A stretch of 64,000 nt of DNA, from positions 186,001 to 250,000 of the forward strand of contig JAFXBF010000004.1 in the NCBI GenBank assembly GCA_017516745.1, in the 5' to 3' direction. The first letter of the stretch is position 1. Every line of letters starts with the position of its first letter. Position numbers and translations under genes: made by a program. Below, in pieces: positions 1 to 64,000 of this stretch. The notes under the pieces were generated by a model. The model was given only the letters and a program-made list of their open reading frames with translations, was not told the origin of the DNA and did no database searches. Origin of the DNA: Clostridia bacterium (GTDB lineage Bacteria > Bacillota > Clostridia > Oscillospirales > Acutalibacteraceae).

Positions 1-98
1 ATTGATTTATGTTAAGTATAAAGTTTATATAAAGAAAAGTCAATATAAATACAAAAGGCAAAATGCAAAGTGCAAAATTGTTTATTTTCAAAAAAGTC

Positions 99-126
99 TT
101 GACAATTTTGCGATTATTGATATAAT
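99..126 (+). promoter_or_regulatory. Promoter of the tRNA-Asp/tRNA-Thr unit
   Basis: A perfect TTGACA (99-104) and a perfect TATAAT (121-126) are separated by 16 bases and lie about 30 bases upstream of the first tRNA. This is a strong housekeeping-sigma promoter, as expected for stable RNA genes. Confidence 0.8.
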
Positions 127-157
127 AACTTGTGTTGCATATTGCAACGGCAAATGT

Positions 158-234
158 GGCCCGGTAGTTCAGTTGGTTAGAACGCTAGCCTGTCACGCTA
201 GAGGTCGACGGTTCGAGCCCGTTCCGGGTCGCCA
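158..234 (+). tRNA. tRNA-Asp (anticodon GTC)
   Basis: The cloverleaf folds by eye. The acceptor GGCCCGG pairs with CCGGGTC, the D-arm contains AGTTGGTTAGA, the anticodon GTC is at 192-194, the T-arm contains GGTTCGAGCCC, the discriminator is G231 and the CCA end is encoded (232-234). It is transcribed with the tRNA-Thr six bases downstream from the promoter at 99-126. Confidence 0.97.
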
Positions 235-239
235 TATTT

Positions 240-315
240 GCTGCTATGGCTCAGGTGGTAGAGCACATCCTTGGTAAGGATGAGGTCGGCAGTTCGAGTC
301 TGCCTAGCAGCTCCA
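240..315 (+). tRNA. tRNA-Thr (anticodon GGT)
   Basis: The acceptor GCTGCTA pairs with TAGCAGC. The anticodon stem CATCC/GGATG closes the loop TTGGTAA, with GGT at 273-275. The T-loop is GTTCGAGTC and the CCA end (313-315) is encoded. A hairpin terminator follows at once. Confidence 0.97.
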
Positions 316-316
316 A

Positions 317-343
317 AAAGCACTTCCTCGGAAGTGCTTTTTT
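317..343 (+). terminator. Rho-independent terminator of the tRNA pair
   Basis: AGCACTTCC (319-327) pairs with GGAAGTGCT (330-338) and is followed by a run of six or seven T. It starts within a few bases of the tRNA-Thr CCA end. Confidence 0.9.
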
Positions 344-344
344 A

Positions 345-569
345 ATTCAAAATTCAAAGTGCAAAGTGCAAAATTGCGGGTGGGCTACGCCCACACCCGG
401 ATTTTAACAAACTATTATCTCATATTTATTATTTTTTATCTCTTATCTCACGATGATTTTTAATGCCGTTTAGATAATAGATTAAGAGATAATATTGAAT
501 AGATAATAATTACAATCGGAGCGAAGCGACCCTTAATTCTGCATTTTGCATTTTGAACTTTGCACTCAT
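345..569. repeat. Intergenic AT-rich inverted-repeat element (MITE/REP-like), copy 1
   Basis: The gap before the dCMP deaminase gene holds no gene. Its two ends carry inverted copies of CAAAGTGCAAAATGC-type sequence. Inside are a GC-rich hairpin (GGGTGGGC...GCCCACACCC, 377-400), an AT-rich inverted repeat of TATTATCT/AGATAATA units, and the motif AATCGGAGCGAAGCGACCC (514-532), which recurs exactly at 19383-19401. The pieces recur in other gaps of this window, so this is a dispersed family rather than local regulatory DNA. Confidence 0.7.
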
Positions 570-609
570 ATCCACCGGCATATATTCAGAAAAAAGGAGC
601 TTAAACATT

Positions 610-1116
610 ATGGTCTATCCCGAAAAAAGCAAGCGGGTTTCCAAGATTGATACTTACCTTAACTGTGCGGAGGTTTTTGCCTACAGGAGCACCTGCCTCA
701 AGCGCAAATACGGTGCGGTTATAGTCAAGGACGACGTGGTTATTTCCACGGGCTACAACGGCTCGCCCAGAGGCTTTGAAAACTGCTGTGAAATCGGCCA
801 CTGTCCCCGTATGGCACAGGATATGCACCAGGGTGAGGGCTACGGAATCTGCCGTGCCGTTCATGCCGAAATGAATGCCCTGCTCAACTGCTCACGCCAG
901 CAGACACTCGGTGCGGATTTGTACCTTGTCGGCGTTAACCCTTCGGATAACACCATTCATAAGGCAAAGCCCTGCCCTGTATGTGCAAGGAATATAATTC
1001 AGGCAGGTATCAGAAACGTTTACCTGCGTGTGGGCGAGGGTGAGGACGAATATATCGTAGTGCCTGCCGACGAGCTGAAATGGCTGCAGGAAACTGTGGA
1101 TAACAAAAAAGCATAA
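610..1116 (+). CDS. dCMP deaminase (ComEB-type)
   Basis: This 168-aa zinc-dependent deaminase converts dCMP to dUMP, feeding thymidylate synthesis in the cytosol. The signature is HAE at residues 85-87 (zinc His and catalytic Glu) and PCPVC at 121-125 (two zinc Cys). The length fits the family. The start at 610 follows AAAGGAG at about 592-599; an in-frame TTG at 553 lies in repeat DNA and has no ribosome binding site. The gene stands alone between a repeat element and the iron-sulfur pair. The family is widespread in Firmicutes, where some members are called ComEB although they are not proven competence factors. Confidence 0.92.
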   Translation: MVYPEKSKRVSKIDTYLNCAEVFAYRSTCLKRKYGAVIVKDDVVISTGYNGSPRGFENCCEIGHCPRMAQDMHQGEGYGICRAVHAEMNALLNCSRQQTLGADLYLVGVNPSDNTIHKAKPCPVCARNIIQAGIRNVYLRVGEGEDEYIVVPADELKWLQETVDNKKA

Positions 1117-1181
1117 ATACTATTTATAATATTATACAGAAAAAAGTATGCTTGTTTTTGCTCGATTTGTGCAATAATTAC

Positions 1182-1210
1182 TTGATAAATCGGTATTATT
1201 TATGTATAAT
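1182..1210 (+). promoter_or_regulatory. Promoter of the NifU-like/GGGtGRT operon
   Basis: TTGATA (1182-1187) and TATAAT (1205-1210) are separated by 17 bases, about 40 bases upstream of the start codon at 1252. Confidence 0.8.
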
Positions 1211-1251
1211 ACATTGTGAGATTAAATGGCTCAGAAAGGAGATTAATAAAA

Positions 1252-1944
1252 ATGAACTATTCACATGAAGTAGAAAAAATGTGTGTCGTTGCCAAGGGCC
1301 CCCACCACGGTCCTGCTCCCATCCCCGAAGAGGGCAAGTGGGTTAAGGCATACGAAATTAAGGACATTTCCGGCTTCTCACACGGTGTGGGCTGGTGTGC
1401 TCCCCAGCAGGGTACCTGCAAAATTTCCCTTAACATCAAGGAAGGCATCGTAGAGGAAGCTCTTGTTGAGACTATCGGCTGCTCCGGTATGACTCACTCC
1501 GCAGCTATGGCTGCCGAGATTCTTCCCGGCAAGACACTTCTTGAGTGCCTTAACACAGACCTCGTTTGCGATGCTATCAACGTTGCAATGCGTGAAATCT
1601 TCCTTCAGCTTGTTTACGGCAGAACTCAGTCCGCATTCTCCGAGGACGGTCTTCTTGTCGGCGCAGGTCTTGAGGACCTCGGCAAGGGCCTTCGTTCACA
1701 GGTCGGTACAATGTTCTCCACAAAGGCTAAGGGCGTTCGTTACCTCGAAATGGCTGAGGGCTATGTAACCCGTATGGCTCTCGACGCTAACGACCAGGTT
1801 ATCGGCTACGAGTTCGTTAAGCTCGGCAAGATGCTTGAGGACATCCGTCACGGCGTTTCTCCCGACGAAGCATACAAGAACAATATGGGCAGCTACGGCA
1901 GATTCGCAGACGCTGCAAAATACATCGACCCCAGAGAAGAATAA
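1252..1944 (+). CDS. NifU-like iron-sulfur cluster scaffold protein, partner of GGGtGRT protein
   Basis: This 230-aa protein shows a NifU/IscU-type pattern with cysteines at 49, 56 and 77, the last in ETIGCSGMTHSAA. That resembles the second cluster-ligand segment of IscU-type scaffolds. In clostridia this family sits directly upstream of the GGGtGRT gene, as it does here (17-base gap), so the two probably act together in an iron-sulfur task that I cannot specify. The start at 1252 has AAAGGAG about 12 bases upstream. The codon choice is strongly biased, suggesting high expression. Confidence 0.85.
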   Translation: MNYSHEVEKMCVVAKGPHHGPAPIPEEGKWVKAYEIKDISGFSHGVGWCAPQQGTCKISLNIKEGIVEEALVETIGCSGMTHSAAMAAEILPGKTLLECLNTDLVCDAINVAMREIFLQLVYGRTQSAFSEDGLLVGAGLEDLGKGLRSQVGTMFSTKAKGVRYLEMAEGYVTRMALDANDQVIGYEFVKLGKMLEDIRHGVSPDEAYKNNMGSYGRFADAAKYIDPREE

Positions 1945-1961
1945 GAAGGAGGTAGAATACA

Positions 1962-2960
1962 ATGGCTGTTACATTTGAAGGTAAAGAAAGAAGAATGGAA
2001 AAAATCGAGGCTTGCCTTGCTGAGTACGGCATCGAAAGCCTTGAAGCTGCCAGAGATCTCTGCCTCTCCAAGGGCATCGACGTCGAAGCAATCGTTAAGG
2101 GCACACAGCCCATTGCTTTCGAGAACGCTGTCTGGGCATATACTCTCGGTGTAGCTATCGCTCTTTCCAAGGGCACAACAAACGCTGCAGATGCTTCCGC
2201 TGATATCGGTATCGGCCTTCAGGCATTCTGCATTCCCGGTTCCGTTGCTGAAAACCGTAAGGTTGGTCTCGGCCACGGTAACCTCGGCTCAATGCTTCTC
2301 AAGGACGAAACAAAGTGCTTTGCATTCCTTGCAGGCCACGAGTCCTTTGCAGCAGCAGAAGGCGCAATCAAAATCGCTCTTACCGCTAACAAGGTCCGTA
2401 AGGAGCCCCTTCGTGTTATCCTCAACGGTCTGGGTAAGGACGCTGCTATGATCATTTCCCGTATCAACGGCTTCACTTATGTTGAAACCGAGTACGATTT
2501 CTACAAGGACGAGCTTACAGTTGTCAACACAACACCTTATTCCGACGGCGACCGTGCTCTTGTCCGTTGCTTCGGCGCTAACGATGTTCTCGAAGGCGTT
2601 GCAATCATGAAGCACGAGGGCGTTGAGGTTTCCATCACAGGTAACTCCACCAACCCCACACGTTTCCAGCACCTTGTTGCAGGCACCTACAAGAAGTGGG
2701 CAATTGAAAACGGCAAGAGCTACTTCTCCGTTGCTTCCGGCGGCGGCACAGGCAGAACTCTTCACCCCGACAACGTTGCTGCAGGTCCTGCTTCCTACGG
2801 TCTCACAGACTCCATGGGCAGAATGCACGGCGACGCTCAGTTTGCAGGTTCTTCCTCTGTTCCTGCTCACGTTGAAATGATGGGCCTCATCGGTATGGGT
2901 AACAACCCGATGGTCGGCGCTACAGTTGCCTGCGCAGTTGCAGTAGCACAGGCTAAATAA
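1962..2960 (+). CDS. GGGtGRT protein
   Basis: This 332-aa protein carries the family-defining motif SGGGTGRTLHP near residue 265, followed by a Gly/Met-rich C-terminus (MMGLIGMGNNPMVG). The family is conserved in anaerobic Firmicutes and some archaea; no biochemical function is firmly known to me. Its constant pairing with a NifU-like scaffold (upstream gene, with AGAAGGAGG between them) suggests an iron-sulfur or redox role. The codon bias is strong, as in its partner. Confidence 0.9.
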   Translation: MAVTFEGKERRMEKIEACLAEYGIESLEAARDLCLSKGIDVEAIVKGTQPIAFENAVWAYTLGVAIALSKGTTNAADASADIGIGLQAFCIPGSVAENRKVGLGHGNLGSMLLKDETKCFAFLAGHESFAAAEGAIKIALTANKVRKEPLRVILNGLGKDAAMIISRINGFTYVETEYDFYKDELTVVNTTPYSDGDRALVRCFGANDVLEGVAIMKHEGVEVSITGNSTNPTRFQHLVAGTYKKWAIENGKSYFSVASGGGTGRTLHPDNVAAGPASYGLTDSMGRMHGDAQFAGSSSVPAHVEMMGLIGMGNNPMVGATVACAVAVAQAK

Positions 2961-2983
2961 GTTAACAAAGTAATTGATTAATT

Positions 2984-3020
2984 GGCTCATTGGGTGGTAA
3001 TGTTTACTGCCCAATGAGTT
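2984..3020 (+). terminator. Stem-loop after the GGGtGRT gene, possible weak terminator or attenuator
   Basis: CTCATTGGG (2986-2994) and CCCAATGAG (3010-3018) form a perfect 9-bp stem with a 15-base loop. There is no long T tract, so it could partly terminate, stabilise the mRNA end, or let some transcription run into the phosphoesterase gene at 3054. Confidence 0.4.
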
Positions 3021-3053
3021 GCCATAATTGGATATTATTAAGGAGATATAAAA

Positions 3054-4280
3054 ATGAAAACATTTAAGAGAGTACTCGCAGTTGTTCTTTCTCTTGTTAT
3101 GGTTCTTTCCCTTACCTGCACAGCATTTGCAGAGTCTGATTATTCCACACCTCCCACGGAAAGACTCCGTTTCGACTCAAAGGGCTACTTCCGTATCCTT
3201 CAGCTTGCAGACTGTCAGGACGGTATGCTTCCCCGTTACGGTATGATTGAGTTTATCAAGAAGGCTCTTGATAAGTATAAGCCCGACCTTGTTGTTTTCA
3301 CAGGCGACAACACAACAACCGTCGACACAAAGCTTGAGGCAAAGATGGCTATTGAAGCTATCATCGAGCCCGTAGCTGCCGCTGGCGTTCCCTTCACCTT
3401 CGTTTTCGGTAACCACGACGCTGAAAATGTTGCAAAGGAATACCACTACAGCGTTTATACACAGTTCGACAACTGTATGGCTTATGATGCTGTTCCCGAG
3501 ATGTACGGCATGGGCACACACAACCTTCCCATCTATTCTGCAGACGGCAGCAAGATTGCCTTCAACCTCTGGATGTTCGACTCCAATATGTACAACGAGG
3601 AAAAGGGCGGCTATGACCACATCCACGAAGACCAGCTTCAGTGGTATGTAGATGCTTCCAACGTTCTTAAAGCACAGAACGGCGGCGAGCCCGTTCCCTC
3701 AATGGCATTCCAGCACATCGTTCCCAACGAGGCTGTTGACTATGTACGCACCTCTGACACAGAGGTTGCCAACGGCTACTACAACAGCGACAACGGCAAG
3801 TGGTACTATCTTGACCCCGAATATGTTGAGAAGGGCGCTGTTCTTATGGAGCATCCCTGTCCCGGTACTGTTGACAGTATGCAGATGGAGCTCTTTGAGC
3901 AGCAGGGTGATGTTCTCGGCGTATTTGTAGGCCACGACCACGTCAACGACTACATAATCAACACAACCCTCAAGAACGCAAAGGGCGAGAGCATTGACAT
4001 TGTCAACACACCCGGCTGTACCTTCTCCTCCTACGGTAACGAGCTTATGAGAGGCTGCCGTATCATCGACCTCAACGAGAAGGATCCCTGGAACTACAAG
4101 ACAGAGGCCTACACATTCTTTGATGTTATGGGTGACACTGAAGAAACACGTATGATGTCCTATTTCTCAAGAGAAATCGGCTGGTGGTACGTTGCAAAGG
4201 TTCTTTCCTTCATTCCCGAAATCGGCGAAACACTTGCAAACGGCTTCCTCAAGCTCGTTTACACACTTGCACATCTGTAA
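3054..4280 (+). CDS. Secreted calcineurin-like metallophosphoesterase
   Basis: This 408-aa protein has a Sec signal peptide (KTFKR, then a hydrophobic core, ending TAFA near residue 26). The phosphoesterase blocks are in order: LQLADCQD, VVFTGDN, FVFGNHDAE, FQHIVP and GHDHVND. They supply the metal ligands of the two-metal site. It probably hydrolyses phosphomonoesters or nucleotides outside the membrane; the substrate is unknown. An AAGGAGAT ribosome binding site precedes the start. The PAP2 gene lies 51 bases downstream, suggesting shared phosphate-release or lipid work. Confidence 0.85.
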   Translation: MKTFKRVLAVVLSLVMVLSLTCTAFAESDYSTPPTERLRFDSKGYFRILQLADCQDGMLPRYGMIEFIKKALDKYKPDLVVFTGDNTTTVDTKLEAKMAIEAIIEPVAAAGVPFTFVFGNHDAENVAKEYHYSVYTQFDNCMAYDAVPEMYGMGTHNLPIYSADGSKIAFNLWMFDSNMYNEEKGGYDHIHEDQLQWYVDASNVLKAQNGGEPVPSMAFQHIVPNEAVDYVRTSDTEVANGYYNSDNGKWYYLDPEYVEKGAVLMEHPCPGTVDSMQMELFEQQGDVLGVFVGHDHVNDYIINTTLKNAKGESIDIVNTPGCTFSSYGNELMRGCRIIDLNEKDPWNYKTEAYTFFDVMGDTEETRMMSYFSREIGWWYVAKVLSFIPEIGETLANGFLKLVYTLAHL

Positions 4281-4331
4281 GTTTAAATCCGTTATACTGT
4301 AAAAATAATTAAGAAAGAGCGGTGAAAAATA

Positions 4332-5039
4332 ATGGGAGCTTTTCTCGAAAGCGTTTTAAATTTCGACCTCTCCGTTTTCAGTGCGGTTTTCTCAATCAGA
4401 ACAGGCTTTCTTGATACTGTTCTGAACATTATTACGACAATCGGCGACGGCTGGGCATTTCCGCTTATTGCCGTTATACTCCTTCTTTTCAAGAAGACAC
4501 GCAAGCTCGGTATGGTTATTCTCGGTGCGCTTGGCGTAATGCTCGTTATCAACAACGAAATTCTCAAGCCCGTCATTGCAAGAATCCGTCCCTGCTACAT
4601 CTTCGACCTTGAAGCTCTTATGAGCAACAAGGAAGCCTTTGTCAGCGGCGGTAAGGAAGAAATGTTCAACGAGATTTACGAGCGTGTAAAGGCAGGCATT
4701 GCCGCAGCACCCGAAATGGCTGCAAAGTGGGTTCAGGCATACACCTTCCCCGGTGTTGACCATATGCCCACAAGCTGGTCCTTCCCCTCGGGTCACACCT
4801 CTTCTTCCTTCGCAGCTGCAACAGCAGTATTTTCCGTTAACAAGAAGTGGGGCATTCCCGCTTACGTCTTTGCCGCAATCGTCGGCTTCTCCCGCATTTA
4901 CCTCGGCGTACACTACTGCACCGACGTTCTTGCAGGCGCAGTCCTCGGCGTGGTTTACGGCATCATCGGTGTTCTTATTGTTTCCCTTATTATCAAGGCA
5001 CTCAAAAAGAACGAAAAAACCGCAAAGTTTTTCAACTGA
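4332..5039 (+). CDS. PAP2-family membrane phosphatase
   Basis: This 235-aa integral membrane protein has about five or six hydrophobic segments and the three PAP2 motifs: K(x6)RP in KPVIARIRP, PSGHTSSS, and SRIYLGVHYCTDVLAG. These are the catalytic His and Arg blocks of lipid phosphatases such as undecaprenyl-diphosphate or phosphatidylglycerophosphate phosphatases. The active site would face outside. The exact lipid substrate cannot be told. The ribosome binding site AAGAAAGAGCGG lies just upstream. Confidence 0.88.
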   Translation: MGAFLESVLNFDLSVFSAVFSIRTGFLDTVLNIITTIGDGWAFPLIAVILLLFKKTRKLGMVILGALGVMLVINNEILKPVIARIRPCYIFDLEALMSNKEAFVSGGKEEMFNEIYERVKAGIAAAPEMAAKWVQAYTFPGVDHMPTSWSFPSGHTSSSFAAATAVFSVNKKWGIPAYVFAAIVGFSRIYLGVHYCTDVLAGAVLGVVYGIIGVLIVSLIIKALKKNEKTAKFFN

Positions 5040-5065
5040 ACTATAATCAGAAAGGAAATTGAGTT

Positions 5066-5638
5066 ATGAGCAAAACTGTTCTTTTGGAAACCTCCGCACG
5101 TCATGTTCACGTTTCCCGTGAGCATCTTGATATCCTTTTCGGTGAGGGTTACGAGCTCACCCGTAAGAAGGACCTTTCTCAGCCCGGTCAGTACGCTTGT
5201 GAAGAGCGTGTAGCGGTTGTCGGCCCCAAGGGCAGCTTCCCCGCTGTTTCAATCCTCGGCCCCGTAAGACCTGCAACTCAGGTTGAAATCTCCGCTACGG
5301 ACGCACGTTCAATCGGCGTTGTTGCTCCCGTTCGCGAAAGCGGCGACACAGCAGGCAGCGGTGCTTGCAAGCTTGTCGGCCCCAAGGGCGAGGTTGAGAT
5401 TGCAGAGGGTGTTATCGTTGCAAAGCGCCACATCCACGCAACTCCCGAGGATGGCGAAAAGTACGGCATTAAGGATAAGGAAATCGTTTCCGTTAAGGTT
5501 GAGTCCAACGGCAGAAGCCTTGTATTCGGCGATGTTGTTGTCCGCCTTAACCCCAATTTCCGCCTTGCAATGCACATCGATACCGATGAGTCAAATGCAG
5601 CAGGCTGCACACCCGGCATGATGGGCGAAATCTGCTAA
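5066..5638 (+). CDS. pduL: Phosphate propanoyltransferase (PduL-type)
   Basis: This 190-aa PduL-type phosphotransacylase exchanges acyl-CoA and acyl phosphate. Two homologous halves each carry a His-rich zinc segment: ARHVHVSREH at 11-20 and AKRHIHATPED in the C-terminal half. No microcompartment shell genes are nearby, so it probably acts as a cytosolic phosphotransacetylase in acetate or propionate formation. A clear terminator follows. Confidence 0.9.
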   Translation: MSKTVLLETSARHVHVSREHLDILFGEGYELTRKKDLSQPGQYACEERVAVVGPKGSFPAVSILGPVRPATQVEISATDARSIGVVAPVRESGDTAGSGACKLVGPKGEVEIAEGVIVAKRHIHATPEDGEKYGIKDKEIVSVKVESNGRSLVFGDVVVRLNPNFRLAMHIDTDESNAAGCTPGMMGEIC

Positions 5639-5653
5639 TCACCACATAAACTT

Positions 5654-5691
5654 AACAGCTCAACCGAAATCAATCGGTTGAGCTGTTTTTT
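5654..5691 (+). terminator. Rho-independent terminator after pduL
   Basis: A 14-bp perfect stem (AACAGCTCAACCGA, 5654-5667, with its complement at 5674-5687) has a 6-base loop and leads into TTTTTT. Confidence 0.93.
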
Positions 5692-5698
5692 GTGTTTT

Positions 5699-5780
5699 TA
5701 AAGAATAAATAATAAAGAAGAAATAAGAAAGAATAAATATTTTTTCTTTATTCTTTATTATTTATTATTTCTTCTTTATT
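5699..5780. repeat. AT-rich inverted-repeat element, copy 2
   Basis: A left arm made of AAAGAATAAATAATAAAG-type units (5699-5739) faces a complementary right arm of CTTTATTATTTATTATTTC-type units (5741-5780). The element fills the space between two convergent genes, and its right arm overlaps the stop codon of the GH16 gene. The same unit type occurs at 19252-19440. Confidence 0.7.
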
Positions 5781-6615
5781 TGTACCTGTACGCTCTCACG
5801 TAGTCCACCACGAATTCCGACGGGAGGCAATCGTTTTTACTCATATCGCCTGCCCAGGATTTGGGGTCGGGTGCGCCGTTTGAGCCGCCGACCTCAACGG
5901 AAAGAATGAGATATTCGGGTGTCTGCGAAGTACCGCCGAAGGAGGTTCTGCCCGTTTCCACACCGTTTATGTAGAAGATGTATTCGTCCTCGTTCCATTC
6001 AAGGCCGTAGGTGTTGTATTCCTCATAGGGGTTGTTTGCTTTAAAATTGCCGACACGCTTGCTTTTCAGGTCTTCACCGTAGCCGTCGTAGTGGACGTTG
6101 GAGGTTATGCAGTCACGCTTGAAAAGCTTTTTGCCGTAGTAGGGGGATTCAAAAATATCAATTTCTGCGCCGTCCCTGCCCGAGCCGTCAACATTCGCCA
6201 TTGTGTGCGAATTCATCCAGAATGCTGCCCACTGACCCGTGCCCTTTGGCAGAATACAGCGGATTTCAAAATAGCCGTAGGTCTGCTCGTACAAATCCCT
6301 TGTCAGAAGTATCTGCGAGTAGTAGCCGGCAGGGCAGCCGCCTGCGCCTTCTTCAAGATATTTTGTGTAAATATGAAGGTTTCCGTCCTTGACCTCAACC
6401 ATACTCTTATGCAGGTAACCGCCCTTGCGGACAAGAGCTTTGTCCGTGTTGCCGTTAAGACCCTGCCATTTGGTTGTGTCGAGGGTATCGCCCTCAAATT
6501 CGTCCTCCCATTCGAGCACGAAATCGTCAAGATTGATTTCCTTTTTCTGCAAGCCCAGAAGACCGCTGAAAAATGTGAAAACTGCCATAAAAGCAGCTAT
6601 TATTGACTGGAACAT
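5776..6615 (-). CDS. Glycoside hydrolase family 16 (laminarinase/lichenase-like)
   Basis: This 279-aa protein begins with a hydrophobic segment (residues 4-22) without a clear cleavage site, so it may be membrane-anchored or secreted. The GH16 catalytic motif EIDIFE lies at 151-156, with nucleophile E151, assisting D153 and acid/base E156. It is flanked by the jelly-roll blocks EDEFEG, GYFEIR and WAAFWM. Likely activity is endo-beta-1,3- or beta-1,3-1,4-glucanase, a diet- or yeast-glucan function; the exact linkage is not decided by sequence. It is a single-gene minus-strand unit. Confidence 0.9.
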   Translation of the reverse strand: MFQSIIAAFMAVFTFFSGLLGLQKKEINLDDFVLEWEDEFEGDTLDTTKWQGLNGNTDKALVRKGGYLHKSMVEVKDGNLHIYTKYLEEGAGGCPAGYYSQILLTRDLYEQTYGYFEIRCILPKGTGQWAAFWMNSHTMANVDGSGRDGAEIDIFESPYYGKKLFKRDCITSNVHYDGYGEDLKSKRVGNFKANNPYEEYNTYGLEWNEDEYIFYINGVETGRTSFGGTSQTPEYLILSVEVGGSNGAPDPKSWAGDMSKNDCLPSEFVVDYVRAYRYK

Positions 6616-6645
6616 AGCGAAGCCTCCGATATATTATATACCTTT

Positions 6646-6675
6646 ATATTACAATATGAAAATATGCTTTGTCAA
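6646..6675 (-). promoter_or_regulatory. Promoter of the GH16 gene
   Basis: On the minus strand, TTGACA (6675-6670) is followed 18 bases later by TAATAT (6651-6646), about 30 bases before the start codon at 6615. Two TGTTAACA boxes lie just upstream (around 6675-6683 and 6708-6716). Confidence 0.6.
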
Positions 6676-6742
6676 TGTTAACAAGTTATTAATCTGTTTC
6701 AGGATTTTGTTAACAAATATTTAACAAATTTATTTCAGGGAG

Positions 6743-6771
6743 TTGAAAGTGATAGTGTATTTTGGTATAAT
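6743..6771 (+). promoter_or_regulatory. Promoter of the MMPL transporter gene
   Basis: TTGAAA (6743-6748) and TATAAT (6766-6771) are 17 bases apart, about 45 bases upstream of the start at 6818. Confidence 0.8.
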
Positions 6772-6817
6772 ACTAAATGGTATAAAAGGGAAAATGCTAC
6801 AGAAAGGATAAAAGGGA

Positions 6818-9800
6818 ATGCTCAAAAAATTAGCAGGCTTTATTGTTGACAAACGAAAGCTGCTGCTCATTGCCGCCGCAGTTATCTGCGTAATCAGCGC
6901 CGTGCTGTTAACGCAGGTAGAGGTCAATGACGATATGACGAAATACCTCGCAGACGATTCGCCGATGAAAATCGGTCTGGATATAATGAACGAGGAATTT
7001 CCTGCCGCACCGACCACGCAATCGGTAAGAGTTATGTTCGAGAACCTGCCCGAGGGGGAATGGGCAACGGTTCTTGAAAGGCTTGAAAGAATGGAGTTTG
7101 TCTCGGGCGTTACTTACGACGAAAGCAGTAAGTACCACAATAAAGACGGGTACACGCTTTATGTTCTGAACACGGATTATGCCTACGACAGCGAGGAGTT
7201 TGCCGCTATAGAAGCAGCGCTCGAAGAAGGGGTTTCGGGCTACGATTACCAATGGCGCAGTAATGAGCTTGCCGCTATGCCCGATTTGCCGATATGGATT
7301 ATCCTTGCGGCAGTGGGAATTTTGCTCATAATTCTGTTTGTTATGTGCGGCTCGTGGATTGAGCCCTTGCTCTTCCTTGCCGTAATAGGTGTTGCCGTGC
7401 TTATCAATATGGGTACAAATATTGTGCTCGGCAGCGTTTCAACAATAACGTTTTCAATTGCGTCTATCCTGCAGCTTGTTCTGTCGATGGACTATTCAAT
7501 CATTCTCATCAACCGCTACAGGCAGGAAAAGAAAAAGAGCAACGACAACGTAAAGGCTATGAAAAAGGCTTTGCGCCGTGCCTTCCCGTCAATCGCTTCA
7601 AGCGCAATGACTACTGTTGTCGGCTTGCTTGCGCTCGTGTTTATGAGCTTTAAAATCGGTATGGATTTAGGTGTTGTGCTTGCAAAGGGCGTTGCTATAA
7701 GTATGCTCTGCGTTGTCACAATCCTGCCCGGTGTCATTCTTGCCTGCGATAAGCTGATTGTAAAAACTGCCAAAAAGGAGCTTCACATTCCCACGGGCGG
7801 TGCAGGCAGATTAAGCTACCGTCTGCGCCATATAGTTGCGGCTGTTTTTGTCGTGCTTTTTGTGGGCAGCTATATTCTGCAGAGCATGACGGGAATTGTT
7901 TATACTCTCAAGGATGAAGACCCGATTGCGGATGTATTTCCGACCGAAAGCCAGCTTGTCGTGGTTTATGAAACCAAGGACGAGGAGGCTGTTGCAAATC
8001 TTGCCTCCGAAATTGAAAAAGACGAAAACGTAGTGTCTGTTATGGGTTATTCAACAATGCTCAACAGACCCTATACCTCCGATAAGCTGCTGACTGCCGT
8101 TGCAGGTATGGCGGGCGATGTGCCGCTTGACGAGAGCGTAATCAAAATGCTCTATTACGATTATTATACGGGCGGTGAAACAGGCAAAATAACCGTCGGC
8201 GATTTCTTGAAATTTGTAAGCGAAAACGTTGTCGGCAATGAGCTTTTCGCTTCATATATTGATGCGGATAAAATGGGTGACAGCCTTGATATGATAGGCA
8301 ATTTCACCGATGCAAAGGCACTCACAACGCCTATGAACAGCAAGGATATTTCCGCACTTTTCGGTATGCCCGAAAAGGATATAAGGGACTTGTATCTGCT
8401 TTATTTCACGACCAACGGCGGTGTTGCAACAGGCACAATGACCGTGCCGGTTTTCGCCGATTTCGTGCTCAATGAAGTTTCAACAAATAAAACCTACAGC
8501 GCATTTTTCGATGAGGAAACAAAGGCTCAGCTTTCCTCGCTTTCAATGTTCACAAAGCCCGACGAGCTCACAAAGCCCGTAACCTATACGGAAATTGCAG
8601 AGTTCTTGGGTCAGGACGAGGAAACGGCAAGAATGCTCTTTGCCTATTACCACGCCTTTGAAAACGGCAGGCTCAATACAATCCGTCTGCTTTCGATGAT
8701 GAATTCAATAAACGTCGAAAGCGCACAGGATTACAAGCTTTCCGTGCAGACTGTGGTCAACTTCCTTTCCGATAATAAAGAGAGCCTCGGAGATATGATG
8801 GATGAGGCACAGGCGGCGCAGATTGCCACGGCAAAAACAATGGTCAACGCCTGCATTGACGGCACGGAATACAAGCCGGGTGAGCTTGCAGCCCTCACGG
8901 GTATGGAAAAGAGTCAGGCTCAGCAGCTTTACCTGCTTTATACAGCCGGACACGGCGACACGTCCTCGTGGAAAATGAGTGTTGAGCAGTTTATTTCCTT
9001 CCTCAATTCCGATGTGCTTACAAACCCCGACTACGCAAGTATGATTGACGGCGAAACCGCCTCAATGCTCACTTCCGCCCAAACGGTTATATCCTCCGTT
9101 ATTGACGGTAAAGAGTATTCCGCCGCCGAAATGTCGGAAATGCTCGGCGGTATGAGCGATATGCTCACCCCCGAAATGATGGAGCTTGCCTATATCTTCA
9201 AGGCAGGTATCGATTCAAGCGACCCCGAGTGGACTATGTCCATTGAGCAGATGTTCAACCACCTTGTAAACGATATGGTCAAGGATCCCCGTTTCGATGC
9301 GGTTATTGATACATCGACAAGGGATATGCTCTCCTCTGCGCAGACACAGCTTTCCGACGGTAAGCTGCAGCTTGTTTCGCCCGACTATTCCCGAATGATA
9401 ATCAACAATATCTATCTTGACGAGTCGCCCGAAACAACAGCCTTCTTTGATAATCTTCACGCAACGCTCGGCGAAAATCTGAGCGGTGAATATTACCTTA
9501 TCGGCAACAGCGCAATGAACTACGAAATGCAGCAGACCTTTGATAAGGAGCTTATTTTCATCACGGCGCTGACCATAATCGCCATCTTTATAGTTGTTGC
9601 AATTACCTTCCGTTCGCTTGTTGTGCCTGCGGTGCTTGTGCTTCTTGTTCAGTGCGGTGTTTATATCACGGTTGCTTTCCTCGGCCTGCAGGGCAGCACT
9701 ATATATTATCTTGCGCTGCTGATTGTAGAATGTATCCTTATGGGCTCGACGATAGACTACGGTATTCTGTTTACAAACTACTACCGTGAAAGCCGCCGTA

Positions 9801-10084
9801 AGCTGCCAAAGAAGGAATCGCTTGAAGCAGCCTACGCAGGCTCAATACACACGGTCATGACCTCGGGTCTGATTATGATACTCGTCACTGCAATTGTCGG
9901 CAAATTCTTTGAAAACCCGACCATCGGCCAGATTTGTACAACAATTTCAATCGGCAGCTTCAGCGCCGTACTGCTTATACTTGTTGTTCTGCCCGGTATG
10001 CTCGGCAGCCTTGACAAGTTTGTTGCAGGCAAGGACAGACTAAAGCCCGAAAAGAAAAAAGACGATATAAAACAGAAGAGATAA
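6818..10084 (+). CDS. MMPL/RND-family transporter with a very large extracytoplasmic insertion
   Basis: This 1088-aa membrane protein has the RND/MMPL plan: TM1 at residues 13-30, then two bundles of TM segments (about 155-360 and 905-1070). SMDYSIILINRYR and GSTIDYGILFTNYYR are the paired TM4-type motifs with the proton-relay Asp-Tyr. Between the bundles is an unusually long extracytoplasmic region (about 370-890) of repeated helical units ending in phrases like SVEQFISFLNSDV and SIEQMFNHLVNDM. Likely role is export of lipids or hydrophobic compounds; substrate unknown. Single gene, own promoter and terminator. Confidence 0.85.
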   Translation: MLKKLAGFIVDKRKLLLIAAAVICVISAVLLTQVEVNDDMTKYLADDSPMKIGLDIMNEEFPAAPTTQSVRVMFENLPEGEWATVLERLERMEFVSGVTYDESSKYHNKDGYTLYVLNTDYAYDSEEFAAIEAALEEGVSGYDYQWRSNELAAMPDLPIWIILAAVGILLIILFVMCGSWIEPLLFLAVIGVAVLINMGTNIVLGSVSTITFSIASILQLVLSMDYSIILINRYRQEKKKSNDNVKAMKKALRRAFPSIASSAMTTVVGLLALVFMSFKIGMDLGVVLAKGVAISMLCVVTILPGVILACDKLIVKTAKKELHIPTGGAGRLSYRLRHIVAAVFVVLFVGSYILQSMTGIVYTLKDEDPIADVFPTESQLVVVYETKDEEAVANLASEIEKDENVVSVMGYSTMLNRPYTSDKLLTAVAGMAGDVPLDESVIKMLYYDYYTGGETGKITVGDFLKFVSENVVGNELFASYIDADKMGDSLDMIGNFTDAKALTTPMNSKDISALFGMPEKDIRDLYLLYFTTNGGVATGTMTVPVFADFVLNEVSTNKTYSAFFDEETKAQLSSLSMFTKPDELTKPVTYTEIAEFLGQDEETARMLFAYYHAFENGRLNTIRLLSMMNSINVESAQDYKLSVQTVVNFLSDNKESLGDMMDEAQAAQIATAKTMVNACIDGTEYKPGELAALTGMEKSQAQQLYLLYTAGHGDTSSWKMSVEQFISFLNSDVLTNPDYASMIDGETASMLTSAQTVISSVIDGKEYSAAEMSEMLGGMSDMLTPEMMELAYIFKAGIDSSDPEWTMSIEQMFNHLVNDMVKDPRFDAVIDTSTRDMLSSAQTQLSDGKLQLVSPDYSRMIINNIYLDESPETTAFFDNLHATLGENLSGEYYLIGNSAMNYEMQQTFDKELIFITALTIIAIFIVVAITFRSLVVPAVLVLLVQCGVYITVAFLGLQGSTIYYLALLIVECILMGSTIDYGILFTNYYRESRRKLPKKESLEAAYAGSIHTVMTSGLIMILVTAIVGKFFENPTIGQICTTISIGSFSAVLLILVVLPGMLGSLDKFVAGKDRLKPEKKKDDIKQKR

Positions 10085-10087
10085 CTT

Positions 10088-10119
10088 TAAAAAACCGCTG
10101 AACCGTCAGCGGTTTTTTA
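10088..10119 (+). terminator. Rho-independent terminator after the MMPL gene
   Basis: AAAACCGCTGA and TCAGCGGTTTTTT form an 11-bp stem with a 4-base loop and a T tail. A short GCAAAGTGCAAAG repeat piece (about 10121-10135) follows before the next promoter. Confidence 0.92.
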
Positions 10120-10142
10120 AATGCAAAGTGCAAAGTTGTAGT

Positions 10143-10170
10143 TTGACATTTTTCTATTATAATGTATAAT
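10143..10170 (+). promoter_or_regulatory. Promoter of the ABC exporter operon
   Basis: A consensus TTGACA (10143-10148) and TATAAT (10165-10170) are separated by 16 bases, 36 bases before the first start codon at 10207. Confidence 0.85.
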
Positions 10171-10206
10171 TAGAATTTAGTGTTTTGAAAAGGGAGGTTG
10201 GAAAGA

Positions 10207-12027
10207 ATGAGAGGAACCGTTGATTTCAAGGCGAAGGCGCATATTTTCCGCAACACGGCTTTTATGCTTAAATGCGGCCTTAAGTGTGCGCCCATATCTA
10301 TGTTTCTTATTCTTTCTGCATATATAGCCGAAAATGTTTATTATTCCGTTGTGGTCAGCGTTATGTTTCTGCAGACTGCACTTGAAATAATCGAGGGCAA
10401 CGGCAGCTATAAGGAGTTTGTAATCAAAATCGGTCTTATAATTCTTGGCAAATTGATTATTGACCTTTATGCTTACATCGATTTTCACCCCGTCAGAGAG
10501 CGGTTTGAAATCAAGTGCGAGGGCTACATAAACAATATGATATTCAAAAAGGCTCAGCAGGTGGAGCTTGCCTGCTATGAAGACCCCGACTTTTTTGACA
10601 ACTACAACCGTGCTACCTGGCTTGTTGAAAGAGGCGGCTACAAGCGTATTATCGAGGGTACGGGCTGGACTCTGGGCTCGGTTGTGAGCATTGTTGTGCT
10701 TGCGGTTTACCTCTGGCAGCTTGACCCTGTTCTGCTTGCCTTTGTTGCGTGTCCGCTGCTGGTTATGTTTTTCCGCATCAAGCGAAACGCCGTGGAATTT
10801 GCCCGTGAAAAGGAAATGACACCCTTTGAAAGGCAGAAGGATTACACAAGAAGAACGGTGCTTTTAAAAGACTTTGCAAAGGAAATCAAGACCACCGATA
10901 TTTTTACCGTTGTCAAGCGCCGTTTTAAGCAGGCGATTGACGACAATATGCGTGTTATAAAAAAGTACGGCTGGCGCATAGCTGTGCTTGAAGCCTTAAG
11001 CGACTTTTTCGGCGAGGTTATTCCTGTTGGCGGAGGCTTCGGCTACGGCTGTTACAGACTTATAGTGCTTGAAAATCTTGCAATTTCGGATTTTTCCGTG
11101 CTCGTTGCGGCAATAACAAACTGCCGTAACAAGTTAAACCAGCTTGCACACTATTTCACAATGCAGCAGAAGCACTGTCTGTGGGTGCAGAATCTGCGTG
11201 AATTCCTTGAATATGAGCCTAAAATCAAGAGCGGTGAAATCATTCCCGACGAATTTGAAAGCCTTGAATTCCGTAATGTTTCTTTCAGATATACGGAGAA
11301 AAAGGATTACACCCTCAAAAATGTTTCTTTTAAGATAAACAAGGGTGAGAGCATAGCCGTTGTCGGCCACAACGGTGCAGGCAAAACCACGCTCTCAAAG
11401 CTGATGATGCGCCTTTATGATGTGACGGAAGGCGTAATCCTCTATAACGGCATCAACATTAAGGAATATGATTTGCTGAAATACCGTGAAAGGTTTGCAA
11501 GCGTTTTTCAGGATTACAGAATTTTTGCAATGACCGTTGCGGAAAACGTGCTTATCCAAGAGGTGGACGAAAACAATATTTCCGTTGCACAGAAAGCACT
11601 TGAAATGAGCGGTGTTGCGGATAAAATTTCAAGCCTGCCCGAGGGAATAAACAACCTTCTTACCAAGGAATTTGACGAAAACGGAGCATCTCTTTCGGGC
11701 GGCGAAAGCCAGAAGGTAACTATAGCAAGAATGTTAGCCAAGCAGTTTGATTTGGCTATTCTTGATGAGCCCTCCTCTGCGCTTGACCCCGTTGCGGAAT
11801 CGAAAATGTACGATAACCTCATGGAAGGCACAAAGGGTAAAACCGTTATTTATATTTCCCACCGCCTTTCAAGCGCCACACGAAGCGACAATATTCTCGT
11901 TTTTGCCGACGGTGAACTGATTGAACAGGGCACACACGAGGCGCTTATGGCACAGGACGGCGAATACTGCAGAATGTTCACACTCCAGGCCTCCGGCTAC
12001 AGAGAGGAGGGTGAGGACAATGAATAA
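10207..12027 (+). CDS. ABC exporter subunit (fused membrane and ATPase domains), first of a pair
   Basis: This 606-aa protein has an N-terminal membrane domain of about six helices (residues 20-330) and a C-terminal ATPase. Walker A is GHNGAGKTT, the signature is LSGGESQK, Walker B is LAILDEPSSALDP, and the H-loop is ISHRLS. It belongs to the B-type exporter group. It overlaps the next gene by 8 bases, so the two form a heterodimer. The start at 10207 has AGGGAGG upstream; an in-frame TTG at 10198 abuts the binding site and is unlikely. Substrate (peptide, lipid or drug) unknown. Confidence 0.92.
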   Translation: MRGTVDFKAKAHIFRNTAFMLKCGLKCAPISMFLILSAYIAENVYYSVVVSVMFLQTALEIIEGNGSYKEFVIKIGLIILGKLIIDLYAYIDFHPVRERFEIKCEGYINNMIFKKAQQVELACYEDPDFFDNYNRATWLVERGGYKRIIEGTGWTLGSVVSIVVLAVYLWQLDPVLLAFVACPLLVMFFRIKRNAVEFAREKEMTPFERQKDYTRRTVLLKDFAKEIKTTDIFTVVKRRFKQAIDDNMRVIKKYGWRIAVLEALSDFFGEVIPVGGGFGYGCYRLIVLENLAISDFSVLVAAITNCRNKLNQLAHYFTMQQKHCLWVQNLREFLEYEPKIKSGEIIPDEFESLEFRNVSFRYTEKKDYTLKNVSFKINKGESIAVVGHNGAGKTTLSKLMMRLYDVTEGVILYNGINIKEYDLLKYRERFASVFQDYRIFAMTVAENVLIQEVDENNISVAQKALEMSGVADKISSLPEGINNLLTKEFDENGASLSGGESQKVTIARMLAKQFDLAILDEPSSALDPVAESKMYDNLMEGTKGKTVIYISHRLSSATRSDNILVFADGELIEQGTHEALMAQDGEYCRMFTLQASGYREEGEDNE

Positions 12028-13831
12028 AAAGAACAAAGAAAAAGAAAAGGCGCACAGCATAAGAAACTATATTTTTATGCTCCGCTTTATCACGAAAAAT
12101 TCACCGTTTCTGCTTATCACCTATATCCTTGCCGATGTGCTGACTAACCTGCCGTGGCTGCTTTCAAACGTTGTGCTTCTCAAGTATATTATCGACGTTG
12201 TCACACAAGGTGAGGGCTACGGCAGAATAGCCGTTGCGCTCGGTGTTTTTGCGGCAGCGATAATCTTCGGCAACCTGTTCAACACGGTTGTATATGAAAT
12301 CTATCTGCCCAAGCAGAAGGAAAAGCTGTACTATAAGCTCTATTCCGATATTTACGAAAAGGCGGCAAGGATGGATTTTTCGTCCTACGACGACCCGAAG
12401 TTTTACAACGATTTTGTGCTTGCAATGAACACAATGAGTGACAGGACTGAAAGCGTTATAAGCAGCACACAGCGTATTGTAAGTAACCTCTTTTCGATTT
12501 TTACAATCACCGCCGTTATTGCCACGATTGACCCGAGAAGCTTCCTGTTTGTAATCGCCTGCATTGCGATTATGATACCCACGGGCAGGCTTATAGGTAA
12601 GGTCAACGTGGATAAAAAGCAGGCGATGACACCGCTTGACAGAAAAAATCTTTATTTTTCCCGTGTGTTCTATCTGCAGGATTACGCAAAGGAGCTTCGC
12701 CTCAACCCCGCAGGTGAAATGATTGAGCGCAGATATGTTGCCAACATCTACGACAGAATTAAGACAATCCGTCCCTTCCTGTGGAAGCAGTGTATGCTCT
12801 ATTTTTCGCAGGAAAGCCTGCCGCTGACCCTGCTTATCAGCTTCGGCGTAACTGTTTATATGGGCTATCAGGCTATAGTCACAAAGGAAGTAGGCTTGGG
12901 CGATTTTGCGGCAACCTTCAACGGTGTTACGGTTGTCAGCAACAGCGCCTTTGCGCTCACGACCTGGTTTGCCGTAACCTTCCGTGAAAACGGTCTGTTC
13001 GTTGAAAAGTTCAGAAAGTTTATGAATGCGGAAGAAAAAATCAAGGACGGTACACTCAAAACAAAGCTCGAAAAGCCCGAGACAATAAGGCTTGAAAATG
13101 TTTCGTTTACCTATCCCGGAAACACCGAGCCTACACTCAAAAACATCAACCTTGAAATCAAGCCCTATCAGAAAATTGCTCTTGTAGGCTACAACGGCGC
13201 AGGCAAAACAACGCTCACAAATTTGCTGTTAAGGCTCTACGATGTGACGGACGGCGCAATTACAGTCGGCGGTAAGGACATAAGGGACTGGAAAATCAAG
13301 GCGTACCACGATAATTTCGCCGCCGTTTTCCAGGATTTCTCGCTCTTCGGTGCAACCGTAGGTGAGAACGTTGCAATGAACGATAACCCCGACAGCGAAA
13401 GGGTGCTCAAAGCCCTTGAGGAAAGCAGCTTTACCAAAAAACTGCCCGACGGTACGGACACCGTACTGCTTCGGGAGTTTGATGAGGACGGGCTATCCCT
13501 TTCGGGCGGTGAAGGGCAGAAGGTTGCCGTTGCAAGGGCGTTTTACAAGGACTGCCCCTTTGCAATTCTCGACGAGCCAAGCGCAAACCTCGACCCCGTT
13601 TCGGAATATTCGCTGAATGAGGCGATGTCAAGAGCCGCCCGTGACAAGACGGTTATCTTCATTTCACACCGTCTTTCCACAACCGTTATGGCGGATGTGA
13701 TTTATATGCTCGAAAACGGCGAAATTGTCGAAAGCGGCAGCCACGAGGAGCTTATGGCAAAAGACGGAAAATATGCCTATATGTTCCGTCTGCAGGCTGA
13801 AAAATATAAAGAAAACGAAGCAACCAAATAA
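12020..13831 (+). CDS. ABC exporter subunit (fused membrane and ATPase domains), second of a pair
   Basis: This 603-aa protein is homologous to the preceding one. It has a membrane domain, then Walker A GYNGAGKTT, signature LSGGEGQK, Walker B FAILDEPSANLDP and H-loop ISHRLS. The ATG at 12020 lies inside the last codons of the upstream gene, with GAGGAGGG as ribosome binding site, which indicates translational coupling and a heterodimeric exporter. An earlier in-frame start lies inside the upstream gene and is not used. The next feature is rnpB, and no terminator is visible between them. Confidence 0.92.
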   Translation: MNKKNKEKEKAHSIRNYIFMLRFITKNSPFLLITYILADVLTNLPWLLSNVVLLKYIIDVVTQGEGYGRIAVALGVFAAAIIFGNLFNTVVYEIYLPKQKEKLYYKLYSDIYEKAARMDFSSYDDPKFYNDFVLAMNTMSDRTESVISSTQRIVSNLFSIFTITAVIATIDPRSFLFVIACIAIMIPTGRLIGKVNVDKKQAMTPLDRKNLYFSRVFYLQDYAKELRLNPAGEMIERRYVANIYDRIKTIRPFLWKQCMLYFSQESLPLTLLISFGVTVYMGYQAIVTKEVGLGDFAATFNGVTVVSNSAFALTTWFAVTFRENGLFVEKFRKFMNAEEKIKDGTLKTKLEKPETIRLENVSFTYPGNTEPTLKNINLEIKPYQKIALVGYNGAGKTTLTNLLLRLYDVTDGAITVGGKDIRDWKIKAYHDNFAAVFQDFSLFGATVGENVAMNDNPDSERVLKALEESSFTKKLPDGTDTVLLREFDEDGLSLSGGEGQKVAVARAFYKDCPFAILDEPSANLDPVSEYSLNEAMSRAARDKTVIFISHRLSTTVMADVIYMLENGEIVESGSHEELMAKDGKYAYMFRLQAEKYKENEATK

Positions 13832-13832
13832 T

Positions 13833-13861
13833 TTGACATATACAAAAAAATAATATAAAAT
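13833..13861 (+). promoter_or_regulatory. Promoter of rnpB
   Basis: TTGACA (13833-13838) and TAAAAT (13856-13861) are separated by 17 bases, placing the start of transcription at about 13868-13871, exactly where the RNase P RNA fold begins. Confidence 0.7.
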
Positions 13862-13870
13862 ATAAAGATA

Positions 13871-14215
13871 CAAGCGGACCGGGCAGCTGCGGCGGACGGG
13901 ACTTATCACCCCGTCCGGCGAGGAAAGTCCGGGCTTCACAGAGCAGGATAACGGCTAACGGCCGCCGAGGGTGACCTTAGGGAAAGTGCAACAGAGATAT
14001 ACCGCCTGCCTTTTGGCAGGTAAGGGTGGAAAGGCGAGGTAAGAGCTCACCGGCGTGCAGGAGACTGCACGGCCCTGCAAACCCTATCCGAAGCAACATC
14101 GAGCGGAGTGGCTTGCTCGGCCCATACTCCAAAGGATGGCTCGAGCCCTGCGGCAACGCAGGGCCTAGACAGATAGTTGCCTTAAACGACAGAACCCGGC
14201 TTACAGGTCCGCTTG
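13871..14215 (+). ncRNA. rnpB: RNase P RNA (bacterial type A)
   Basis: This is the catalytic RNA of RNase P, which trims the 5' ends of tRNA precursors. The ends pair as P1 (CAAGCGGACC at 13871-13880 with GGTCCGCTTG at 14206-14215). Conserved core pieces are visible: GAGGAAAGTCCGGGC near 13920, AGGGTGGAAAGG near 14023, and the 3' core ACAGAACCCGGCTTACAG. The total of about 345 nt fits a type A RNA. The T-rich run after 14215 would end transcription. Confidence 0.95.
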
Positions 14216-14233
14216 TGTTTTTTATTTTTAAAA

Positions 14234-14334
14234 TATCTATTATCTCATAGTTATTATCTTTTATCTCTTATCTCACATTGATTTTAAGATGTTGTTTAGA
14301 TAAAAGATAACAGATAATAATTAATAGATAATAG
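14234..14334. repeat. AT-rich inverted-repeat element, copy 3
   Basis: Left-arm units of TATTATCT, TTATCTTTTATCTC and TTATCTC (14234-14275) are inverted in the right arm (GATAAAAGATAA, AGATAATAATTAATAG, 14298-14334). The same TATCTCTTATCTCAC string occurs in copy 1 near 441-455. The element fills the gap between rnpB and the LCP gene, which holds no other feature. Confidence 0.7.
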
Positions 14335-14357
14335 TTTTTGTGGGAAAGGAAGGCACT

Positions 14358-15461
14358 ATGGAAGACATATACATCGGCGGAAAAAAGCCTATGGATGACA
14401 ACTCGACTGCCGAGGATATATATATAACTCCCCGTCGCAGACAGCAGAGTGCTTACACTCCGCCTGAAGAGCCCTTTTACCCCGACGAAGAGCCCGAAAA
14501 CGAACCTGAAGAGCCCGAGGAAGAACGCCCGAAGAAAAAGAAAAAATCAAAATTCTTCCGCCGCATCAGGGCGATAATTCTTGTTGCCGCCCTGCTTATC
14601 GGCTTGCTTACTGGTATGGTTTACCACACCTTCAGCAGTGTCAATTACAACGAAACGGGTCACGGCGAAAACGTTTTTCTCGATGAGGACAAGCTTATGC
14701 AGAGCACGTCCGTCAAGAACATTCTTCTAATCGGCGTGGACAGGCGCAACCCCGACGAATCCTCACGCTCTGACACCATGCTTTTGGTATCGCTCAACAC
14801 AAAAACGGGTAAAATAAAGCTGACCTCCTTTATGCGTGACACCTATGTGTATATCCCCGAGCGGCAGAAGAATGCAAAGCTCAACGCAGCCTGCACCTGG
14901 GGCGGTGCACAGATGGTTATGGACACGGTTGAATACAACTTCAATATTAAAATCGACCACTATATGCTTGTCGATTTCACAATGTTTGAGGATATCATCA
15001 ACGGTCTTGACGGCGTTGATGTCGAAGTAACCGACAAAGAAGCAAAATATATGCGTGAAAAAGTCCACCTGAAAAATGTTCAGGCAGGCGAGAGCGTACA
15101 CCTCAACGGCAAAGAGGCACTGTGGTATTGCCGTATCAGGGCGCTTGATTCTGACTTTATGCGCACAAGACGTCAGCGTAAGGTTATGACAGCGCTTATC
15201 GAAAAGGTCAAAAAGACCAATCCCTTTGAGCTTTACGAGCTTACGGGCGAAATAGTCAGCCTTATTGAAACGGATATGTCGCCTGCAACGCTCACCTCGC
15301 TTGCGGTAAACGGGCTTTTCCGCTACCTGCACTATGATATTGAGCAGGGCAGTGTGCCTGCGGAGGGTACGTGGCAGAGCAAAAAGATTTCGGGTCAGTC
15401 CGTATTGAGCGTTGACCTTGGCGAAAACAGAGAATATCTTGAAGAATTTATATATGAATAG
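14358..15461 (+). CDS. LytR-CpsA-Psr (LCP) family cell-wall glycopolymer ligase
   Basis: This 367-aa protein has a cytoplasmic acidic tail (about 60 residues rich in E, P and D), a KKKKK stop, one TM helix near residues 72-90 and an extracellular LCP domain. The conserved blocks are NILLIGVDRR, SRSDTMLLVSLN, SFMRDTYVYIP, LNAACTWGG and GLDGVDVEVT. The Arg and Asp residues in these blocks bind the polyprenyl pyrophosphate. LCP enzymes attach teichoic acids or capsule to peptidoglycan. The start at 14358 follows AAAGGAAGG. uxaC begins 11 bases downstream. Confidence 0.9.
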   Translation: MEDIYIGGKKPMDDNSTAEDIYITPRRRQQSAYTPPEEPFYPDEEPENEPEEPEEERPKKKKKSKFFRRIRAIILVAALLIGLLTGMVYHTFSSVNYNETGHGENVFLDEDKLMQSTSVKNILLIGVDRRNPDESSRSDTMLLVSLNTKTGKIKLTSFMRDTYVYIPERQKNAKLNAACTWGGAQMVMDTVEYNFNIKIDHYMLVDFTMFEDIINGLDGVDVEVTDKEAKYMREKVHLKNVQAGESVHLNGKEALWYCRIRALDSDFMRTRRQRKVMTALIEKVKKTNPFELYELTGEIVSLIETDMSPATLTSLAVNGLFRYLHYDIEQGSVPAEGTWQSKKISGQSVLSVDLGENREYLEEFIYE

Positions 15462-15472
15462 GGGACGTAACA

Positions 15473-16879
15473 ATGAAGCAGTTTATGGGTAAGGACTTCC
15501 TTCTTGATAACGAAGCGGCTGTTGAGCTTTTTGAAGCCGCAAACGAAATGCCGATTTTTGACTGGCATTGCCACCTTTCACCCAAAGAAATTTACGAAAA
15601 CAAACAGCCGTCGGACATCGCCTGGCTTATGCTTGGCGGCGACCACTACAAGTGGCGTGCAATGCGCTCCTTCGGCATTGACGAAAAATACATTACGGGC
15701 GATGCAAGCTGGCACGACAAGTTTGTTGCCTTTGCCACAATGCTTGCCTATGCACCCGGCAATCCGCTTTACCATTGGACTCACCTTGAGCTTCAGCGCT
15801 ATTTCGGCATTGATACACCTTTAAGCGCAAAGACAGCCGAGGAAATCTGGGAAAAGGCAAACGCACAGATTAAGGCAGGCGGCTTCACACCCCGTGAGCT
15901 TATCGCAAAATCCAACGTTTCCTGCGTTTTCACAACCGATGACCCTGCGGATTCGCTTGAATACCACGTGCTTCTTGCCAAGGATGAAAGCTTCAAGACA
16001 AAGGTTATTCCTGCTTTCCGTCCCGATAAGGCACTCGGCATTGAGCTGCCCTCCTTTATTCCGTGGCTGGCTTCTCTTGAAGAGCGTGTGGGCAGAAAGA
16101 TTGAAAGCTATGCGGCACTCGAAGAGGCTTTGCTCGAAAGAATTGAAGCCTTTGCAAAGCTGGGCTGTAAGGGCAGCGACCACGCTTTCACCTATGTACC
16201 CTATGCCGAGGCTTCACCCGATGAGCTTGAGGCAATATTCCAAAAGGGCAGACTGGGCGACAGCTTCACAACGCACGAGCTTGATGCTTACCGCACGGCA
16301 CTTCTTCGCACTCTTGCCAAGGAATACGCACGCCGTGGCTGGGCTATGGAGCTTCACATGGGCCCGATGAGAAACAACAACACCCTTATGTTCAACAAAA
16401 TCGGCCCTGACACGGGCTTTGACTCAATAGACGACAAGGAAATCGCACAGCCTCTTTCACGCTTCCTTGACAGCCTTGCAAAGGAAGAGCTTCTTCCCAA
16501 GACAATCCTCTTCACGCTCAACCCCAAGGACAACTATGTTCTCGGCACTATGCTCGGCAATTTCCAGAATTCCGACGCACCGGGTAAAATCCAGTTCGGC
16601 AGCGGCTGGTGGTTCAACGACAACCTTGACGGTATGCGTGAGCAGATGAAGGCACTCGGCAACCTTTCCGTGCTCGGAAAATTTGTCGGTATGGTTACGG
16701 ATTCCCGTTCCTTCCTTTCTTACCCCAGGCACGAGTATTTCCGCCGCATTCTCTGCGGTCTGCTCGGCGATATGGTTGACAAGGGACTTTACCCCAACGA
16801 TATGGAAACACTTAAACAACTCGTGCAGGATGTTTCCTACAACAACGCTGTAAAATACTTTGGAATAGAGGGTATCTGA
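15473..16879 (+). CDS. uxaC: Glucuronate isomerase
   Basis: At 468 aa this is the usual length for UxaC, which converts D-glucuronate to fructuronate (or galacturonate to tagaturonate) in the cytosol. Family blocks seen are FDWHCHLSP (metal-site HxH near residues 26-28), GDHYKWRAMR, WELHMGPMRNNN and GSGWWFND. The other uronate-pathway genes are not in this window. It follows the LCP gene by 11 bases and is followed 2 bases later by an aldo/keto reductase, so the three are probably co-transcribed. Confidence 0.94.
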   Translation: MKQFMGKDFLLDNEAAVELFEAANEMPIFDWHCHLSPKEIYENKQPSDIAWLMLGGDHYKWRAMRSFGIDEKYITGDASWHDKFVAFATMLAYAPGNPLYHWTHLELQRYFGIDTPLSAKTAEEIWEKANAQIKAGGFTPRELIAKSNVSCVFTTDDPADSLEYHVLLAKDESFKTKVIPAFRPDKALGIELPSFIPWLASLEERVGRKIESYAALEEALLERIEAFAKLGCKGSDHAFTYVPYAEASPDELEAIFQKGRLGDSFTTHELDAYRTALLRTLAKEYARRGWAMELHMGPMRNNNTLMFNKIGPDTGFDSIDDKEIAQPLSRFLDSLAKEELLPKTILFTLNPKDNYVLGTMLGNFQNSDAPGKIQFGSGWWFNDNLDGMREQMKALGNLSVLGKFVGMVTDSRSFLSYPRHEYFRRILCGLLGDMVDKGLYPNDMETLKQLVQDVSYNNAVKYFGIEGI

Positions 16880-16881
16880 GT

Positions 16882-17997
16882 ATGCAGATGAGAAAATTTA
16901 AAGGTATAGATGTTGAAGTTTTTCCGCTGGGCTTTGGCTGTATGCGTTTCCCGACAAAGGGCAGAGACCATAAAATTGACCGAGAAACCTCAACTAAAAT
17001 GATACGCCACGCAATTGATGAGGGCGTGAATTACATCGACACGGCTTATTACTATCACGACGGTGAGAGCGAGGAATTTGTCGGCGAAGCACTCGGCGAC
17101 GGCTACAGAGAAAAGGTTTACCTTGCAACAAAGTGTCCCGTTTATGATTTAACTGATGAAATAACCTTTGAAATGCGTCTTGACACCCAGCTTGAAAGGC
17201 TGAAGACAGACCATATAGATTTTTACCTTCTCCACACCCTTAACAAGGATTTGTGGAACAACAAGGTTATCAAATACAACGTGCTTGACAGTATGGTTAA
17301 GGCAAGAGAAGCAGGCAAAATCAAGTACCTCGGCTTCTCCTTCCATGACGATGTTGAGCTTTTCAAGGAAATTGTTGATGCCTTTGACTGGGATTTCTGC
17401 CAGATTCAGTATAACTACGTTGACACCAAGCATCAGGCAGGCACTCAAGGGTTGGAATACGCTTACGCCAAGGGTATGAGCGTAATTATTATGGAGCCCT
17501 TGAGAGGCGGCAGACTTGTCAAGGGTCTGCCCGAAAGAGTAAAGGATGTTCTTCCCAAGTCAAAGAGCAAGGTTGAAACCGCACTCGACTTTATCTGGGA
17601 CAGGGAAGAGGTTGCGCTTCTCTTAAGCGGTATGAGCACACCCAAGCAGGTTGAGGATAACCTGCGCTACGCAAAGCGCAGCAGCGTGAATATGCTCACA
17701 CCTTATGAAAGAAACTGCCTTAAAAAGGCGGATGAGGTTTTCCACACAATGCCGCTTGTCGGCTGCACGGGCTGCGAATATTGTATGCCCTGCCCGTTTG
17801 GTGTGGATATTCCCGGCTGCTTTGCGGCGTATAACGCCTCTGTCCATAAGGGCAAGAGAACGGCAAAGGAAATGTACGAAGCACTGGGCGGCAAAGCAGA
17901 CCTCTGCCGTGCCTGCGGCAAGTGTAAATCTGCTTGTCCCCAAAGCATAAATATCCCCGAAGAAATGAAGAAAATCGAGGCTTGTTTTGCGGAATAA
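16882..17997 (+). CDS. Aldo/keto reductase with C-terminal 4Fe-4S ferredoxin domain
   Basis: This 371-aa protein has an N-terminal (beta/alpha)8 aldo/keto reductase domain. GFGCMRFP, the catalytic YIDTAYYYHDGESE, KCP and DFYLLHTL are visible. A C-terminal ferredoxin segment carries CTGCEYCMPCPFGVDIP and CRACGKCKSACPQ. This fused type is common in anaerobes and may use both NAD(P)H and iron-sulfur electrons. Its substrate is unknown. The position right after uxaC suggests sugar-acid metabolism, but that is only context. Confidence 0.9.
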   Translation: MQMRKFKGIDVEVFPLGFGCMRFPTKGRDHKIDRETSTKMIRHAIDEGVNYIDTAYYYHDGESEEFVGEALGDGYREKVYLATKCPVYDLTDEITFEMRLDTQLERLKTDHIDFYLLHTLNKDLWNNKVIKYNVLDSMVKAREAGKIKYLGFSFHDDVELFKEIVDAFDWDFCQIQYNYVDTKHQAGTQGLEYAYAKGMSVIIMEPLRGGRLVKGLPERVKDVLPKSKSKVETALDFIWDREEVALLLSGMSTPKQVEDNLRYAKRSSVNMLTPYERNCLKKADEVFHTMPLVGCTGCEYCMPCPFGVDIPGCFAAYNASVHKGKRTAKEMYEALGGKADLCRACGKCKSACPQSINIPEEMKKIEACFAE

Positions 17998-18035
17998 TAT
18001 CAAATTCCACCAAATTAAGCCGGTTTAATTGTCAG

Positions 18036-18083
18036 AATTTTGCCACTCATGTGCTTGACACGGGTGGCAAAATTTGATATAAT
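18036..18083 (+). promoter_or_regulatory. rpsF operon promoter within a perfect inverted repeat
   Basis: TTGACA (18055-18060) and TATAAT (18078-18083) have an ideal 17-base spacer. An 11-bp perfect inverted repeat, AATTTTGCCAC (18036-18046) and GTGGCAAAATT (18064-18074), encloses the -35 box. It could be an operator, or the terminator of the upstream operon overlapping the promoter. Confidence 0.85.
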
Positions 18084-18169
18084 CCCATATTGCTGTAATG
18101 AATTTACGGCAAATCCTTGCTTCGGAACAGGAGTATCCGGGGCCAAAGACCATAAGGAGGTGCAAATCA

Positions 18170-18448
18170 ATGAACAACTACGAGATCATGTTGGTATTCT
18201 CCCTTGCAAAGGGTGAGGAGGCTGCAAACGCACTCACAGAGAAGTTCCAGGGTATGATCGAGAAGAACGGCACTGTTGAAAACGTTGATGTATGGGGTAA
18301 GCGTAAGCTTGAGTACCCGATCAACGACGAAACAGAGGCTCTCTATGTAGTAATCAACTACCAGAGTGCTCCCGATTTCCAGACAGAGCTTGACCGTGTT
18401 CTCAAGATCACAGACGGTGTTCTTCGTTCAATGATCATCCGCAAGTAA
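18170..18448 (+). CDS. rpsF: 30S ribosomal protein S6
   Basis: This 92-aa protein has the S6 pattern MNNYEIMLVF...VWGKRKLEYPI...YVVINYQ. It sits on the small subunit and binds S18. The start at 18170 has an ideal AAGGAGG nine bases upstream. The order rpsF-ssb-rpsR is the standard bacterial S6 operon. The 86-base leader (18084-18169) could carry an S6:S18 autoregulatory site, but I could not confirm the typical fold. Confidence 0.96.
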   Translation: MNNYEIMLVFSLAKGEEAANALTEKFQGMIEKNGTVENVDVWGKRKLEYPINDETEALYVVINYQSAPDFQTELDRVLKITDGVLRSMIIRK

Positions 18449-18466
18449 TCCAAGGAGGAAAAAGAA

Positions 18467-18919
18467 ATGCTCAACTGTGCAGTTCTTATGGGTCGCCTTG
18501 TTGCAGACCCTGAGCTCCGTACAACTACTACGGGAATTTCCGTTACCTCGTTCCGTATCGCTGTTGACCGTGGCTACGTCCGCCAGGGTGAAGAGCGTCA
18601 GGCTGATTTCATCGACATCGTTGCATGGCGTCAGACGGCAGATTTTGTCACACGCTATTTCCGCAAGGGCTCGATGATTGCTGTTCAGGGCTCAATTCAG
18701 ACCCGCAGCTACGAGGACAAAATGGGTAACAAGCGCACCGCAGTCGAGGTTGTTGCAGACAACGTAAGTTTCTGCGGCTCCAAGGCAGAAAGCGGTACAG
18801 CAGGCGGCGCAGCAGTGCGCCCCGCAGCAGCACCGGCAGCACCTGCTGCCAGCTTCTCAACAGGCGGTATGGGCGATTTTGAATCCATCGAAGATGATGA
18901 CGATTCACTGCCCTTCTAA
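18467..18919 (+). CDS. ssb: Single-stranded DNA-binding protein
   Basis: This 150-aa protein has an OB-fold (residues 1-105; MLNCAVLMGRLVADPELR, TSFRIAV, DFIDIVAWR), an Ala/Pro-rich linker, and the acidic tip DDDDSLPF that recruits replication and repair partners. AAGGAGG lies just before the start. It is the middle gene of the S6 operon. Confidence 0.96.
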   Translation: MLNCAVLMGRLVADPELRTTTTGISVTSFRIAVDRGYVRQGEERQADFIDIVAWRQTADFVTRYFRKGSMIAVQGSIQTRSYEDKMGNKRTAVEVVADNVSFCGSKAESGTAGGAAVRPAAAPAAPAASFSTGGMGDFESIEDDDDSLPF

Positions 18920-18959
18920 AAACCGACTGTCCTAAAATCTAACAAGGAGGATAACTACA

Positions 18960-19205
18960 ATGGCATATGAGAAGAATGACAGACGTCCCAACAGAAAAGG
19001 CCGCAGAAAAGTCTGCACCTTCTGTGTTGATAAGGTAGATTACATCGACTACAAGGACGTTAACAAGCTTCGCAGATTCACATCTGAGAGAGCAAAGATT
19101 CTCCCCAGACGTGTAACAGGCACATGCGCAAAGCACCAGAGAGAGCTCACAACAGCTATCAAGCGTGCACGCTACGTTGCTCTTCTGCCCTACACAGCAG
19201 ACTAA
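18960..19205 (+). CDS. rpsR: 30S ribosomal protein S18
   Basis: This 81-aa protein has the S18 signature [21 protein letters not shown] and [19 protein letters not shown]. The four cysteine-type positions (CTFC near residues 18-21, then C58) and His suggest a zinc-binding form. It is the last gene of the operon, followed by a strong terminator. Confidence 0.96.
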
Positions 19206-19217
19206 GTTCAAAAAACT

Positions 19218-19249
19218 CAGCCCGACCGATTTCGGTCGGGCTGTTTTTT
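19218..19249 (+). terminator. Rho-independent terminator of the S6 operon
   Basis: CAGCCCGACCGA (19218-19229) pairs with TCGGTCGGGCTG (19232-19243) and is followed by TTTTTT. Confidence 0.95.
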
Positions 19250-19251
19250 GT

Positions 19252-19440
19252 AAAGAATAAAGAAGAAAGAATAAATAATAAATTTTTTGTGCTGGCTTTT
19301 CTTGCTTGTCTTTTTTTATTGCCATATTGCTATTACGTTAAGATAAGAGATAAAAGATAATAACTATGAGATAATAAATGAAAATCGGAGCGAAGCGACC
19401 CGCATTTATTATTTATTCTTTTTTCTTTATTCTTTATTAT
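19252..19440. repeat. AT-rich inverted-repeat element, copy 4
   Basis: The terminal inverted arms are AAAGAATAAAGAAGAAAG (from 19252) and CTTTTTTCTTTATTCTTT (to about 19437). Inside are TTAAGATAAGAGATAAAAG-type units as in copies 1 and 3, and the string AATCGGAGCGAAGCGACCC (19383-19401), identical to copy 1 at 514-532. No gene is visible in this gap of more than 300 bases apart from the flanking terminator and promoter. Confidence 0.75.
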
Positions 19441-19457
19441 TTAAAAAGTCAATTTTA

Positions 19458-19486
19458 TTGACTTTTACTATGTGGGATGATATACT
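19458..19486 (+). promoter_or_regulatory. Promoter of the lipoprotein gene and possibly mreBCD
   Basis: TTGACT (19458-19463) and TATACT (19481-19486) are separated by 17 bases, 40 bases before the start at 19526. AAAAAGTCAA just upstream forms a short inverted repeat with TTGACTTTT. Confidence 0.7.
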
Positions 19487-19525
19487 TTAAACTGTATGAT
19501 TATCGAAAGGGAGGAAAAGATATTT

Positions 19526-20233
19526 ATGAAAAAATCCACCGTAAAAATCATCTCTGTGCTTGGTGCACTTGCAATTTGTTTAACGGCGTTTGCCGCTTGC
19601 TCGGGTGAGGACAACTCACAGAAGCTGCTTTACGAGGAAGGCGGAAAAATCTACTACCGTCCCGAAGCAGGCGAGGCGGCCTACGAGCTTGCAACGGACG
19701 CCAACGGCGTAACCCGTGTTGACGAGCAGGGCAACCTTCTCTGGAAGGTTACGGATGCCAACGGCGTTGATCAGACTCACCCCGTTTCATATCCCTCATA
19801 CCTTATTGACGGCAAGTCCGTTTCCTGCCAGCAGTTTACAATCACAATGCCCAGAGGCTGGAAAAACATTGGCTACGATTCGATTATGCTCCGTGACAAA
19901 AAGGACGAGATAAAGATTGACTACACCTTTGTCGGTGCAGACGAAGAAGGAGTTATCCCCACGGCAGAGGACAGAATTGACCAGCTCAACACTATTTTTG
20001 CTCCGAAAATTGAAGACGGCAGCGCAAAGATTGATGTGTCCGACGTTCAGGTTGCAGGCCGTGATGCCAAGAAGGTTATGATGACGACAAGCGGTAAGAC
20101 CGACGCCTACCTTGAGGTTTACTTCATAAGCATTTCCACAGGCGTTATGACCTTCACCTGTGCCTGCGATTTCGAGGACGTCGGAGAGTACAATTTCAAG
20201 GCAATTCTTGATACAATTGAGTACAGAATATAA
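19526..20233 (+). CDS. Putative lipoprotein, function unknown
   Basis: This 235-aa protein has an N-terminal signal (KKSTVK, hydrophobic core) ending in TAFAAC, a lipobox-like site with Cys near residue 24, so it is probably anchored outside the membrane. The rest is a soluble domain with a C-terminal alpha/beta part (ITMPRGWKNIGYDSIML, TGVMTFTCACDFED) that recalls PsbP/DcrB-like lipoproteins; this likeness is weak. The start at 19526 is preceded by GGGAGG. mreB begins 28 bases after the stop, so it may be co-transcribed with the cell-shape genes. Confidence 0.75.
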   Translation: MKKSTVKIISVLGALAICLTAFAACSGEDNSQKLLYEEGGKIYYRPEAGEAAYELATDANGVTRVDEQGNLLWKVTDANGVDQTHPVSYPSYLIDGKSVSCQQFTITMPRGWKNIGYDSIMLRDKKDEIKIDYTFVGADEEGVIPTAEDRIDQLNTIFAPKIEDGSAKIDVSDVQVAGRDAKKVMMTTSGKTDAYLEVYFISISTGVMTFTCACDFEDVGEYNFKAILDTIEYRI

Positions 20234-20261
20234 ACATATTTGAGGTAAGGAGAAATAAATT

Positions 20262-21290
20262 ATGCTTTTTTCACAGGATATAGGTATTGACCTCGGTACT
20301 GCCAACACCCTCGTTTTTGTCAAGGGCAAGGGCATTGTTATCAGAGAGCCCAGCGTTGTTGCTGTTGACGTTCGCTCACAGCCGCCCAAGGTTGTTGCAG
20401 TCGGCGCAGAGGCAAAGGAAATGATTGGCCGTACTCCCGGCTCAATTACGGCTGTCCGTCCTCTTAAGGACGGCGTTATTGCCGATTTCGACGTTACCGC
20501 AGATATGCTCAAGGCATTTATCAAGCGTGCCATCAGCGGCTCGCCCTTCAACAGAGCACGAGTTATGATTTGTATTCCCTCGGGCGTTACGGAGGTTGAG
20601 CGCAGAGCCGTTCACGATGCCGCACGTTCCGCAGGTGCAAAATACGTAAGCCTTATTGAGGAACCCATGGCAGCCGCAATCGGTGCAGGTCTTCCCGTAA
20701 GCGAGGCAACAGGCAGTATGGTTGTCGATATCGGCGGCGGTACTGCAGAGGTTGCCGTGCTTTCTCTCGGCGATATCGTTACATCACGCTCCGCAAGAGT
20801 TGCAGGTGACGATTTTGACGACGCTATCATTGCCTACATTAAGAAAAAGTACAATCTTCTTGTCGGTGAACGTACCGCAGAAGATATCAAAATCCGCATC
20901 GGCTCTGCTTACCCCTACGAGGGCGAGGGCGCAATGAACGTTAAGGGCCGTAACCTTATGGACGGTCTGCCCAAGAACGTTGAGGTTACCTCCGAGGAAA
21001 TCCGTGAGGCTCTTTCCGACCCGGTAAGCCAGATTATCGACGCTATCCGTTCCACACTCGAAAAGACTCCGCCTGAGCTTGCGGCCGATATCATCGACCA
21101 CGGCATTATGCTCACAGGCGGCGGTGCACTTCTGCGTGGTCTTGATAAGCTTATTGAAATCGAAACAAAGATGCCCGTTCACATTGCGGAAAATCCGCTC
21201 GACTGTGTTGTTGACGGTACGGGTCTCTGCCTTGAGAACGATGCTCTCGGTACTCTCAGCGGACAAAAGAAGAAAAAGGAAAAGAGATAA
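20262..21290 (+). CDS. mreB: Rod-shape protein MreB (bacterial actin)
   Basis: This 342-aa actin-fold ATPase forms filaments that steer lateral cell-wall synthesis. Seen are phosphate-1 [34 protein letters not shown] (phosphate-2) and [15 protein letters not shown] (adenosine). The length is typical. The ribosome binding site is AAGGAG. mreC follows immediately after the stop codon, then mreD and PBP2, a classic elongasome cluster; the organism is therefore probably rod-shaped. Confidence 0.95.
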
Positions 21291-22145
21291 ATGCGAAGCT
21301 TTTTCAAAAGCACACGCTTCAAAGGCTTCCTCGGCTTCTTCGGCGTGCTGATTTTAAGCATCGTCATTGCCGCCGCAACCGAAAGCGGTTCTTCGCCTGC
21401 TTCAACGGTGCTCGGCACGGTGTTCTCGCCGCTTCAGAGTGTTTCAAGCGCCATTGCAGATTCGGTCAGGGATTTTTCGGTCTATTTCCGTTCCTCTGCA
21501 CAGTATCAGCAAAGGGTAAAGGAGCTTGAAAATCAGCTCGGCGAAGCCCAGAAGGAGCTTGTCGGCTATGAGCAGGCAAAGCAGCAGATAGCTCTCTACG
21601 AGGAGTTTTTGGAGTTAAAAGAGGAAAACGAAGACTTTCAGTTTGCAAGCGCATCCGTTATCGGCAGCGACAGCTCGGATGCGTTTGGTTCCTTTACGCT
21701 CAATAAGGGTGAGTTGGACGGTGTCAAGGTCAACAACCCTGTCATTTACGGAAAATATCTTGTCGGCGTTGTTGTGAAGACTGCGCCGACATATTGCGTT
21801 GTAAATACAGTTCTCAACCCAGAGGTCAATGTAAGCGCCTACGAGGTGCGCACAAGAGAATCGGGCTATTCAACCACCACGGTTGACCTTGCCAAAGAGG
21901 GCAAGTGCTGCCTTTCGGGTCTGGTGAGAACAACTGCAATTGCTCCGGGCGGCATAGTATGCACCTCCGGTGTCGGCGGAATTTACCCTGCTGACCTTAT
22001 AGTGGGCACGGTTGAAGAGGTTAAGAACGACACAACCAACATTTCATCCTATGCCGTAATCAATACCCAGGTTGATTTCACCCAATTGAGAGATGTGTTT
22101 ATAATTACGGCTTTCAAAGGTATGGGTATAGGAGATACTAACTGA
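21291..22145 (+). CDS. mreC: Rod-shape protein MreC
   Basis: This 284-aa protein has one N-terminal TM helix (about residues 12-30), a coiled coil (YQQRVKELENQLGEAQKELVGYEQ, split by register at about 65-110) and the two beta-barrel MreC domain (FTLNKGELDGVKVNNPVI, GIVCTSGVGGIYPADLIVGTV). It links MreB and MreD to PBP2. Its ATG directly abuts the mreB stop. Confidence 0.93.
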   Translation: MRSFFKSTRFKGFLGFFGVLILSIVIAAATESGSSPASTVLGTVFSPLQSVSSAIADSVRDFSVYFRSSAQYQQRVKELENQLGEAQKELVGYEQAKQQIALYEEFLELKEENEDFQFASASVIGSDSSDAFGSFTLNKGELDGVKVNNPVIYGKYLVGVVVKTAPTYCVVNTVLNPEVNVSAYEVRTRESGYSTTTVDLAKEGKCCLSGLVRTTAIAPGGIVCTSGVGGIYPADLIVGTVEEVKNDTTNISSYAVINTQVDFTQLRDVFIITAFKGMGIGDTN

Positions 22146-22200
22146 AGTAATAGTGAATAGTGAATAAGTGAGGGTGGGCTTACGCCCACACCCGTTTTAA
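22146..22200. repeat. GC-rich hairpin repeat inside the mre operon
   Basis: GGGTGGGCTTACGCCCACACCCG (split: GGGTGGGC, TTA, CGCCCACACCC) at 22172-22194 matches the hairpin in copy 1 (377-400) except for one extra T. It is preceded by TAGTGAATAGTGAATAAGTGA. It sits between mreC and mreD without a T tract, so it is a repeat-family piece that the operon tolerates. Confidence 0.65.
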
Positions 22201-22217
22201 AGGAGGCGAGGAAGAAA

Positions 22218-22763
22218 ATGATACCGCAGGCGTGGAAGGAAAACAGGCCGAAGATTATGCGGCGTGTCGTTTTCTTCTTTTTGATTTCAGGCTTCGGTGT
22301 GCTGCAGATTTCGGATGTACTGCCCGATGTTTTCGGGCTGGAGCTTCTGCCCCTGCTTGCGCTGACGGTTACGGTCGGTATGTTCGAGCGTGAGACCTAC
22401 GGTATGATTTTCGGCTTGCTTGCAGGTGTGCTGTGCGATATGAACAATGCCGACGGCGACGGCGTTTATGCCCTGTTCTTTGCGCTGGCAGGCTTCATCT
22501 GCGGTCTGCTTATGACCTATCTTATGATGAACAATCTCCTCACCGCAACAATTCTCACCTCTTTCTGGTCGGTTTTGTATGCGCTTGTCAGCTGGCTTGT
22601 GAGTGTGGGTGTTCACGGCATTTCGGGCGGCTGGAAACCGCTGCTCACGTTTTATCTGCCGACAGCCCTGCTGAATATAATCATAATGCCGATATTCTAT
22701 TATCTTGTAAGGGCTATCAAAAAAGAGTTTCTCAATATGGAGAATGACGAGCTTTCGTTTTAA
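22218..22763 (+). CDS. mreD: Rod-shape protein MreD
   Basis: This 181-aa hydrophobic protein has five or six TM segments and the MreD-like patterns LPLLALTVTVGMFERETYGMIFG and GLLAGVLCDMNNADGDGVYALFF. The gene order mreC-mreD-PBP2 supports the call. AAAGGAGGCGAGG precedes the start. Confidence 0.88.
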   Translation: MIPQAWKENRPKIMRRVVFFFLISGFGVLQISDVLPDVFGLELLPLLALTVTVGMFERETYGMIFGLLAGVLCDMNNADGDGVYALFFALAGFICGLLMTYLMMNNLLTATILTSFWSVLYALVSWLVSVGVHGISGGWKPLLTFYLPTALLNIIIMPIFYYLVRAIKKEFLNMENDELSF

Positions 22764-22796
22764 TAAATTGATTTTACGGGGAAAGGAAGTGCAAAA

Positions 22797-24848
22797 ATGA
22801 ACCGAAAGAAGAAAATGAGCGGCAGAGGTATTGTTGCCGTTTCTGCTTTTGTGCTCGTATGCGCTGTTTTCCTCGGCTCGCTTTTTAAAATTCAGGTTAT
22901 CGACGGTGAGGAATACGCCAAGGCAGGCTCTTCAATTTCCGTCAAAACCGTTAAGGTAGAGGGTGCAAGAGGCGAAATTCTTGACAGAAACGGCTCTGCA
23001 CTTGTTTCAAACCGTCAAGGTAACTCAATTATTTTTGACTACGCCTATTTTCCCCCGATTAAGGAAAACAGCAAGCGCAACCAGATTATCAAGGCGCTGA
23101 TTGAGCTTTTTGAACAGCAGGGGCTTGACTGGAACGACAACCTGCCTATTGTAATAGGCAAGGACGGTAAGGTTGCCTTTGCCAAGGACAGAGAAAAGGA
23201 CATTGAGGAGCTGCGCACGGATATACTTGAGCTCAACGCCTACGCAACGGCGCTCAATTGTATGGATGCGCTCGTTGAAAAATATAAGCTCGAGCAGTAC
23301 GACACAGCCACGGCACGCAAGATTGCCTCTGTCCGCTACGAGATGACCCGAATCTCCTTCAGTATGGCTATTCCCTATACCTTTGCAAATGATGTGCCTG
23401 TGGAAACGGTTGCAAAGATTAAGGAAAACAGCTCGTTTTTTATGGGTGTGGATGTTGAAATCGTGCCCTACCGTGAATACACTGACGGCACACTGATGCC
23501 GCATCTGCTCGGCAGAGTCGGTCTTATCAGCGCCGAGGAATATGCCGAGAAAAAAGAGGCAGGCGAAAGCTATGCACTCAATGCGATGATAGGCAAGGAC
23601 GGCATTGAGGGCGCAATGGAAGAATATCTGCGTGGCACAAGGGGAATAAAAACAATTTCCACCGATGCCGACGGCAATGTTTCAACGGATTATGAAATTG
23701 AACCGCTGCAGGGCAACACGGTTGTTCTCACGGTTTCAAAGGATTTGCAGGAGGTTGCCAAGAAGGCTCTTTCAAGCGGCCTTGAAAAGCTGCGTGAGGA
23801 CAGTATGGTTGACCCTGCAGGCGCAATTATAATCGAGGATGTCAGCAACGGCGAAATCCTTGCAAGCTATTCCTACCCCGCATTTGATATTTCCACCTTC
23901 TCGCAGGATTACAGCGAGCTTGTCAAGGCAACAAACGCTCCTCTCTGGAACAGAGCGCTGATGAGCACCTATTCACCCGGTTCAACCTTCAAGCCCTGCA
24001 CGGCAACGGCGGCGCTTGAAGAGGGGCTTATCACAAGCGGAACATATTTCCGCTGTACAAGAAGCCACACCTACCTTGACCACCGTTTCCAGTGTCTGCA
24101 GAAGCACGAAAGTCTCACGATGAACGTTGTTTCGGCTATCAACGAATCGTGCAACATCTTTTTCTACAACGTTGCCGAACAGACGAACATAGAAACAATC
24201 AACGAATACGCTTCAATTTACGGTCTGGGCGCAAAGACGGGCGTTGAACTGCCCGAAGCAACGGGCACGCTGGACAGCCCCGAATACCGAGCTTCTCTCA
24301 ATCAGGTATGGCAGCCCGGTTTCACGCTGCAGAACGCTATCGGCAACGGCGGCAGTATGTTCTCTCCCGTTCAGCTTGTCAATTACTGCGCAACAATTGC
24401 CAACGGCGGCACACGCTACAGACCGCATTTTGTAAAGACGGTAAAATCGGCGGACTATTCCGAAACTGTGCTTGAAAACGGTGCCGAGGTAATACTCAAA
24501 ACAGGCTTTTCTCAGAATACTCTCGCCACCGTGCGCAGAGGTATGGAGCTTGTCGGCTCGAAGGGCTACTGCTCCTATGCGTTCAAGGATTTACCCGTTT
24601 CAGCCGCCGCCAAAACAGGTACCTCGCAGGTCGACCGTACAATCAACGGCTACCGTGTGACGACCAACAACGGCTTCCTTATCACATACGCTCCTGCGGA
24701 CAATCCGCAGATTGCTATATGCATCGCCGCAGAGGGTGCAGGCAGCGGTTCTTCGCTTGCCACAATTGCTGCCTCGGTTTACGACTACTATTTCAACGAA
24801 ATGGGTAACCTTGATGCACCCGAAGCGGAAAATCAGTTATTGGCTTAA
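22797..24848 (+). CDS. Penicillin-binding protein 2 (elongasome transpeptidase)
   Basis: This 683-aa class B PBP has an N-terminal TM anchor (about 10-28), a dimerisation domain (GARGEILDRNGSALVSN) and a transpeptidase domain. SxxK is STFK in YSPGSTFKPC, SxN is SCN in INESCNIF, and KTG is in AAKTGTSQVD. It crosslinks peptidoglycan during elongation with MreBCD, which is the gene context. GGGGAAAGGAAG is the ribosome binding site. Confidence 0.93.
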   Translation: MNRKKKMSGRGIVAVSAFVLVCAVFLGSLFKIQVIDGEEYAKAGSSISVKTVKVEGARGEILDRNGSALVSNRQGNSIIFDYAYFPPIKENSKRNQIIKALIELFEQQGLDWNDNLPIVIGKDGKVAFAKDREKDIEELRTDILELNAYATALNCMDALVEKYKLEQYDTATARKIASVRYEMTRISFSMAIPYTFANDVPVETVAKIKENSSFFMGVDVEIVPYREYTDGTLMPHLLGRVGLISAEEYAEKKEAGESYALNAMIGKDGIEGAMEEYLRGTRGIKTISTDADGNVSTDYEIEPLQGNTVVLTVSKDLQEVAKKALSSGLEKLREDSMVDPAGAIIIEDVSNGEILASYSYPAFDISTFSQDYSELVKATNAPLWNRALMSTYSPGSTFKPCTATAALEEGLITSGTYFRCTRSHTYLDHRFQCLQKHESLTMNVVSAINESCNIFFYNVAEQTNIETINEYASIYGLGAKTGVELPEATGTLDSPEYRASLNQVWQPGFTLQNAIGNGGSMFSPVQLVNYCATIANGGTRYRPHFVKTVKSADYSETVLENGAEVILKTGFSQNTLATVRRGMELVGSKGYCSYAFKDLPVSAAAKTGTSQVDRTINGYRVTTNNGFLITYAPADNPQIAICIAAEGAGSGSSLATIAASVYDYYFNEMGNLDAPEAENQLLA

Positions 24849-24893
24849 ATTTATTTCAGATATAAATGCTTTTTGAAAGGACAGGTACGAATT

Positions 24894-26003
24894 ATGGATA
24901 TCATGCAGGCAAAATTAGCCGTTATCGAAGCAGGTAAAATGCTCGTTGCAAACGGCCTTATCGCAAGAACATGGGGTAACGTCAGCTGCAGAATAAGCGA
25001 CACGGAATTTGTTATTACTCCCAGCGGCAGGTCTTACGAAAGCCTCACTCCCGACGAAATCGTCAAGGTTAAGATTGAAGACCTCAGCTACGACGGCGAT
25101 GTCAAGCCCTCCTCCGAAAAGGGTGTTCACGCTTCCGCATACAAACTGCGCCCCGAGTGCAATTTTGTTATTCACACACACCAGCTCAACGCTTCCGTTG
25201 TAAGCGTTCTCGGCAAGGATATGCCCGTAGAAAGCGCAATGCACGCAAGCGTTCTGGGCAGCAAAGTTCCGCTTGCCTCGTACGGTATGCCCAGCACAAA
25301 GAAGCTTAAAGTGGGCGTACATACCGCAATTGCAAACAATCCCGACAGCAAGGCTGTAATTATGTCCCACCACGGTGCAGTATGTATGGGCAAGGACAGC
25401 AGCGAAGCTTTTTTCGTTGCACAGACCCTTGAGGATGCCTGCAACGTATACCTTCTCAAAAAATACAAGGCTCCCGAAATCAAAAAGCCTGTCTGCTACT
25501 CTTCAATCAGAGACAGCGAAAAGATTATTCTTTCGGGTGATGACGGCTCAAGCGTCGAGTGTCCCTTCAGCGGTATGGACGGCAAGAATTTTGCAATGGC
25601 CGCAATGCACAGGGATATCTACATTGCACGCCCCGATGTAAACGCAATTGTTCAGTCCGCAACACCCGATATCCTCGGTGCAGGCAAAAAATGCGGCGGT
25701 GCGCTCAAGCCCCTGCTTGATGACTTTGCACAGATTGCAGGCGTAACAGTCCGCAAAATCAAGGGCGATAAAGCCGTCAAGGCGCTCAAGGGCAGAAACG
25801 CCGCCTTCCTTAAGGACGGCAGTGTGCTCTGCTGCGGCGCTGATATGTACGACGCAAACGCAATCCAGATGGTTGTTGAGAAAAACTGCAAGTCCTACCT
25901 TGCAGGCTGTGCCTTCGGCAGACCTAACTACATCGGCAAGCTCGACTGCTTCATTATGCGTACAATCTATAAGATGAAGTACTCCAAGCAGAAGGATAAG
26001 TAA
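24894..26003 (+). CDS. Class II aldolase/adducin family protein with duplicated domain
   Basis: This 369-aa protein has an N-terminal class II aldolase domain (residues 1-195) with zinc-site pieces VIHTHQLN and MSHHGAVCMG and the acidic PSSEKGVH. A second, shorter copy (about 215-360) repeats the pattern (HRDIYIARPDVNAIVQSA, AAFLKDGSVLCCGADMYDA) but has lost the HTH and HHG histidines. One active domain plus one degenerate one is inferred. The substrate is probably a phosphorylated or deoxy sugar. The start at 24894 follows GAAAGGAC; seven extra upstream residues are possible but lack a binding site. Confidence 0.82.
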   Translation: MDIMQAKLAVIEAGKMLVANGLIARTWGNVSCRISDTEFVITPSGRSYESLTPDEIVKVKIEDLSYDGDVKPSSEKGVHASAYKLRPECNFVIHTHQLNASVVSVLGKDMPVESAMHASVLGSKVPLASYGMPSTKKLKVGVHTAIANNPDSKAVIMSHHGAVCMGKDSSEAFFVAQTLEDACNVYLLKKYKAPEIKKPVCYSSIRDSEKIILSGDDGSSVECPFSGMDGKNFAMAAMHRDIYIARPDVNAIVQSATPDILGAGKKCGGALKPLLDDFAQIAGVTVRKIKGDKAVKALKGRNAAFLKDGSVLCCGADMYDANAIQMVVEKNCKSYLAGCAFGRPNYIGKLDCFIMRTIYKMKYSKQKDK

Positions 26004-26025
26004 TAATAAAAAGGGGGAAGGCTTT

Positions 26026-27558
26026 GTGTTTGCCCGTATAAACAGCGTCGGCATATTCGGTATGGACACATATATGGTCTGCGTTGAGGCGGATGTTTCA
26101 CGGGGACTTCCTCATTTTGATATTGTCGGGCTGCCCGACACGGCTGTAAAGGAATCGGGCGAAAGGGTAAACGCAGTTATCAAAAACACGGGTATGTCCT
26201 TTCCCGTCAGTCGTATAACCGTTAACCTTGCCCCGGCGGACAAGCGTAAGGTCGGCCCGATTTATGATTTGCCGATTTATATTGCCATTCTCAAGGCAAG
26301 CTCGCAGCTCAAAGGCGATTTTTCGGGCTGTGCCTTCCTCGGCGAATTGTCGCTTAACGGTGAAATCCGCAAAATAAACGGTGCCCTGCCTATGGTAATT
26401 GAGGCACAGAAAAACGGCATAAAGGAAATCTTTGTGCCGTTTGACAATGCGGCGGAAAGCTGTGTTGTAAAGGGAATTACCGTTTACCCCGTAAAAACCG
26501 TGTTCGATTTGCTCAGCCACCTTCGTGGCTCAAAGGAGCTTACTCCTGCCGATGAAGCAGACTACATTCAAAGCGTGCTTGAGCCCGATGCACCCGATTT
26601 CAGCGAGGTTATGGGTCAGTTTGAGGCGAAATTTGCCCTTGAGGTTGCGGCGGCAGGCGGACACAACGTTATGATGATTGGCCCTCCCGGCTCGGGTAAA
26701 AGTATGCTGGCAAAGCGTCTGCCCTCAATTCTGCCCGATATGAGCTTTGAGGAAGCGATTGAAACCACCAAGGTTTATTCCGTTGCAGGTGCATTGCCTG
26801 CCGGTGTTTCGCTTATAAAGTCAAGACCCTTCCGTTCGCCGCACCACACAATTTCTCCTGCAGGTCTTGCAGGCGGCGGCAGCTTTGTGCCCCGTCCTGG
26901 CGATATATCTCTTGCCCATAACGGCGTGCTTTTCCTGGACGAGCTTCCCGAATTCGGCAAGCAGGCGCTTGAAATACTCCGTCAGCCGATTGAGGACGGT
27001 GTGATTAATCTCACCCGTTCATCGGGTACGGTTTCGTATGACTGCTCGCTTATGCTCGTCTGCGCAATGAACCCCTGTCCGTGCGGCTTCTATGGCCACC
27101 CGACACGACCCTGCACCTGTTCAAGCGGTGCGGCAAACCGCTATGTCAACCGTGTTTCGGGCCCGCTTCTGGACAGAATAGATATACACATCGAAGTGCC
27201 ACCCGTAGATTACGATGACCTTTCCGCAACGGCCAAGGCGGAAAGCTCAGCCGAAATCAAAAAGCGTGTCGATGCCGCAAGGGCTGTTCAGCTTGAACGT
27301 CTGAAAGGCAGTGCGGCAAGCTGTAATGCTAAAATGTCGCCTGCGCAGACAAAAAAGTTCTGTGTTATGACGGACAGCGCAAACCTTATGCTCAAAAATG
27401 CCTTTGAAAAGCTGGGGCTTTCTGCCCGTGCTTACGATAAAATTCTCCGTGTTGCCCGTACGGTTGCCGACCTCGACTCCAGCGAATTAATCCAAGCCGA
27501 GCATATCGGCAGAGCAATTCGTTTCAGAAGTTTAGACCGTAAATTCTGGGGACACTGA
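26026..27558 (+). CDS. YifB/ComM-family Mg-chelatase-like AAA+ ATPase
   Basis: This 510-aa protein has an N-terminal Lon-protease-like (ChlI) domain, then an AAA+ domain with Walker A GPPGSGKS, Walker B LFLDELPEF and sensor CAMNPCPCGFYG, and the C-terminal Mg-chelatase helical part. ComM is a branch-migration helicase in natural transformation of other bacteria. The start is GTG at 26026 behind AGGGGGAAG. A bidirectional terminator follows. Confidence 0.92.
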   Translation: MFARINSVGIFGMDTYMVCVEADVSRGLPHFDIVGLPDTAVKESGERVNAVIKNTGMSFPVSRITVNLAPADKRKVGPIYDLPIYIAILKASSQLKGDFSGCAFLGELSLNGEIRKINGALPMVIEAQKNGIKEIFVPFDNAAESCVVKGITVYPVKTVFDLLSHLRGSKELTPADEADYIQSVLEPDAPDFSEVMGQFEAKFALEVAAAGGHNVMMIGPPGSGKSMLAKRLPSILPDMSFEEAIETTKVYSVAGALPAGVSLIKSRPFRSPHHTISPAGLAGGGSFVPRPGDISLAHNGVLFLDELPEFGKQALEILRQPIEDGVINLTRSSGTVSYDCSLMLVCAMNPCPCGFYGHPTRPCTCSSGAANRYVNRVSGPLLDRIDIHIEVPPVDYDDLSATAKAESSAEIKKRVDAARAVQLERLKGSAASCNAKMSPAQTKKFCVMTDSANLMLKNAFEKLGLSARAYDKILRVARTVADLDSSELIQAEHIGRAIRFRSLDRKFWGH

Positions 27559-27566
27559 CAAAAAAT

Positions 27567-27590
27567 AAAGGCATCCGTTAAGATGCCTTT
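27567..27590. terminator. Bidirectional terminator between convergent genes
   Basis: AAAGGCATC (27567-27575) pairs with GATGCCTTT (27582-27590). On the minus strand the stem is followed by ATTTTTTG, so it best serves the phosphoesterase gene; on the plus strand it may also end the ComM gene. Confidence 0.8.
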
Positions 27591-27596
27591 GTAAAA

Positions 27597-28280
27597 TTAA
27601 TAAACTATATCACCTGTTTGTGCATTGATAACCTTTTTGTAAACCGCAATGTGTGTGGTGGAAATGTGCTTGTCGATGTGCATACTTCCGAAAAACCAGC
27701 GTTTATACTCGCAGGCAGAGCTCATCTCATCGAAATAAGCGTTGAGACCCGTTATTCTTGCAGGGTTTTCGCTGTGGAGCTTCAAGAAGCTCTTGATTCG
27801 TGAGGGCGGCTCGTGGGTTACTATGTAATCCACCTTACAGCCTACCTTTTCCATATTTTCTGCTCCCTCTGCCAATTCCTCACTGCTGGGGAATTCACGG
27901 CGTGACCACGCACCGTTGTCAAACAGCATATCAATGTCGGGGCTTTCGCCGCCGCCCATTGCGAAAAATGTCTGTTTTTCAATGGAGTAAATCTGACCTC
28001 TCATAAGGTGGTAGAGGTTGCCCGAAATGTTGTGTGCCTTACCGCCGCAGAAAACGCCTACGTCATATTCGTCAAGCAGCTCAAAATTTTCGTGTGTGCC
28101 GTCAAGGAAGCAGATGTTGAATTTCTTTTTGCCGAGCTGCCTTAAAAGCTTTTCCTCTCTTGCGCTTCCGTCCCATACGAGGCCGAAGTCGCCGCAGATA
28201 ATGAGGGTGTCACCCTTTTTGAGCTTTATTGAATCAAGGCGGTCGTAATCGCCGTGTAAATCACCTGTTATATATACCAT
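27597..28280 (-). CDS. Small calcineurin-like metallophosphoesterase
   Basis: This 227-aa cytosolic protein has no signal peptide. Blocks in order are GDLHGD, CGDFG, DGTHEN (a GNHE variant), VTHEPP and GSMHID (a GHxH variant). These form the two-metal phosphoesterase site. The substrate is unknown; relatives act on nucleotides or phosphoproteins. Its start is 66 bases from the divergent carboxypeptidase gene, with AGGAGAAAG as ribosome binding site. The shared gap holds the small inverted repeat GTGTTAACAACAC (28303-28315). Confidence 0.85.
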   Translation of the reverse strand: MVYITGDLHGDYDRLDSIKLKKGDTLIICGDFGLVWDGSAREEKLLRQLGKKKFNICFLDGTHENFELLDEYDVGVFCGGKAHNISGNLYHLMRGQIYSIEKQTFFAMGGGESPDIDMLFDNGAWSRREFPSSEELAEGAENMEKVGCKVDYIVTHEPPSRIKSFLKLHSENPARITGLNAYFDEMSSACEYKRWFFGSMHIDKHISTTHIAVYKKVINAQTGDIVY

Positions 28281-28346
28281 AAAACTTTCTCCTGTTTATC
28301 GTGTGTTAACAACACTAATAATACTACATTTTATGAGGCTTTGTCT

Positions 28347-29702
28347 ATGAAAAAAGTAATAATTTTTTTGCTTTCTCTGGCGGTTATTTTTTCCTGCGTT
28401 GCGCCGATAGGCGCAAGTGCCGTCTATAACTCCTCTGTCAAGACCGAAACCGAGATATTTTATATCGAGAGTCTTGACACGGGCACGGTGCTTTTTGAAA
28501 AGAATTCCGGGAAGCAGACCTCTCCCGCTTCGCTGACTAAAATCGTCACGGCGGCTCTGACCCTCAAGCACTGCGAGGAGCTTGACACGGTAATAACCGT
28601 ACCCGAGCACTGCATCCGTGCGCTGGACGGCACGGGTAGCTCGCTTGCAGGCATCAAGGTCGGTGAGGAGATAACTGTCAGAAGCTTGCTCTACTGCCTT
28701 ATGGTCAGCAGCGCCAACGAGGCGGCAATGATACTTGCCGATTATATAGGTGAGGGCTCAATTGTAAAATTTGTCGAGATGATGAACGACCTTGCCAAAG
28801 AGGTCGGTTGTGAAAATACACATTTTGCCAATCCCCACGGTCTTGACGAAGAGGGTCACTACTCGTGCGCCAAGGATATGGCAAAGCTCACAAAATACGC
28901 TATGAGCTTCCCTGTTTTCAACGAGATAAGCTCAACCAAGGAATATACGCTTCCTGCAACAAATATGAACCCGGAGCGTAAAATCCGCACAACGAATTTC
29001 CTTTTGCTCAGCGGCTACAGAGAGTACTACCTTGAAGAAGCCAAGGGCATCAAAACCGGCTCCACAACAAAGGCAGGCAAGTGCGTTATCACTACCGCCA
29101 CCAAAAACGGCTACAGCTACCTTGCCGTTGCAATGAAAGCACCTTTTTACGATTACGATAAGGACGGCTACGATGAAAACTTTGCCTTTATGGATACAAA
29201 GGCAATGCTTGAGTGGACGTTTGACAATATCAAGCTCAAAACAGTTACAGACCCTTCGCAGATTATTACGGTTGCAAAGGTCAACTACGCCTGGGGCGTT
29301 GACCATGTCCGCCTTGTACCAAAGGAAGAATGCTTTGCGCTTGTACCTGTCGGCGTTGATGCAGGCAGCGTGCTGGTCGAGCCCGTAAAGGACAGCCTGC
29401 CCGAGTCTGTTGATGCTCCGCTCAAAAAGGGTGACGAGGTCTGCGAGGCGGTTGTTACCTACGCAGGCGAGGAAATTGCAAGAGTAAAGCTCGTTGCGGC
29501 AGAGGATATAGACCGCAGCATCATACTCTTTGTTACGGGTAAGCTCGGCGACCTTGCAAAAACAACGGGCTTCAAGATTTTTGCGATTATTCTTGCAGCC
29601 GTGATTGTTTTCCTTATCGTTGCAAACATCTATGTTAACAAAAACCGCAGACGCAGAAGAATCAGGGTAGTAAACTACCGTGACATAAACACAAGGAGGT
29701 AA
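28347..29702 (+). CDS. Serine-type D-Ala-D-Ala carboxypeptidase (PBP5-like)
   Basis: This 451-aa protein has a signal peptide (residues 1-25), a peptidase S11 domain with SLTK at 62-65, SAN at 122-124 and KTG at 236-238, a C-terminal beta domain, and an unusual C-terminal TM helix (about 408-430) followed by a basic tail (NKNRRRRRIR). It trims the terminal D-Ala of peptidoglycan stems outside the membrane. ATG at 28347 is preferred over an in-frame TTG at 28341 because GAGG lies at 28335-28338. Confidence 0.92.
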   Translation: MKKVIIFLLSLAVIFSCVAPIGASAVYNSSVKTETEIFYIESLDTGTVLFEKNSGKQTSPASLTKIVTAALTLKHCEELDTVITVPEHCIRALDGTGSSLAGIKVGEEITVRSLLYCLMVSSANEAAMILADYIGEGSIVKFVEMMNDLAKEVGCENTHFANPHGLDEEGHYSCAKDMAKLTKYAMSFPVFNEISSTKEYTLPATNMNPERKIRTTNFLLLSGYREYYLEEAKGIKTGSTTKAGKCVITTATKNGYSYLAVAMKAPFYDYDKDGYDENFAFMDTKAMLEWTFDNIKLKTVTDPSQIITVAKVNYAWGVDHVRLVPKEECFALVPVGVDAGSVLVEPVKDSLPESVDAPLKKGDEVCEAVVTYAGEEIARVKLVAAEDIDRSIILFVTGKLGDLAKTTGFKIFAIILAAVIVFLIVANIYVNKNRRRRRIRVVNYRDINTRR

Positions 29703-29706
29703 AAAT

Positions 29707-32700
29707 ATGCTTACACCGAAACTCGGCGTACTCAAGGATATGTACAACCAGCTTCGCAAGTACTGTGCTTTATATAAGGCAGACCTGCCCGTATGGTCGT
29801 ACACCCACGCAATGTTTGAAGCAGGCAACTACACACCCGAAGAAGACAGAGGAGAAATGGCTCTCGGTCAGCACTGGTCAACAGGCTATGATGAGGCTCA
29901 CTTTTTCCGCACCGCATTCACCGTGCCCGAAGAGATGGCAGGTAAGGAGCTCCGCCTTGAATTTTTCATCGGCGGCGAAAGCCTTGTAAAAATCAACGGC
30001 AAGTTCTGCGGTTCGGTTTCCTCTTCAAAATATGCCCCCGAAAGAGGCACTATTGTCCTCAAGGATACCTTCAACGCAGGCGATGTTCTCAACATCGAGC
30101 TTGAATCCGCCGTCAACTCAATGGAATTCTGCGATGCCGCAATGGACGGCGCAAAAAGTATGGAGTACACCTTCTCCACAGCCTATGTCTGGGTTGCGGA
30201 TGAGGCTTGCGAAGGCTACTGGTACGACCTTGAGGTTGCTTTCCAGGCGCTTGAATTCATCAAGGATGAGCATATTTATTCCCTCGTTTATTCCGCAATA
30301 GACGACAGCTTACATATTGTCGATTACGATTTTGACGAGCCTGAGGTACGCAAATCCATTGCCGAGGCACGCAAACTCTACCTTGAAAAGCTCGCAAAAA
30401 TCCCGTGGTCAGCAACCTCAAAGGTTATCTTCACGGGTCACAGCCACATTGACGTTGCGTGGCTGTGGAGAATTCAGGAGAGTATCCGCAAGAGTGCAAG
30501 AACCTTCTCCAACGTTGTAACTCTTATGGATAAGTACCCCGAAATGACCTTCGGTCAGAGCCAGGCCGTGCTTTACGATATGGTAAAGAAGCACTACCCC
30601 GAGCTTTACGAAATGATTAAGGAAAAGGTTGCCAACAACCAGTGGGATATCTGCGGTAACGTATGGGTCGAGGCTGACACAAACGTGGCTTCCGGTGAGG
30701 CACTTATCCGTCAGGTGCTCTACGGTACGGAGTTCTTCAAGAACGAATTCGGCAAGGTTTCCAAGACCTACTGGCTGCCCGACTGCTTCGGCTTTACCTG
30801 GGCGTTGCCGCAGATTATCAAGCGCTGCGGTATGACAAACTTCATCACCTCAAAGCTTTCCTATAACGATACAAACAAGTTCCCGTTCAATATGTTCCGT
30901 TGGCAGGGTAACGACGGCACACAGGTTATGGCTCACATGATGCACCCCGGCTACAACGGTGTATTCTCTGTCAGCGAGCTTATGACCTCCGACCGTGAGT
31001 GTAACAACAAGGAGCAGCTTGACACCGCCATGCAGATGTACGGCTACGGCGACGGTGGCGGCGGCCCCACAAACTGGATGCTCGAAAGAGGCAAGCGTTT
31101 GCAGAACTTCCCCGGCCTTCCGCAGGCACACATAGGCCACGTTGACGATTTCTTTGCTATCACGGCAGAAAAGAAGGAAGAGCTCCCCGTCTGGAACGGC
31201 GAAATGTATTACGAAAACCACAGAGGTACATTCACAAGCCAGCACTTTGTAAAGAAGAACAACCGCCGTGGCGAATACGCAATCGAGCGTAACGAAATGC
31301 TTAACGTTCTTGCAGAAAAGCTCTGCGGCGTTGCATATCAGAAGGAAAAAATCGAAACTGCGTGGAAGTGCCTTCTCACAAACCAGTTTCACGATATTCT
31401 CCCCGGTACTTCAATTCACGAGGTATTTGAGGATTGCAAGAAGGAATATGCTCTTCTTCGCAAGATGAACAGAGAGCTCAAGAACGAGCTTCTCAACGCT
31501 CTTAACGCAACAGTCAAGACAGAAGGTGACAGCATTATCTGCTGGAATCTTGTAAGCGTTGAAAACGCTATGCCCGTCAAGCTCAATGTTGAGTCTGATA
31601 AACTCGTTCCTCTCGGCAAGGACGGCAAGGCTCTGCCCTGCGTATTTGAGAAGAAGGAAAACGGCTACCTTCTCACCTTTACTCCCGATGAGCCTCTGCC
31701 TGCCTTCGGCTGCAAGGTATTTGCACTGGGCGAAAATACGGCAGATTACGATGCTGTTACAGCAACCGCAACCGTGCTTGAAAACAGCAAAATCAAGGCT
31801 GTATTCGACGAAAACGGCGTAATCACAAGCATTTATGACAAGGTTAACGACAGAGAATCTCTTGACGGCAAGGGTAACCTGCTCACGGTTTCGCTTGACA
31901 AGTGTATTCACGAAACTGCGTGGAACCTTGAAATCAACTACAAGAAAAAGGTATGGACACTTGACGAGGCTGAGAGCATCAAGGTGCTTGAATCCAACGC
32001 ACAGCGTGGCGTAATCGAAATCGTCCGCAAGTTCCACAAGTCCGCAATCACACAGAAGATTATCCTCAACCGTGACAGCGATATGCTTCTTTTCGACACA
32101 ACGGTTGACTGGCACGAGAGCGACAAGGTGCTTAAGGCAGAGTTCAATGTTGCAATCATTGACACAGAGGCTACCTACAACATTGCTCACGGTGCAATCA
32201 AACGCCCGACACACTGGAACACAAGCTTCGACTACACCCGTTTCGAGGTTGCCGCACACAAGTGGGCAGACCTTTCCGAGGGCGGCTACGGCGTCAGCCT
32301 TCTCAACGACTGCAAGTACGGCTATGATATCCACAATTCCCGTATGAGACTTACTCTTATGCGTGCACCGACCTGCCCCGACAGAACAGGCGACCACGGC
32401 ATCAGCACCTTTGTTTACGCCTACTATCCGCATAAGAACGGCTGGCAGGATGCCGAAACAGTCAAGAACGGTCTTTGTCTCAATGTTCCTCCCGTTGCAA
32501 GAGTTGCAGGCAAGCAGGATGGCGCAATCGAAAGCGGCAGCAGCTTCCTCACCGTTGAGGGCGGCAGTTTCACCGTTGATTGTATCAAGAACGCACAGGA
32601 CGGCAGAGGCATCATCATCCGTATTGCCGAGGAAGAACGCCGCAGAGGCAAGGGCAAGGTTACCTGGAAGCTCGGCGGTAAAACCGTTACCGAGTGTAAT

Positions 32701-32796
32701 ATGATTGAAGAGGACGAAACCCCCGTAGCTTTCGACGGCGAAACCTTCGAGTTCACATATAAGCCGTTTGAAGTAAAGACATTCAGAATTTATTAA
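29707..32796 (+). CDS. Alpha-mannosidase, glycoside hydrolase family 38
   Basis: This 1029-aa retaining mannosidase has metal ligands in GHSHIDVAWLW (H245, H247, D249) and the nucleophile D359 in YWLPDCFGFTWALPQ. The order of domains is an N-terminal beta part, the catalytic barrel, a three-helix bundle and C-terminal beta domains, giving the usual length of about 1000 residues. No signal peptide is seen, so it acts in the cytosol on imported mannosides or N-glycan fragments. It follows the carboxypeptidase by 4 bases with AAGGAGG between them. A terminator follows. Confidence 0.93.
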   Translation: MLTPKLGVLKDMYNQLRKYCALYKADLPVWSYTHAMFEAGNYTPEEDRGEMALGQHWSTGYDEAHFFRTAFTVPEEMAGKELRLEFFIGGESLVKINGKFCGSVSSSKYAPERGTIVLKDTFNAGDVLNIELESAVNSMEFCDAAMDGAKSMEYTFSTAYVWVADEACEGYWYDLEVAFQALEFIKDEHIYSLVYSAIDDSLHIVDYDFDEPEVRKSIAEARKLYLEKLAKIPWSATSKVIFTGHSHIDVAWLWRIQESIRKSARTFSNVVTLMDKYPEMTFGQSQAVLYDMVKKHYPELYEMIKEKVANNQWDICGNVWVEADTNVASGEALIRQVLYGTEFFKNEFGKVSKTYWLPDCFGFTWALPQIIKRCGMTNFITSKLSYNDTNKFPFNMFRWQGNDGTQVMAHMMHPGYNGVFSVSELMTSDRECNNKEQLDTAMQMYGYGDGGGGPTNWMLERGKRLQNFPGLPQAHIGHVDDFFAITAEKKEELPVWNGEMYYENHRGTFTSQHFVKKNNRRGEYAIERNEMLNVLAEKLCGVAYQKEKIETAWKCLLTNQFHDILPGTSIHEVFEDCKKEYALLRKMNRELKNELLNALNATVKTEGDSIICWNLVSVENAMPVKLNVESDKLVPLGKDGKALPCVFEKKENGYLLTFTPDEPLPAFGCKVFALGENTADYDAVTATATVLENSKIKAVFDENGVITSIYDKVNDRESLDGKGNLLTVSLDKCIHETAWNLEINYKKKVWTLDEAESIKVLESNAQRGVIEIVRKFHKSAITQKIILNRDSDMLLFDTTVDWHESDKVLKAEFNVAIIDTEATYNIAHGAIKRPTHWNTSFDYTRFEVAAHKWADLSEGGYGVSLLNDCKYGYDIHNSRMRLTLMRAPTCPDRTGDHGISTFVYAYYPHKNGWQDAETVKNGLCLNVPPVARVAGKQDGAIESGSSFLTVEGGSFTVDCIKNAQDGRGIIIRIAEEERRRGKGKVTWKLGGKTVTECNMIEEDETPVAFDGETFEFTYKPFEVKTFRIY

Positions 32797-32802
32797 TCGA
32801 TA

Positions 32803-32850
32803 AAAAATCCCAATCATTTTTGTGATTATCAAAATTGATTGGGATTTTTC
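32803..32850 (+). terminator. Rho-independent terminator after the alpha-mannosidase gene
   Basis: AAAAATCCCAATCA (32803-32816) pairs with TGATTGGGATTTTT (32836-32849), a 14-bp stem with T tails on both strands. Confidence 0.88.
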
Positions 32851-32925
32851 AAGAAGAATTAACGATTTATTAATTTTGTTGTTAATTCTTCTTGAAGAAC
32901 AGTTCAAACTCTAATAAAATCGTTA
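32849..32925. repeat. Nested inverted repeats upstream of the AlbA-type gene
   Basis: TCAAGAAGAATTAAC (32849-32863) is perfectly inverted at 32881-32895 (GTTAATTCTTCTTGA). A second pair, TTAACGATTTATTA (from about 32859) and TAATAAAATCGTTAA (about 32912-32926), overlaps it with one mismatch. The direct motif CAGTTCAA occurs twice after it. The array lies just upstream of the promoter at 32972 and may be an insertion-element end or a regulator site. Confidence 0.6.
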
Positions 32926-32971
32926 ATCATTAAATGAAATCAGTTCAAGATTTAACAAAAGATATTAATTC

Positions 32972-33000
32972 TTGACTTTTTAATTAATTTTGCGTATAAT
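32972..33000 (+). promoter_or_regulatory. Promoter of the AlbA/HATPase gene
   Basis: TTGACT (32972-32977) and TATAAT (32995-33000) are separated by 17 bases, 30 bases before the start at 33031. Confidence 0.8.
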
Positions 33001-33030
33001 AAGAACAATAATTCATAGGAGAAAATGTTA

Positions 33031-34458
33031 ATGCAAGCAGAAACTCTTGAAAAAATTGTTATAAACACGAAAGCGCTGAAAGCCGAAACACAGACTATTG
33101 AATTGAAATCTGCAACGCATGGCTGTCCCACAAGATTGTTTGATACTCTTTCATCCTTCTCCAATCAAGATGAAGGCGGCATTATTATTTTTGGTGTTGA
33201 CGAAGCAGATAATTACGCAATTAAAGGTGTATATGATGCGCAGGATCTTCAAAAGAGAGTAACTGAGCAGTGTAAGCAAATGGAGCCGTCTGTTCGTGCT
33301 TTGTTTACTGTATGTGAGATTGACGGAAATACCGTTGTTTCTGCCGAAATTCCCGGAGTAGATATTTCCGAACGACCTGTCTTTTATAAAGGTGTAGGCA
33401 GAATTAAAGGTTCTTATGTTCGTGTTGGTGAATCTGATGAGCTGATGAGTGAGTATGAGATATACAGCTATGAGGCGTTTCGTAAGAGAACCCGTGATGA
33501 CATTCGCATTGTTGAGAATGCTAAACTCAATATGATTGATAAAAAGCGAATGAATGATTATCTTGCTGCAGTTAAAAGCGAGCGAAAGAATCTTGCGGAT
33601 AATGTTTCCGAAGAAGAAATTATGGAACTGATGGGTATTACGAATGATGGTGCACCGACTCTTGCAGGATTGATGACTTTTTCAAAATATCCTCAAGCCT
33701 ACTTCCCACAGCTCTGTATTACCGCAGTTTCTCTGCCCGGAACTGAACAAGGAACAGTTGGTGATGATGGGGAACGTTTTATAGATAACAAACGAATTAC
33801 CGGTGCAATTCCCGATATGCTTGAAGAAGCGGTTGAGTTTGTCCGAAAAAACAGCCGAACAAAAACGATTATAAATGAAAACGGAATCCGTGCAGATAAG
33901 CCTGAATATCCGATAAAAGCTGTTCGAGAAGCAATTCTCAATGCGTTGGTGCATCGGGATTATAGCGTTCACACAGAAAATGTTCCTATTCGCATAGAAA
34001 TGTATCGTGATCGTATGGAAATTATCAATAGTGGAGGGCTATACGGGAAAATCTCCATAGATGCGCTCGGTAAGGTTAGACCCGAAACAAGAAATGCTGC
34101 ACTGGCAAATATACTTGAACTTTTGAATGTAACCGAAAACAGATACTCCGGCATTCCTACTATGCGCAGTGAATTTGCAAATGCAGGACTTCCTGCACCG
34201 TTATTTTCGGTTGTGCACGGAGAATTTAAGGTTGTTATGAAGAATGGCTTATTTGCAACAGAAGCCAAAGCCGCAGATTCTTTGACAGAGTTTTGCACTA
34301 TACCACGAACAAGAGCAGAAATTGTCACTTTCGTGGGTAAGTCAAAAAATTATGTGATGTCCCAGATTGTTGCTCCGCTTGTCGAAAGCGGAAAATTAAA
34401 AATGACTATGCCTGATAAACCTAAAAGTTCAAATCAAAGGTTTGTAAAGGCAGAGTAA
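33031..34458 (+). CDS. AlbA_2-domain protein with HATPase_c-like domain, putative regulator
   Basis: This 475-aa protein has an N-terminal AlbA_2/Schlafen-like nucleic-acid domain (about residues 15-130; IELKSA, LSSFSNQDEGGIIIFGVDE, YVRVGESDELMSEYE), an ATP-binding GHKL-like C-terminal region (VREAILNALVHRDYS, RMEIINSGGLYG) and a winged-helix tail. Such proteins are called transcriptional regulators but are poorly studied. ATG 33031 has AGGAGA at correct spacing; ATG 33025 is too close. Codon use is AT-richer than in both neighbours and the gene is flanked by terminators and inverted repeats, which suggests lateral gain. Confidence 0.85.
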   Translation: MQAETLEKIVINTKALKAETQTIELKSATHGCPTRLFDTLSSFSNQDEGGIIIFGVDEADNYAIKGVYDAQDLQKRVTEQCKQMEPSVRALFTVCEIDGNTVVSAEIPGVDISERPVFYKGVGRIKGSYVRVGESDELMSEYEIYSYEAFRKRTRDDIRIVENAKLNMIDKKRMNDYLAAVKSERKNLADNVSEEEIMELMGITNDGAPTLAGLMTFSKYPQAYFPQLCITAVSLPGTEQGTVGDDGERFIDNKRITGAIPDMLEEAVEFVRKNSRTKTIINENGIRADKPEYPIKAVREAILNALVHRDYSVHTENVPIRIEMYRDRMEIINSGGLYGKISIDALGKVRPETRNAALANILELLNVTENRYSGIPTMRSEFANAGLPAPLFSVVHGEFKVVMKNGLFATEAKAADSLTEFCTIPRTRAEIVTFVGKSKNYVMSQIVAPLVESGKLKMTMPDKPKSSNQRFVKAE

Positions 34459-34481
34459 TTTTATAGTTGGATGAATAAAGC

Positions 34482-34525
34482 AAACCCCTTGACCGACAGT
34501 TTTTACTGAAAGTCAAGGGGTTTTG
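34482..34525. terminator. Bidirectional terminator between convergent genes
   Basis: AAACCCCTTGAC (34482-34493) pairs with GTCAAGGGGTTTT (34512-34524), with T-rich flanks on both strands. It serves the AlbA-type gene (plus) and the permease gene (minus). Confidence 0.92.
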
Positions 34526-34536
34526 TTTATATGCTT

Positions 34537-35907
34537 TTATTTAAGTGCTTTCTTTTCCTTCGAGAATATCATACCGAAGGCCATGACTACTGCGAAGATG
34601 ATGAGGTAGCCGATAACGAATTTCTGGTGAGAAAATACAGTTGCAACCATCATAAAGCAGCAGCCGATAATGGCTATTGCGGGTGCAAGGAAGCGCTTTG
34701 AAATGCCTGCATCCTTGATTTTGAAGAGCATCATAAAGAAAATCGGGATATAGAGAGCGTAGCTTGTAACGATGGGAAGCTCCGTCGGGTCAAAGGCGAA
34801 GATACCCCAGCTTGAGCCGAAGGAGGAAAACTGTGAGCAGTAGAAGAATACGAGCCACACAATGCACATCAGAAGGCCGAGCGTAGCGGAGCTGGGAGCC
34901 ATATTTGTTGCCTTGTCAACCTGTGCGAAAACGTAAGGCTTGGGGCCTTCGTTACGGGCTGCAAGTGCGTACATACCTCTTGAGCAGGCAAGGGTCAGGC
35001 CGTTGAGTGTGCCGAAGCAGGAAATTACAACGAAAACGAAAACTGCCGTTCCGCCGATTTTGCCGAATACAGCCTCGAAGGCAAGCCTTGCGCCTGTTTC
35101 GCCGCCCTGCATCATTTCGGCGTTGGTGATGCCGCCTGCAAGACCTACATAGTAGAGAATGTAGACGATAATAACTGCAAGTGAGCCGAAAACGAGTGCA
35201 CGGGGAAGGTTTTTCTTTGCGTCCTTAAGCTCTGCGTTGATTGTTGTTGCAACAATCCAGCCGTCGTAGGCAAAGGCTGTTGCACATATTGCGGTGAAGA
35301 GGGCAGGGCCTGTCTGTACTTCGTTGACAATTGTCGTGAAGTTTTCAACCGTGTAGCCCTTTGTCAGACCGTAAATTGTGCCGACAATAGCCATAAGGAA
35401 AAGGGGAATGAGCTTGATTATAGTTGTGGAAACCTGCACCTTACCTGCAATAATGGGGGAAAGCAGGTTGATTGCAAAGCTGAATATCAGGTAAAATGCG
35501 GCAACGGTCATACAAAGACCGCCCGTGATATCCGCCCGGTCGTTGAACAAGAGCACGCAGGTGTAGCGTGCGGTTACCCAAGCGAGCGCCATAGTCAAGC
35601 AGGGGTAGTAGATAATCGAGGTGAACCAGCCGATAAAGTAGGCGTACTTCTTGCCGACAAGTGATTCTGCGTAGTCAACAAGACCGTTGACCTTTTCAAT
35701 TCTGTTTGCAAGGATTGAAAAAGCGTATGCGCAGGCAAGCATAATCAGACCGCCTGCTATCCACGCAAGGATACCGAGCTTGAGGTTACCGCCTGTTGCG
35801 GAAAGGATTTTTTCTGCCTTGAAGAAAACACCGCTGCCGATTACGACACCCGTAACCATTGCGATGGCGGTCATAAGACCGTACTTTTTTTTCATTGTTG
35901 TTGCCAT
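34537..35907 (-). CDS. APC-superfamily amino acid permease
   Basis: This 456-aa protein has about twelve TM helices and the APC pattern MVTGVVIGSGVFFKAEKIL in TM1 and AFAYDGWIVATTINAELKDAKKNLPRA (split across TM6 and the following loop). It probably imports or exchanges amino acids; the substrate cannot be told. It lies 30 bases downstream of ribF on the same strand with CGGAGTG as ribosome binding site, so it is probably the last gene of the translation-factor operon. A strong terminator follows. Confidence 0.9.
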   Translation of the reverse strand: MATTMKKKYGLMTAIAMVTGVVIGSGVFFKAEKILSATGGNLKLGILAWIAGGLIMLACAYAFSILANRIEKVNGLVDYAESLVGKKYAYFIGWFTSIIYYPCLTMALAWVTARYTCVLLFNDRADITGGLCMTVAAFYLIFSFAINLLSPIIAGKVQVSTTIIKLIPLFLMAIVGTIYGLTKGYTVENFTTIVNEVQTGPALFTAICATAFAYDGWIVATTINAELKDAKKNLPRALVFGSLAVIIVYILYYVGLAGGITNAEMMQGGETGARLAFEAVFGKIGGTAVFVFVVISCFGTLNGLTLACSRGMYALAARNEGPKPYVFAQVDKATNMAPSSATLGLLMCIVWLVFFYCSQFSSFGSSWGIFAFDPTELPIVTSYALYIPIFFMMLFKIKDAGISKRFLAPAIAIIGCCFMMVATVFSHQKFVIGYLIIFAVVMAFGMIFSKEKKALK

Positions 35908-35937
35908 ATTATCACTCCGTTTTATTTGGTTTGGAGA

Positions 35938-36795
35938 TTATGCTTTGTCTTTGCTCAATTGCTCTTTGAGCTCGTCAAGCGAGGAGAATTTTCTTTCGCC
36001 TCGTTTGTAGGAAAGAAGCCTGACCTCTATAGTTTTGCCGTAGAGGTCGCCGTTGTAATCAATAATGTGTGTTTCGCTGCGCTGCTCGTCGTTTTCAAAG
36101 GACGGGCGGCGGCCGATATTTGTAACCGAGCGCAGCCATTTTCCGTCAATTTCAGCTTCGGACGAGTAAACGCCGTATTTCGGGACTATGAGCTCTTCGG
36201 GGAAAAGCTGATTAATCGTAGGACAGTCAAGCAGTCTGCCGATTTTGTCGCCGTGCACAACCCGGAGCGTATAGCCGAAGGCTCTGCCGAGCATGGCGTT
36301 TGCTTTTTCAATTTCGCCGTTTTCGAGTGCGCTTCTGATTCTTGTCGAGCTTATGGGTAAGCCCTCGTATTCCACCGCCTCACTTGCGCAAAAGGCAATG
36401 CCTTCTGCCTTGCAAAGGCTTTCAAGCAGGGTGCTGTCGCCTCTGCCGTCCTTGCCGAAACGGTAGTTGAAGCCGCAGCTTAAGGCGCCTGCGTTGAGCT
36501 TTTTAATTATTATATCCTCAAAAAAGCGCTCAGGCTCATAATCTTTAATTTTAAGAAAATCAATTTTAACAACCTCGACGCCCATTTCACTGAGCAGCTT
36601 TTCCTTTTCGCTGTCGGTGATAAGTGCCTTGTGCGGTGTAAAGCCCTCCACATTGCAGGGCAAGGGGTCAAGCAGCAGCACGCAGGGCTTAAACCCATGC
36701 CGTGACATTGCGGCCGCATTTTCGATTACGGCGGTGTGTCCCTTGTGAAGGCCGTCAAAATTGCCTAAGGCAACAGCCCTTTTAATTTCAGCCAT
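35938..36795 (-). CDS. ribF: Bifunctional riboflavin kinase/FAD synthetase
   Basis: This 285-aa protein has an N-terminal nucleotidyltransferase domain (ALGNFDGLHKGH, ISSTRIRSALENG) and a C-terminal riboflavin kinase domain (RVVHGDKIGRLLDCPTINQ, GVYSSEAEIDGKW, THIIDYNGDLYGK). It makes FMN and then FAD. The gene comes after truB, the common order in Firmicutes. Confidence 0.94.
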   Translation of the reverse strand: MAEIKRAVALGNFDGLHKGHTAVIENAAAMSRHGFKPCVLLLDPLPCNVEGFTPHKALITDSEKEKLLSEMGVEVVKIDFLKIKDYEPERFFEDIIIKKLNAGALSCGFNYRFGKDGRGDSTLLESLCKAEGIAFCASEAVEYEGLPISSTRIRSALENGEIEKANAMLGRAFGYTLRVVHGDKIGRLLDCPTINQLFPEELIVPKYGVYSSEAEIDGKWLRSVTNIGRRPSFENDEQRSETHIIDYNGDLYGKTIEVRLLSYKRGERKFSSLDELKEQLSKDKA

Positions 36796-36850
36796 ATTTT
36801 ATACCTTAAAAGAATAATAGTATAAGTCAGTTAGGATTATTTTTGCCATC

Positions 36851-37711
36851 CTATATATAAAGCCGTTTTACCCAGAGCATACCGTCTTCTTTGACTTCGC
36901 CGAGTCCGAGAAAGGTGCTGTCGGGTGAATATACCTTGTAAAGACCTGCTTCGGTTTTGGGCTTTAGCCGCTTGGTGTCAAGCTCGCCGCCGTTGCGAAA
37001 ACGCTTTGCCTGGGCCTCGCTTACCGTAACAGCGGGGTAGGGCAGAAGCGTGTCAAGCTTTACAACGTCGCTTTCCGTAAGCTCCTCAAGCGTTTTGCAT
37101 CGGCTTATTTCAACACCGTGCGCCATAATTCTGCGCAGTGAGCAGAGTGCCGCACCGCAGCCTAAGCTTTCGCCGATGTCGCTTGCCAGGGTGCGCACGT
37201 AAGTGCCTGCGGAGCACTTTACCTCAAAGGAAAATTCCTGCTTTTCCTCGTCTGCCCCCGTCATTTCAAGTGAATAAATGTTCACTTTTCTGCCTTCGCG
37301 CTCAACCTCAATACCCTGGCGGGCAAGCTCGTAGAGCTTTTTACCGTCTTTTTTTATTGCCGAGTACATAGGCGGAATCTGCTCGGTTTCGCCGAGGAAG
37401 GAAAGCATAGCCGCCTTGAATTCTTCGGCGGTAACGTGACTTTCTTTTTCGGTGAGCACCTCACCGTCTGTATCAAGCGTGTCGGTTGTGATTCCGAGCC
37501 TTACAGTTGCGCTGTACGCCTTGTCGTGCGAGGGGAGAAAGTCGATGAATCTCGTTGCACCGCCCAGCATAACCACAAGCACACCCGTTGCCATGGGGTC
37601 AAGCGTGCCCGTGTGACCGGACTTTTTGGCGCCCAGCACTCTTTTTACTCTGTTAGCCGCAACAAAGGAGGTAAGTCCCTGCGGCTTGTCGAGAAAAACT
37701 ACGCCCGTCAT
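36851..37711 (-). CDS. truB: tRNA pseudouridine(55) synthase
   Basis: This 286-aa protein shows the TruB motif I KSGHTGTLDPMATGVL with the catalytic Asp near residue 38, motif II RLGITTDTLDTDGEV, and the C-terminal PUA-like part. It modifies U55 in the tRNA T-loop. It overlaps the nrnA stop as ATGA (4 bases), indicating translational coupling. Confidence 0.95.
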   Translation of the reverse strand: MTGVVFLDKPQGLTSFVAANRVKRVLGAKKSGHTGTLDPMATGVLVVMLGGATRFIDFLPSHDKAYSATVRLGITTDTLDTDGEVLTEKESHVTAEEFKAAMLSFLGETEQIPPMYSAIKKDGKKLYELARQGIEVEREGRKVNIYSLEMTGADEEKQEFSFEVKCSAGTYVRTLASDIGESLGCGAALCSLRRIMAHGVEISRCKTLEELTESDVVKLDTLLPYPAVTVSEAQAKRFRNGGELDTKRLKPKTEAGLYKVYSPDSTFLGLGEVKEDGMLWVKRLYI

Positions 37712-38649
37712 AAGGCCTCACCGATAACCTTAAGAAGCTTGCTCTTTGCCTCTTCAAGCGTGAAGGGGAGTGAGCAGCCGGAAGCGTTGCGGTGGCCGCC
37801 GCCGCCGAGCTTTGAGCAGATAGCCGAAGCGTCAACGGGGTCGTGAGTGCGCACGGAGGCCTTGTATTCGCCGTTTCTGCGCTCGCGGATTGTAACGCCT
37901 ACCTTGACGCCCTCAACCTGTCTCGGCAGTGCGGCAATGCCCTCGCACTCGTTTTCGCTTGAGCCGCTTTTGTCAAACATATCCTGCGTTATTGTGATTA
38001 TCGCGCACCTGCCGTCAAAATGAAACTCCATTGATTCAAGAGCCATTTTTTCAAGTACGGCATAGGTTTTTGACTTGGTCTCAAACATAGCCACGTTGAT
38101 TTTTGCCGCATTTGCGCCGTAGCCCATAAGCTGTGCCGCTATTAAGTGCGTTTTGGGTGTAACGTTAGCGTAGCGGAAACAGCCTGTGTCGGTTGAAATG
38201 CCGGTAAAAAGCCTGTCTGCAATATCGGCGTTCATTTCTATGCCGAGCAGCTCAACAAGCTCCGCAACTATTTCAGCCGCCGCGGCTGCGCCGGAATCGA
38301 CATAGCTGAGCTTAGCAAAAAGTCTGTTTGCACCGTGGTGGTCTATGCACAAATCCACACGCTCGCCGTACCTTGCCTTCATATCCTCGCCCATAAGCGT
38401 TACATCGGCAATGTCAACGGCAACAACCGTCTGCTCTTCAAAATCCTGCTTTTCCACGTCAAGAAAACGGAATTTTGCAGGAAGCTCCTCGTTGTTGATT
38501 ACGTTTGCCTTTTTGCCCATTGAGCGCAGTGCAAGGCAAAGCCCGAAGCCCGAGCCGAGAGTATCGCCGTCGGGGTGAGCGTGAGTGATGATTGTGTAAT
38601 TGTCGTGTTCTTTTAAGAAAGATGCAGCATCGTTAAGATTTATAATCAT
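37708..38649 (-). CDS. nrnA: DHH-family phosphoesterase, NrnA-like (nanoRNase/pAp phosphatase)
   Basis: This 313-aa protein has DHH-domain blocks THAHPDGDTLGS, VAVDIAD, DHHGANRLF and DTGCFRYAN and a C-terminal DHHA1 domain ending in KLGGGGHRNASG. NrnA degrades short RNAs and pAp. ATG 38649 follows AAAGGAGACAG on the minus strand; a longer start inside the rbfA region is unlikely. The location between rbfA and truB is standard. Confidence 0.93.
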   Translation of the reverse strand: MIINLNDAASFLKEHDNYTIITHAHPDGDTLGSGFGLCLALRSMGKKANVINNEELPAKFRFLDVEKQDFEEQTVVAVDIADVTLMGEDMKARYGERVDLCIDHHGANRLFAKLSYVDSGAAAAAEIVAELVELLGIEMNADIADRLFTGISTDTGCFRYANVTPKTHLIAAQLMGYGANAAKINVAMFETKSKTYAVLEKMALESMEFHFDGRCAIITITQDMFDKSGSSENECEGIAALPRQVEGVKVGVTIRERRNGEYKASVRTHDPVDASAICSKLGGGGHRNASGCSLPFTLEEAKSKLLKVIGEAL

Positions 38650-38674
38650 CGGAAGCTGTCTCCTTTGCTTATTA

Positions 38675-39025
38675 TTATTCCGTGCCGAGGTCTTTAAGCA
38701 TTTTTGCAATGCTCATACCGTGTTCGATTGAGTCATCGGCAAGGAAGCGGATTTCGGGAGTCTTTCTCAGGCGGAGTGCCTGACCTACCTCGCGGCGGAT
38801 ATAGCCTGCCGCATTTTTAAGTCCTTTTACCGCTTCCTGTGCGGCTTCGAGACCTTCCATTGCGCTGATGTAAGCCTTGGCATAGGAAAGGTCGCCCGAA
38901 ACCTCAACCCTCACCACGGTGAGAAGCTTGCCCTGAACACGGGGGTCCTTGATTTCGTCACGGATGATTGCGATTATTTCACGCTTGATATCCTCCGCAA
39001 CTCTGTCTGTTTTGTAACCTGCCAT
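38675..39025 (-). CDS. rbfA: Ribosome-binding factor A
   Basis: This 116-aa KH-fold protein matures the 16S 5' end in cold or fast growth. Family pattern: RVAEDIKREIIAIIRDEIKDPR, VRVEVSGDLSYAKAYIS and LRKTPEIRFLADDSIEHG. ATG 39025 is chosen by family alignment, although no good ribosome binding site precedes it; the GTG at 39055 in the same frame is an alternative. Translation may be coupled to infB, whose stop is 53 bases upstream. Confidence 0.92.
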   Translation of the reverse strand: MAGYKTDRVAEDIKREIIAIIRDEIKDPRVQGKLLTVVRVEVSGDLSYAKAYISAMEGLEAAQEAVKGLKNAAGYIRREVGQALRLRKTPEIRFLADDSIEHGMSIAKMLKDLGTE

Positions 39026-39078
39026 TATTTTCAGCGCATAAGGACTGTTTTGCACAGCCCTTACGCTTAACCTTTCAA

Positions 39079-41490
39079 TTAGTCTCTGTATTCCTCAATG
39101 ATGAAGGATTCAAAGATGTCGCCGAGCTTGATATCGTTGAACTTTGTCAGCACGATACCGCATTCGTAGCCCTGAACAACCTCCTTGACGTCGTCCTTGA
39201 ATCTCTTGAGTGAGCCCATCTCGTCCTCTGCGATAACAATACCGTCACGCACAACACGGATTTTGGAGGCTCTTGTAACCTTACCGTCGAGAACGTAACA
39301 GCCTGCAACGTTACCGACGGAGGAAATTGTAATAACATTACGTACCTCAACTCTGCCCTGAACAACCTCACGGGTCTTGGGTGCGAGCATACCCTTCATA
39401 GCTGCCTCGATTTCCTCGATACAGTCGTAAATGATGCGGTACATTCTCATCTCAACGCCGTCACGCTCTGCGTTTGCCTGAGCTGCGGGGTCGGGACGTA
39501 CGTTAAAGCCGACGATGATGGCGTTGGAAGCGTTAGCAAGCATAACGTCGCTTTCGCTGACTGCGCCGACACCGTTGTGGATAACACGTACACGAACCTC
39601 GTCGTTGGAGAGCTTTTCAAGGTTCTGCTTGACTGCTTCCGCAGAGCCCTGAACGTCTGCCTTGACGATAACGTTGAGATCCTTGACCTCGCCTGCCTGA
39701 AGTGAGGAGAAGAGGTTGTCAAGTGTAACCTTCTGTACGGAGTTGAACTGTTCGTCCTTGATTTTCTGCTTACGCTGTTCAACAAGCTCACGTGCAAGAC
39801 GCTCATCGGAAACTGCGTCAAATACGTCGCCTGCCTGCGGTGCTTCGGCAAGACCCATAATCTCAACGGGGCAGGAGGGGCCTGCTTCCTTGACGTTCTT
39901 GCCGTGCTCGTCAACCATTGCTCTGACACGGCCGACCGCCGTACCTGCAACAATGATGTCGCCCGAACGGAGTGTACCGTTCTGAACAAGGAGAGTGGCA
40001 ATCGGGCCACGACCCTTGTCAAGTCTTGCTTCGATTACGATACCCTTGGCTGCTCTGTTGGGGTTAGCCTTGAGCTCCTTCATCTCTGCAACGAGGAGTA
40101 TGGATTCAAGCAGCTCGTCAATACCCATCTTTGTGTGTGCGGAAACGGGAACACAGATTGTGTCGCCGCCCCACTCCTCGGGAATGAGCTCATATTCTGT
40201 AAGCTGCTGCTTGATTCTTTCGGGGTTGACATCGGGCTTATCCATCTTGTTCATGGCTACGATGATTGTAACGCCTGCGGCCTTTGCGTGGTTGATAGCC
40301 TCAATTGTCTGGGGCATAATACCGTCGTCTGCGGCAACAACAAGCACGGCAATATCCGTTGCCTGTGCGCCACGGGCACGCATCGATGTGAAGGCGGCGT
40401 GACCGGGAGTATCAAGGAAGGTGATAAGCTCGCCGTTTGCCTTAACTCTGTAAGCACCGATGTGCTGTGTGATACCGCCTGCCTCTGTTGAAGTAACGGA
40501 GGTGTGGCGGATAGCGTCAAGAAGTGATGTCTTACCGTGGTCAACGTGACCCATAACGACAACAACGGGATTTCTGGGCTGAAGGTCTGCATCGTCATCC
40601 TCTGTGGCATCGATGATTCTGTCCTCAATTGTGACAACAACTTCCTTTGTGACTTTTGCGCCCAACTCGCTTGCTACGATTTCTGCTGTATCGTAGTCAA
40701 GAATGTCGTTGATTGTAGCCATCTGACCGAGGGCAAAGAGCTTCTTGATTACCTCTGCGGCAGTCATTTTCAGCTTCATTGCAAGGTCGCCGACCGTGAT
40801 TTCGTCGGGAACTGTAATGGAAATCTGTCTGCTTGCACGCTCTGCGGCAATTCTCTTGAGTCTTTCTGCCTCTGTCTCACGGCGGCGCTGGTTGCCGCCC
40901 TGCTTGCGGTACTGCTTGGATTTCTGGTTGAGCTTCTGCTTTCTGACAGAAGAATCCTGAATACCCTCGGACTTGTTAACGGGAACAATGTTCTCGTAAC
41001 GCTCGTTGTATTTTTCGAGCTGAACGTTGTCTGCTCTTGTGTCGATTGTTCTCTTTTCGCCCTTTGTTCTTGCCTGAAGCGGACCTGTCTTGTCCTTCTT
41101 CTTCGGCTGCTCGGGCTGTTTTGCCTGCGGCTGCTGTGCAGGCTTCTTCTCCTGCTGGTGCGGCTTGCCCTCGTTTCTTTTCTGTGCGGGAGTAGCTGCC
41201 TTTTCGGGCTGCTTTTCTGCTTCTGCCTTGGGTGCAGCAGCTTCCTGCTTCTTCTCGGGCTTCTTCTCCTCAGCCTTGGGCTGTGAAGCGGTTGCGAAAT
41301 ACTCGTCAAAGCTGCTTACTGCCGTTTCCTGGGTGAAGGTTTCAAAAATGATGTCAAGCTCTCTGTCCTCGAGGGCTGTCATGTGGTTTTTCGTGTCGTC
41401 AAAATACTTTGCAAGCAGCTCGAGCACAACCTTGCTCGACTTGCCGAAATCCTTGCCGACTTCGTGGATTCTGTATTTGATTGCTGCCAT
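39079..41490 (-). CDS. infB: Translation initiation factor IF-2
   Basis: This 803-aa GTPase has an N-terminal IF2N domain, a Lys/Glu/Ala/Pro/Gln-rich linker (about residues 70-200), a second IF2N-like segment, the G domain ([34 protein letters not shown]) and domains II-IV. It places fMet-tRNA on the ribosome. The low-complexity linker is typical. AAGGAGG precedes the start. It lies 12 bases after ylxR; the ylxQ gene often found here is absent. Confidence 0.96.
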
Positions 41491-41502
41491 GCGTTATCCT
41501 CC

Positions 41503-41781
41503 TTAATTCTGCTCATCGGAGTCAAGCTCCGAAAGCATACTGTCATATACAGGCTGTTCAATTTTACAGCCGAAGGCTCTTTCAAACCGCTTTGCCTTTA
41601 TTGCGGCGGTAAGGCACTTGCTGTCACGGCAGATGTATGCGCCCCTGCCGTTTTTCTTTCCCGTGAGGTCAAGCGAAATTTCACCCTCGGGTGAACGCAC
41701 CGCACGGATAAGCTCCTGCTTGGGCTTCATTTCGCCGCAGCCCAGGCACTTGCGCAGCGGAACCTTTTTCGGTTTATTCAT
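41503..41781 (-). CDS. ylxR: YlxR/RnpM family RNA-binding protein (DUF448)
   Basis: This 92-aa protein has the family marks RKCLGCGEMKPKQELIR and GKKNGRGAYICRDSKCL. In Bacillus the homologue binds RNase P RNA and modulates its activity. Its place between nusA and infB is conserved. The Cys pairs may hold a metal. Confidence 0.93.
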   Translation of the reverse strand: MNKPKKVPLRKCLGCGEMKPKQELIRAVRSPEGEISLDLTGKKNGRGAYICRDSKCLTAAIKAKRFERAFGCKIEQPVYDSMLSELDSDEQN

Positions 41782-41802
41782 ATTGCCACCGCCTTAACTA
41801 TA

Positions 41803-42861
41803 TTATTCCTTGATTTCAAAAAATCCGCTTTCGGGATTGATGTCGATTTTCCAGCCTGTAAGTCTTGCGGCAAGGCGTGCGTTCTGACCCTTGTTGCCGA
41901 TTGCGAGTGAAAGCTGGTTGTCGGGGACAGTTACGCAGCAGGAGTTGGGAGCGTCGTCAAGAACTTCAACGCTGATAACGTCTGCCGGAGCAAGAGAAGC
42001 GGCAATGAATTCAGCCGGGTTCTCGCTGTATTTGACAATGTCAATTTTCTCACCGCCGAGCAGGTCAACAACCTTGCCTACACGGGCGCCTCTTGCACCT
42101 ATGCAGGAGCCGACAGCGTCAACATTCTCGTCTGCGCTGTAAACGGCAACCTTTGTTCTGGAGCCTGCCTCACGGGAGATAGCCTTGATTTCGACTGTGC
42201 CGTCAAAGATTTCGGGAACCTCTTCCTCAAACAGTCTGCGAACAAGACCGGGATGTGTACGGGAGATCATAGCCTTTACGCCGCTCTTTTCACCCTCACG
42301 GATGTCAACAACGTAAACCTTGACAAGGTCACCGACCTTGAGAACCTCGCCGGGTACCTGCTCTGTCTTGTGAAGGAGGGATTCACCCTTACCGAGTTCA
42401 ACCGTTGCGTTGCCTGTTTCAGCGTCAATGTTGACAACACGGACTGTAACAAGCTCCTGGTGCTTGCTCTGGAATTCCTGCTTAATCTGGCTGCGCTCAG
42501 CCTCACGGATACCCTGACGGATAACGTTCTTTGTTGTGCTTGCGGCAATACGGCTGAAATCCTTTGTTTCAAGCTGGATTTCAACAATGTCACCGGGAAC
42601 TGCGCCCTTCTTGTAACGCTGTGCTTCTTCGGGAAGAAGGTCTGTTACGGGGTCGGAAATTTCGGAAACTACGTTCTTGCGGAGATAAACAGCCATTGTG
42701 CCTTCTTCAAGGTCAATATCGCAGTAGCCGATATCCCTGCCGTATTCACCCTTGATAGCGGAAACGATAGCCGCCTGAATGCGCTCGCAAAGAATATCAG
42801 CAGGGATATTCTTCTCTTTTTCGAGCATTTTTACTGCTGCAAAAAATTCTTTTGTATCCAT
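41803..42861 (-). CDS. nusA: Transcription termination/antitermination factor NusA
   Basis: This 352-aa protein has an N-terminal RNA-polymerase domain, an S1 domain (GTVVEL-type strand seen as VRVVNIDAETGNATVELG) and two KH domains (GSCIGARGARVGKVVDLLGGEKIDIV and AIGNKGQNARLAARLTGW are each over one KH GxxG loop). It controls pausing and termination. The length fits the Firmicute form without the acidic C-terminal repeats. Confidence 0.95.
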   Translation of the reverse strand: MDTKEFFAAVKMLEKEKNIPADILCERIQAAIVSAIKGEYGRDIGYCDIDLEEGTMAVYLRKNVVSEISDPVTDLLPEEAQRYKKGAVPGDIVEIQLETKDFSRIAASTTKNVIRQGIREAERSQIKQEFQSKHQELVTVRVVNIDAETGNATVELGKGESLLHKTEQVPGEVLKVGDLVKVYVVDIREGEKSGVKAMISRTHPGLVRRLFEEEVPEIFDGTVEIKAISREAGSRTKVAVYSADENVDAVGSCIGARGARVGKVVDLLGGEKIDIVKYSENPAEFIAASLAPADVISVEVLDDAPNSCCVTVPDNQLSLAIGNKGQNARLAARLTGWKIDINPESGFFEIKE

Positions 42862-42901
42862 TTTTTTATCATCAAATCCTTTCGGTAAATTTACAAATTA
42901 A

Positions 42902-43384
42902 TTATATGATTGTGCTGTCGTCAAGGCGTACCCACGAGGTTTCCTTGCGTGTGATGAAAAGCTGTCTTTCGTCTGTTTCAACGGTGAAGCCTTCATTGTC
43001 GTGTGCTATGAGCTTGCAGTGAAGCTCTCTTTCACCCGTTTCAAGCGGACGGATGAGCCTTACTATAATGCTTGCACCAAGGTAAGCCTCAAAATGTGCC
43101 GGACGGGAAAGCTCTCTGTCCGTGCCGGGTGAGCTGACCTCAAGGCAGTAGGCCTGTTCAATCGGGTCTGCTTCGTCCAGCGGCTTATCAAGTGCGTGGC
43201 TCATATCCACACAGTCGTCAATGCTTACTCCGCCTTCCTTGTCGATGAATACACGAAGGTACCACTGTGCGCCTTCTTTTACGAAACGCACATCCCACAG
43301 CTTTAAACCGAGCTGTGCTGCAATAGGCTCGGCTATAGCCGTAACTGCGGCTACGGTGTTGCCGCCCTTTTTCTTGCCTGCCAT
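42902..43384 (-). CDS. rimP: Ribosome maturation factor RimP
   Basis: This 160-aa protein has the RimP pattern WDVRFVKEGAQWYLRVFID, DCVDMSHALDKPLDE and CLEVSSPGTDRELSRPAHF. It acts early in 30S assembly. It is the first gene of the rimP-nusA-ylxR-infB-rbfA-nrnA-truB-ribF operon; AAAGGAG lies upstream of the start. Confidence 0.95.
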   Translation of the reverse strand: MAGKKKGGNTVAAVTAIAEPIAAQLGLKLWDVRFVKEGAQWYLRVFIDKEGGVSIDDCVDMSHALDKPLDEADPIEQAYCLEVSSPGTDRELSRPAHFEAYLGASIIVRLIRPLETGERELHCKLIAHDNEGFTVETDERQLFITRKETSWVRLDDSTII

Positions 43385-43411
43385 AAATACACTCCTTTAA
43401 GTCGAGTACGG

Positions 43412-43438
43412 ATTATACTTGACACCTTACAAAAACAA
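43412..43438 (-). promoter_or_regulatory. Probable promoter of the rimP-nusA-infB operon
   Basis: On the minus strand a perfect TATAAT (43417-43412) is preceded at 15 bases by a weak TTGTTT (43438-43433), which also forms the T tail of the upstream terminator. The -10 is convincing, the -35 is not. Confidence 0.5.
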
Positions 43439-43467
43439 GAGAGCGGACTCGTCAAGCCCACTCTCAG
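43432..43467 (-). terminator. Terminator of the alpha/beta hydrolase gene
   Basis: On the minus strand GAGAGTGGGCT and AGTCCGCTCTC form an interrupted stem around TGACG and are followed by TTGTTTTTG. It separates the hydrolase gene from the rimP operon. Confidence 0.75.
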
Positions 43468-43589
43468 TTTAATGTTCGTACAGTGTTAGTGTAACACAAT
43501 TATTTGCGAATAGCAATAGTTATTTTAAATATTTATTATATACGCACAAAGCAATATATAAGTGCAAATTAGCTAAATTTTGCTCCTCA

Positions 43590-44654
43590 TTATTTTAAAA
43601 AGCTTTTGATAAAACCAATAATCATATTTACAATTTCCATAATAATATCAAAGATACCGTCAAATTCGAAGGAAATCGGGATATCTGTATTGCTTGCACC
43701 CTCAAGGTTGCCCATACCGTCTGCAAGCGGCTTGCCGTCATAGTCTGACTTGTGGGAAGCAAGCCAGGAAATCATACCGTTGGGGTATGTCAGCTTTACC
43801 GTTTCGCCCTTGCCGTTAACGATGGTCATATTCGGGTAAGCGCCGTTTTCTGTTGAGAACATATCGTTGTTGACGGAATACCAGGCGTGGTGGCTGCTGG
43901 GGGTTTTTGAGCCGTCAGCATAGCAAACGGTGGTAAGTGTGGAAAATCTGCACTTTTCGGGAACGGTTGTTACACCGCAGAGCTTGTTCCATGTGGGCTC
44001 AACGCAGATGCCGTAGTTGACAATCGGGTCCTTTGTGCTGGAGGTAACCCATACGGGCATATCCTTAATTTTTTCAAGCAATGCTGTGGAAGGTGCCCAT
44101 GCAGGACAAATCGGGAAAGCAGCCGCAAACATTTCGGGGTATGCAATAGCCATTTTATAGGTCATCTTGCCGCCCATTGAGTAGCCGCCGATGTAAATTT
44201 TTGTAGTGTCGATGTTTGCCTTGTTCTTTGCGATAAAATCTTCAATTGCGGCACGAAGGGGCTCAACCATGGAGTTGTCCCAGAAAACGCCTTTTTCTTC
44301 TCTTGAACGTGCGCAGAAAATGAATGCGCCCTTACCGAAACGCTTCTGGTATTCGTCACTTGCCCAGAGCGCAACGTGGCTCTTTGTTACCTGGTTGCCT
44401 TCCTTGTTGCCGTCGCCCATACCGTGGCACCAGACAACGAGGGGATATTTGGTTGTATCGTTTTTCGTTACGGGTGAGAAATAGCGGTAGTCAACGCTGT
44501 ACTGACCCTTGACAGGGCCTTCGCCGGGGAGAAACTTCTCTCTGAGCTCGCCGATACCGTCGGGAGTGTAGGCGGCAGAAGCCATTACGCCTGAACCGAA
44601 AACGCAGCAAAGTGCAAGCACAAGCGCAATAATTCTTGAAAACATTTTTTTCAT
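43590..44654 (-). CDS. Secreted alpha/beta hydrolase (PHB-depolymerase/esterase-like)
   Basis: This 354-aa protein has a signal peptide (1-28, ending ASAA) and an alpha/beta hydrolase fold with VVWCHGMGDG as oxyanion region and the nucleophile elbow GGYSMGG (Ser159). PVWVTSSTKDPIV holds the probable acid and HHAW the probable His. Similar proteins are feruloyl or acetyl esterases or prolyl-oligopeptidase-like enzymes. A C-terminal hydrophobic segment (IFDIIMEIVNMIIGFIKSFL) is odd and may anchor it. ATG 44654 lies 6 bases after GAGGTG; GTG 44663 overlaps that site. Confidence 0.82.
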   Translation of the reverse strand: MKKMFSRIIALVLALCCVFGSGVMASAAYTPDGIGELREKFLPGEGPVKGQYSVDYRYFSPVTKNDTTKYPLVVWCHGMGDGNKEGNQVTKSHVALWASDEYQKRFGKGAFIFCARSREEKGVFWDNSMVEPLRAAIEDFIAKNKANIDTTKIYIGGYSMGGKMTYKMAIAYPEMFAAAFPICPAWAPSTALLEKIKDMPVWVTSSTKDPIVNYGICVEPTWNKLCGVTTVPEKCRFSTLTTVCYADGSKTPSSHHAWYSVNNDMFSTENGAYPNMTIVNGKGETVKLTYPNGMISWLASHKSDYDGKPLADGMGNLEGASNTDIPISFEFDGIFDIIMEIVNMIIGFIKSFLK

Positions 44655-44773
44655 TACGGACACCTCTTACAGTTATTTTTTTACATTATAACAAACGAAA
44701 AACAATAAGTAAACAAATTTTGCTTTTAATATTTATTTTTCATACACAAACAATAGAAAAGAAGGTGATAAAA

Positions 44774-45421
44774 ATGAATGAAAAACAGGGAAGACAGACT
44801 ATAATTCTGGAAAACCGACCGAGGATAATTGCTTCGGCAGGCGTTGTCGGCAAAAAAGAAGGCGAAGGCCCTTTAAGGGAAGAATTTGACAGAATTTTTA
44901 CCGACGGGCGAATGAACGAGGACTCGTGGGAAAAGGCGGAAAGCGCCCTGCAGAAGGCAGCGATTGAAACCGCAATACAGAAATCGGGCAAAAAAAGCGA
45001 AGAAATTGATCTGCTTTTTGCAGGTGATTTGCTCGGGCAATGCATAGGAACAACCTTCGGTATCAGGGATTTCGGCATACCCTTTGCCGGGCTTTACGGA
45101 GCGTGCTCGACAATGGCACTCTCGCTTGCAATGGCAGGCGTTTTCGTGAATTCCCGTGCGGCACAAACGGCAATAGCTGCAACCTCGTCACATTTCTGTT
45201 CTGCGGAAAAACAGTTCCGTCTGCCGCTTGAATACGGCGGTCAGCGTCCTCCGCAGGCGCAGTGGACGGCAACTGCTGCAGGTGCGGCGGTAGTTGAAAA
45301 CGCCGACAACGGCGTTGCAATCGAAGCCGTTACCTTCGGCAAAATCTGTGATATGGGCGTAACGGATGCAAACAATATGGGTGCGGCAATGGCACCTGTA
45401 GATGTTAAAATAGAACCATAA
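44774..45421 (+). CDS. spoVAD: Truncated stage V sporulation protein AD (SpoVAD)
   Basis: This 215-aa fragment has a thiolase-like fold matching the N-terminal two thirds of SpoVAD (usual length about 338 aa): LENRPRIIASAGVVGKKEGEGP, GIPFAGLYGACSTMALSLAMA and DMGVTDANNMGAAMAP. The match stops right after GAAMAP; only eight further residues precede the stop at 45421. SpoVAD binds dipicolinic acid for uptake into spores; this copy has lost its C-terminal part. spoVAC and spoVAE are not next to it. The break coincides with the shift to AT-rich accessory DNA, so this is probably a remnant at the island edge. Confidence 0.8.
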   Translation: MNEKQGRQTIILENRPRIIASAGVVGKKEGEGPLREEFDRIFTDGRMNEDSWEKAESALQKAAIETAIQKSGKKSEEIDLLFAGDLLGQCIGTTFGIRDFGIPFAGLYGACSTMALSLAMAGVFVNSRAAQTAIAATSSHFCSAEKQFRLPLEYGGQRPPQAQWTATAAGAAVVENADNGVAIEAVTFGKICDMGVTDANNMGAAMAPVDVKIEP

Positions 45422-45638
45422 ACTAAGCGAAAAGCAACACAAAATCTTACACAAATTTCGACAAGAAAGGTGGTGAAAAGCCCCTATTTTACTGGGATTA
45501 TGAGCATTTTAGGACTTTCAATTTTAGTGATAGTAAAACTGTCTGAAAACGCTCGTTTACAATTTATTTACAATTAGTTTGTTTATAGTTTGTTAACTAT
45601 TGCAGACCAAAAAACGGACTTAAAAAGAGGAGGATACA
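45422..45638. other. Junction DNA between core genome and accessory island
   Basis: These 217 AT-rich bases follow the broken spoVAD. I see no convincing gene. A GTG-started 34-codon frame near 45471-45575 has an AAAGGTG overlapping its own start and is not credible. The right end contains the ribosome binding site GAGGAGG of the next gene. Confidence 0.5.
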
Positions 45639-45908
45639 ATGTCAAACTTTATAGAAGAATTTTATTACGGCAACATTGAACCGCAGGCGCTCTCCACAGA
45701 AATCACACCTAAACTGAAAAAGAAGCTGAGTACCCTTGTTAAGAAGGAAGAAGAATTGACTGAAATGCTACCCGAAAAGGAAAAAGAGTTGTTTACCAAT
45801 TATGTGCTTGCTTACAATGAATTTTCAAGCATCGGCAATTCGGATAGCTTCATATCAGGCTTCCAGCTCGGTGCAAGATTTACATACGATACCTTTGTAA
45901 AAAAGTAA
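45639..45908 (+). CDS. DUF6809-like small protein, mobile-element associated
   Basis: This 89-aa protein with the pattern FIEEFYYGNIEPQ, EKELFTNYVLAYNEF and FISGFQLGARF resembles a small helical family (DUF6809) common in clostridial integrated elements. Its function is unknown. GAGGAGG is the ribosome binding site. It and TnpV downstream mark this stretch as mobile-element derived. Confidence 0.7.
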   Translation: MSNFIEEFYYGNIEPQALSTEITPKLKKKLSTLVKKEEELTEMLPEKEKELFTNYVLAYNEFSSIGNSDSFISGFQLGARFTYDTFVKK

Positions 45909-46055
45909 ATAGCAAAGCCTGTTTTCATTATCAAGAGTCGCTTCGCTTCTGCTCTTGACAACAAAAACATTCTATGCTCGTTGGGAATTACGAGGGTGAT
46001 ACCCTCAAAATATAACATTTAAAGTTATCACGAATATTATTAAGGAGGAAAGACT

Positions 46056-46421
46056 ATGTCAAGCAAAACAGAGATTACATATCGCAGAGTTGGCGATTAT
46101 TTCATTCCAAACCTCAAACTCCCGCCTGAAGAAGCAAAGATTAGGCTCGGTAAATGGGGAATGTTATACAAAAACTATATTGAGAAGCATAAATCCCCTC
46201 TCTTTACCGCACTGCTTATTAAGGGGAAGTTGTATCAGAACTGTGCAGAGATAGAAAAACAGGCAAACGAAATGTATCACCTTCTGATTGAACAAACGAA
46301 AAAGGCAGAAGGTGTAACAGAAGAACTCAAAGAATGTAACCAATGGGAGTGGGTGCAGAAAATGGGAAATATTGAAGCAAGGGTGAGGGAGACAGTATGC
46401 AGAGAACTAATATACAACTAA
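46056..46421 (+). CDS. tnpV: TnpV family transposon protein
   Basis: This 121-aa protein has the Tn4451-type TnpV pattern: TYRRVGDYFIPNLKLP, LGKWGMLYKNYIEKH and CNQWEWVQKMGNIEARVRE. TnpV is carried by clostridial transposons and integrative elements; its role is unknown. AAGGAGG precedes the start. No recombinase is seen beside it, so it may be a relic. Confidence 0.85.
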   Translation: MSSKTEITYRRVGDYFIPNLKLPPEEAKIRLGKWGMLYKNYIEKHKSPLFTALLIKGKLYQNCAEIEKQANEMYHLLIEQTKKAEGVTEELKECNQWEWVQKMGNIEARVRETVCRELIYN

Positions 46422-46470
46422 AACCTAATTACAAAAAGCACATTTTACGGTTGTAGGTTAAAGTAATATA

Positions 46471-46506
46471 ATGATGGTAGACACAAAAAAGTCTGCCATC
46501 ATTTTT
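46471..46506 (+). terminator. Rho-independent terminator after tnpV
   Basis: ATGATGGTAGAC (46471-46482) pairs with GTCTGCCATCAT (46491-46502), with one wobble, and is followed by TTTTT. Confidence 0.85.
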
Positions 46507-46690
46507 CATGATAAAGAAAAGTGGACGAAAAAGACGAGAATGCACAAAGGTGGAATATGTAAAGAAGAAAAACTAGCATTGGTATTACGAAATTTAAGAG
46601 GAGAAAAAGGAGAATCTTTAGAATGAGAAATAGTGATGCATAATACGCAAAAACGAAAATGGATAAAACAATATTCTGAAAGGAAAAATA

Positions 46691-46834
46691 ATGAAAATTT
46701 TTTCATCAATCATCCTTATAATCTTAATAGTTGTGATGATTGTATCTGTTGCCTTTGCGGTTGAAGGTATAAATTTCTATCAATTTATCGTAGACGATTT
46801 TGTCGACAGAGATAACGATTCCAAGAAGGATTGA
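46691..46834 (+). CDS. Small single-pass membrane protein, unknown
   Basis: This 47-codon frame follows GAAAGGAAAAATA. Residues 4-24 are a strongly hydrophobic helix (SSIILIILIVVMIVSVAFA) ending in a possible signal cleavage site (AFA), and the tail is acidic (DDFVDRDNDSKKD). Such small proteins can be type I toxins, regulators of membrane proteins or short secreted peptides. There is no known family that I recognise. It is alone between two regulatory hairpins. Confidence 0.45.
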   Translation: MKIFSSIILIILIVVMIVSVAFAVEGINFYQFIVDDFVDRDNDSKKD

Positions 46835-46888
46835 GTGCCAACAGGACGGTTAACATATGCGCCTTTTTTTGTTCTATTTGTTTTAAGA

Positions 46889-46914
46889 ATTACTCGCATC
46901 AAGATGCGAGTAAT
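46889..46914 (+). promoter_or_regulatory. Perfect 11-bp palindrome, probable operator of the Cro/C1 regulator
   Basis: ATTACTCGCAT (46889-46899) and ATGCGAGTAAT (46904-46914) surround CAAG. It ends 3 bases before the -35 box at 46918. Neither strand has a T tract, so an operator is more likely than a terminator. The gene downstream encodes a Cro/C1-type DNA-binding protein, which makes autoregulation likely. Confidence 0.65.
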
Positions 46915-46917
46915 TGC

Positions 46918-46947
46918 TTGACAAAAGCGATGTATATTATGTATAAT
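46918..46947 (+). promoter_or_regulatory. Promoter of the island regulator and defence operon
   Basis: TTGACA (46918-46923) and TATAAT (46942-46947) are separated by 18 bases. It lies 56 bases before the regulator start and directly after the palindrome at 46889-46914. It is the strongest promoter I can see in the island. Confidence 0.8.
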
Positions 46948-47002
46948 AATTATATCATCACCTAATATTTGGTATGCGAAATCGAATGGACAGAGGGATA
47001 TT

Positions 47003-47230
47003 ATGGCTATTTCATATAACAAATTGTGGAAACTACTGATTGACAAAAAGATGACTGCTGCGGAATTACGCAAACAGGCTAATATTGCTCCAAACACATT
47101 AACAAGAATAAAAAAAGACCAGGAAGTCACAATGCAGGTGCTTGAGAGAATATGTGCTGTTCTCGACACGGATTTCGGAGAAATTGTGGAGTACTATCCC
47201 GACAATGAAAGTTTTAACGATGAGCATTAA
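47003..47230 (+). CDS. Cro/C1-type helix-turn-helix regulator
   Basis: This 75-aa protein is one XRE/YozG-type HTH domain: KLWKLLIDKKMTAAELRKQA, NIAPNTLTRIKKDQEVTMQ and VLERICAVLDTDFGEIV. It probably represses its own promoter through the palindrome just upstream. It is followed 36 bases later by the Rossmann-RyR nuclease gene. Small regulators of this kind often guard defence operons against untimely expression. Confidence 0.9.
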   Translation: MAISYNKLWKLLIDKKMTAAELRKQANIAPNTLTRIKKDQEVTMQVLERICAVLDTDFGEIVEYYPDNESFNDEH

Positions 47231-47266
47231 GTCATTATTCTATCAAAAGTTTGGAGTTGTTCAAAA

Positions 47267-50248
47267 ATGAGTGACAGTAAAAAAGACTATACAGGCACAA
47301 TTCAAAACTTGCTATATTGCAACCCCCTATACAACTACATAAATAAGGAAAAAGTAAATGTACTTGTTTTCGGATATTCTGGCATCACCGAAAAGTTTAT
47401 TGATTTTGCATTTGAAATGGCTCAGGTCAACGGCTATAAATTGCATATAACTGTAGTTTCTGACGATGCGGATGCAAAAAACGAATACCTTAAGGCTAGA
47501 CCGGCGTTCCGCAAGTTCTTTAGTGTTGATGACGAAGTTGTGGATGATAACTATGGTATACTGTCATTTGACATTATTACATTCGGAAATATCGAAGATG
47601 ATTTATCAGAAATATTGCTAAATGACGAAAGCAACAAGTATGCCTATTTGTTTATTGGATCAGATAATGACGATTTGAATTCAAGAATTGCAAAAGTTTG
47701 TGTGGATTGCAGAAAATTGCTAGACACTAATTTCGTTGTAAACTGCCTCTCCGAGAACGGCAAAAATGAAGACGGCGTTAATTATGTTCATAGGGATGAT
47801 TCCATAGAAAGCCATAAGGATTACAAGACTCTTAAATCAATGGCATTTAATTGTCATCTCGTGTGGAACTACTCAAAGCTGCTTGATATGCGGAAACTGC
47901 AACGGCAATTTTTGTCTGATTATAATTATGTTGCCTGTCTAAGCTATGTTATCTCTCTGAAATACAAACTTGCAAGTGTCGGCATAGATTTTCTCGATTC
48001 CGCCGCTCCTGAGAAGTTCGACCGCTTAATAAATTCGAAGGCACCAACCGACAAAAAGTCTATTGAGGATATGGTCGCCAACGAGCATAAACGCTGGAAT
48101 GTGAATATGATATGCCGAGGCTTTAAAACTGCTGAGTCGCTGGAAAATTTTATCAGCGGAAAGGAAAACAAGGCGAACGGCTATCACCCTTGTTTGGTAA
48201 GAGGTACAGGGGTTCCGGTATTGAGCACCGATGAATGGAAAAAGAAGAATCGAGATAAATGGGAAAACTGTTCAAACAAGGATTTACAAGCACTAGATGA
48301 GCTTGACAGAGTTTCTGTGCTTTTGCATAAGGAATATACCAAACGCGCCAATAAAATAAAGCGTGAGAACATCATCCTCCAATCCGATATTGATATTATT
48401 AACAAACTACTCGAAAGTAACGGAAAAGCAAAAAATGCTTTTGATAAGTACTATATCTGTCTCCAGGAAATCAGTGCTGGGAACAGTGCCAAAACTGCGC
48501 TTTATGATCACTATTATTCTGCCCTGACCAGGGAGTTAAATAATGTTCCGGTAAATCAGGCAAAAATAGTTCGCAAGCGTATAAATGTTCTTGCTGCTTC
48601 TTTCAACGCAATACTGGAAAGTGAAAAATATATTGATTACAAGCAATATGATGTTGACTTAATTAAAAAAATTCCGTTCATTCTTACCTACAAGTCTAAT
48701 CTGCACATCGGAATACCGATTGATTTATTTAATATCAAGCCATCTGTCAACACAGCGGCGTTTCGTGTTGTTGAATCAGCTTTGCTTATCAATCCTTCCA
48801 AAATTTCATACATATGCGAATTTGAAAGAAGCGATTTGAATAATTTGATAAAGATACTTGAGTATGCCATAAAAAGTATGGATTCGCATCACTTGAGATC
48901 GGTAATCAATATTTGTCTTTTGACAAGCTATCCATTATCCGAACAGGACACAAAAATGATTACCGATATCTCCAACCGTATTCATTCTATTGACTTCATT
49001 AAAAGTGAAGAGGAATTTGTCGAGTATTCCAAAAAGAAACATCTTCAAATTTTTGAATTCAACCGCACAAGGTCATCATCAATACTTGAACGGTATGAAT
49101 ACTGCTGCAAATCCAATTATAAATACAATCGCAGCACCAATAAGTTTGTTGCCACCGGATGTGAAGAAATCAAATACATCTCTTTTGCTCCTTTCTTGAA
49201 AATCAGTGACATCTTCGAGTTTAAGAGTTCCGTTGATGATTACAGTTTTCCTGATATGCAAAAAGACTACAAATATTTCTGGGGCTTGTACAAATCGGTC
49301 GAATTCGGATCAGAAAAGAGATGGAAAGATCTGTGCAGTCTTTTAAGTGCTCAGAACGAAACAAACAAGTTTGAAATCAAGAATCTCGGAGAGGAAAATA
49401 TTATTAAAACATACCTCATTGAAAAAGTATGCCTTGATTCAATTAAGAAACTATGTGTGCAGATTCGTAACGCAAAAGAGTCTATTTCATGCAATATTGA
49501 ACTGTATTCAAACAATTCTTACAGCGTGACCATAAATGCTCCATCGGGATTTCACAAGGTTGTTTCAGACTTGCTTTGTGAAGCCTATAAGCTTTATGAT
49601 CCCAACAGCATAAACATTCGAGTCTTTAAGGGGAAGGCTTACCTTTACTATGATTCACTAAATACCGGGGTTATCAATGCCGGCACAATAAAGAAAGTTC
49701 TTGACCCATTAAATACTACATTTACCGCTATTAAACCGTTACTTGATGAAATTTGTGACAAGGGATATATAAGAAGCCTCACTGGAAATGAAACAAACGG
49801 TATTTCATTCTCGTATAGCACACATCAAGTTAAAGATGTAATGACTCAATCCGGAAGAATACTTGAATTATTTGTTTATTATAAACTCCTTGAAACCGGA
49901 TTGTTTGATGATGTTGCGAATTCCGTGGAAATCCACTGGGGTAGTGATGAAGCAGAAAATGAAATCGACATTATTGCAACACGCGGATACAAAGTTCTTA
50001 TAGTAGAGTGTAAAGCACAAACTGTGCTTATCCAAGATTACTACAACAAGTTAAGCCGTTTAGACAGCGATTATGGACTTAATTCAGTTCCGGTAATTGT
50101 AGCGGATACGCATGGTGTTAAGAAGCACCAAGAAGAAAATAAAAAAATGATGGAAATCGGTAACAGAGTTGGAATACATACTGTTTTTGAGAAAAATGAC
50201 ATTTCTAACATCGGCAGTATATTGGGAAGCATAGTTAAGAATAACTGA
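47267..50248 (+). CDS. Rossmann-RyR protein with C-terminal Card1/Can2-like PD-(D/E)XK nuclease domain
   Basis: This 993-aa protein has three recognisable parts. Residues 28-175 look like a nucleotide-binding Rossmann (TrkA-N-like) domain (VNVLVFGYSGITEKFIDFA, then LFIGSDNDDLNS). Residues 262-350 resemble a bacterial RyR domain (NEHKRWNVNMICRGF, HPCLV, LDELDRVSVLL). The middle is unassigned. Residues 855-993 match a DUF1887-type nuclease as in Card1/Can2: GRILELFVYYKLL, then E899-I-D901 and E914-C-K916. Metal-dependent cleavage of DNA or RNA after binding a nucleotide signal is inferred. It lies between the HTH regulator and the stand-alone RyR gene (18-base gap). Confidence 0.75.
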   Translation: MSDSKKDYTGTIQNLLYCNPLYNYINKEKVNVLVFGYSGITEKFIDFAFEMAQVNGYKLHITVVSDDADAKNEYLKARPAFRKFFSVDDEVVDDNYGILSFDIITFGNIEDDLSEILLNDESNKYAYLFIGSDNDDLNSRIAKVCVDCRKLLDTNFVVNCLSENGKNEDGVNYVHRDDSIESHKDYKTLKSMAFNCHLVWNYSKLLDMRKLQRQFLSDYNYVACLSYVISLKYKLASVGIDFLDSAAPEKFDRLINSKAPTDKKSIEDMVANEHKRWNVNMICRGFKTAESLENFISGKENKANGYHPCLVRGTGVPVLSTDEWKKKNRDKWENCSNKDLQALDELDRVSVLLHKEYTKRANKIKRENIILQSDIDIINKLLESNGKAKNAFDKYYICLQEISAGNSAKTALYDHYYSALTRELNNVPVNQAKIVRKRINVLAASFNAILESEKYIDYKQYDVDLIKKIPFILTYKSNLHIGIPIDLFNIKPSVNTAAFRVVESALLINPSKISYICEFERSDLNNLIKILEYAIKSMDSHHLRSVINICLLTSYPLSEQDTKMITDISNRIHSIDFIKSEEEFVEYSKKKHLQIFEFNRTRSSSILERYEYCCKSNYKYNRSTNKFVATGCEEIKYISFAPFLKISDIFEFKSSVDDYSFPDMQKDYKYFWGLYKSVEFGSEKRWKDLCSLLSAQNETNKFEIKNLGEENIIKTYLIEKVCLDSIKKLCVQIRNAKESISCNIELYSNNSYSVTINAPSGFHKVVSDLLCEAYKLYDPNSINIRVFKGKAYLYYDSLNTGVINAGTIKKVLDPLNTTFTAIKPLLDEICDKGYIRSLTGNETNGISFSYSTHQVKDVMTQSGRILELFVYYKLLETGLFDDVANSVEIHWGSDEAENEIDIIATRGYKVLIVECKAQTVLIQDYYNKLSRLDSDYGLNSVPVIVADTHGVKKHQEENKKMMEIGNRVGIHTVFEKNDISNIGSILGSIVKNN

Positions 50249-50266
50249 TATGAAAGGAAGACAATT

Positions 50267-50584
50267 ATGAAATACGATCCAAAACCTATTGATACAAGTG
50301 ATATTAACCTTCCGAAAGATTTACTGGCTCTTACTGAGAAGATTGCCGAAAACGTGCACGATGTATGGGCTATTGGCAGAATTGCTGAAGGCTGGACATA
50401 TGGGGAAAAGAAGGATGCTGATAAAAAGATCACGCCGCTTCTTGTTCCCTACAGCGAACTGCCTGAGAGTGAAAAGGAATACGACAGGAATACTGCACTT
50501 GAAACAGTCAAACTGATAATAAAGATGGGCTATTTGATTTCTTCAAATCATATTGATGGTGGAGACGCAAATGCAGCTATTTGA
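50267..50584 (+). CDS. Stand-alone RyR-domain protein
   Basis: This 105-aa protein is a near-complete RyR domain: YDPKPIDTSDINLPKDL, ENVHDVWAIGRIAEGWTYG, LLVPYSELPESEKEYDR and TVKLIIKMGYLI. Bacterial RyR domains have been proposed from comparative genomics to bind nucleotide-derived ligands in conflict systems. The C-terminus overlaps the following TIR-LRR-CutA gene by 14 bases, so the two are translated together. AAAGGAAG precedes the start. Confidence 0.88.
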   Translation: MKYDPKPIDTSDINLPKDLLALTEKIAENVHDVWAIGRIAEGWTYGEKKDADKKITPLLVPYSELPESEKEYDRNTALETVKLIIKMGYLISSNHIDGGDANAAI

Positions 50585-52151
50585 GAATTTTATCAGTTAC
50601 AGAAGAAGTGAAACATTATCCGAAGTGCAAAATATATATCACGCATTAACTTCCAAAGGTTATTCTACTTTCTGTGATATATACAGCTTGAAATCAGGAA
50701 GGTTCGATGAAAATCTTCTCAGTATTATTAAGAAATGCACAAATTATATTCTTGTGTTAAATAAGCATTCCCTTGATAGATGTGTTGAGGAGAAAGACTG
50801 GCTGAAATTTGAAATTAAAACTGCCATCAACGCAAAGAAAAATATCATATGTGTATTTGTTGAGGACTTGGATTTCCCTGATTCTCTTCCTCCTGAAATA
50901 GATGATATTCGATATTATAACGGAATCAAGTATGACTTTCTATATTTTACAAGTTTCATTGATTCGCTTTGCTCTCGTTTTCTCGTAAAAGGCAGTGATA
51001 CCGAAATCAGTCGTCCAGAACGCGATTTTTTAATCAATGACTCTGTCCTGATTAGATATTTGGGAAATGCTCCAATAGTGAATATTCCATGTGGTATAAA
51101 GTCAATTGGTCAATATGCTTTTAAGGATAAAACTCAGATTTCGGATATTTCCTTTCCCGAAGGGTTGGAAAAAATAGAGTCCCATGCATTTGAACGCTGT
51201 ATTAATATTACCAACCTTATTTTTCCAGACTCTTTAAAGAAAATTGACGACAAGGCATTTATGCGTTGCTATAACCTTTCATTTATTGCCTTCAATAACG
51301 AAATTGAATCTATAGGAAAAGAATCATTCAGTTTTTGCGGGAAACTTAAAGTTGTAAGGTTTGGTAAAGGAATAAAATCAATCCCCTCGTCTGCTTTTAA
51401 CGATTGCGATAAACTCGCTTTATTTGATGTTGATGAGGAAAACGAATCCTTTTTGACTGTAGATGGAATTTTATATAGCAAAAACGGAAAAAGAATAATT
51501 CGATGTCCTGAAGGGTCTGCTTTCGATTTGATAAATCTACCTGAAACTGTTGAAATCATTGAACCTTGGTGCTTTTCAAAATGCTTAAGCTTGGTCGATG
51601 TAGTCCTTCCTAGAAAACTGAAAGCAATAGGAGCATATGCTTTCAATGATTGTCGAAATATTATAAGTCTCACATTAGGAGATGATATAGAAGAAATTGA
51701 TGTGTCCGCTTTTGATGGTTGGGACAAAGGTCAGAGAGTTATTGTCAGTAAACGGTTTAATCCGTTAATAAAGTATAAGATAGACCAGAAGATAAATGAA
51801 CGTGTAATGTTGGAACATGAAGAATCAACGGATCTGCCGGAGTATATCATGGTGAAAACAACTTTTGAGTCTGTTGAAGAAGCTTCAAAGATGGCGAAAA
51901 TGCTAATAAACAATCGCTACATTGCATCTGCACAACTGGATGAACTAAATGTCTTTTATACATGGAATGACGAATCATGTAATGAAAATGAAATCGAATT
52001 GAATTGCATTACAAGAGGTGCTTTATATGAAAAAGTAAAAACCTTTATAATGCAACATCACTCTTATGAATGCTGTCAAATAATATGTCTTCCAATAGTC
52101 AAAACAACAGATGAATTTGGGCATTGGATTGATGAACAAACAATAAAATAA
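50571..52151 (+). CDS. TIR-LRR-CutA fusion protein
   Basis: This 526-aa protein has three parts. A TIR domain (1-140; ENFISYRRSE, then the candidate catalytic Glu in DWLKFEIKTAI) is typical of NAD-consuming enzymes. Residues about 150-410 are BspA-type leucine-rich repeats (GIKSIGQYAFKDKTQISDI and several LEKIESHAFERC-like units). Residues 424-526 are a CutA-like domain (YIMVKTTFESVEEASKMAKML, FYTWNDESCNENEIEL, HHSYECCQIICLPI). The start at 50571 lies 6 bases after GGTGGAG, inside the RyR gene. A free CutA protein is encoded two genes downstream. Confidence 0.85.
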   Translation: MQLFENFISYRRSETLSEVQNIYHALTSKGYSTFCDIYSLKSGRFDENLLSIIKKCTNYILVLNKHSLDRCVEEKDWLKFEIKTAINAKKNIICVFVEDLDFPDSLPPEIDDIRYYNGIKYDFLYFTSFIDSLCSRFLVKGSDTEISRPERDFLINDSVLIRYLGNAPIVNIPCGIKSIGQYAFKDKTQISDISFPEGLEKIESHAFERCINITNLIFPDSLKKIDDKAFMRCYNLSFIAFNNEIESIGKESFSFCGKLKVVRFGKGIKSIPSSAFNDCDKLALFDVDEENESFLTVDGILYSKNGKRIIRCPEGSAFDLINLPETVEIIEPWCFSKCLSLVDVVLPRKLKAIGAYAFNDCRNIISLTLGDDIEEIDVSAFDGWDKGQRVIVSKRFNPLIKYKIDQKINERVMLEHEESTDLPEYIMVKTTFESVEEASKMAKMLINNRYIASAQLDELNVFYTWNDESCNENEIELNCITRGALYEKVKTFIMQHHSYECCQIICLPIVKTTDEFGHWIDEQTIK

Positions 52152-52163
52152 GGAGGCATTTTT

Positions 52164-52448
52164 ATGCTCGGAGTTGTAGGAAAAATAAAAATCAACTATT
52201 GCTTTCAAAACGAAATTTTTGAAGAAATCATTGATCCTCAGGCGGTTTCAGAGTTCTCATTGGATCACTGCGATAAGGTAAAATTTGTAGTTGAAGAAAT
52301 TGTTTATGTAGAAGATACGGTTTATGGCGTTGTCTTACGCCTAATTGAGCCTAATTATGTTGATGACGAATTTTTTGTAGGAAGCACTAGTGCGAGTTTT
52401 GAAATAAAAGATTTAGGCGTCAACGGAACCATAGCTTTATGTTTTTAA
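52164..52448 (+). CDS. Small beta-rich protein of unknown function
   Basis: This 94-aa protein has alternating hydrophobic strands (VGKIKINYCF, KVKFVVEEIVYV, GVVLRLIEP, ASFEIKDLGVNGTIALCF) and many acidic residues. I recognise no family. AAGGAGG precedes the start. It sits 12 bases after the TIR-LRR-CutA gene and 14 bases before the CutA gene, so it is part of the same transcription unit and may be a subunit or an immunity-type partner. Confidence 0.75.
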   Translation: MLGVVGKIKINYCFQNEIFEEIIDPQAVSEFSLDHCDKVKFVVEEIVYVEDTVYGVVLRLIEPNYVDDEFFVGSTSASFEIKDLGVNGTIALCF

Positions 52449-52462
52449 AGGAGAAATTGATA

Positions 52463-52777
52463 ATGAGTAAATATTGTATTGTGATTACTACAATTGGCAA
52501 TGAAGAGGATGCACAAAAAATAATCAGCGAAGTGCTTAACTGCAAATTAGCTGCATGTATGCAAACATTAGATATAGGTAGCCATTATATTTGGGATGGA
52601 GATGTTTGCCATGATAGCGAGATTCTTGTTCTTTTTAAGACTTCATGGGCTTTGTACGATGAACTTGAAGTAAAAATTAAGGAATTGCATCCATATGATA
52701 CACCGGAAATAATTGCTGTGGATATCAAGAAGGGTTTCAAAGGGTATCTTGATTGGATTGATGATGTGACTAAATAA
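52463..52777 (+). CDS. cutA: CutA1-family protein
   Basis: This 104-aa protein is a full CutA1: YCIVITTIGNEEDAQKI, CKLAACMQTLDIGSHYIWDGDVCHDSE (over strands 2-3), LVLFKTSWALYDELEVKIKELHPYDTPEIIAVDI and YLDWI. CutA1 trimers share the ferredoxin-like fold of PII proteins; their true role is unsettled (metal tolerance was the first proposal). The codon use is AT-rich like the island. Its place two genes after a TIR-LRR-CutA fusion suggests a trimer or heterotrimer with it. ATG 52463 follows AAAGGAG. Confidence 0.92.
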   Translation: MSKYCIVITTIGNEEDAQKIISEVLNCKLAACMQTLDIGSHYIWDGDVCHDSEILVLFKTSWALYDELEVKIKELHPYDTPEIIAVDIKKGFKGYLDWIDDVTK

Positions 52778-52822
52778 TATGCTCTGTGAGCTCATTTTTT
52801 ATTACGGGTGTGGTGAAAAGGT

Positions 52823-53884
52823 ATGCGATTTAAATTTGATTTGTTTATATCTTATGCAAGTGAAAATAAAGACATTGCCGATTACATAGTAGATAAAATC
52901 GAGAGACGTGGTTTTAAATGTTTTATCGCGCCCAGAGATATTAGAACCGGCAGCGAATATGCAGTGGAAATAATCAGAGGAATCAGCAATTCAACAGCAG
53001 TATTACTTGTTTTTTCTAGCAAATCAGACAAGTCTCATTATGTTCTCCGAGAAATTAATTCTGCTGTATCGCGTAACCGCCCAATTATTCCTCTTAGAAT
53101 AGAAGATTTCCTTCCGTCTGAGGCGATGGAGTTCTATCTGGGACCTACTCATTGGCTGGATGCTTTTCCTGCGGTGCTTGATGTTCATTTGGATAAAGTG
53201 GTTGCTATCTTTTCTGGGATGAACAACACGGTCGCAGAAGTAAAAGATGAGAATTATAGAATAACCGGACCGGAACTTATAAAGATCGAGGACATTCCCC
53301 AAATAGGTCTAGATTATACTGCCCTCACTATGAAATTGATAGAAATTGATTATCTATGTATCCCTTCCGATTTCTACAATATGAATGAATATATCGAGGG
53401 AACATTTGAAGATTGGAAACAGACAACAAAAGCCTACGGAAATGATTCAGCAATTTTGCTTGTCAAAAATGATAATGTGATTGGTTATTGCGAAATGTAT
53501 CCTGTGATTGAAGATGCATATTCCAAACTTATTTCCGGACAAGTTATTATTCGGGATTCTATGATTGATCTGTTCTGTATGGGAGGAACTTTTGACGTCT
53601 ATATTGCCATGGTTGGGGTTGTCCCGGAGGAAGCAACGCAAGCAAATCATCTGATGATCTTTGATTGGATATTCCAGCACTTGGATGAATGGGACGAAAA
53701 CGATGTTCATGTGAACAGAGTGGGCATTTCCGTTTATTCCGATATGCTGGAGAAGTTTATAAAAAGGTTTGGATTTGAGTATCGCAGTTTAAATCCCGCA
53801 AAAGGAAAAGTGTTTGAAACCACGGTCGATAAATTAAAGAGTAATCCTTTAGTGAAAAAGAGATATCCGAAGTTTTGCAAATAA
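52823..53884 (+). CDS. TIR-GNAT fusion protein
   Basis: This 353-aa protein has a TIR domain at 1-130 (FDLFISYASENKDIADYIVD, FKCFIAPRDIRTGSEY, candidate catalytic Glu in HYVLREINSAV). Residues about 160-350 look like a GNAT acetyltransferase (AILLVKNDNVIGYCEMYPV, VYIAMVGVVPEEA, MLEKFIKRFGFEYRS); the acetyl-CoA loop is not clear. One part could make or use a nucleotide signal and the other modify a partner. It follows the cutA gene by 45 bases. Confidence 0.8.
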   Translation: MRFKFDLFISYASENKDIADYIVDKIERRGFKCFIAPRDIRTGSEYAVEIIRGISNSTAVLLVFSSKSDKSHYVLREINSAVSRNRPIIPLRIEDFLPSEAMEFYLGPTHWLDAFPAVLDVHLDKVVAIFSGMNNTVAEVKDENYRITGPELIKIEDIPQIGLDYTALTMKLIEIDYLCIPSDFYNMNEYIEGTFEDWKQTTKAYGNDSAILLVKNDNVIGYCEMYPVIEDAYSKLISGQVIIRDSMIDLFCMGGTFDVYIAMVGVVPEEATQANHLMIFDWIFQHLDEWDENDVHVNRVGISVYSDMLEKFIKRFGFEYRSLNPAKGKVFETTVDKLKSNPLVKKRYPKFCK

Positions 53885-53906
53885 GATTATGGCTTGGAGG
53901 TGAAGT

Positions 53907-54676
53907 ATGTTTAATGGCGAGTGTTGGATATTTCTGACTCATCATAGTCAGGATATCAAAAAAGTTCGATTGATACGAAACGAATTTGAACGATTGGGTC
54001 ATAATCCTTTAGCGTTTCACCTTAAATGTCTGAACTTTGATACGGAAGAAGAAAAAAAGAATTAGACAGCTTAATAAAACGTGAGATTGATGCCAGACAG
54101 TGGTTTATATTTTGCGACAACCCTTATTTATATTCCGAGTGGGTCGAGATGGAAAAGGCGTACATAATAGATCAAGGGAAAGATTTTATTTGGAAAATAG
54201 ATATGACTGCTGATACGGAAGCCATTTTAAACAAAGTAAGAAAAATCTGCATGGATATAGAAGTGTTTATTTCTTATGCGCATTGTGATCGTGAAATAGT
54301 ACAGCCTTTGATAAAAGCGCTTTCCGACAGAGACTATTCTGTATGGACTCCCGATAACAAAATTAATGCGGGCGATAATCTGACTGAGCAGATTTACGAT
54401 GCCATAATTCGCTGTGCTTACAAGGGATTCTATATTGTCGTCATTAGTGAAGAAAGCATAAAATCATCGTTTGTAACAAATGAGCTTGCATTTGCAACCT
54501 CACAAGGTGCATTGATTGTACCAGTTGTTATCGGCAACCCGAATATTCCGGATGATATACGCGCATGGATAGGCAAATATCAACAAGTACGGTTATCCCC
54601 AACGGAAGCTGATTTTAACTGGGTCGGTGATATGCTAGATTCCGTTATAGCCAAAAAGATTGCAAATCTGTCTTAA
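53907..54676 (+). CDS. Tandem-TIR protein, reading frame joined by a -1 shift at A AAA AAG
   Basis: The frame opened by ATG 53907 (GGAGGTGAAGT upstream) codes for CWIFLTHHSQDIKKVRLIR and stops at 54063-54065. The -1 frame continues without a gap to 54676, giving a 256-aa product if shifted at 54053-54059. The first half is a TIR-like domain (WFIFCDNPYLYSEWVEMEKAY, with Glu). The second is a standard TIR (DIEVFISYAHCDREIVQ, VWTPDNKINAGDN, SFVTNELAFATSQG). Programmed frameshift, slippage, mutation or an assembly error could explain this. Without the shift only a 52-aa peptide is made from the first ATG; a 175-aa second-TIR product could start at ATG 54149. Confidence 0.7.
54053..54059 (+). promoter_or_regulatory. 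Candidate -1 frameshift site A AAA AAG
   Basis: The A7-G string at 54052-54059 places A_AAA_AAG in exactly the phase needed for tandem slippage in the zero frame (AAA at 54054-54056, AAG at 54057-54059). It is the classical efficient bacterial heptamer. A purine-rich CGGAAGAAG lies just upstream and could act like the dnaX-type stimulatory Shine-Dalgarno. The zero-frame stop TAG is 4 bases downstream. No strong downstream stem was found by eye. Confidence 0.55.
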
Positions 54677-54706
54677 AACAATGAAACTCCGGGGGTGTAA
54701 TCCTTT

Positions 54707-55749
54707 ATGAAAAAAAGATGTTCCTTAGTTCTTGCCATGAAGATTCCAGTAAAGTTAAAAAATTTGCATTTCTTCTTTCATTGCGTGGCTTTGAGTTATG
54801 GATGGATGAAAAAAACATAACAAGTGGGGATAACTATACCACGAGGATTTTAAATGGAATTCACGATTCTGACATATATCTTGTTTTCTTATCATCGGCA
54901 TCATTAAAGTCCACTTGGGTTGGAGCAGAAATAGATTTTGCTCTTCGTGAAAAAATAGAAAGAGGGAAACTCGTTATTGTGCCCGTTTTACTCGAAGAAG
55001 TTGAAATACCAGTATCGCTCTCAAATATAGATTATTTAGATGCAAGATTCTCAATACAAAAAGCTATTGAAGAATTGTCAGAAAAATATCAAGGAGAGAA
55101 AATAGAACACAACGAATTTGTTGTCTCAAGCGTAGCATTTTCTATTTCAGAAGACACCTCTGTACAAGTTGGCCCTTTTCACGAATCGATAACGATGGAT
55201 GATTTAAAGGAAGATCGACAGAGGGTGTTATCTGATTTAAGAAAAAAAGCATACGGAATCTTGATGAATTTTGTTTCTGCTACTGATTTTGACTTTCGAT
55301 CAGAAAAACCTAAGTTTACAAATGGATTATATGAAGAAAGTGTCATTAAAAAAGAAGGAAGCACAAATGGCAGTATTTGTGAACGTGTCACTGTAGAGAC
55401 TGTTGTGTATAATCCGTCTATGGCTAAGGTAAACAGATTGATGAAAGAACGTTTGGAGATTTTAAATATAAACGCTATTACTCTCGGCTTTTCATTACCT
55501 CTAAAAGATGGCGAATCGATGCTGGATGTTGGAAAGCGATGCTTTAAGAAAATACAAGAAGACTACATAATACTCTCCTACGATTCAACTGATGGAGCAA
55601 AGATTGAAATAGCTGCTGATTTTTATCTTTCTTTGCTTTTTTCGGAGGAGATTATGAAAGTAAAATTGACCACAAAGTACAGTTTTCAGTTTGAGAAAAA
55701 AATGAAGGAGTTCTCAGTTTTTGCATTTATCAGAGAACTACTTGAATAA
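54707..55749 (+). CDS. TIR-domain protein with unknown C-terminal domain; start interrupted by an A7 tract
   Basis: The open frame from ATG 54718 gives 343 aa. It begins inside the TIR first strand (MFLSSCHEDSSKVKKFAF) and has candidate catalytic Glu in TWVGAEIDFAL. The best ribosome binding site (GGGGGTG, 54691-54697) serves ATG 54707, which is out of phase by one base; one extra A in the A7 at 54710-54716 would make M-K-K-K in frame. Residues about 130-343 are an unrecognised alpha/beta domain (VNRLMKERLEILNINAITL, KVKLTTKYSFQF). Real initiation is either slippage from 54707 or weak initiation at 54718. Confidence 0.78.
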
Positions 55750-55820
55750 TGTAATATAGTATAGAATCGCCAAAAAGAATGAATTGGTATCGAAAATAAT
55801 AATAAAGGGGACTTTATGCT

Positions 55821-56990
55821 ATGGATAACAATAATTCTGATAGAACACGATTGGATGAATTGCTCCGCAAGTACCGCAATGGAGAAATCTCTGAAAAGGA
55901 ACTCACCGAAGAACAGATTGTTTCCTTGGGGCATCTTTATGATAAAAAAATAAGAGAACAAAAAGCCAGTAACAGGAGTCGACTGCAGACCATCAATGCA
56001 TGGTTGGAAACTCATTCTTCAGATTATGATATCGTATCCCAAATTCGAGATAAAATATCGGATACTCCTCTTTCCTCTGAAGGTAAGTCTTTGACCAGTT
56101 ATTATCTGAAAGATAATCCAACCGGGACAGGATTGGATTTGTTTGATGGGCTCGATTATCTTGCTACATATCAGTCTTATGAAGAATGCATTAGCGATAT
56201 GTCATTTCACCTCTCTATTGTCGATTTTGATACGCTGATTAATATGTTTGCAAGAAAAGATATTTCGGTTCGTGCGCCATATCGTTATCGAGCCGTTTGT
56301 TCTGAATTATTTTGCCCACTTGAAAAGGTTTTTCGATATGTTTACTATGGTGATTCTCTAACATCCATTCTTGAGAGAGTCGAGTGCATAGAGAAAAGAA
56401 GCATTACTCATCCAGATTATTTCGTTTTTGGTATCCAAGGAATCGCAATACACCTTTTTGATGAAAGTGATCTGAAGTACAAATTCTGGCTTGGCGGAAA
56501 CGAATTCCGCTGTGTATCTGATGTTATCAAGGCGGCTCACGATGAGAATAAGTTTGTCCCCAATGAATTAATTGCAGAACTTACTGAACTGAATCGCGTT
56601 GATGTTTTTATCTCGCATAAGAGCGAAGACTTTGTCAAGGCAAAGCGTGTTTATGATTATCTCGTTTCCAACGGCATCCCAACCTTCCTTTCCGAAATGT
56701 CTCTGCCCGCTTTGTCTAATGCTGACTATTCTGCGGAAATAGACAAGGCCCTTGAGAAGGCAAGCAACATAGTGGTAATAGCTACATGTAAGGAGAATGT
56801 GCTATCAGGTTGGGTTCAATATGAGTGGAGCGCTTTTGCTAATGAAAAGCGCTCGGGAAGAAAAACAGGAAACATTATCACTTTGATTGATGATAAAATG
56901 GCGATTGCAGATTTACCAATACTGCTGCGCCAGTTTGAGGTCATTCCGTTGGAACAATTAGAGGCTATAAATGGTTTCTTGAGGATGTAG
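55821..56990 (+). CDS. TIR-domain protein with novel N-terminal domain
   Basis: In this 389-aa protein, residues 1-60 are charged helices (LDELLRKYRNGEISEKELTEE is one helical hairpin). Residues about 60-255 form an unrecognised, mostly helical and Cys-containing domain (YLATYQSYEECISDMSF, RAVCSELFCPLEKVFRYVY). Residues about 258-389 are a TIR (RVDVFISHKSEDFVKAKRV, candidate catalytic Glu in GWVQYEWSAFANEK, then a CIRC-like hydrophobic end). AAAGGGG precedes the start. The N-terminal part may be the sensor. Confidence 0.82.
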   Translation: MDNNNSDRTRLDELLRKYRNGEISEKELTEEQIVSLGHLYDKKIREQKASNRSRLQTINAWLETHSSDYDIVSQIRDKISDTPLSSEGKSLTSYYLKDNPTGTGLDLFDGLDYLATYQSYEECISDMSFHLSIVDFDTLINMFARKDISVRAPYRYRAVCSELFCPLEKVFRYVYYGDSLTSILERVECIEKRSITHPDYFVFGIQGIAIHLFDESDLKYKFWLGGNEFRCVSDVIKAAHDENKFVPNELIAELTELNRVDVFISHKSEDFVKAKRVYDYLVSNGIPTFLSEMSLPALSNADYSAEIDKALEKASNIVVIATCKENVLSGWVQYEWSAFANEKRSGRKTGNIITLIDDKMAIADLPILLRQFEVIPLEQLEAINGFLRM

Positions 56991-57126
56991 AGAATCTTTT
57001 TCTCATTGTAATACATCCGTTTTTGACTTTGTTTGAACAGTAGTTTTATATTTAATTATTCCACAAAATATTGAACTGTGGTTATGAAATAAGAAGAATA
57101 TAATTCAAAAATAGGATGTGTGAAAA

Positions 57127-60100
57127 ATGATTAATGGGATAATACAATCGACTAATGCGGATGTTTTTCTGTCTTATTCGCATAATGACAGTGCCTTGGT
57201 GGAAAGAATTGCTGAAACGATTCATAAATCGGGTTTTTCTTGTTGGATTGATAAAGACGAATTGCGCGCCCAGGAAAACTTTAATGCCGCAATAGATAGT
57301 GCTATTGACAAATCAATTGTCTTTATAGCATTTCTCTCTAAGACTTATGTAAATAAGCCCTATTGTATTCATGAATTTGACCGAGCAATCGATAAGCAGA
57401 AGAGCATCTTGGCTGTTTGTATAGACGATGTAAACGAAAGCACAAACAGGCAGAACGCCTATCTGTTCTCATTTAGCGCTGGTCATAATATTCTTGGCTT
57501 TGGCTCTGGAGTTGATGATAGTGATTGTAGCATTGAATCATTTGCCCAAGAAATTATAGCCAGTGTTCCTATGGAGCAATTAAAGAGGTACTCGGTCAGT
57601 GGCGATAAAAACGATTATCCTCCTGTCAGTACTCCTGATTATATTATTTCTCGTTTACGCCTTTATCATGAAAGGCAATACGAGCAGAGCGGAAACTATG
57701 CCTTAAATGAAATAAGAAGTGAATTGTTTCCTGCGATTAGAAACTCAGAAATAAATATATTGTATAAAGACGACAACAAAAAGAATGTATCATTAGTTGA
57801 ATTCTTCTCCGAAACAGACGGACAGGCAGATCATGACAAGCACATATTAATTACTGGCGAAGGAGGAATGGGAAAAACTGTTTCTTTGCTGAAGACGTGT
57901 GAATATCTGCTCAGCAAAAGAATAAATGCAATTTATGTTCCGCTTAGCAAGATAGATGCGGATATGACCCTGGATCAGTATCTGGAGCGCATTGTATGCG
58001 GCGGCAATCAAAGAATATGGAGAGATATAAAAGATCTGATGAGCGCTCCGTACGCTACGGTTCCGAATGTTGTTCTATTGCTGGATGGTATTAATGAAGT
58101 CTCTTTGAGTTATATGGAAAAATTTGTGAAGAGAGTTATTAAATCAACCTATATCGATGGTTATTGCGGCATCAAACTTGTTATGACATCAAGATGGTTT
58201 GATAATTCTTTAATGCATCGCATTAAAGAGAATGTTATATCACTTGAGATGCAGGCGTTGGACAGAGAATCCATTGAATTATATTTACAAAACATGGGCC
58301 TTCCGGTTGTGTTAGATGAGAAAGTGTTGTCTGTCATAAGAACCCCATTGATGTTGACATTGTTCTCAGACGTTGAGAGACATAAGAATAAATATCAGAA
58401 TATCGAAGGCATTGCTCTTGAGGAAAACCCTGATACCGCCGGTAAAGTATTAAGCAATTTCTTTCAAACGCAACTATATCGGGCCGCTGAAGAAGAAAGT
58501 TTTGACAGAGCAGCTCATCTTGTGTTATTGGAGTACCTGCTACCCTCTATAGCATACAAAATGCTTGAAAAGCAGCATATGTACTTAAGCCAAGATGAAG
58601 TGTGGGACAGTATTGATGAAATAAATGATGATTGCAGCAGATATACCTGGTATAAGAGTGATAAACTCCGTAAGCTTATCCGTGGAAGAAGTCGCATTAA
58701 TGCTGATTCACTGATCGATCTTGCAGAGAATTCATTGCATTTTCTGCACAAGTCAGATTCCGGCTATGAATTTTTACATCAGAGCTTCCGTGATTACTTT
58801 GCTGCATTCCATATTTCAAATGAGATGAATGCACTGGCAAAGGAGTCCGGTCGTTTGGATGAAGCAGAGTCCGTTCTGGAACAGAATATATATCCTGATG
58901 AAATTCTCGGATTCGTTTCAGACATCATCCACGAAGAGAATGCACGCCCGACATTGACAGAGCAAGGCTTGTGCTTCTTTGAAAAAGAAAATATATCAGA
59001 ACCTGGAAAAAGCATTGCTGAGCAGTTGTTGTCGTTGTGGAGAAACAAGGAGGGCGAATCTGCTCGGAATGCAGTGGCCAACATAATAAACATTATGAAA
59101 ATCGGTCGCAAGAACGTTTTGGCCTGGTGTGATTTTTCAAATCTTGATCTCAGAAAGTGTTGGCTTAATAAGTGCCGCTTTACAGTATGGTATGAGGATA
59201 AATATTATCCCAGTATCTTTGACGGTGCCTGGATAGACAGGGCGAATTTCCTGACTGACGGGCATGAATCACAAATAAGTGCAATTGTTTCGGACGGCAT
59301 TTCACGGGTTTTTAGCGGAGACACAAACGGAGTGGTTAAGTTTTATAGCATAACCCAGCGAGCCTGGACGGATTCAATACAATTGCAATCCAGTGCTGTT
59401 GTTGATCTTGCCTGGAACGGCAGAAATGACCAGCTGGCCATTATGTATGAAAATATTGTATTCTGCTATTCTGTCAAAGAAAAAGCTGTTGTAAGCAGCT
59501 ATGGTAACAGTGGTAAAAGCAAAAATTTCAGATATGTTCAGTTCACTGAAGAGAACGAGCTCAATATTTCGTTTGATTTAGCGCCTTTGGTCTGGTGCGA
59601 TGTTCACGGGGAAGAGCTCTCATCAGATCTGCCGTATGATGTTCCGGCAAGATGTGCAAAATGGAATCCTGCAAGAAAAGAGTTCATCAGAAGCAATATG
59701 CTGCAGCTGATCTCGGTAGCCCATTTTGATGAAAGCACTCTTTCATGGGAACTTCCTCCGTCCTTGAAAAAGAAATTGGATGAAGATAACCGGTTGCGTA
59801 TGGAGGCTCAGGAGAAAATGAGATCTGTGCAATATCTCAGTTTAAGAGATGCCGGTGCCACAGGAGCCGGAAGTGTATGCTGTATTCAGTATAATGAAGA
59901 TGGTTCGAGAGTTCTGGTAGCCATTCAAAGCTTGCTGATTGAGTATGATACAGAATCTTTTGATGTGCTGAAAAAGAAAGCCTTCTCTGCTAATGTACAG
60001 TGTGCATGTTATTTAGAAAACGGATTCGCCGTTGGTTCCGGTTCTAGTTTGATAATTTTAGATTCGGGTTTTTCAGAAGAATCGATATTACAAGGATCAC

Positions 60101-60600
60101 AAATAAAACCGATAGGTGTTGTTTCTGAAGATTATGAGGGAAATGGGTATTATTTATTTTCTTCAAATGGAGAAGTAAAAAAACTGAATCATGACCTGAT
60201 AGTTCAGAATATGCGGTTTGCGGGAAATAAAACTGGTTTTGTATGGGTTCGTGACAGACTGACACAGGATATCCAGATGGCATTTTTGCCTTGGAAACAG
60301 TATCCGTTCGGAGTGCGGTATTCCTATGAAACGGATCATATCGAGCCTCTGGGATGGAGATATGAGTTTGTTGATTTTCCTGTGGATTGTGACGAGGATG
60401 AGCAACGTCTTTATAAGATGGATTCATCTTTGTTGGCAATAGAGCGGGTTCCGCCATATCGGAAGATTATCCATACCAATTACAGCGGTATCTGGATTTT
60501 TAGGTGTTCATTTAATAGTATCCGCGGAGATATAGGCAATCACCGGAATATCAGTTTTTTGATTCAGAATGGAGGCATAGTTTATGATGTCAATGAATAA
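57127..60600 (+). CDS. TIR-NACHT-beta-propeller STAND ATPase
   Basis: This 1157-aa NLR-like protein has three parts. TIR: residues 8-150 (ADVFLSYSHNDSALVERI, candidate catalytic Glu in PYCIHEFDRAI). NACHT: Walker A GEGGMGKT at 244-251, Walker B LLLDGINEVS with D320, and sensor VMTSRWFD, followed by the helical STAND regions (YEFLHQSFRDYFAAFHI). Beta-propeller: residues about 700-1140, with WD40-like repeats (DGHESQISAIVSDGISRVF, SGDTNGVVKFYS). Bacterial NACHT proteins sense phage and trigger abortive responses. The 136-base gap before it holds a TATAAT (57099-57104) without a correctly spaced -35. The next gene overlaps by 17 bases. Confidence 0.9.
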   Translation: MINGIIQSTNADVFLSYSHNDSALVERIAETIHKSGFSCWIDKDELRAQENFNAAIDSAIDKSIVFIAFLSKTYVNKPYCIHEFDRAIDKQKSILAVCIDDVNESTNRQNAYLFSFSAGHNILGFGSGVDDSDCSIESFAQEIIASVPMEQLKRYSVSGDKNDYPPVSTPDYIISRLRLYHERQYEQSGNYALNEIRSELFPAIRNSEINILYKDDNKKNVSLVEFFSETDGQADHDKHILITGEGGMGKTVSLLKTCEYLLSKRINAIYVPLSKIDADMTLDQYLERIVCGGNQRIWRDIKDLMSAPYATVPNVVLLLDGINEVSLSYMEKFVKRVIKSTYIDGYCGIKLVMTSRWFDNSLMHRIKENVISLEMQALDRESIELYLQNMGLPVVLDEKVLSVIRTPLMLTLFSDVERHKNKYQNIEGIALEENPDTAGKVLSNFFQTQLYRAAEEESFDRAAHLVLLEYLLPSIAYKMLEKQHMYLSQDEVWDSIDEINDDCSRYTWYKSDKLRKLIRGRSRINADSLIDLAENSLHFLHKSDSGYEFLHQSFRDYFAAFHISNEMNALAKESGRLDEAESVLEQNIYPDEILGFVSDIIHEENARPTLTEQGLCFFEKENISEPGKSIAEQLLSLWRNKEGESARNAVANIINIMKIGRKNVLAWCDFSNLDLRKCWLNKCRFTVWYEDKYYPSIFDGAWIDRANFLTDGHESQISAIVSDGISRVFSGDTNGVVKFYSITQRAWTDSIQLQSSAVVDLAWNGRNDQLAIMYENIVFCYSVKEKAVVSSYGNSGKSKNFRYVQFTEENELNISFDLAPLVWCDVHGEELSSDLPYDVPARCAKWNPARKEFIRSNMLQLISVAHFDESTLSWELPPSLKKKLDEDNRLRMEAQEKMRSVQYLSLRDAGATGAGSVCCIQYNEDGSRVLVAIQSLLIEYDTESFDVLKKKAFSANVQCACYLENGFAVGSGSSLIILDSGFSEESILQGSQIKPIGVVSEDYEGNGYYLFSSNGEVKKLNHDLIVQNMRFAGNKTGFVWVRDRLTQDIQMAFLPWKQYPFGVRYSYETDHIEPLGWRYEFVDFPVDCDEDEQRLYKMDSSLLAIERVPPYRKIIHTNYSGIWIFRCSFNSIRGDIGNHRNISFLIQNGGIVYDVNE

Positions 60601-61789
60601 TATAAGCGTTTCTTTCCGTGCGGTCAATGCTCAGGGGGATTGTTTTGCAGATATTGTACTACCGCTCTCCGGTAATAAGATTTCAGACTTTAAGGTCAGG
60701 CAGGGCCCCGGTGGAGGAATAATGATACATATGCCCGCTGATATGGGGACTACATGGATCTTTGAAGAAATTGAATGGGCAGATGTCCGGAAACAAGTAA
60801 CTGAAGAATACAGACGATTGATTAATAATCTGCCCATATTTGTGAAGTTACATAGTTTTGATGAAAAGAATAATTGTCTGGCTGATATAACGCTTCGTGA
60901 AACAGGCGTCGCTATCAGTGATTTTAAGGTGATGGTGGGACCCGGTGGCGGTGTTATGGTGCATATGCCGTCATGGATGCATACCAGATGGTCATACACC
61001 GAGATCCAATGGAGTGAAGTGCGTCAGATAATAACACGGGAATACATTTCTGCTGTTTCTGCAAGAAAACAGTCGGGTGAAGCAATCACAGATTCGGCTC
61101 CGACAAAAATCTGCACTTTCTATTCGTCAGCTGTAAAGACGGAGGCTGATGCTGCAGTAACTTTAAATTCCTCAGGAGAACAGCTTGAGGGTATTCATCT
61201 CGTGCACACAAAAGACAGGGGCAGTATACAGGTTTTTGTCTCTGAGGAGACAAACTGTTTCCTGAACAATACCGGCATGGAGTGTGCCGTGTTGGTTGAG
61301 ATGGTCTCAAATGAATACAGACGGCAGATGTTGCAGGAGGATTGTGAAGATATCTCTGATTCTGTCACTGTAAAGTTCCACAACATCCAGGAAGTGACAA
61401 CTTGTCTTGTTGATATTAATCTACCACATAAGAAAAACATAATAAAAGGATTCAGAATAAGGGAGATAAAGAGTGAGGAAAGGATTATTATTTCAACGCC
61501 AAAATGGATGGAGCGATGGAATGATAACAGAGTAACTTGGTATGATTTATGCGAATTAATAACAAATGAATACAATAACTGTTACCATACAGAAGAGAGT
61601 AAAGACGAGGAAATTCAGGATACACCGATCAGTTCAGTGGTTTTGACTGAGAGTAATGAGACCGTTGATGAATGTGTTTCAGTCGAACAAACTTCTAAAC
61701 AACCAGCTAAAGAAAAAAACGAGTTCGGACGCATAAAGAATGCCGAAAACTCTTCTTTTATTTTCTATCCTATCCGAGAACTGTGTTGA
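60584..61789 (+). CDS. Protein of four SpoVG-like tandem repeats
   Basis: This 401-aa protein is made of four homologous units of about 75-80 residues (near 5-80, 84-162, 170-250 and 262-340). Units 1 and 2 show it best: a first strand (SVSFRAVNAQGDCFADIVLP), then ISDFKVRQGPGGGIMIHMP, then a helix ending VTEEYRR. This resembles SpoVG (strand, DIKVIEG, VAMPS, helix EAYE), which binds nucleic acid in Firmicutes; the match is by eye. Units 3 and 4 are diverged. A Ser/Thr/Glu tail follows. GGAGG lies 8 bases before the start, inside the NACHT gene. The stop overlaps the next start. Confidence 0.78.
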   Translation: MMSMNNISVSFRAVNAQGDCFADIVLPLSGNKISDFKVRQGPGGGIMIHMPADMGTTWIFEEIEWADVRKQVTEEYRRLINNLPIFVKLHSFDEKNNCLADITLRETGVAISDFKVMVGPGGGVMVHMPSWMHTRWSYTEIQWSEVRQIITREYISAVSARKQSGEAITDSAPTKICTFYSSAVKTEADAAVTLNSSGEQLEGIHLVHTKDRGSIQVFVSEETNCFLNNTGMECAVLVEMVSNEYRRQMLQEDCEDISDSVTVKFHNIQEVTTCLVDINLPHKKNIIKGFRIREIKSEERIIISTPKWMERWNDNRVTWYDLCELITNEYNNCYHTEESKDEEIQDTPISSVVLTESNETVDECVSVEQTSKQPAKEKNEFGRIKNAENSSFIFYPIRELC

Positions 61790-62784
61790 GGGCGGTTGCC
61801 TCTTATGAAAGTAGCGGTCCGGAGGCTAAACGGAAGCTCTTTGATTTGGTTTCTGCTCTTAACAGGGGGGCTTTAGGCGGTATAGGTCCGTTTGAAATAA
61901 ACATCCTGGAATGGATCGCAAAGCTTCGCTATGTTACAAGCACGATGCTGGTTGACCTTATAGAGGCAGGATATGTATCATTTGGTTGGCGCAGTGGAGT
62001 TACTCAGGCAAAATTAGCTAAGATTATAGACAGAATGGCAGATTACCAATTGATTACATTAACCAGATTCGTAACGGTAAATGATGACGGAGGTTTTGAT
62101 GCAAATAATTACTCTATAATGAGAATAATTACATTGGGCAGAAACGGCAGCATTCTTTTGCATGAATTGGGTAAAAACGCTACAAGATACAATGCTTTTG
62201 ATGTTTTTCAGGATGGTAATACGGTTAAACGGTTTCTGACTGCAAATCAGTGGCTGATTTACTGGTTGAAGACTTACAAGGATGAAATAGGTGATAATTA
62301 CGAAACGCACTGCATTATCCATCTGAAGGGTGCTGAGTTTGTGGGGGCAAGAATATATGCCACCGTAACCATAAATGATTGTCCGATGGTAGCAGAGCCG
62401 GTTAGACGCGTAGAAGAATTTGAGATTGAAAAAAATAAGCAGTGGCTCCGTGAAAAAATTGAAAGACTGTCTCTGATGTTTGATAATCTGGATCAGCTTT
62501 ATCATGGTAAGGATGAGTTCAGTTTGCCTCAGCATCCCATAATAGTCCTTGTTTGCGAAGATGACGAACACATGCTCGAAACATGGGAGGTTGTTAAGCT
62601 GCTGCCTGAAATTGAACATCAGGAGATCTGGTTCTCCAGTGACCTCAGGATTTTCAATTATAACAGAAGGGGAGAAAGATTTCTGCGGTTTATTGATGAT
62701 ACGCCTTGTCCTGTCGAATTAAGAGAGGTTTTGGGGATAGATAACGAGATAGACAGCATCACTCCCATGACGGATGAATCATAA
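61783..62784 (+). CDS. Winged-helix protein resembling replication-relaxation (MobC-like) factors
   Basis: In this 333-aa protein, residues 30-130 form winged-helix segments (ILEWIAKLRYVTSTMLVDLI, KLAKIIDRMADYQLITLTRF) and residues 150-300 an alpha/beta part (HPIIVLVCEDDEHMLETWEV). The arrangement recalls Replic_Relax/MobC proteins, some with a nuclease-like fold, but the key PD-(D/E)XK residues are not clear. The start is GTG 61783 (or TTG 61786), overlapping the upstream stop by 7 bases; no ribosome binding site is seen, so it depends on coupling. It is part of the TIR-NACHT operon. Confidence 0.65.
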   Translation: MLRAVASYESSGPEAKRKLFDLVSALNRGALGGIGPFEINILEWIAKLRYVTSTMLVDLIEAGYVSFGWRSGVTQAKLAKIIDRMADYQLITLTRFVTVNDDGGFDANNYSIMRIITLGRNGSILLHELGKNATRYNAFDVFQDGNTVKRFLTANQWLIYWLKTYKDEIGDNYETHCIIHLKGAEFVGARIYATVTINDCPMVAEPVRRVEEFEIEKNKQWLREKIERLSLMFDNLDQLYHGKDEFSLPQHPIIVLVCEDDEHMLETWEVVKLLPEIEHQEIWFSSDLRIFNYNRRGERFLRFIDDTPCPVELREVLGIDNEIDSITPMTDES

Positions 62785-62810
62785 CGATTACAATAATATG
62801 AGGTAAAAAC

Positions 62811-64000
62811 ATGCTGAACGAAGATTATCACAAATTGATCCATGAAGTAGATCAATTATCTAAATGTATTGAAGAAACTATCCAATTAATTCACAGGGTA
62901 ATCGAGGATGTTTTGATTTTCTTGGGTAATAATGATGGGGGTCGTGTTTGTATCGATGCCTACAATACGGCTATTCAAATTCTTGAAGAGGTAATAAATA
63001 ACAACGAAATACTTTACAAAGCCGCGGAAGCCTATTTGTGTTGTTATTCTGAATCAAACTCTCGGATTGATTTCGGTGCCATGTCGCAATTAATTAATCA
63101 AAAAGAGTGTGTGCCAAATGAAAAAGACGATATTACCGCAGGAAAATCAGCAGAGAGAAGGAAGGCGCTTGTAGATGCATTGGGAACAGGTCAGCCAATA
63201 ATGGTTGATTTAGATAGGACAGACTCTATAACCTCCGACAATTCTAATGAGCAATCAAATGTTTCGGACTCAGTAAATGCTTGCGGCGATGATGTTTTTG
63301 AAGCAATTACTGTACCAAGCGGGAAACTTGCCGGGGGGGACAGATGCCGCATCTGTGATACCCCGGTTTTCGCTGACACAGTATTCTGTCCGAAATGCGG
63401 AAGCAAAATCGTAATTGAAAAGTCGGCTGTACAACTATCTCAGGTTGAGTTTTCTGCTATTGCACCGAAGCAAATTGTGAAAGGCGAATATTCTATCATT
63501 GATATTGTTATGTATGAAGAAGCATACAGACATATTGTTGATGAAATTCATAGCCAATCAGAAACAGAAGCTCAAGAGAAGAAATCCGGAAAGATTAGGG
63601 TCACAACAGAAGCAAATATAAAAGTCGTCTTGTATTCAAACGATATTGAAATTGAAGATAATGAAATGACCGGAGTATGGCAGAATTCGTATTTGAACTT
63701 TTCATTTCCGATTTTTCTGCCGGATAATTATTCGAAAAAGCAAGTTCTGTTTGTAGCAAAGATTTTTATTAATGACATTATCGCAACAAGACTCACTTTC
63801 ACAGCGAGGTGTTCTTCGTTATTTGATCAAAAAATCAATGTTATACGTGAAGACGTACTGACTGCTTTTATATCCTATGCGAGCCAAGATAGAAAAAAGG
63901 TTGCTACCATTGTTCAAGGTATGCAAAAAGCCCGTCCTGATATGGATTTGTTCTTTGATGTTGAAAGTCTCAGAAGTGGAGAGAATTGGGAAAAGACTCT
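62811..64000 (+). CDS. Zinc-ribbon/TIR protein, cut by the window edge
   Basis: An open frame from ATG 62811 runs to the window end (396 complete codons). Residues 1-80 are helical. Residues about 180-200 are a zinc ribbon (CRICDTPVF, then FCPKCGSK). Residues about 215-345 form a beta-rich domain (SIIDIVMYEEAYRHIVDEI, NIKVVLYSNDIEIEDNEM, VLFVAKIFINDIIATRLTF). From about residue 350 a TIR begins (VLTAFISYASQDRKKVATI, DLFFDVESLRSGENWEK); the Glu is beyond the edge. AGGTAAAAAC precedes the start, 26 bases after the winged-helix gene. It is the fourth gene of the NACHT operon. Confidence 0.8.
   Translation, partial: MLNEDYHKLIHEVDQLSKCIEETIQLIHRVIEDVLIFLGNNDGGRVCIDAYNTAIQILEEVINNNEILYKAAEAYLCCYSESNSRIDFGAMSQLINQKECVPNEKDDITAGKSAERRKALVDALGTGQPIMVDLDRTDSITSDNSNEQSNVSDSVNACGDDVFEAITVPSGKLAGGDRCRICDTPVFADTVFCPKCGSKIVIEKSAVQLSQVEFSAIAPKQIVKGEYSIIDIVMYEEAYRHIVDEIHSQSETEAQEKKSGKIRVTTEANIKVVLYSNDIEIEDNEMTGVWQNSYLNFSFPIFLPDNYSKKQVLFVAKIFINDIIATRLTFTARCSSLFDQKINVIREDVLTAFISYASQDRKKVATIVQGMQKARPDMDLFFDVESLRSGENWEKT

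Follow-up and report, generated by a model that had tools for sequence, protein, structure and literature searches.

A TIR-LRR-CutA fusion paired with a free CutA: a conserved gene set, probably mobile, with a possible role in bacterial immunity

Closest described systems

The closest precedent for the locus described here is the het-B system (Bh/Bp) of Podospora anserina, in which cell death is controlled by a TIR-related HET protein that bears a lectin fold and by a PII-like protein encoded next to it (PMC10890737). The same source reports 89 adjacent PII-like/HET pairs in Pezizomycotina and places the closest homologs of Bp outside this group among gammaproteobacterial (Pseudomonales) PII-like proteins. 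Both systems have a protein with a TIR or TIR-related domain beside a gene of the PII superfamily; however, het-B is fungal, its effector domain is HET rather than TIR, it has a lectin fold in place of leucine-rich repeats (LRR) and its PII-like domain is unfused. The likeness is a resemblance and not membership of the het-B type (defined by a HET domain, Pfam 06985, with a gene for a PII-like protein as neighbour), as the bacterial fusion has no HET match at E <= 0.05 in Pfam and matches TIR_2/TIR instead.

With regard to the TIR domain, the nearest solved relatives by sequence are SARM1/TIR-1 proteins (E 2.5e-18), with which the catalytic glutamate aligns. According to PMC7282519, E642 of SARM1 is needed for NAD+ hydrolysis, the equivalent glutamate is needed by the prokaryotic TIRs examined, and self-association is generally needed by TIRs. 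SARM1 carries a built-in oligomerisation domain that forms a SAM octamer, whereas in the fusion a CutA domain is found instead; likewise, SARM1 is described in PMC8494770 as being autoinhibited by its ARM domain, whereas the bacterial module has an LRR and a free CutA. Resemblance to Thoeris is slight: the PADLOC model for ThsB gives a weak partial match to the TIR (E 3.8e-6, residues 7-90), and the NCBIfam model for ThcB4 of type III Thoeris scores 21.5 bits where its cut-off is 220. Inspection by eye of the ORF lists of the five known modules showed no effector gene shared by all of them, and PADLOC and NCBIfam hold no model for the fusion, the gene pairing or the 94-residue protein encoded between the two genes. 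Both CutA copies match the CutA1 profile (PF03091), the fused copies forming a separate divergent clade without the canonical lysine, proline and cysteine.

Control of a TIR system by CutA was not found in the literature searched, which consisted of open-licence texts, most subscription papers lying outside it; CutA is absent from the accessible part of PMC12881547. The first-pass annotation knew of no described immune system that uses CutA, and this stands for CutA itself, which was not found in print in such a role, but not for the broader theme, since a TIR-like protein joined with a PII-like one is known in fungi. TIR systems are known, and what would be new, judging from the sequence, is the control of one of them by CutA.

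Architecture of the module and its domains

The stretch of DNA analysed here (the window, 64 kb, corresponding to positions 186001-250000 of contig C26 of a 2.89 Mb genome) encodes the features collected in Table 1. The TIR-LRR-CutA architecture noticed in the first-pass annotation was confirmed by the open reading frame, by Pfam and by four homologous modules with the same gene order, and because of this shared order a chance reading is excluded. An automatic ORF listing begins the fusion earlier, at TTG 50553. The upstream RyR gene overlaps the start of the fusion by 14 bases, and no RyR gene was recognised upstream of the other four modules in a by-eye check of ORF lists. Downstream, the 94-aa gene and the free CutA gene begin 12 and 14 bases past their respective preceding genes, each behind a ribosome-site-like sequence; a scan for promoters and terminators gave a result no better than shuffles.

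Table 1. Coordinates of the module and its upstream neighbour (positions in the window)
Feature	Position	Strand	Residues	Basis and remarks
RyR-domain protein	50267..50584	+		RyR E 1e-35 (Pfam); neighbour, outside the conserved core
TIR-LRR-CutA fusion	50571..52151	+	526 aa	ORF (ATG at 50571, stop ends at 52151); Pfam TIR_2/LRR_5/CutA1; four full-length homologs, 50-72% identity
TIR domain	50571..50990	+	1-140	Nearest solved relatives SARM1 TIRs, E 2.5e-18
Putative catalytic glutamate	50811-50813	+	E81	Alignment with SARM1 chain 7knq_A
BspA-type leucine-rich repeats	51018..51746	+	150-392	LRR_5 E 8e-47
Fused CutA domain	51843..52136	+	425-522	Pfam, Foldseek, alignment column counts; divergent
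94-aa accessory protein	52164..52448	+	94 aa	All-beta (predicted), without a named family
Free CutA	52463..52777	+	104 aa	CutA1 match; start after AAAGGAG; canonical residues intact

The TIR_2 profile of Pfam matched residues 7-115 of the fusion (E 6.6e-10; 40 bits, cut-off 28), and the matches of a single-sequence PDB search at E <= 0.001 were all SARM1/TIR-1 rows (19) except for one pentatricopeptide protein. In the 724-residue SARM1 chain 7knq_A, E81 has residue 642 as its aligned counterpart. A WLxxE motif is conserved in all five modules, with W77 and E81 invariant, so that the predicted SARM1-type NADase glutamate is kept in every TIR. The TIR is also the best conserved domain of the fusion, mean pairwise identity among the five fusions being 63% for the TIR, 61% for the fused CutA, 54% for the LRR and 43% for the linker. 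In the one of four TIR pairs with estimable dS, dN was 0.17 and dS 2.66; as dS was saturated in many pairs, a ratio of the two is not put forward. For the TIR, the AlphaFold model is weak (block means of pLDDT 34-70), which counts against the main reading set out below. None of seven TIR ORFs seen by eye in nine stretches from this genome and its relatives is a TIR-LRR.

The AlphaFold model of the whole fusion (5-row alignment) has a mean pLDDT of 75, and its Foldseek matches are LRR proteins and CutA1 structures. Block means are 80-95 in the LRR region (residues 151-390) and 67-86 in the CutA part, where one block is at 59, and pLDDT is low at residues 411-420, ahead of the CutA domain. The LRR is of BspA type and shows the lowest conservation among the three domains, which fits a possible role as the sensor.

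The assignment of the C-terminus to CutA was borne out by Pfam, in which CutA1 matched residues 426-522 (E 2.6e-20, 72.5 bits against a cut-off of 22.4), and by a profile of the fused domains, which at E <= 0.01 retrieved 29 different PDB sequences (6.6e-16 for the best match), 26 of them named CutA or divalent-cation tolerance protein and three being designed proteins. PF03091 is matched by all five fused members at E <= 0.001. In the model, the C-terminal part superposes on CutA1 structures such as 1uku (TM 0.95 by target length, rmsd 1.1 A) and has the ferredoxin-like fold of CutA. The complete CutA that had been placed 311 bases past the fusion stop begins exactly there when translation starts at ATG 52463, the likelier start, preceded by AAAGGAG; in the longer frame from 52439 the protein matches CutA1 at E 2.4e-32 (111.1 bits against 22.4). 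Profiles of the fused and free copies align over 106 columns with no gaps (hhalign, E 1e-19).

The two copies differ at family-conserved positions. In the numbering of the free protein, C40, K67 and P89 are kept in all five free copies, and in 44, 45 and 43, respectively, of the 48 non-fused rows of the CutA alignment; in all five fused rows they are replaced by S, by I or F and by C (S453, I480 and C502 in the window). Y50, W52, E61, H84, Y86 and W106 are retained in all five fused rows, as Y463, W465, E474, H497, Y499 and W519 of the window copy. This loss, together with the retention of the other residues, suggests that the fused copy keeps the fold and has left the canonical surface. The lost residues are inferred to line a ligand site.

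An additional ORF between the fusion and the free CutA, not mentioned in the first-pass annotation, encodes the 94-aa protein. Proteins of 94-99 residues occupy this position in three of the five modules, the window protein being 44 and 41% identical to its two homologs (in the modules called L094 and L095 below), and are lacking in the remaining two (L074 and L100). The window member has no Pfam match at E <= 5 and no matches in viral contigs, and it was found in one of 97 relatives searched, namely this genome. It is predicted to be all-beta (AlphaFold mean pLDDT 88.6, from three sequences), and a structure search with the model gave no clear fold match.

Distribution, co-divergence and mobile context

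Five homologous modules were identified: that of the window, two from other Clostridia MAGs, one from a Bacilli MAG and one from a contig filed in IMG/VR. That only five are known counts against the main reading. L074 (genome G1070; taken as JAKSRG010000035.1, Clostridia bacterium, horse faeces) carries the fusion at 10426-12015 and the CutA at 12026-12340; scanning with this fusion and that of the window yielded L094 (CALWCE010000004.1, uncultured Clostridia), L095 (JAFQRV010000022.1, Bacilli, goat colon) and L100 (IMGVR_UViG_3300035502_000938, a contig with conjugation genes). The scan matched LRR residues only in L097-L099, which were left out as modules. The other four fusions are 72, 64, 53 and 50% identical to the window fusion, and the other four free CutAs 66, 60, 53 and 50% identical to the window free CutA. 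As the first-pass annotation had noticed in the window, the fusion adjoins a downstream free CutA, and this holds in all five modules.

The window genome has exactly two CutA matches, both in this module. In each of the other four records the module pair provides the sole CutA matches at E <= 0.001, a count that for G1130 covers a 42.5 kb contig only and for G1128 and G1129 concerns records whose completeness is not stated; all eight pair members exceed the CutA1 cut-off. Near-full-length CutA is rare in the family, where 3 of 398 genomes have a match at E <= 1e-8; with the same threshold, matches occur in 4 of 394 genomes sampled from the order, 19 of 391 from the class (G955 and G1112 with partial matches only) and 24 of 398 from the phylum, these samples overlapping and each including the genome of the window. 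Only the window genome and G1070 have a CutA match within a frame of more than 500 residues, in each case with an adjacent free copy; the remaining matches lie in open frames of 63-304 residues (stop-to-stop lengths). A profile of the fused C-terminus detected the module in 1 of 115 genomes of the family of G1070 and in 1 of 15 of the family of G1129, which were G1070 and G1129 themselves. As a control, a profile built from ten TIRs, taken from the window, L094, L100 and L074, detected TIR ORFs at all five module loci versus none of 23 CutA loci without a fusion (lengths 3.3-19 kb; two belong to one genome).

The fused domain alone had no confirmed relative among genome contigs and viral contigs, further viral-contig scans gave the L100 contig again and one LRR-only match, and in phage records neither the fused CutA domain nor the TIR had a match. 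The free CutA had three matches in phage records at 33% identity: two are Salmonella contigs in which DsbD stands next to an annotated CutA1, and the third is an unannotated 3.3 kb record. A plasmid search with the fused CutA domain gave 17 records at 22-30% identity, of which 10 are annotated cutA and 7 lack a named feature; with the full fusion, most matches were to LRRs and no record reached 80% coverage. In a full-length search among 59 relatives, other BspA LRRs made up most of the matches, and the result was discarded as evidence for the module.

In a CutA tree of 53 rows, the fused domains come together in a single clade (100/99) with a long stem. A 17-row clade (97/96) holds the free CutAs along with 12 further CutAs from the sampled genomes. 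Within it the free copies are not monophyletic, as those of L074 and L100 group with these 12 (94/88), apart from the other three; recruitment or replacement of free copies may therefore have taken place on more than one occasion. Six CutA loci had been dropped before the tree was made (L055 and L071 repeat the pair of L074; L069, L070, L072 and L073 are partial or interrupted), and a join of L068 to the fused clade by a long branch, in a tree whose bootstrap was unsettled, was not used. Both the fused and the free rows split the window, L094 and L095 from L074 and L100, matching the presence of the small protein. Distances of fused and free copies are correlated (r 0.75, reached only by the true pairing among 120 orders), which shows co-inheritance rather than contact and, with five points in two groups, is a weak test.

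The module is probably a mobile gene set, as relaxase, recombinase or conjugation genes are present on the contig in four of the five cases. L074 has a MobA/MobL relaxase and a serine recombinase upstream, the latter directly so, and L094 a Mob_Pre relaxase upstream and a serine recombinase downstream. L100 and the contig of the window share genes for a T4SS coupling protein and ClpP, and for this reason the filing of L100 as a virus is doubted; on the window's contig these genes and a NikA/MobC-like gene lie about 20 kb or more downstream of the module. In L095, an IS110-type transposase stands between the small gene and the free CutA, which is separated from the other two genes by 1608 bases, and all three ORFs stay open; this insertion sequence is the sole mobile gene nearby and there is no GC contrast (0.26 vs 0.26), which counts against the main reading. 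The GC content of the module differs from that of its surroundings in the window (0.34 vs 0.45 for the rest of the window) and in L094 (0.33 vs 0.50), and differences are small in L074 and L100. No other TIR was seen in the fetched flanks of L094 and L095, so the argument from a defence neighbourhood rests on the window, L100 and L074. Macro-like ORFs occur 0.5 and 4.1 kb downstream in L074, the second being the one covered by Pfam.

Candidate mechanism and competing explanations

The fusion and the free CutA are conserved as a unit, in which the active-site glutamate of the TIR is intact and which occurs sporadically. We assign a probability of roughly 0.55 to the reading that this is a mobile immune module of two or three genes, probably acting by abortive infection, in which a TIR NADase would be governed by the CutA pair as an oligomeric switch. 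As for its parts, an immune or cell-stopping function of the TIR appears likely, and CutA as an oligomeric switch has a reasonable chance of being correct. CutA proteins form trimers as a family and belong to the PII-like superfamily. The TIR would hydrolyse NAD+ once several TIRs come together, the CutA domain may be a built-in oligomerisation device, and the canonical free CutA could co-assemble with the altered fused CutA and set the oligomeric state. Most likely, the free CutA would either dilute and silence fused subunits in mixed trimers or bind a nucleotide-like ligand. Infection, sensed by the LRR or by ligand-bound free CutA, would shift the assembly, and the TIRs would gather in clusters, use up NAD+ and halt the cell. 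The 94-aa beta protein might be an optional regulator of one subtype. It is tentative, somewhat short of even odds, that the trimers are specifically mixtures of fused and free CutA, and a little more doubtful that the composition or ligand state of such mixed trimers of the two paralogs decides the clustering of the SARM1-like TIR and the burning of NAD+.

The main rival, a guard model of the kind proposed for het-B, which we regard as unlikely but worth serious weight, supposes that the free CutA is a homotrimeric metabolite sensor or a phage target, that the TIR-LRR-CutA protein reads its changed state through the LRR, and that the fused CutA only trimerises the receptor, without mixed trimers. 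Such guarding would agree with the retention of canonical residues in the free CutA and their loss in the fused one, with the low conservation of the LRR relative to the other two domains, and with the scattered phylogeny of the free CutAs, as might be seen if the receptor watches any given CutA; in PMC10890737, recognition of the PII-like partner in het-B is considered to depend on the C-terminal domain of the HET protein. It leaves unexplained, however, why the receptor carries a CutA domain homologous to its own partner, and the gapless 106-column alignment of fused and free copies makes co-assembly easy to imagine. Considerably less probable is a toxin-antitoxin-like pair, in which a constitutive TIR NADase would be neutralised by the free CutA, possibly with the 94-aa protein, and would stabilise a mobile element, defence being secondary. 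A small downstream partner in five of five modules (10-14 bases past the preceding gene in four) and the relaxase, recombinase or coupling genes on four of five contigs are in keeping with it, but a large conserved LRR would be unusual in a simple toxin, and in L095 the IS110-type element splits off the free CutA, yet the three ORFs remain open.

Two further explanations appear very improbable. A metal-stress response, with CutA as a divalent-metal protein in the older annotated sense, is suggested by the family name only; it fits poorly with a catalytic-glutamate TIR and sporadic mobile carriage, and cyanobacterial deletion work, as given in PMC7694984, did not support a role in metal tolerance, the cutA deletion in Synechococcus having no metal phenotype. 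Equally improbable is a scaffold or signalling relic in which the TIR would be a mere docking domain without NADase activity: the low pLDDT of the TIR would agree with this, but the invariance of W77 and E81 in all five modules, the highest mean identity of the three domains (63%) and the dN and dS values of the one informative TIR pair speak against it.

CutA occurs widely and has no settled function, and its conserved pairing with a TIR-LRR receptor offers a testable role for it, as a trimeric regulator of a TIR enzyme. Being small, with two or three genes, the module can be transferred to a laboratory strain for direct testing. If the mixed-trimer reading is true, the module would represent a new class of immune switch in prokaryotes, bacteria would have their own counterpart of fungal HET/PII-like allorecognition, and CutA would gain a defined role in the cell. 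Together with het-B, the pairing would suggest that control of TIR-like death domains by trimers of the PII superfamily recurs across kingdoms.

TIR genes around the module and in a related element

Within approximately 14 kb beginning with the TIR-LRR-CutA module (window 50571-64000 together with L004:6811-8289, a further stretch of the same genome), half of the genome's TIR_2 matches (7 of 14) were found, with a TIR + NTPase/WD40-like protein among their architectures, and a SpoVG-like protein is encoded inside this cluster. Sequence comparison indicates that, beyond the CutA module, further content is common to two conjugative-type elements, the one in the window and that of the IMG/VR contig L100, because the gene directly after the L100 module (L100:12137-13864) encodes a product that shares 54% identity, across 374 aa, with the window's C-terminal-TIR protein. 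In both of these proteins, a cysteine-rich stretch appeared zinc ribbon-like by eye. Inspection by eye also suggested internal repeats in the SpoVG-like protein and a resemblance of the C-terminal half of the TIR protein at 52823 to GNAT-type acetyltransferases.

Features in the neighborhood of the module and its L074 homolog
Feature	Coordinates	Evidence or position
Card1-like endonuclease domain protein	window 47267-50248	PADLOC CARF_PDDEXK models
Stand-alone RyR-domain protein	window 50267-50584	next after Card1-like gene; 14-base overlap with fusion gene
TIR protein	window 52823-53884	Pfam: TIR-type models only
TIR + NTPase/WD40-like protein	window 57127-60600	NACHT and WD40 matches, both below curated cut-offs
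SpoVG-like protein, 401 aa	window 60584-61789	Pfam 27.5 bits vs 29.6 cut-off
C-terminal-TIR protein	window 62811 to L004:8289	54% identity to L100 product
Apparently truncated copy of Macro ORF	L074:12814-13158	starts alike by eye; 0.5 kb after module
Macro domain ORF	L074:16490-17002	Pfam E 7.4e-49; 4.1 kb after module

Genes flanking or interrupting the module

Upstream of the fusion gene, the Card1-like and RyR genes possibly form a single transcription unit with it. In L074, another Clostridia record with a homologous module, the two Macro-like ORFs are separated by a TIR protein whose zinc ribbon match falls below the cut-off, and it is conceivable that Macro-type ORFs provide this module with a candidate ADP-ribose-binding partner. 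The Bacilli module (L095) contains an IS110-type transposase (L095:12350-13180), with all three module ORFs still open.

The small protein

Among the three small proteins of 94-99 aa (window, L094 from Clostridia, and L095), one matched Pfam AGS_C, the SMODS C-terminal sensor domain, with an E value (0.0069) too weak for use; were this match true, a nucleotide-sensing role of the small protein would be indicated.
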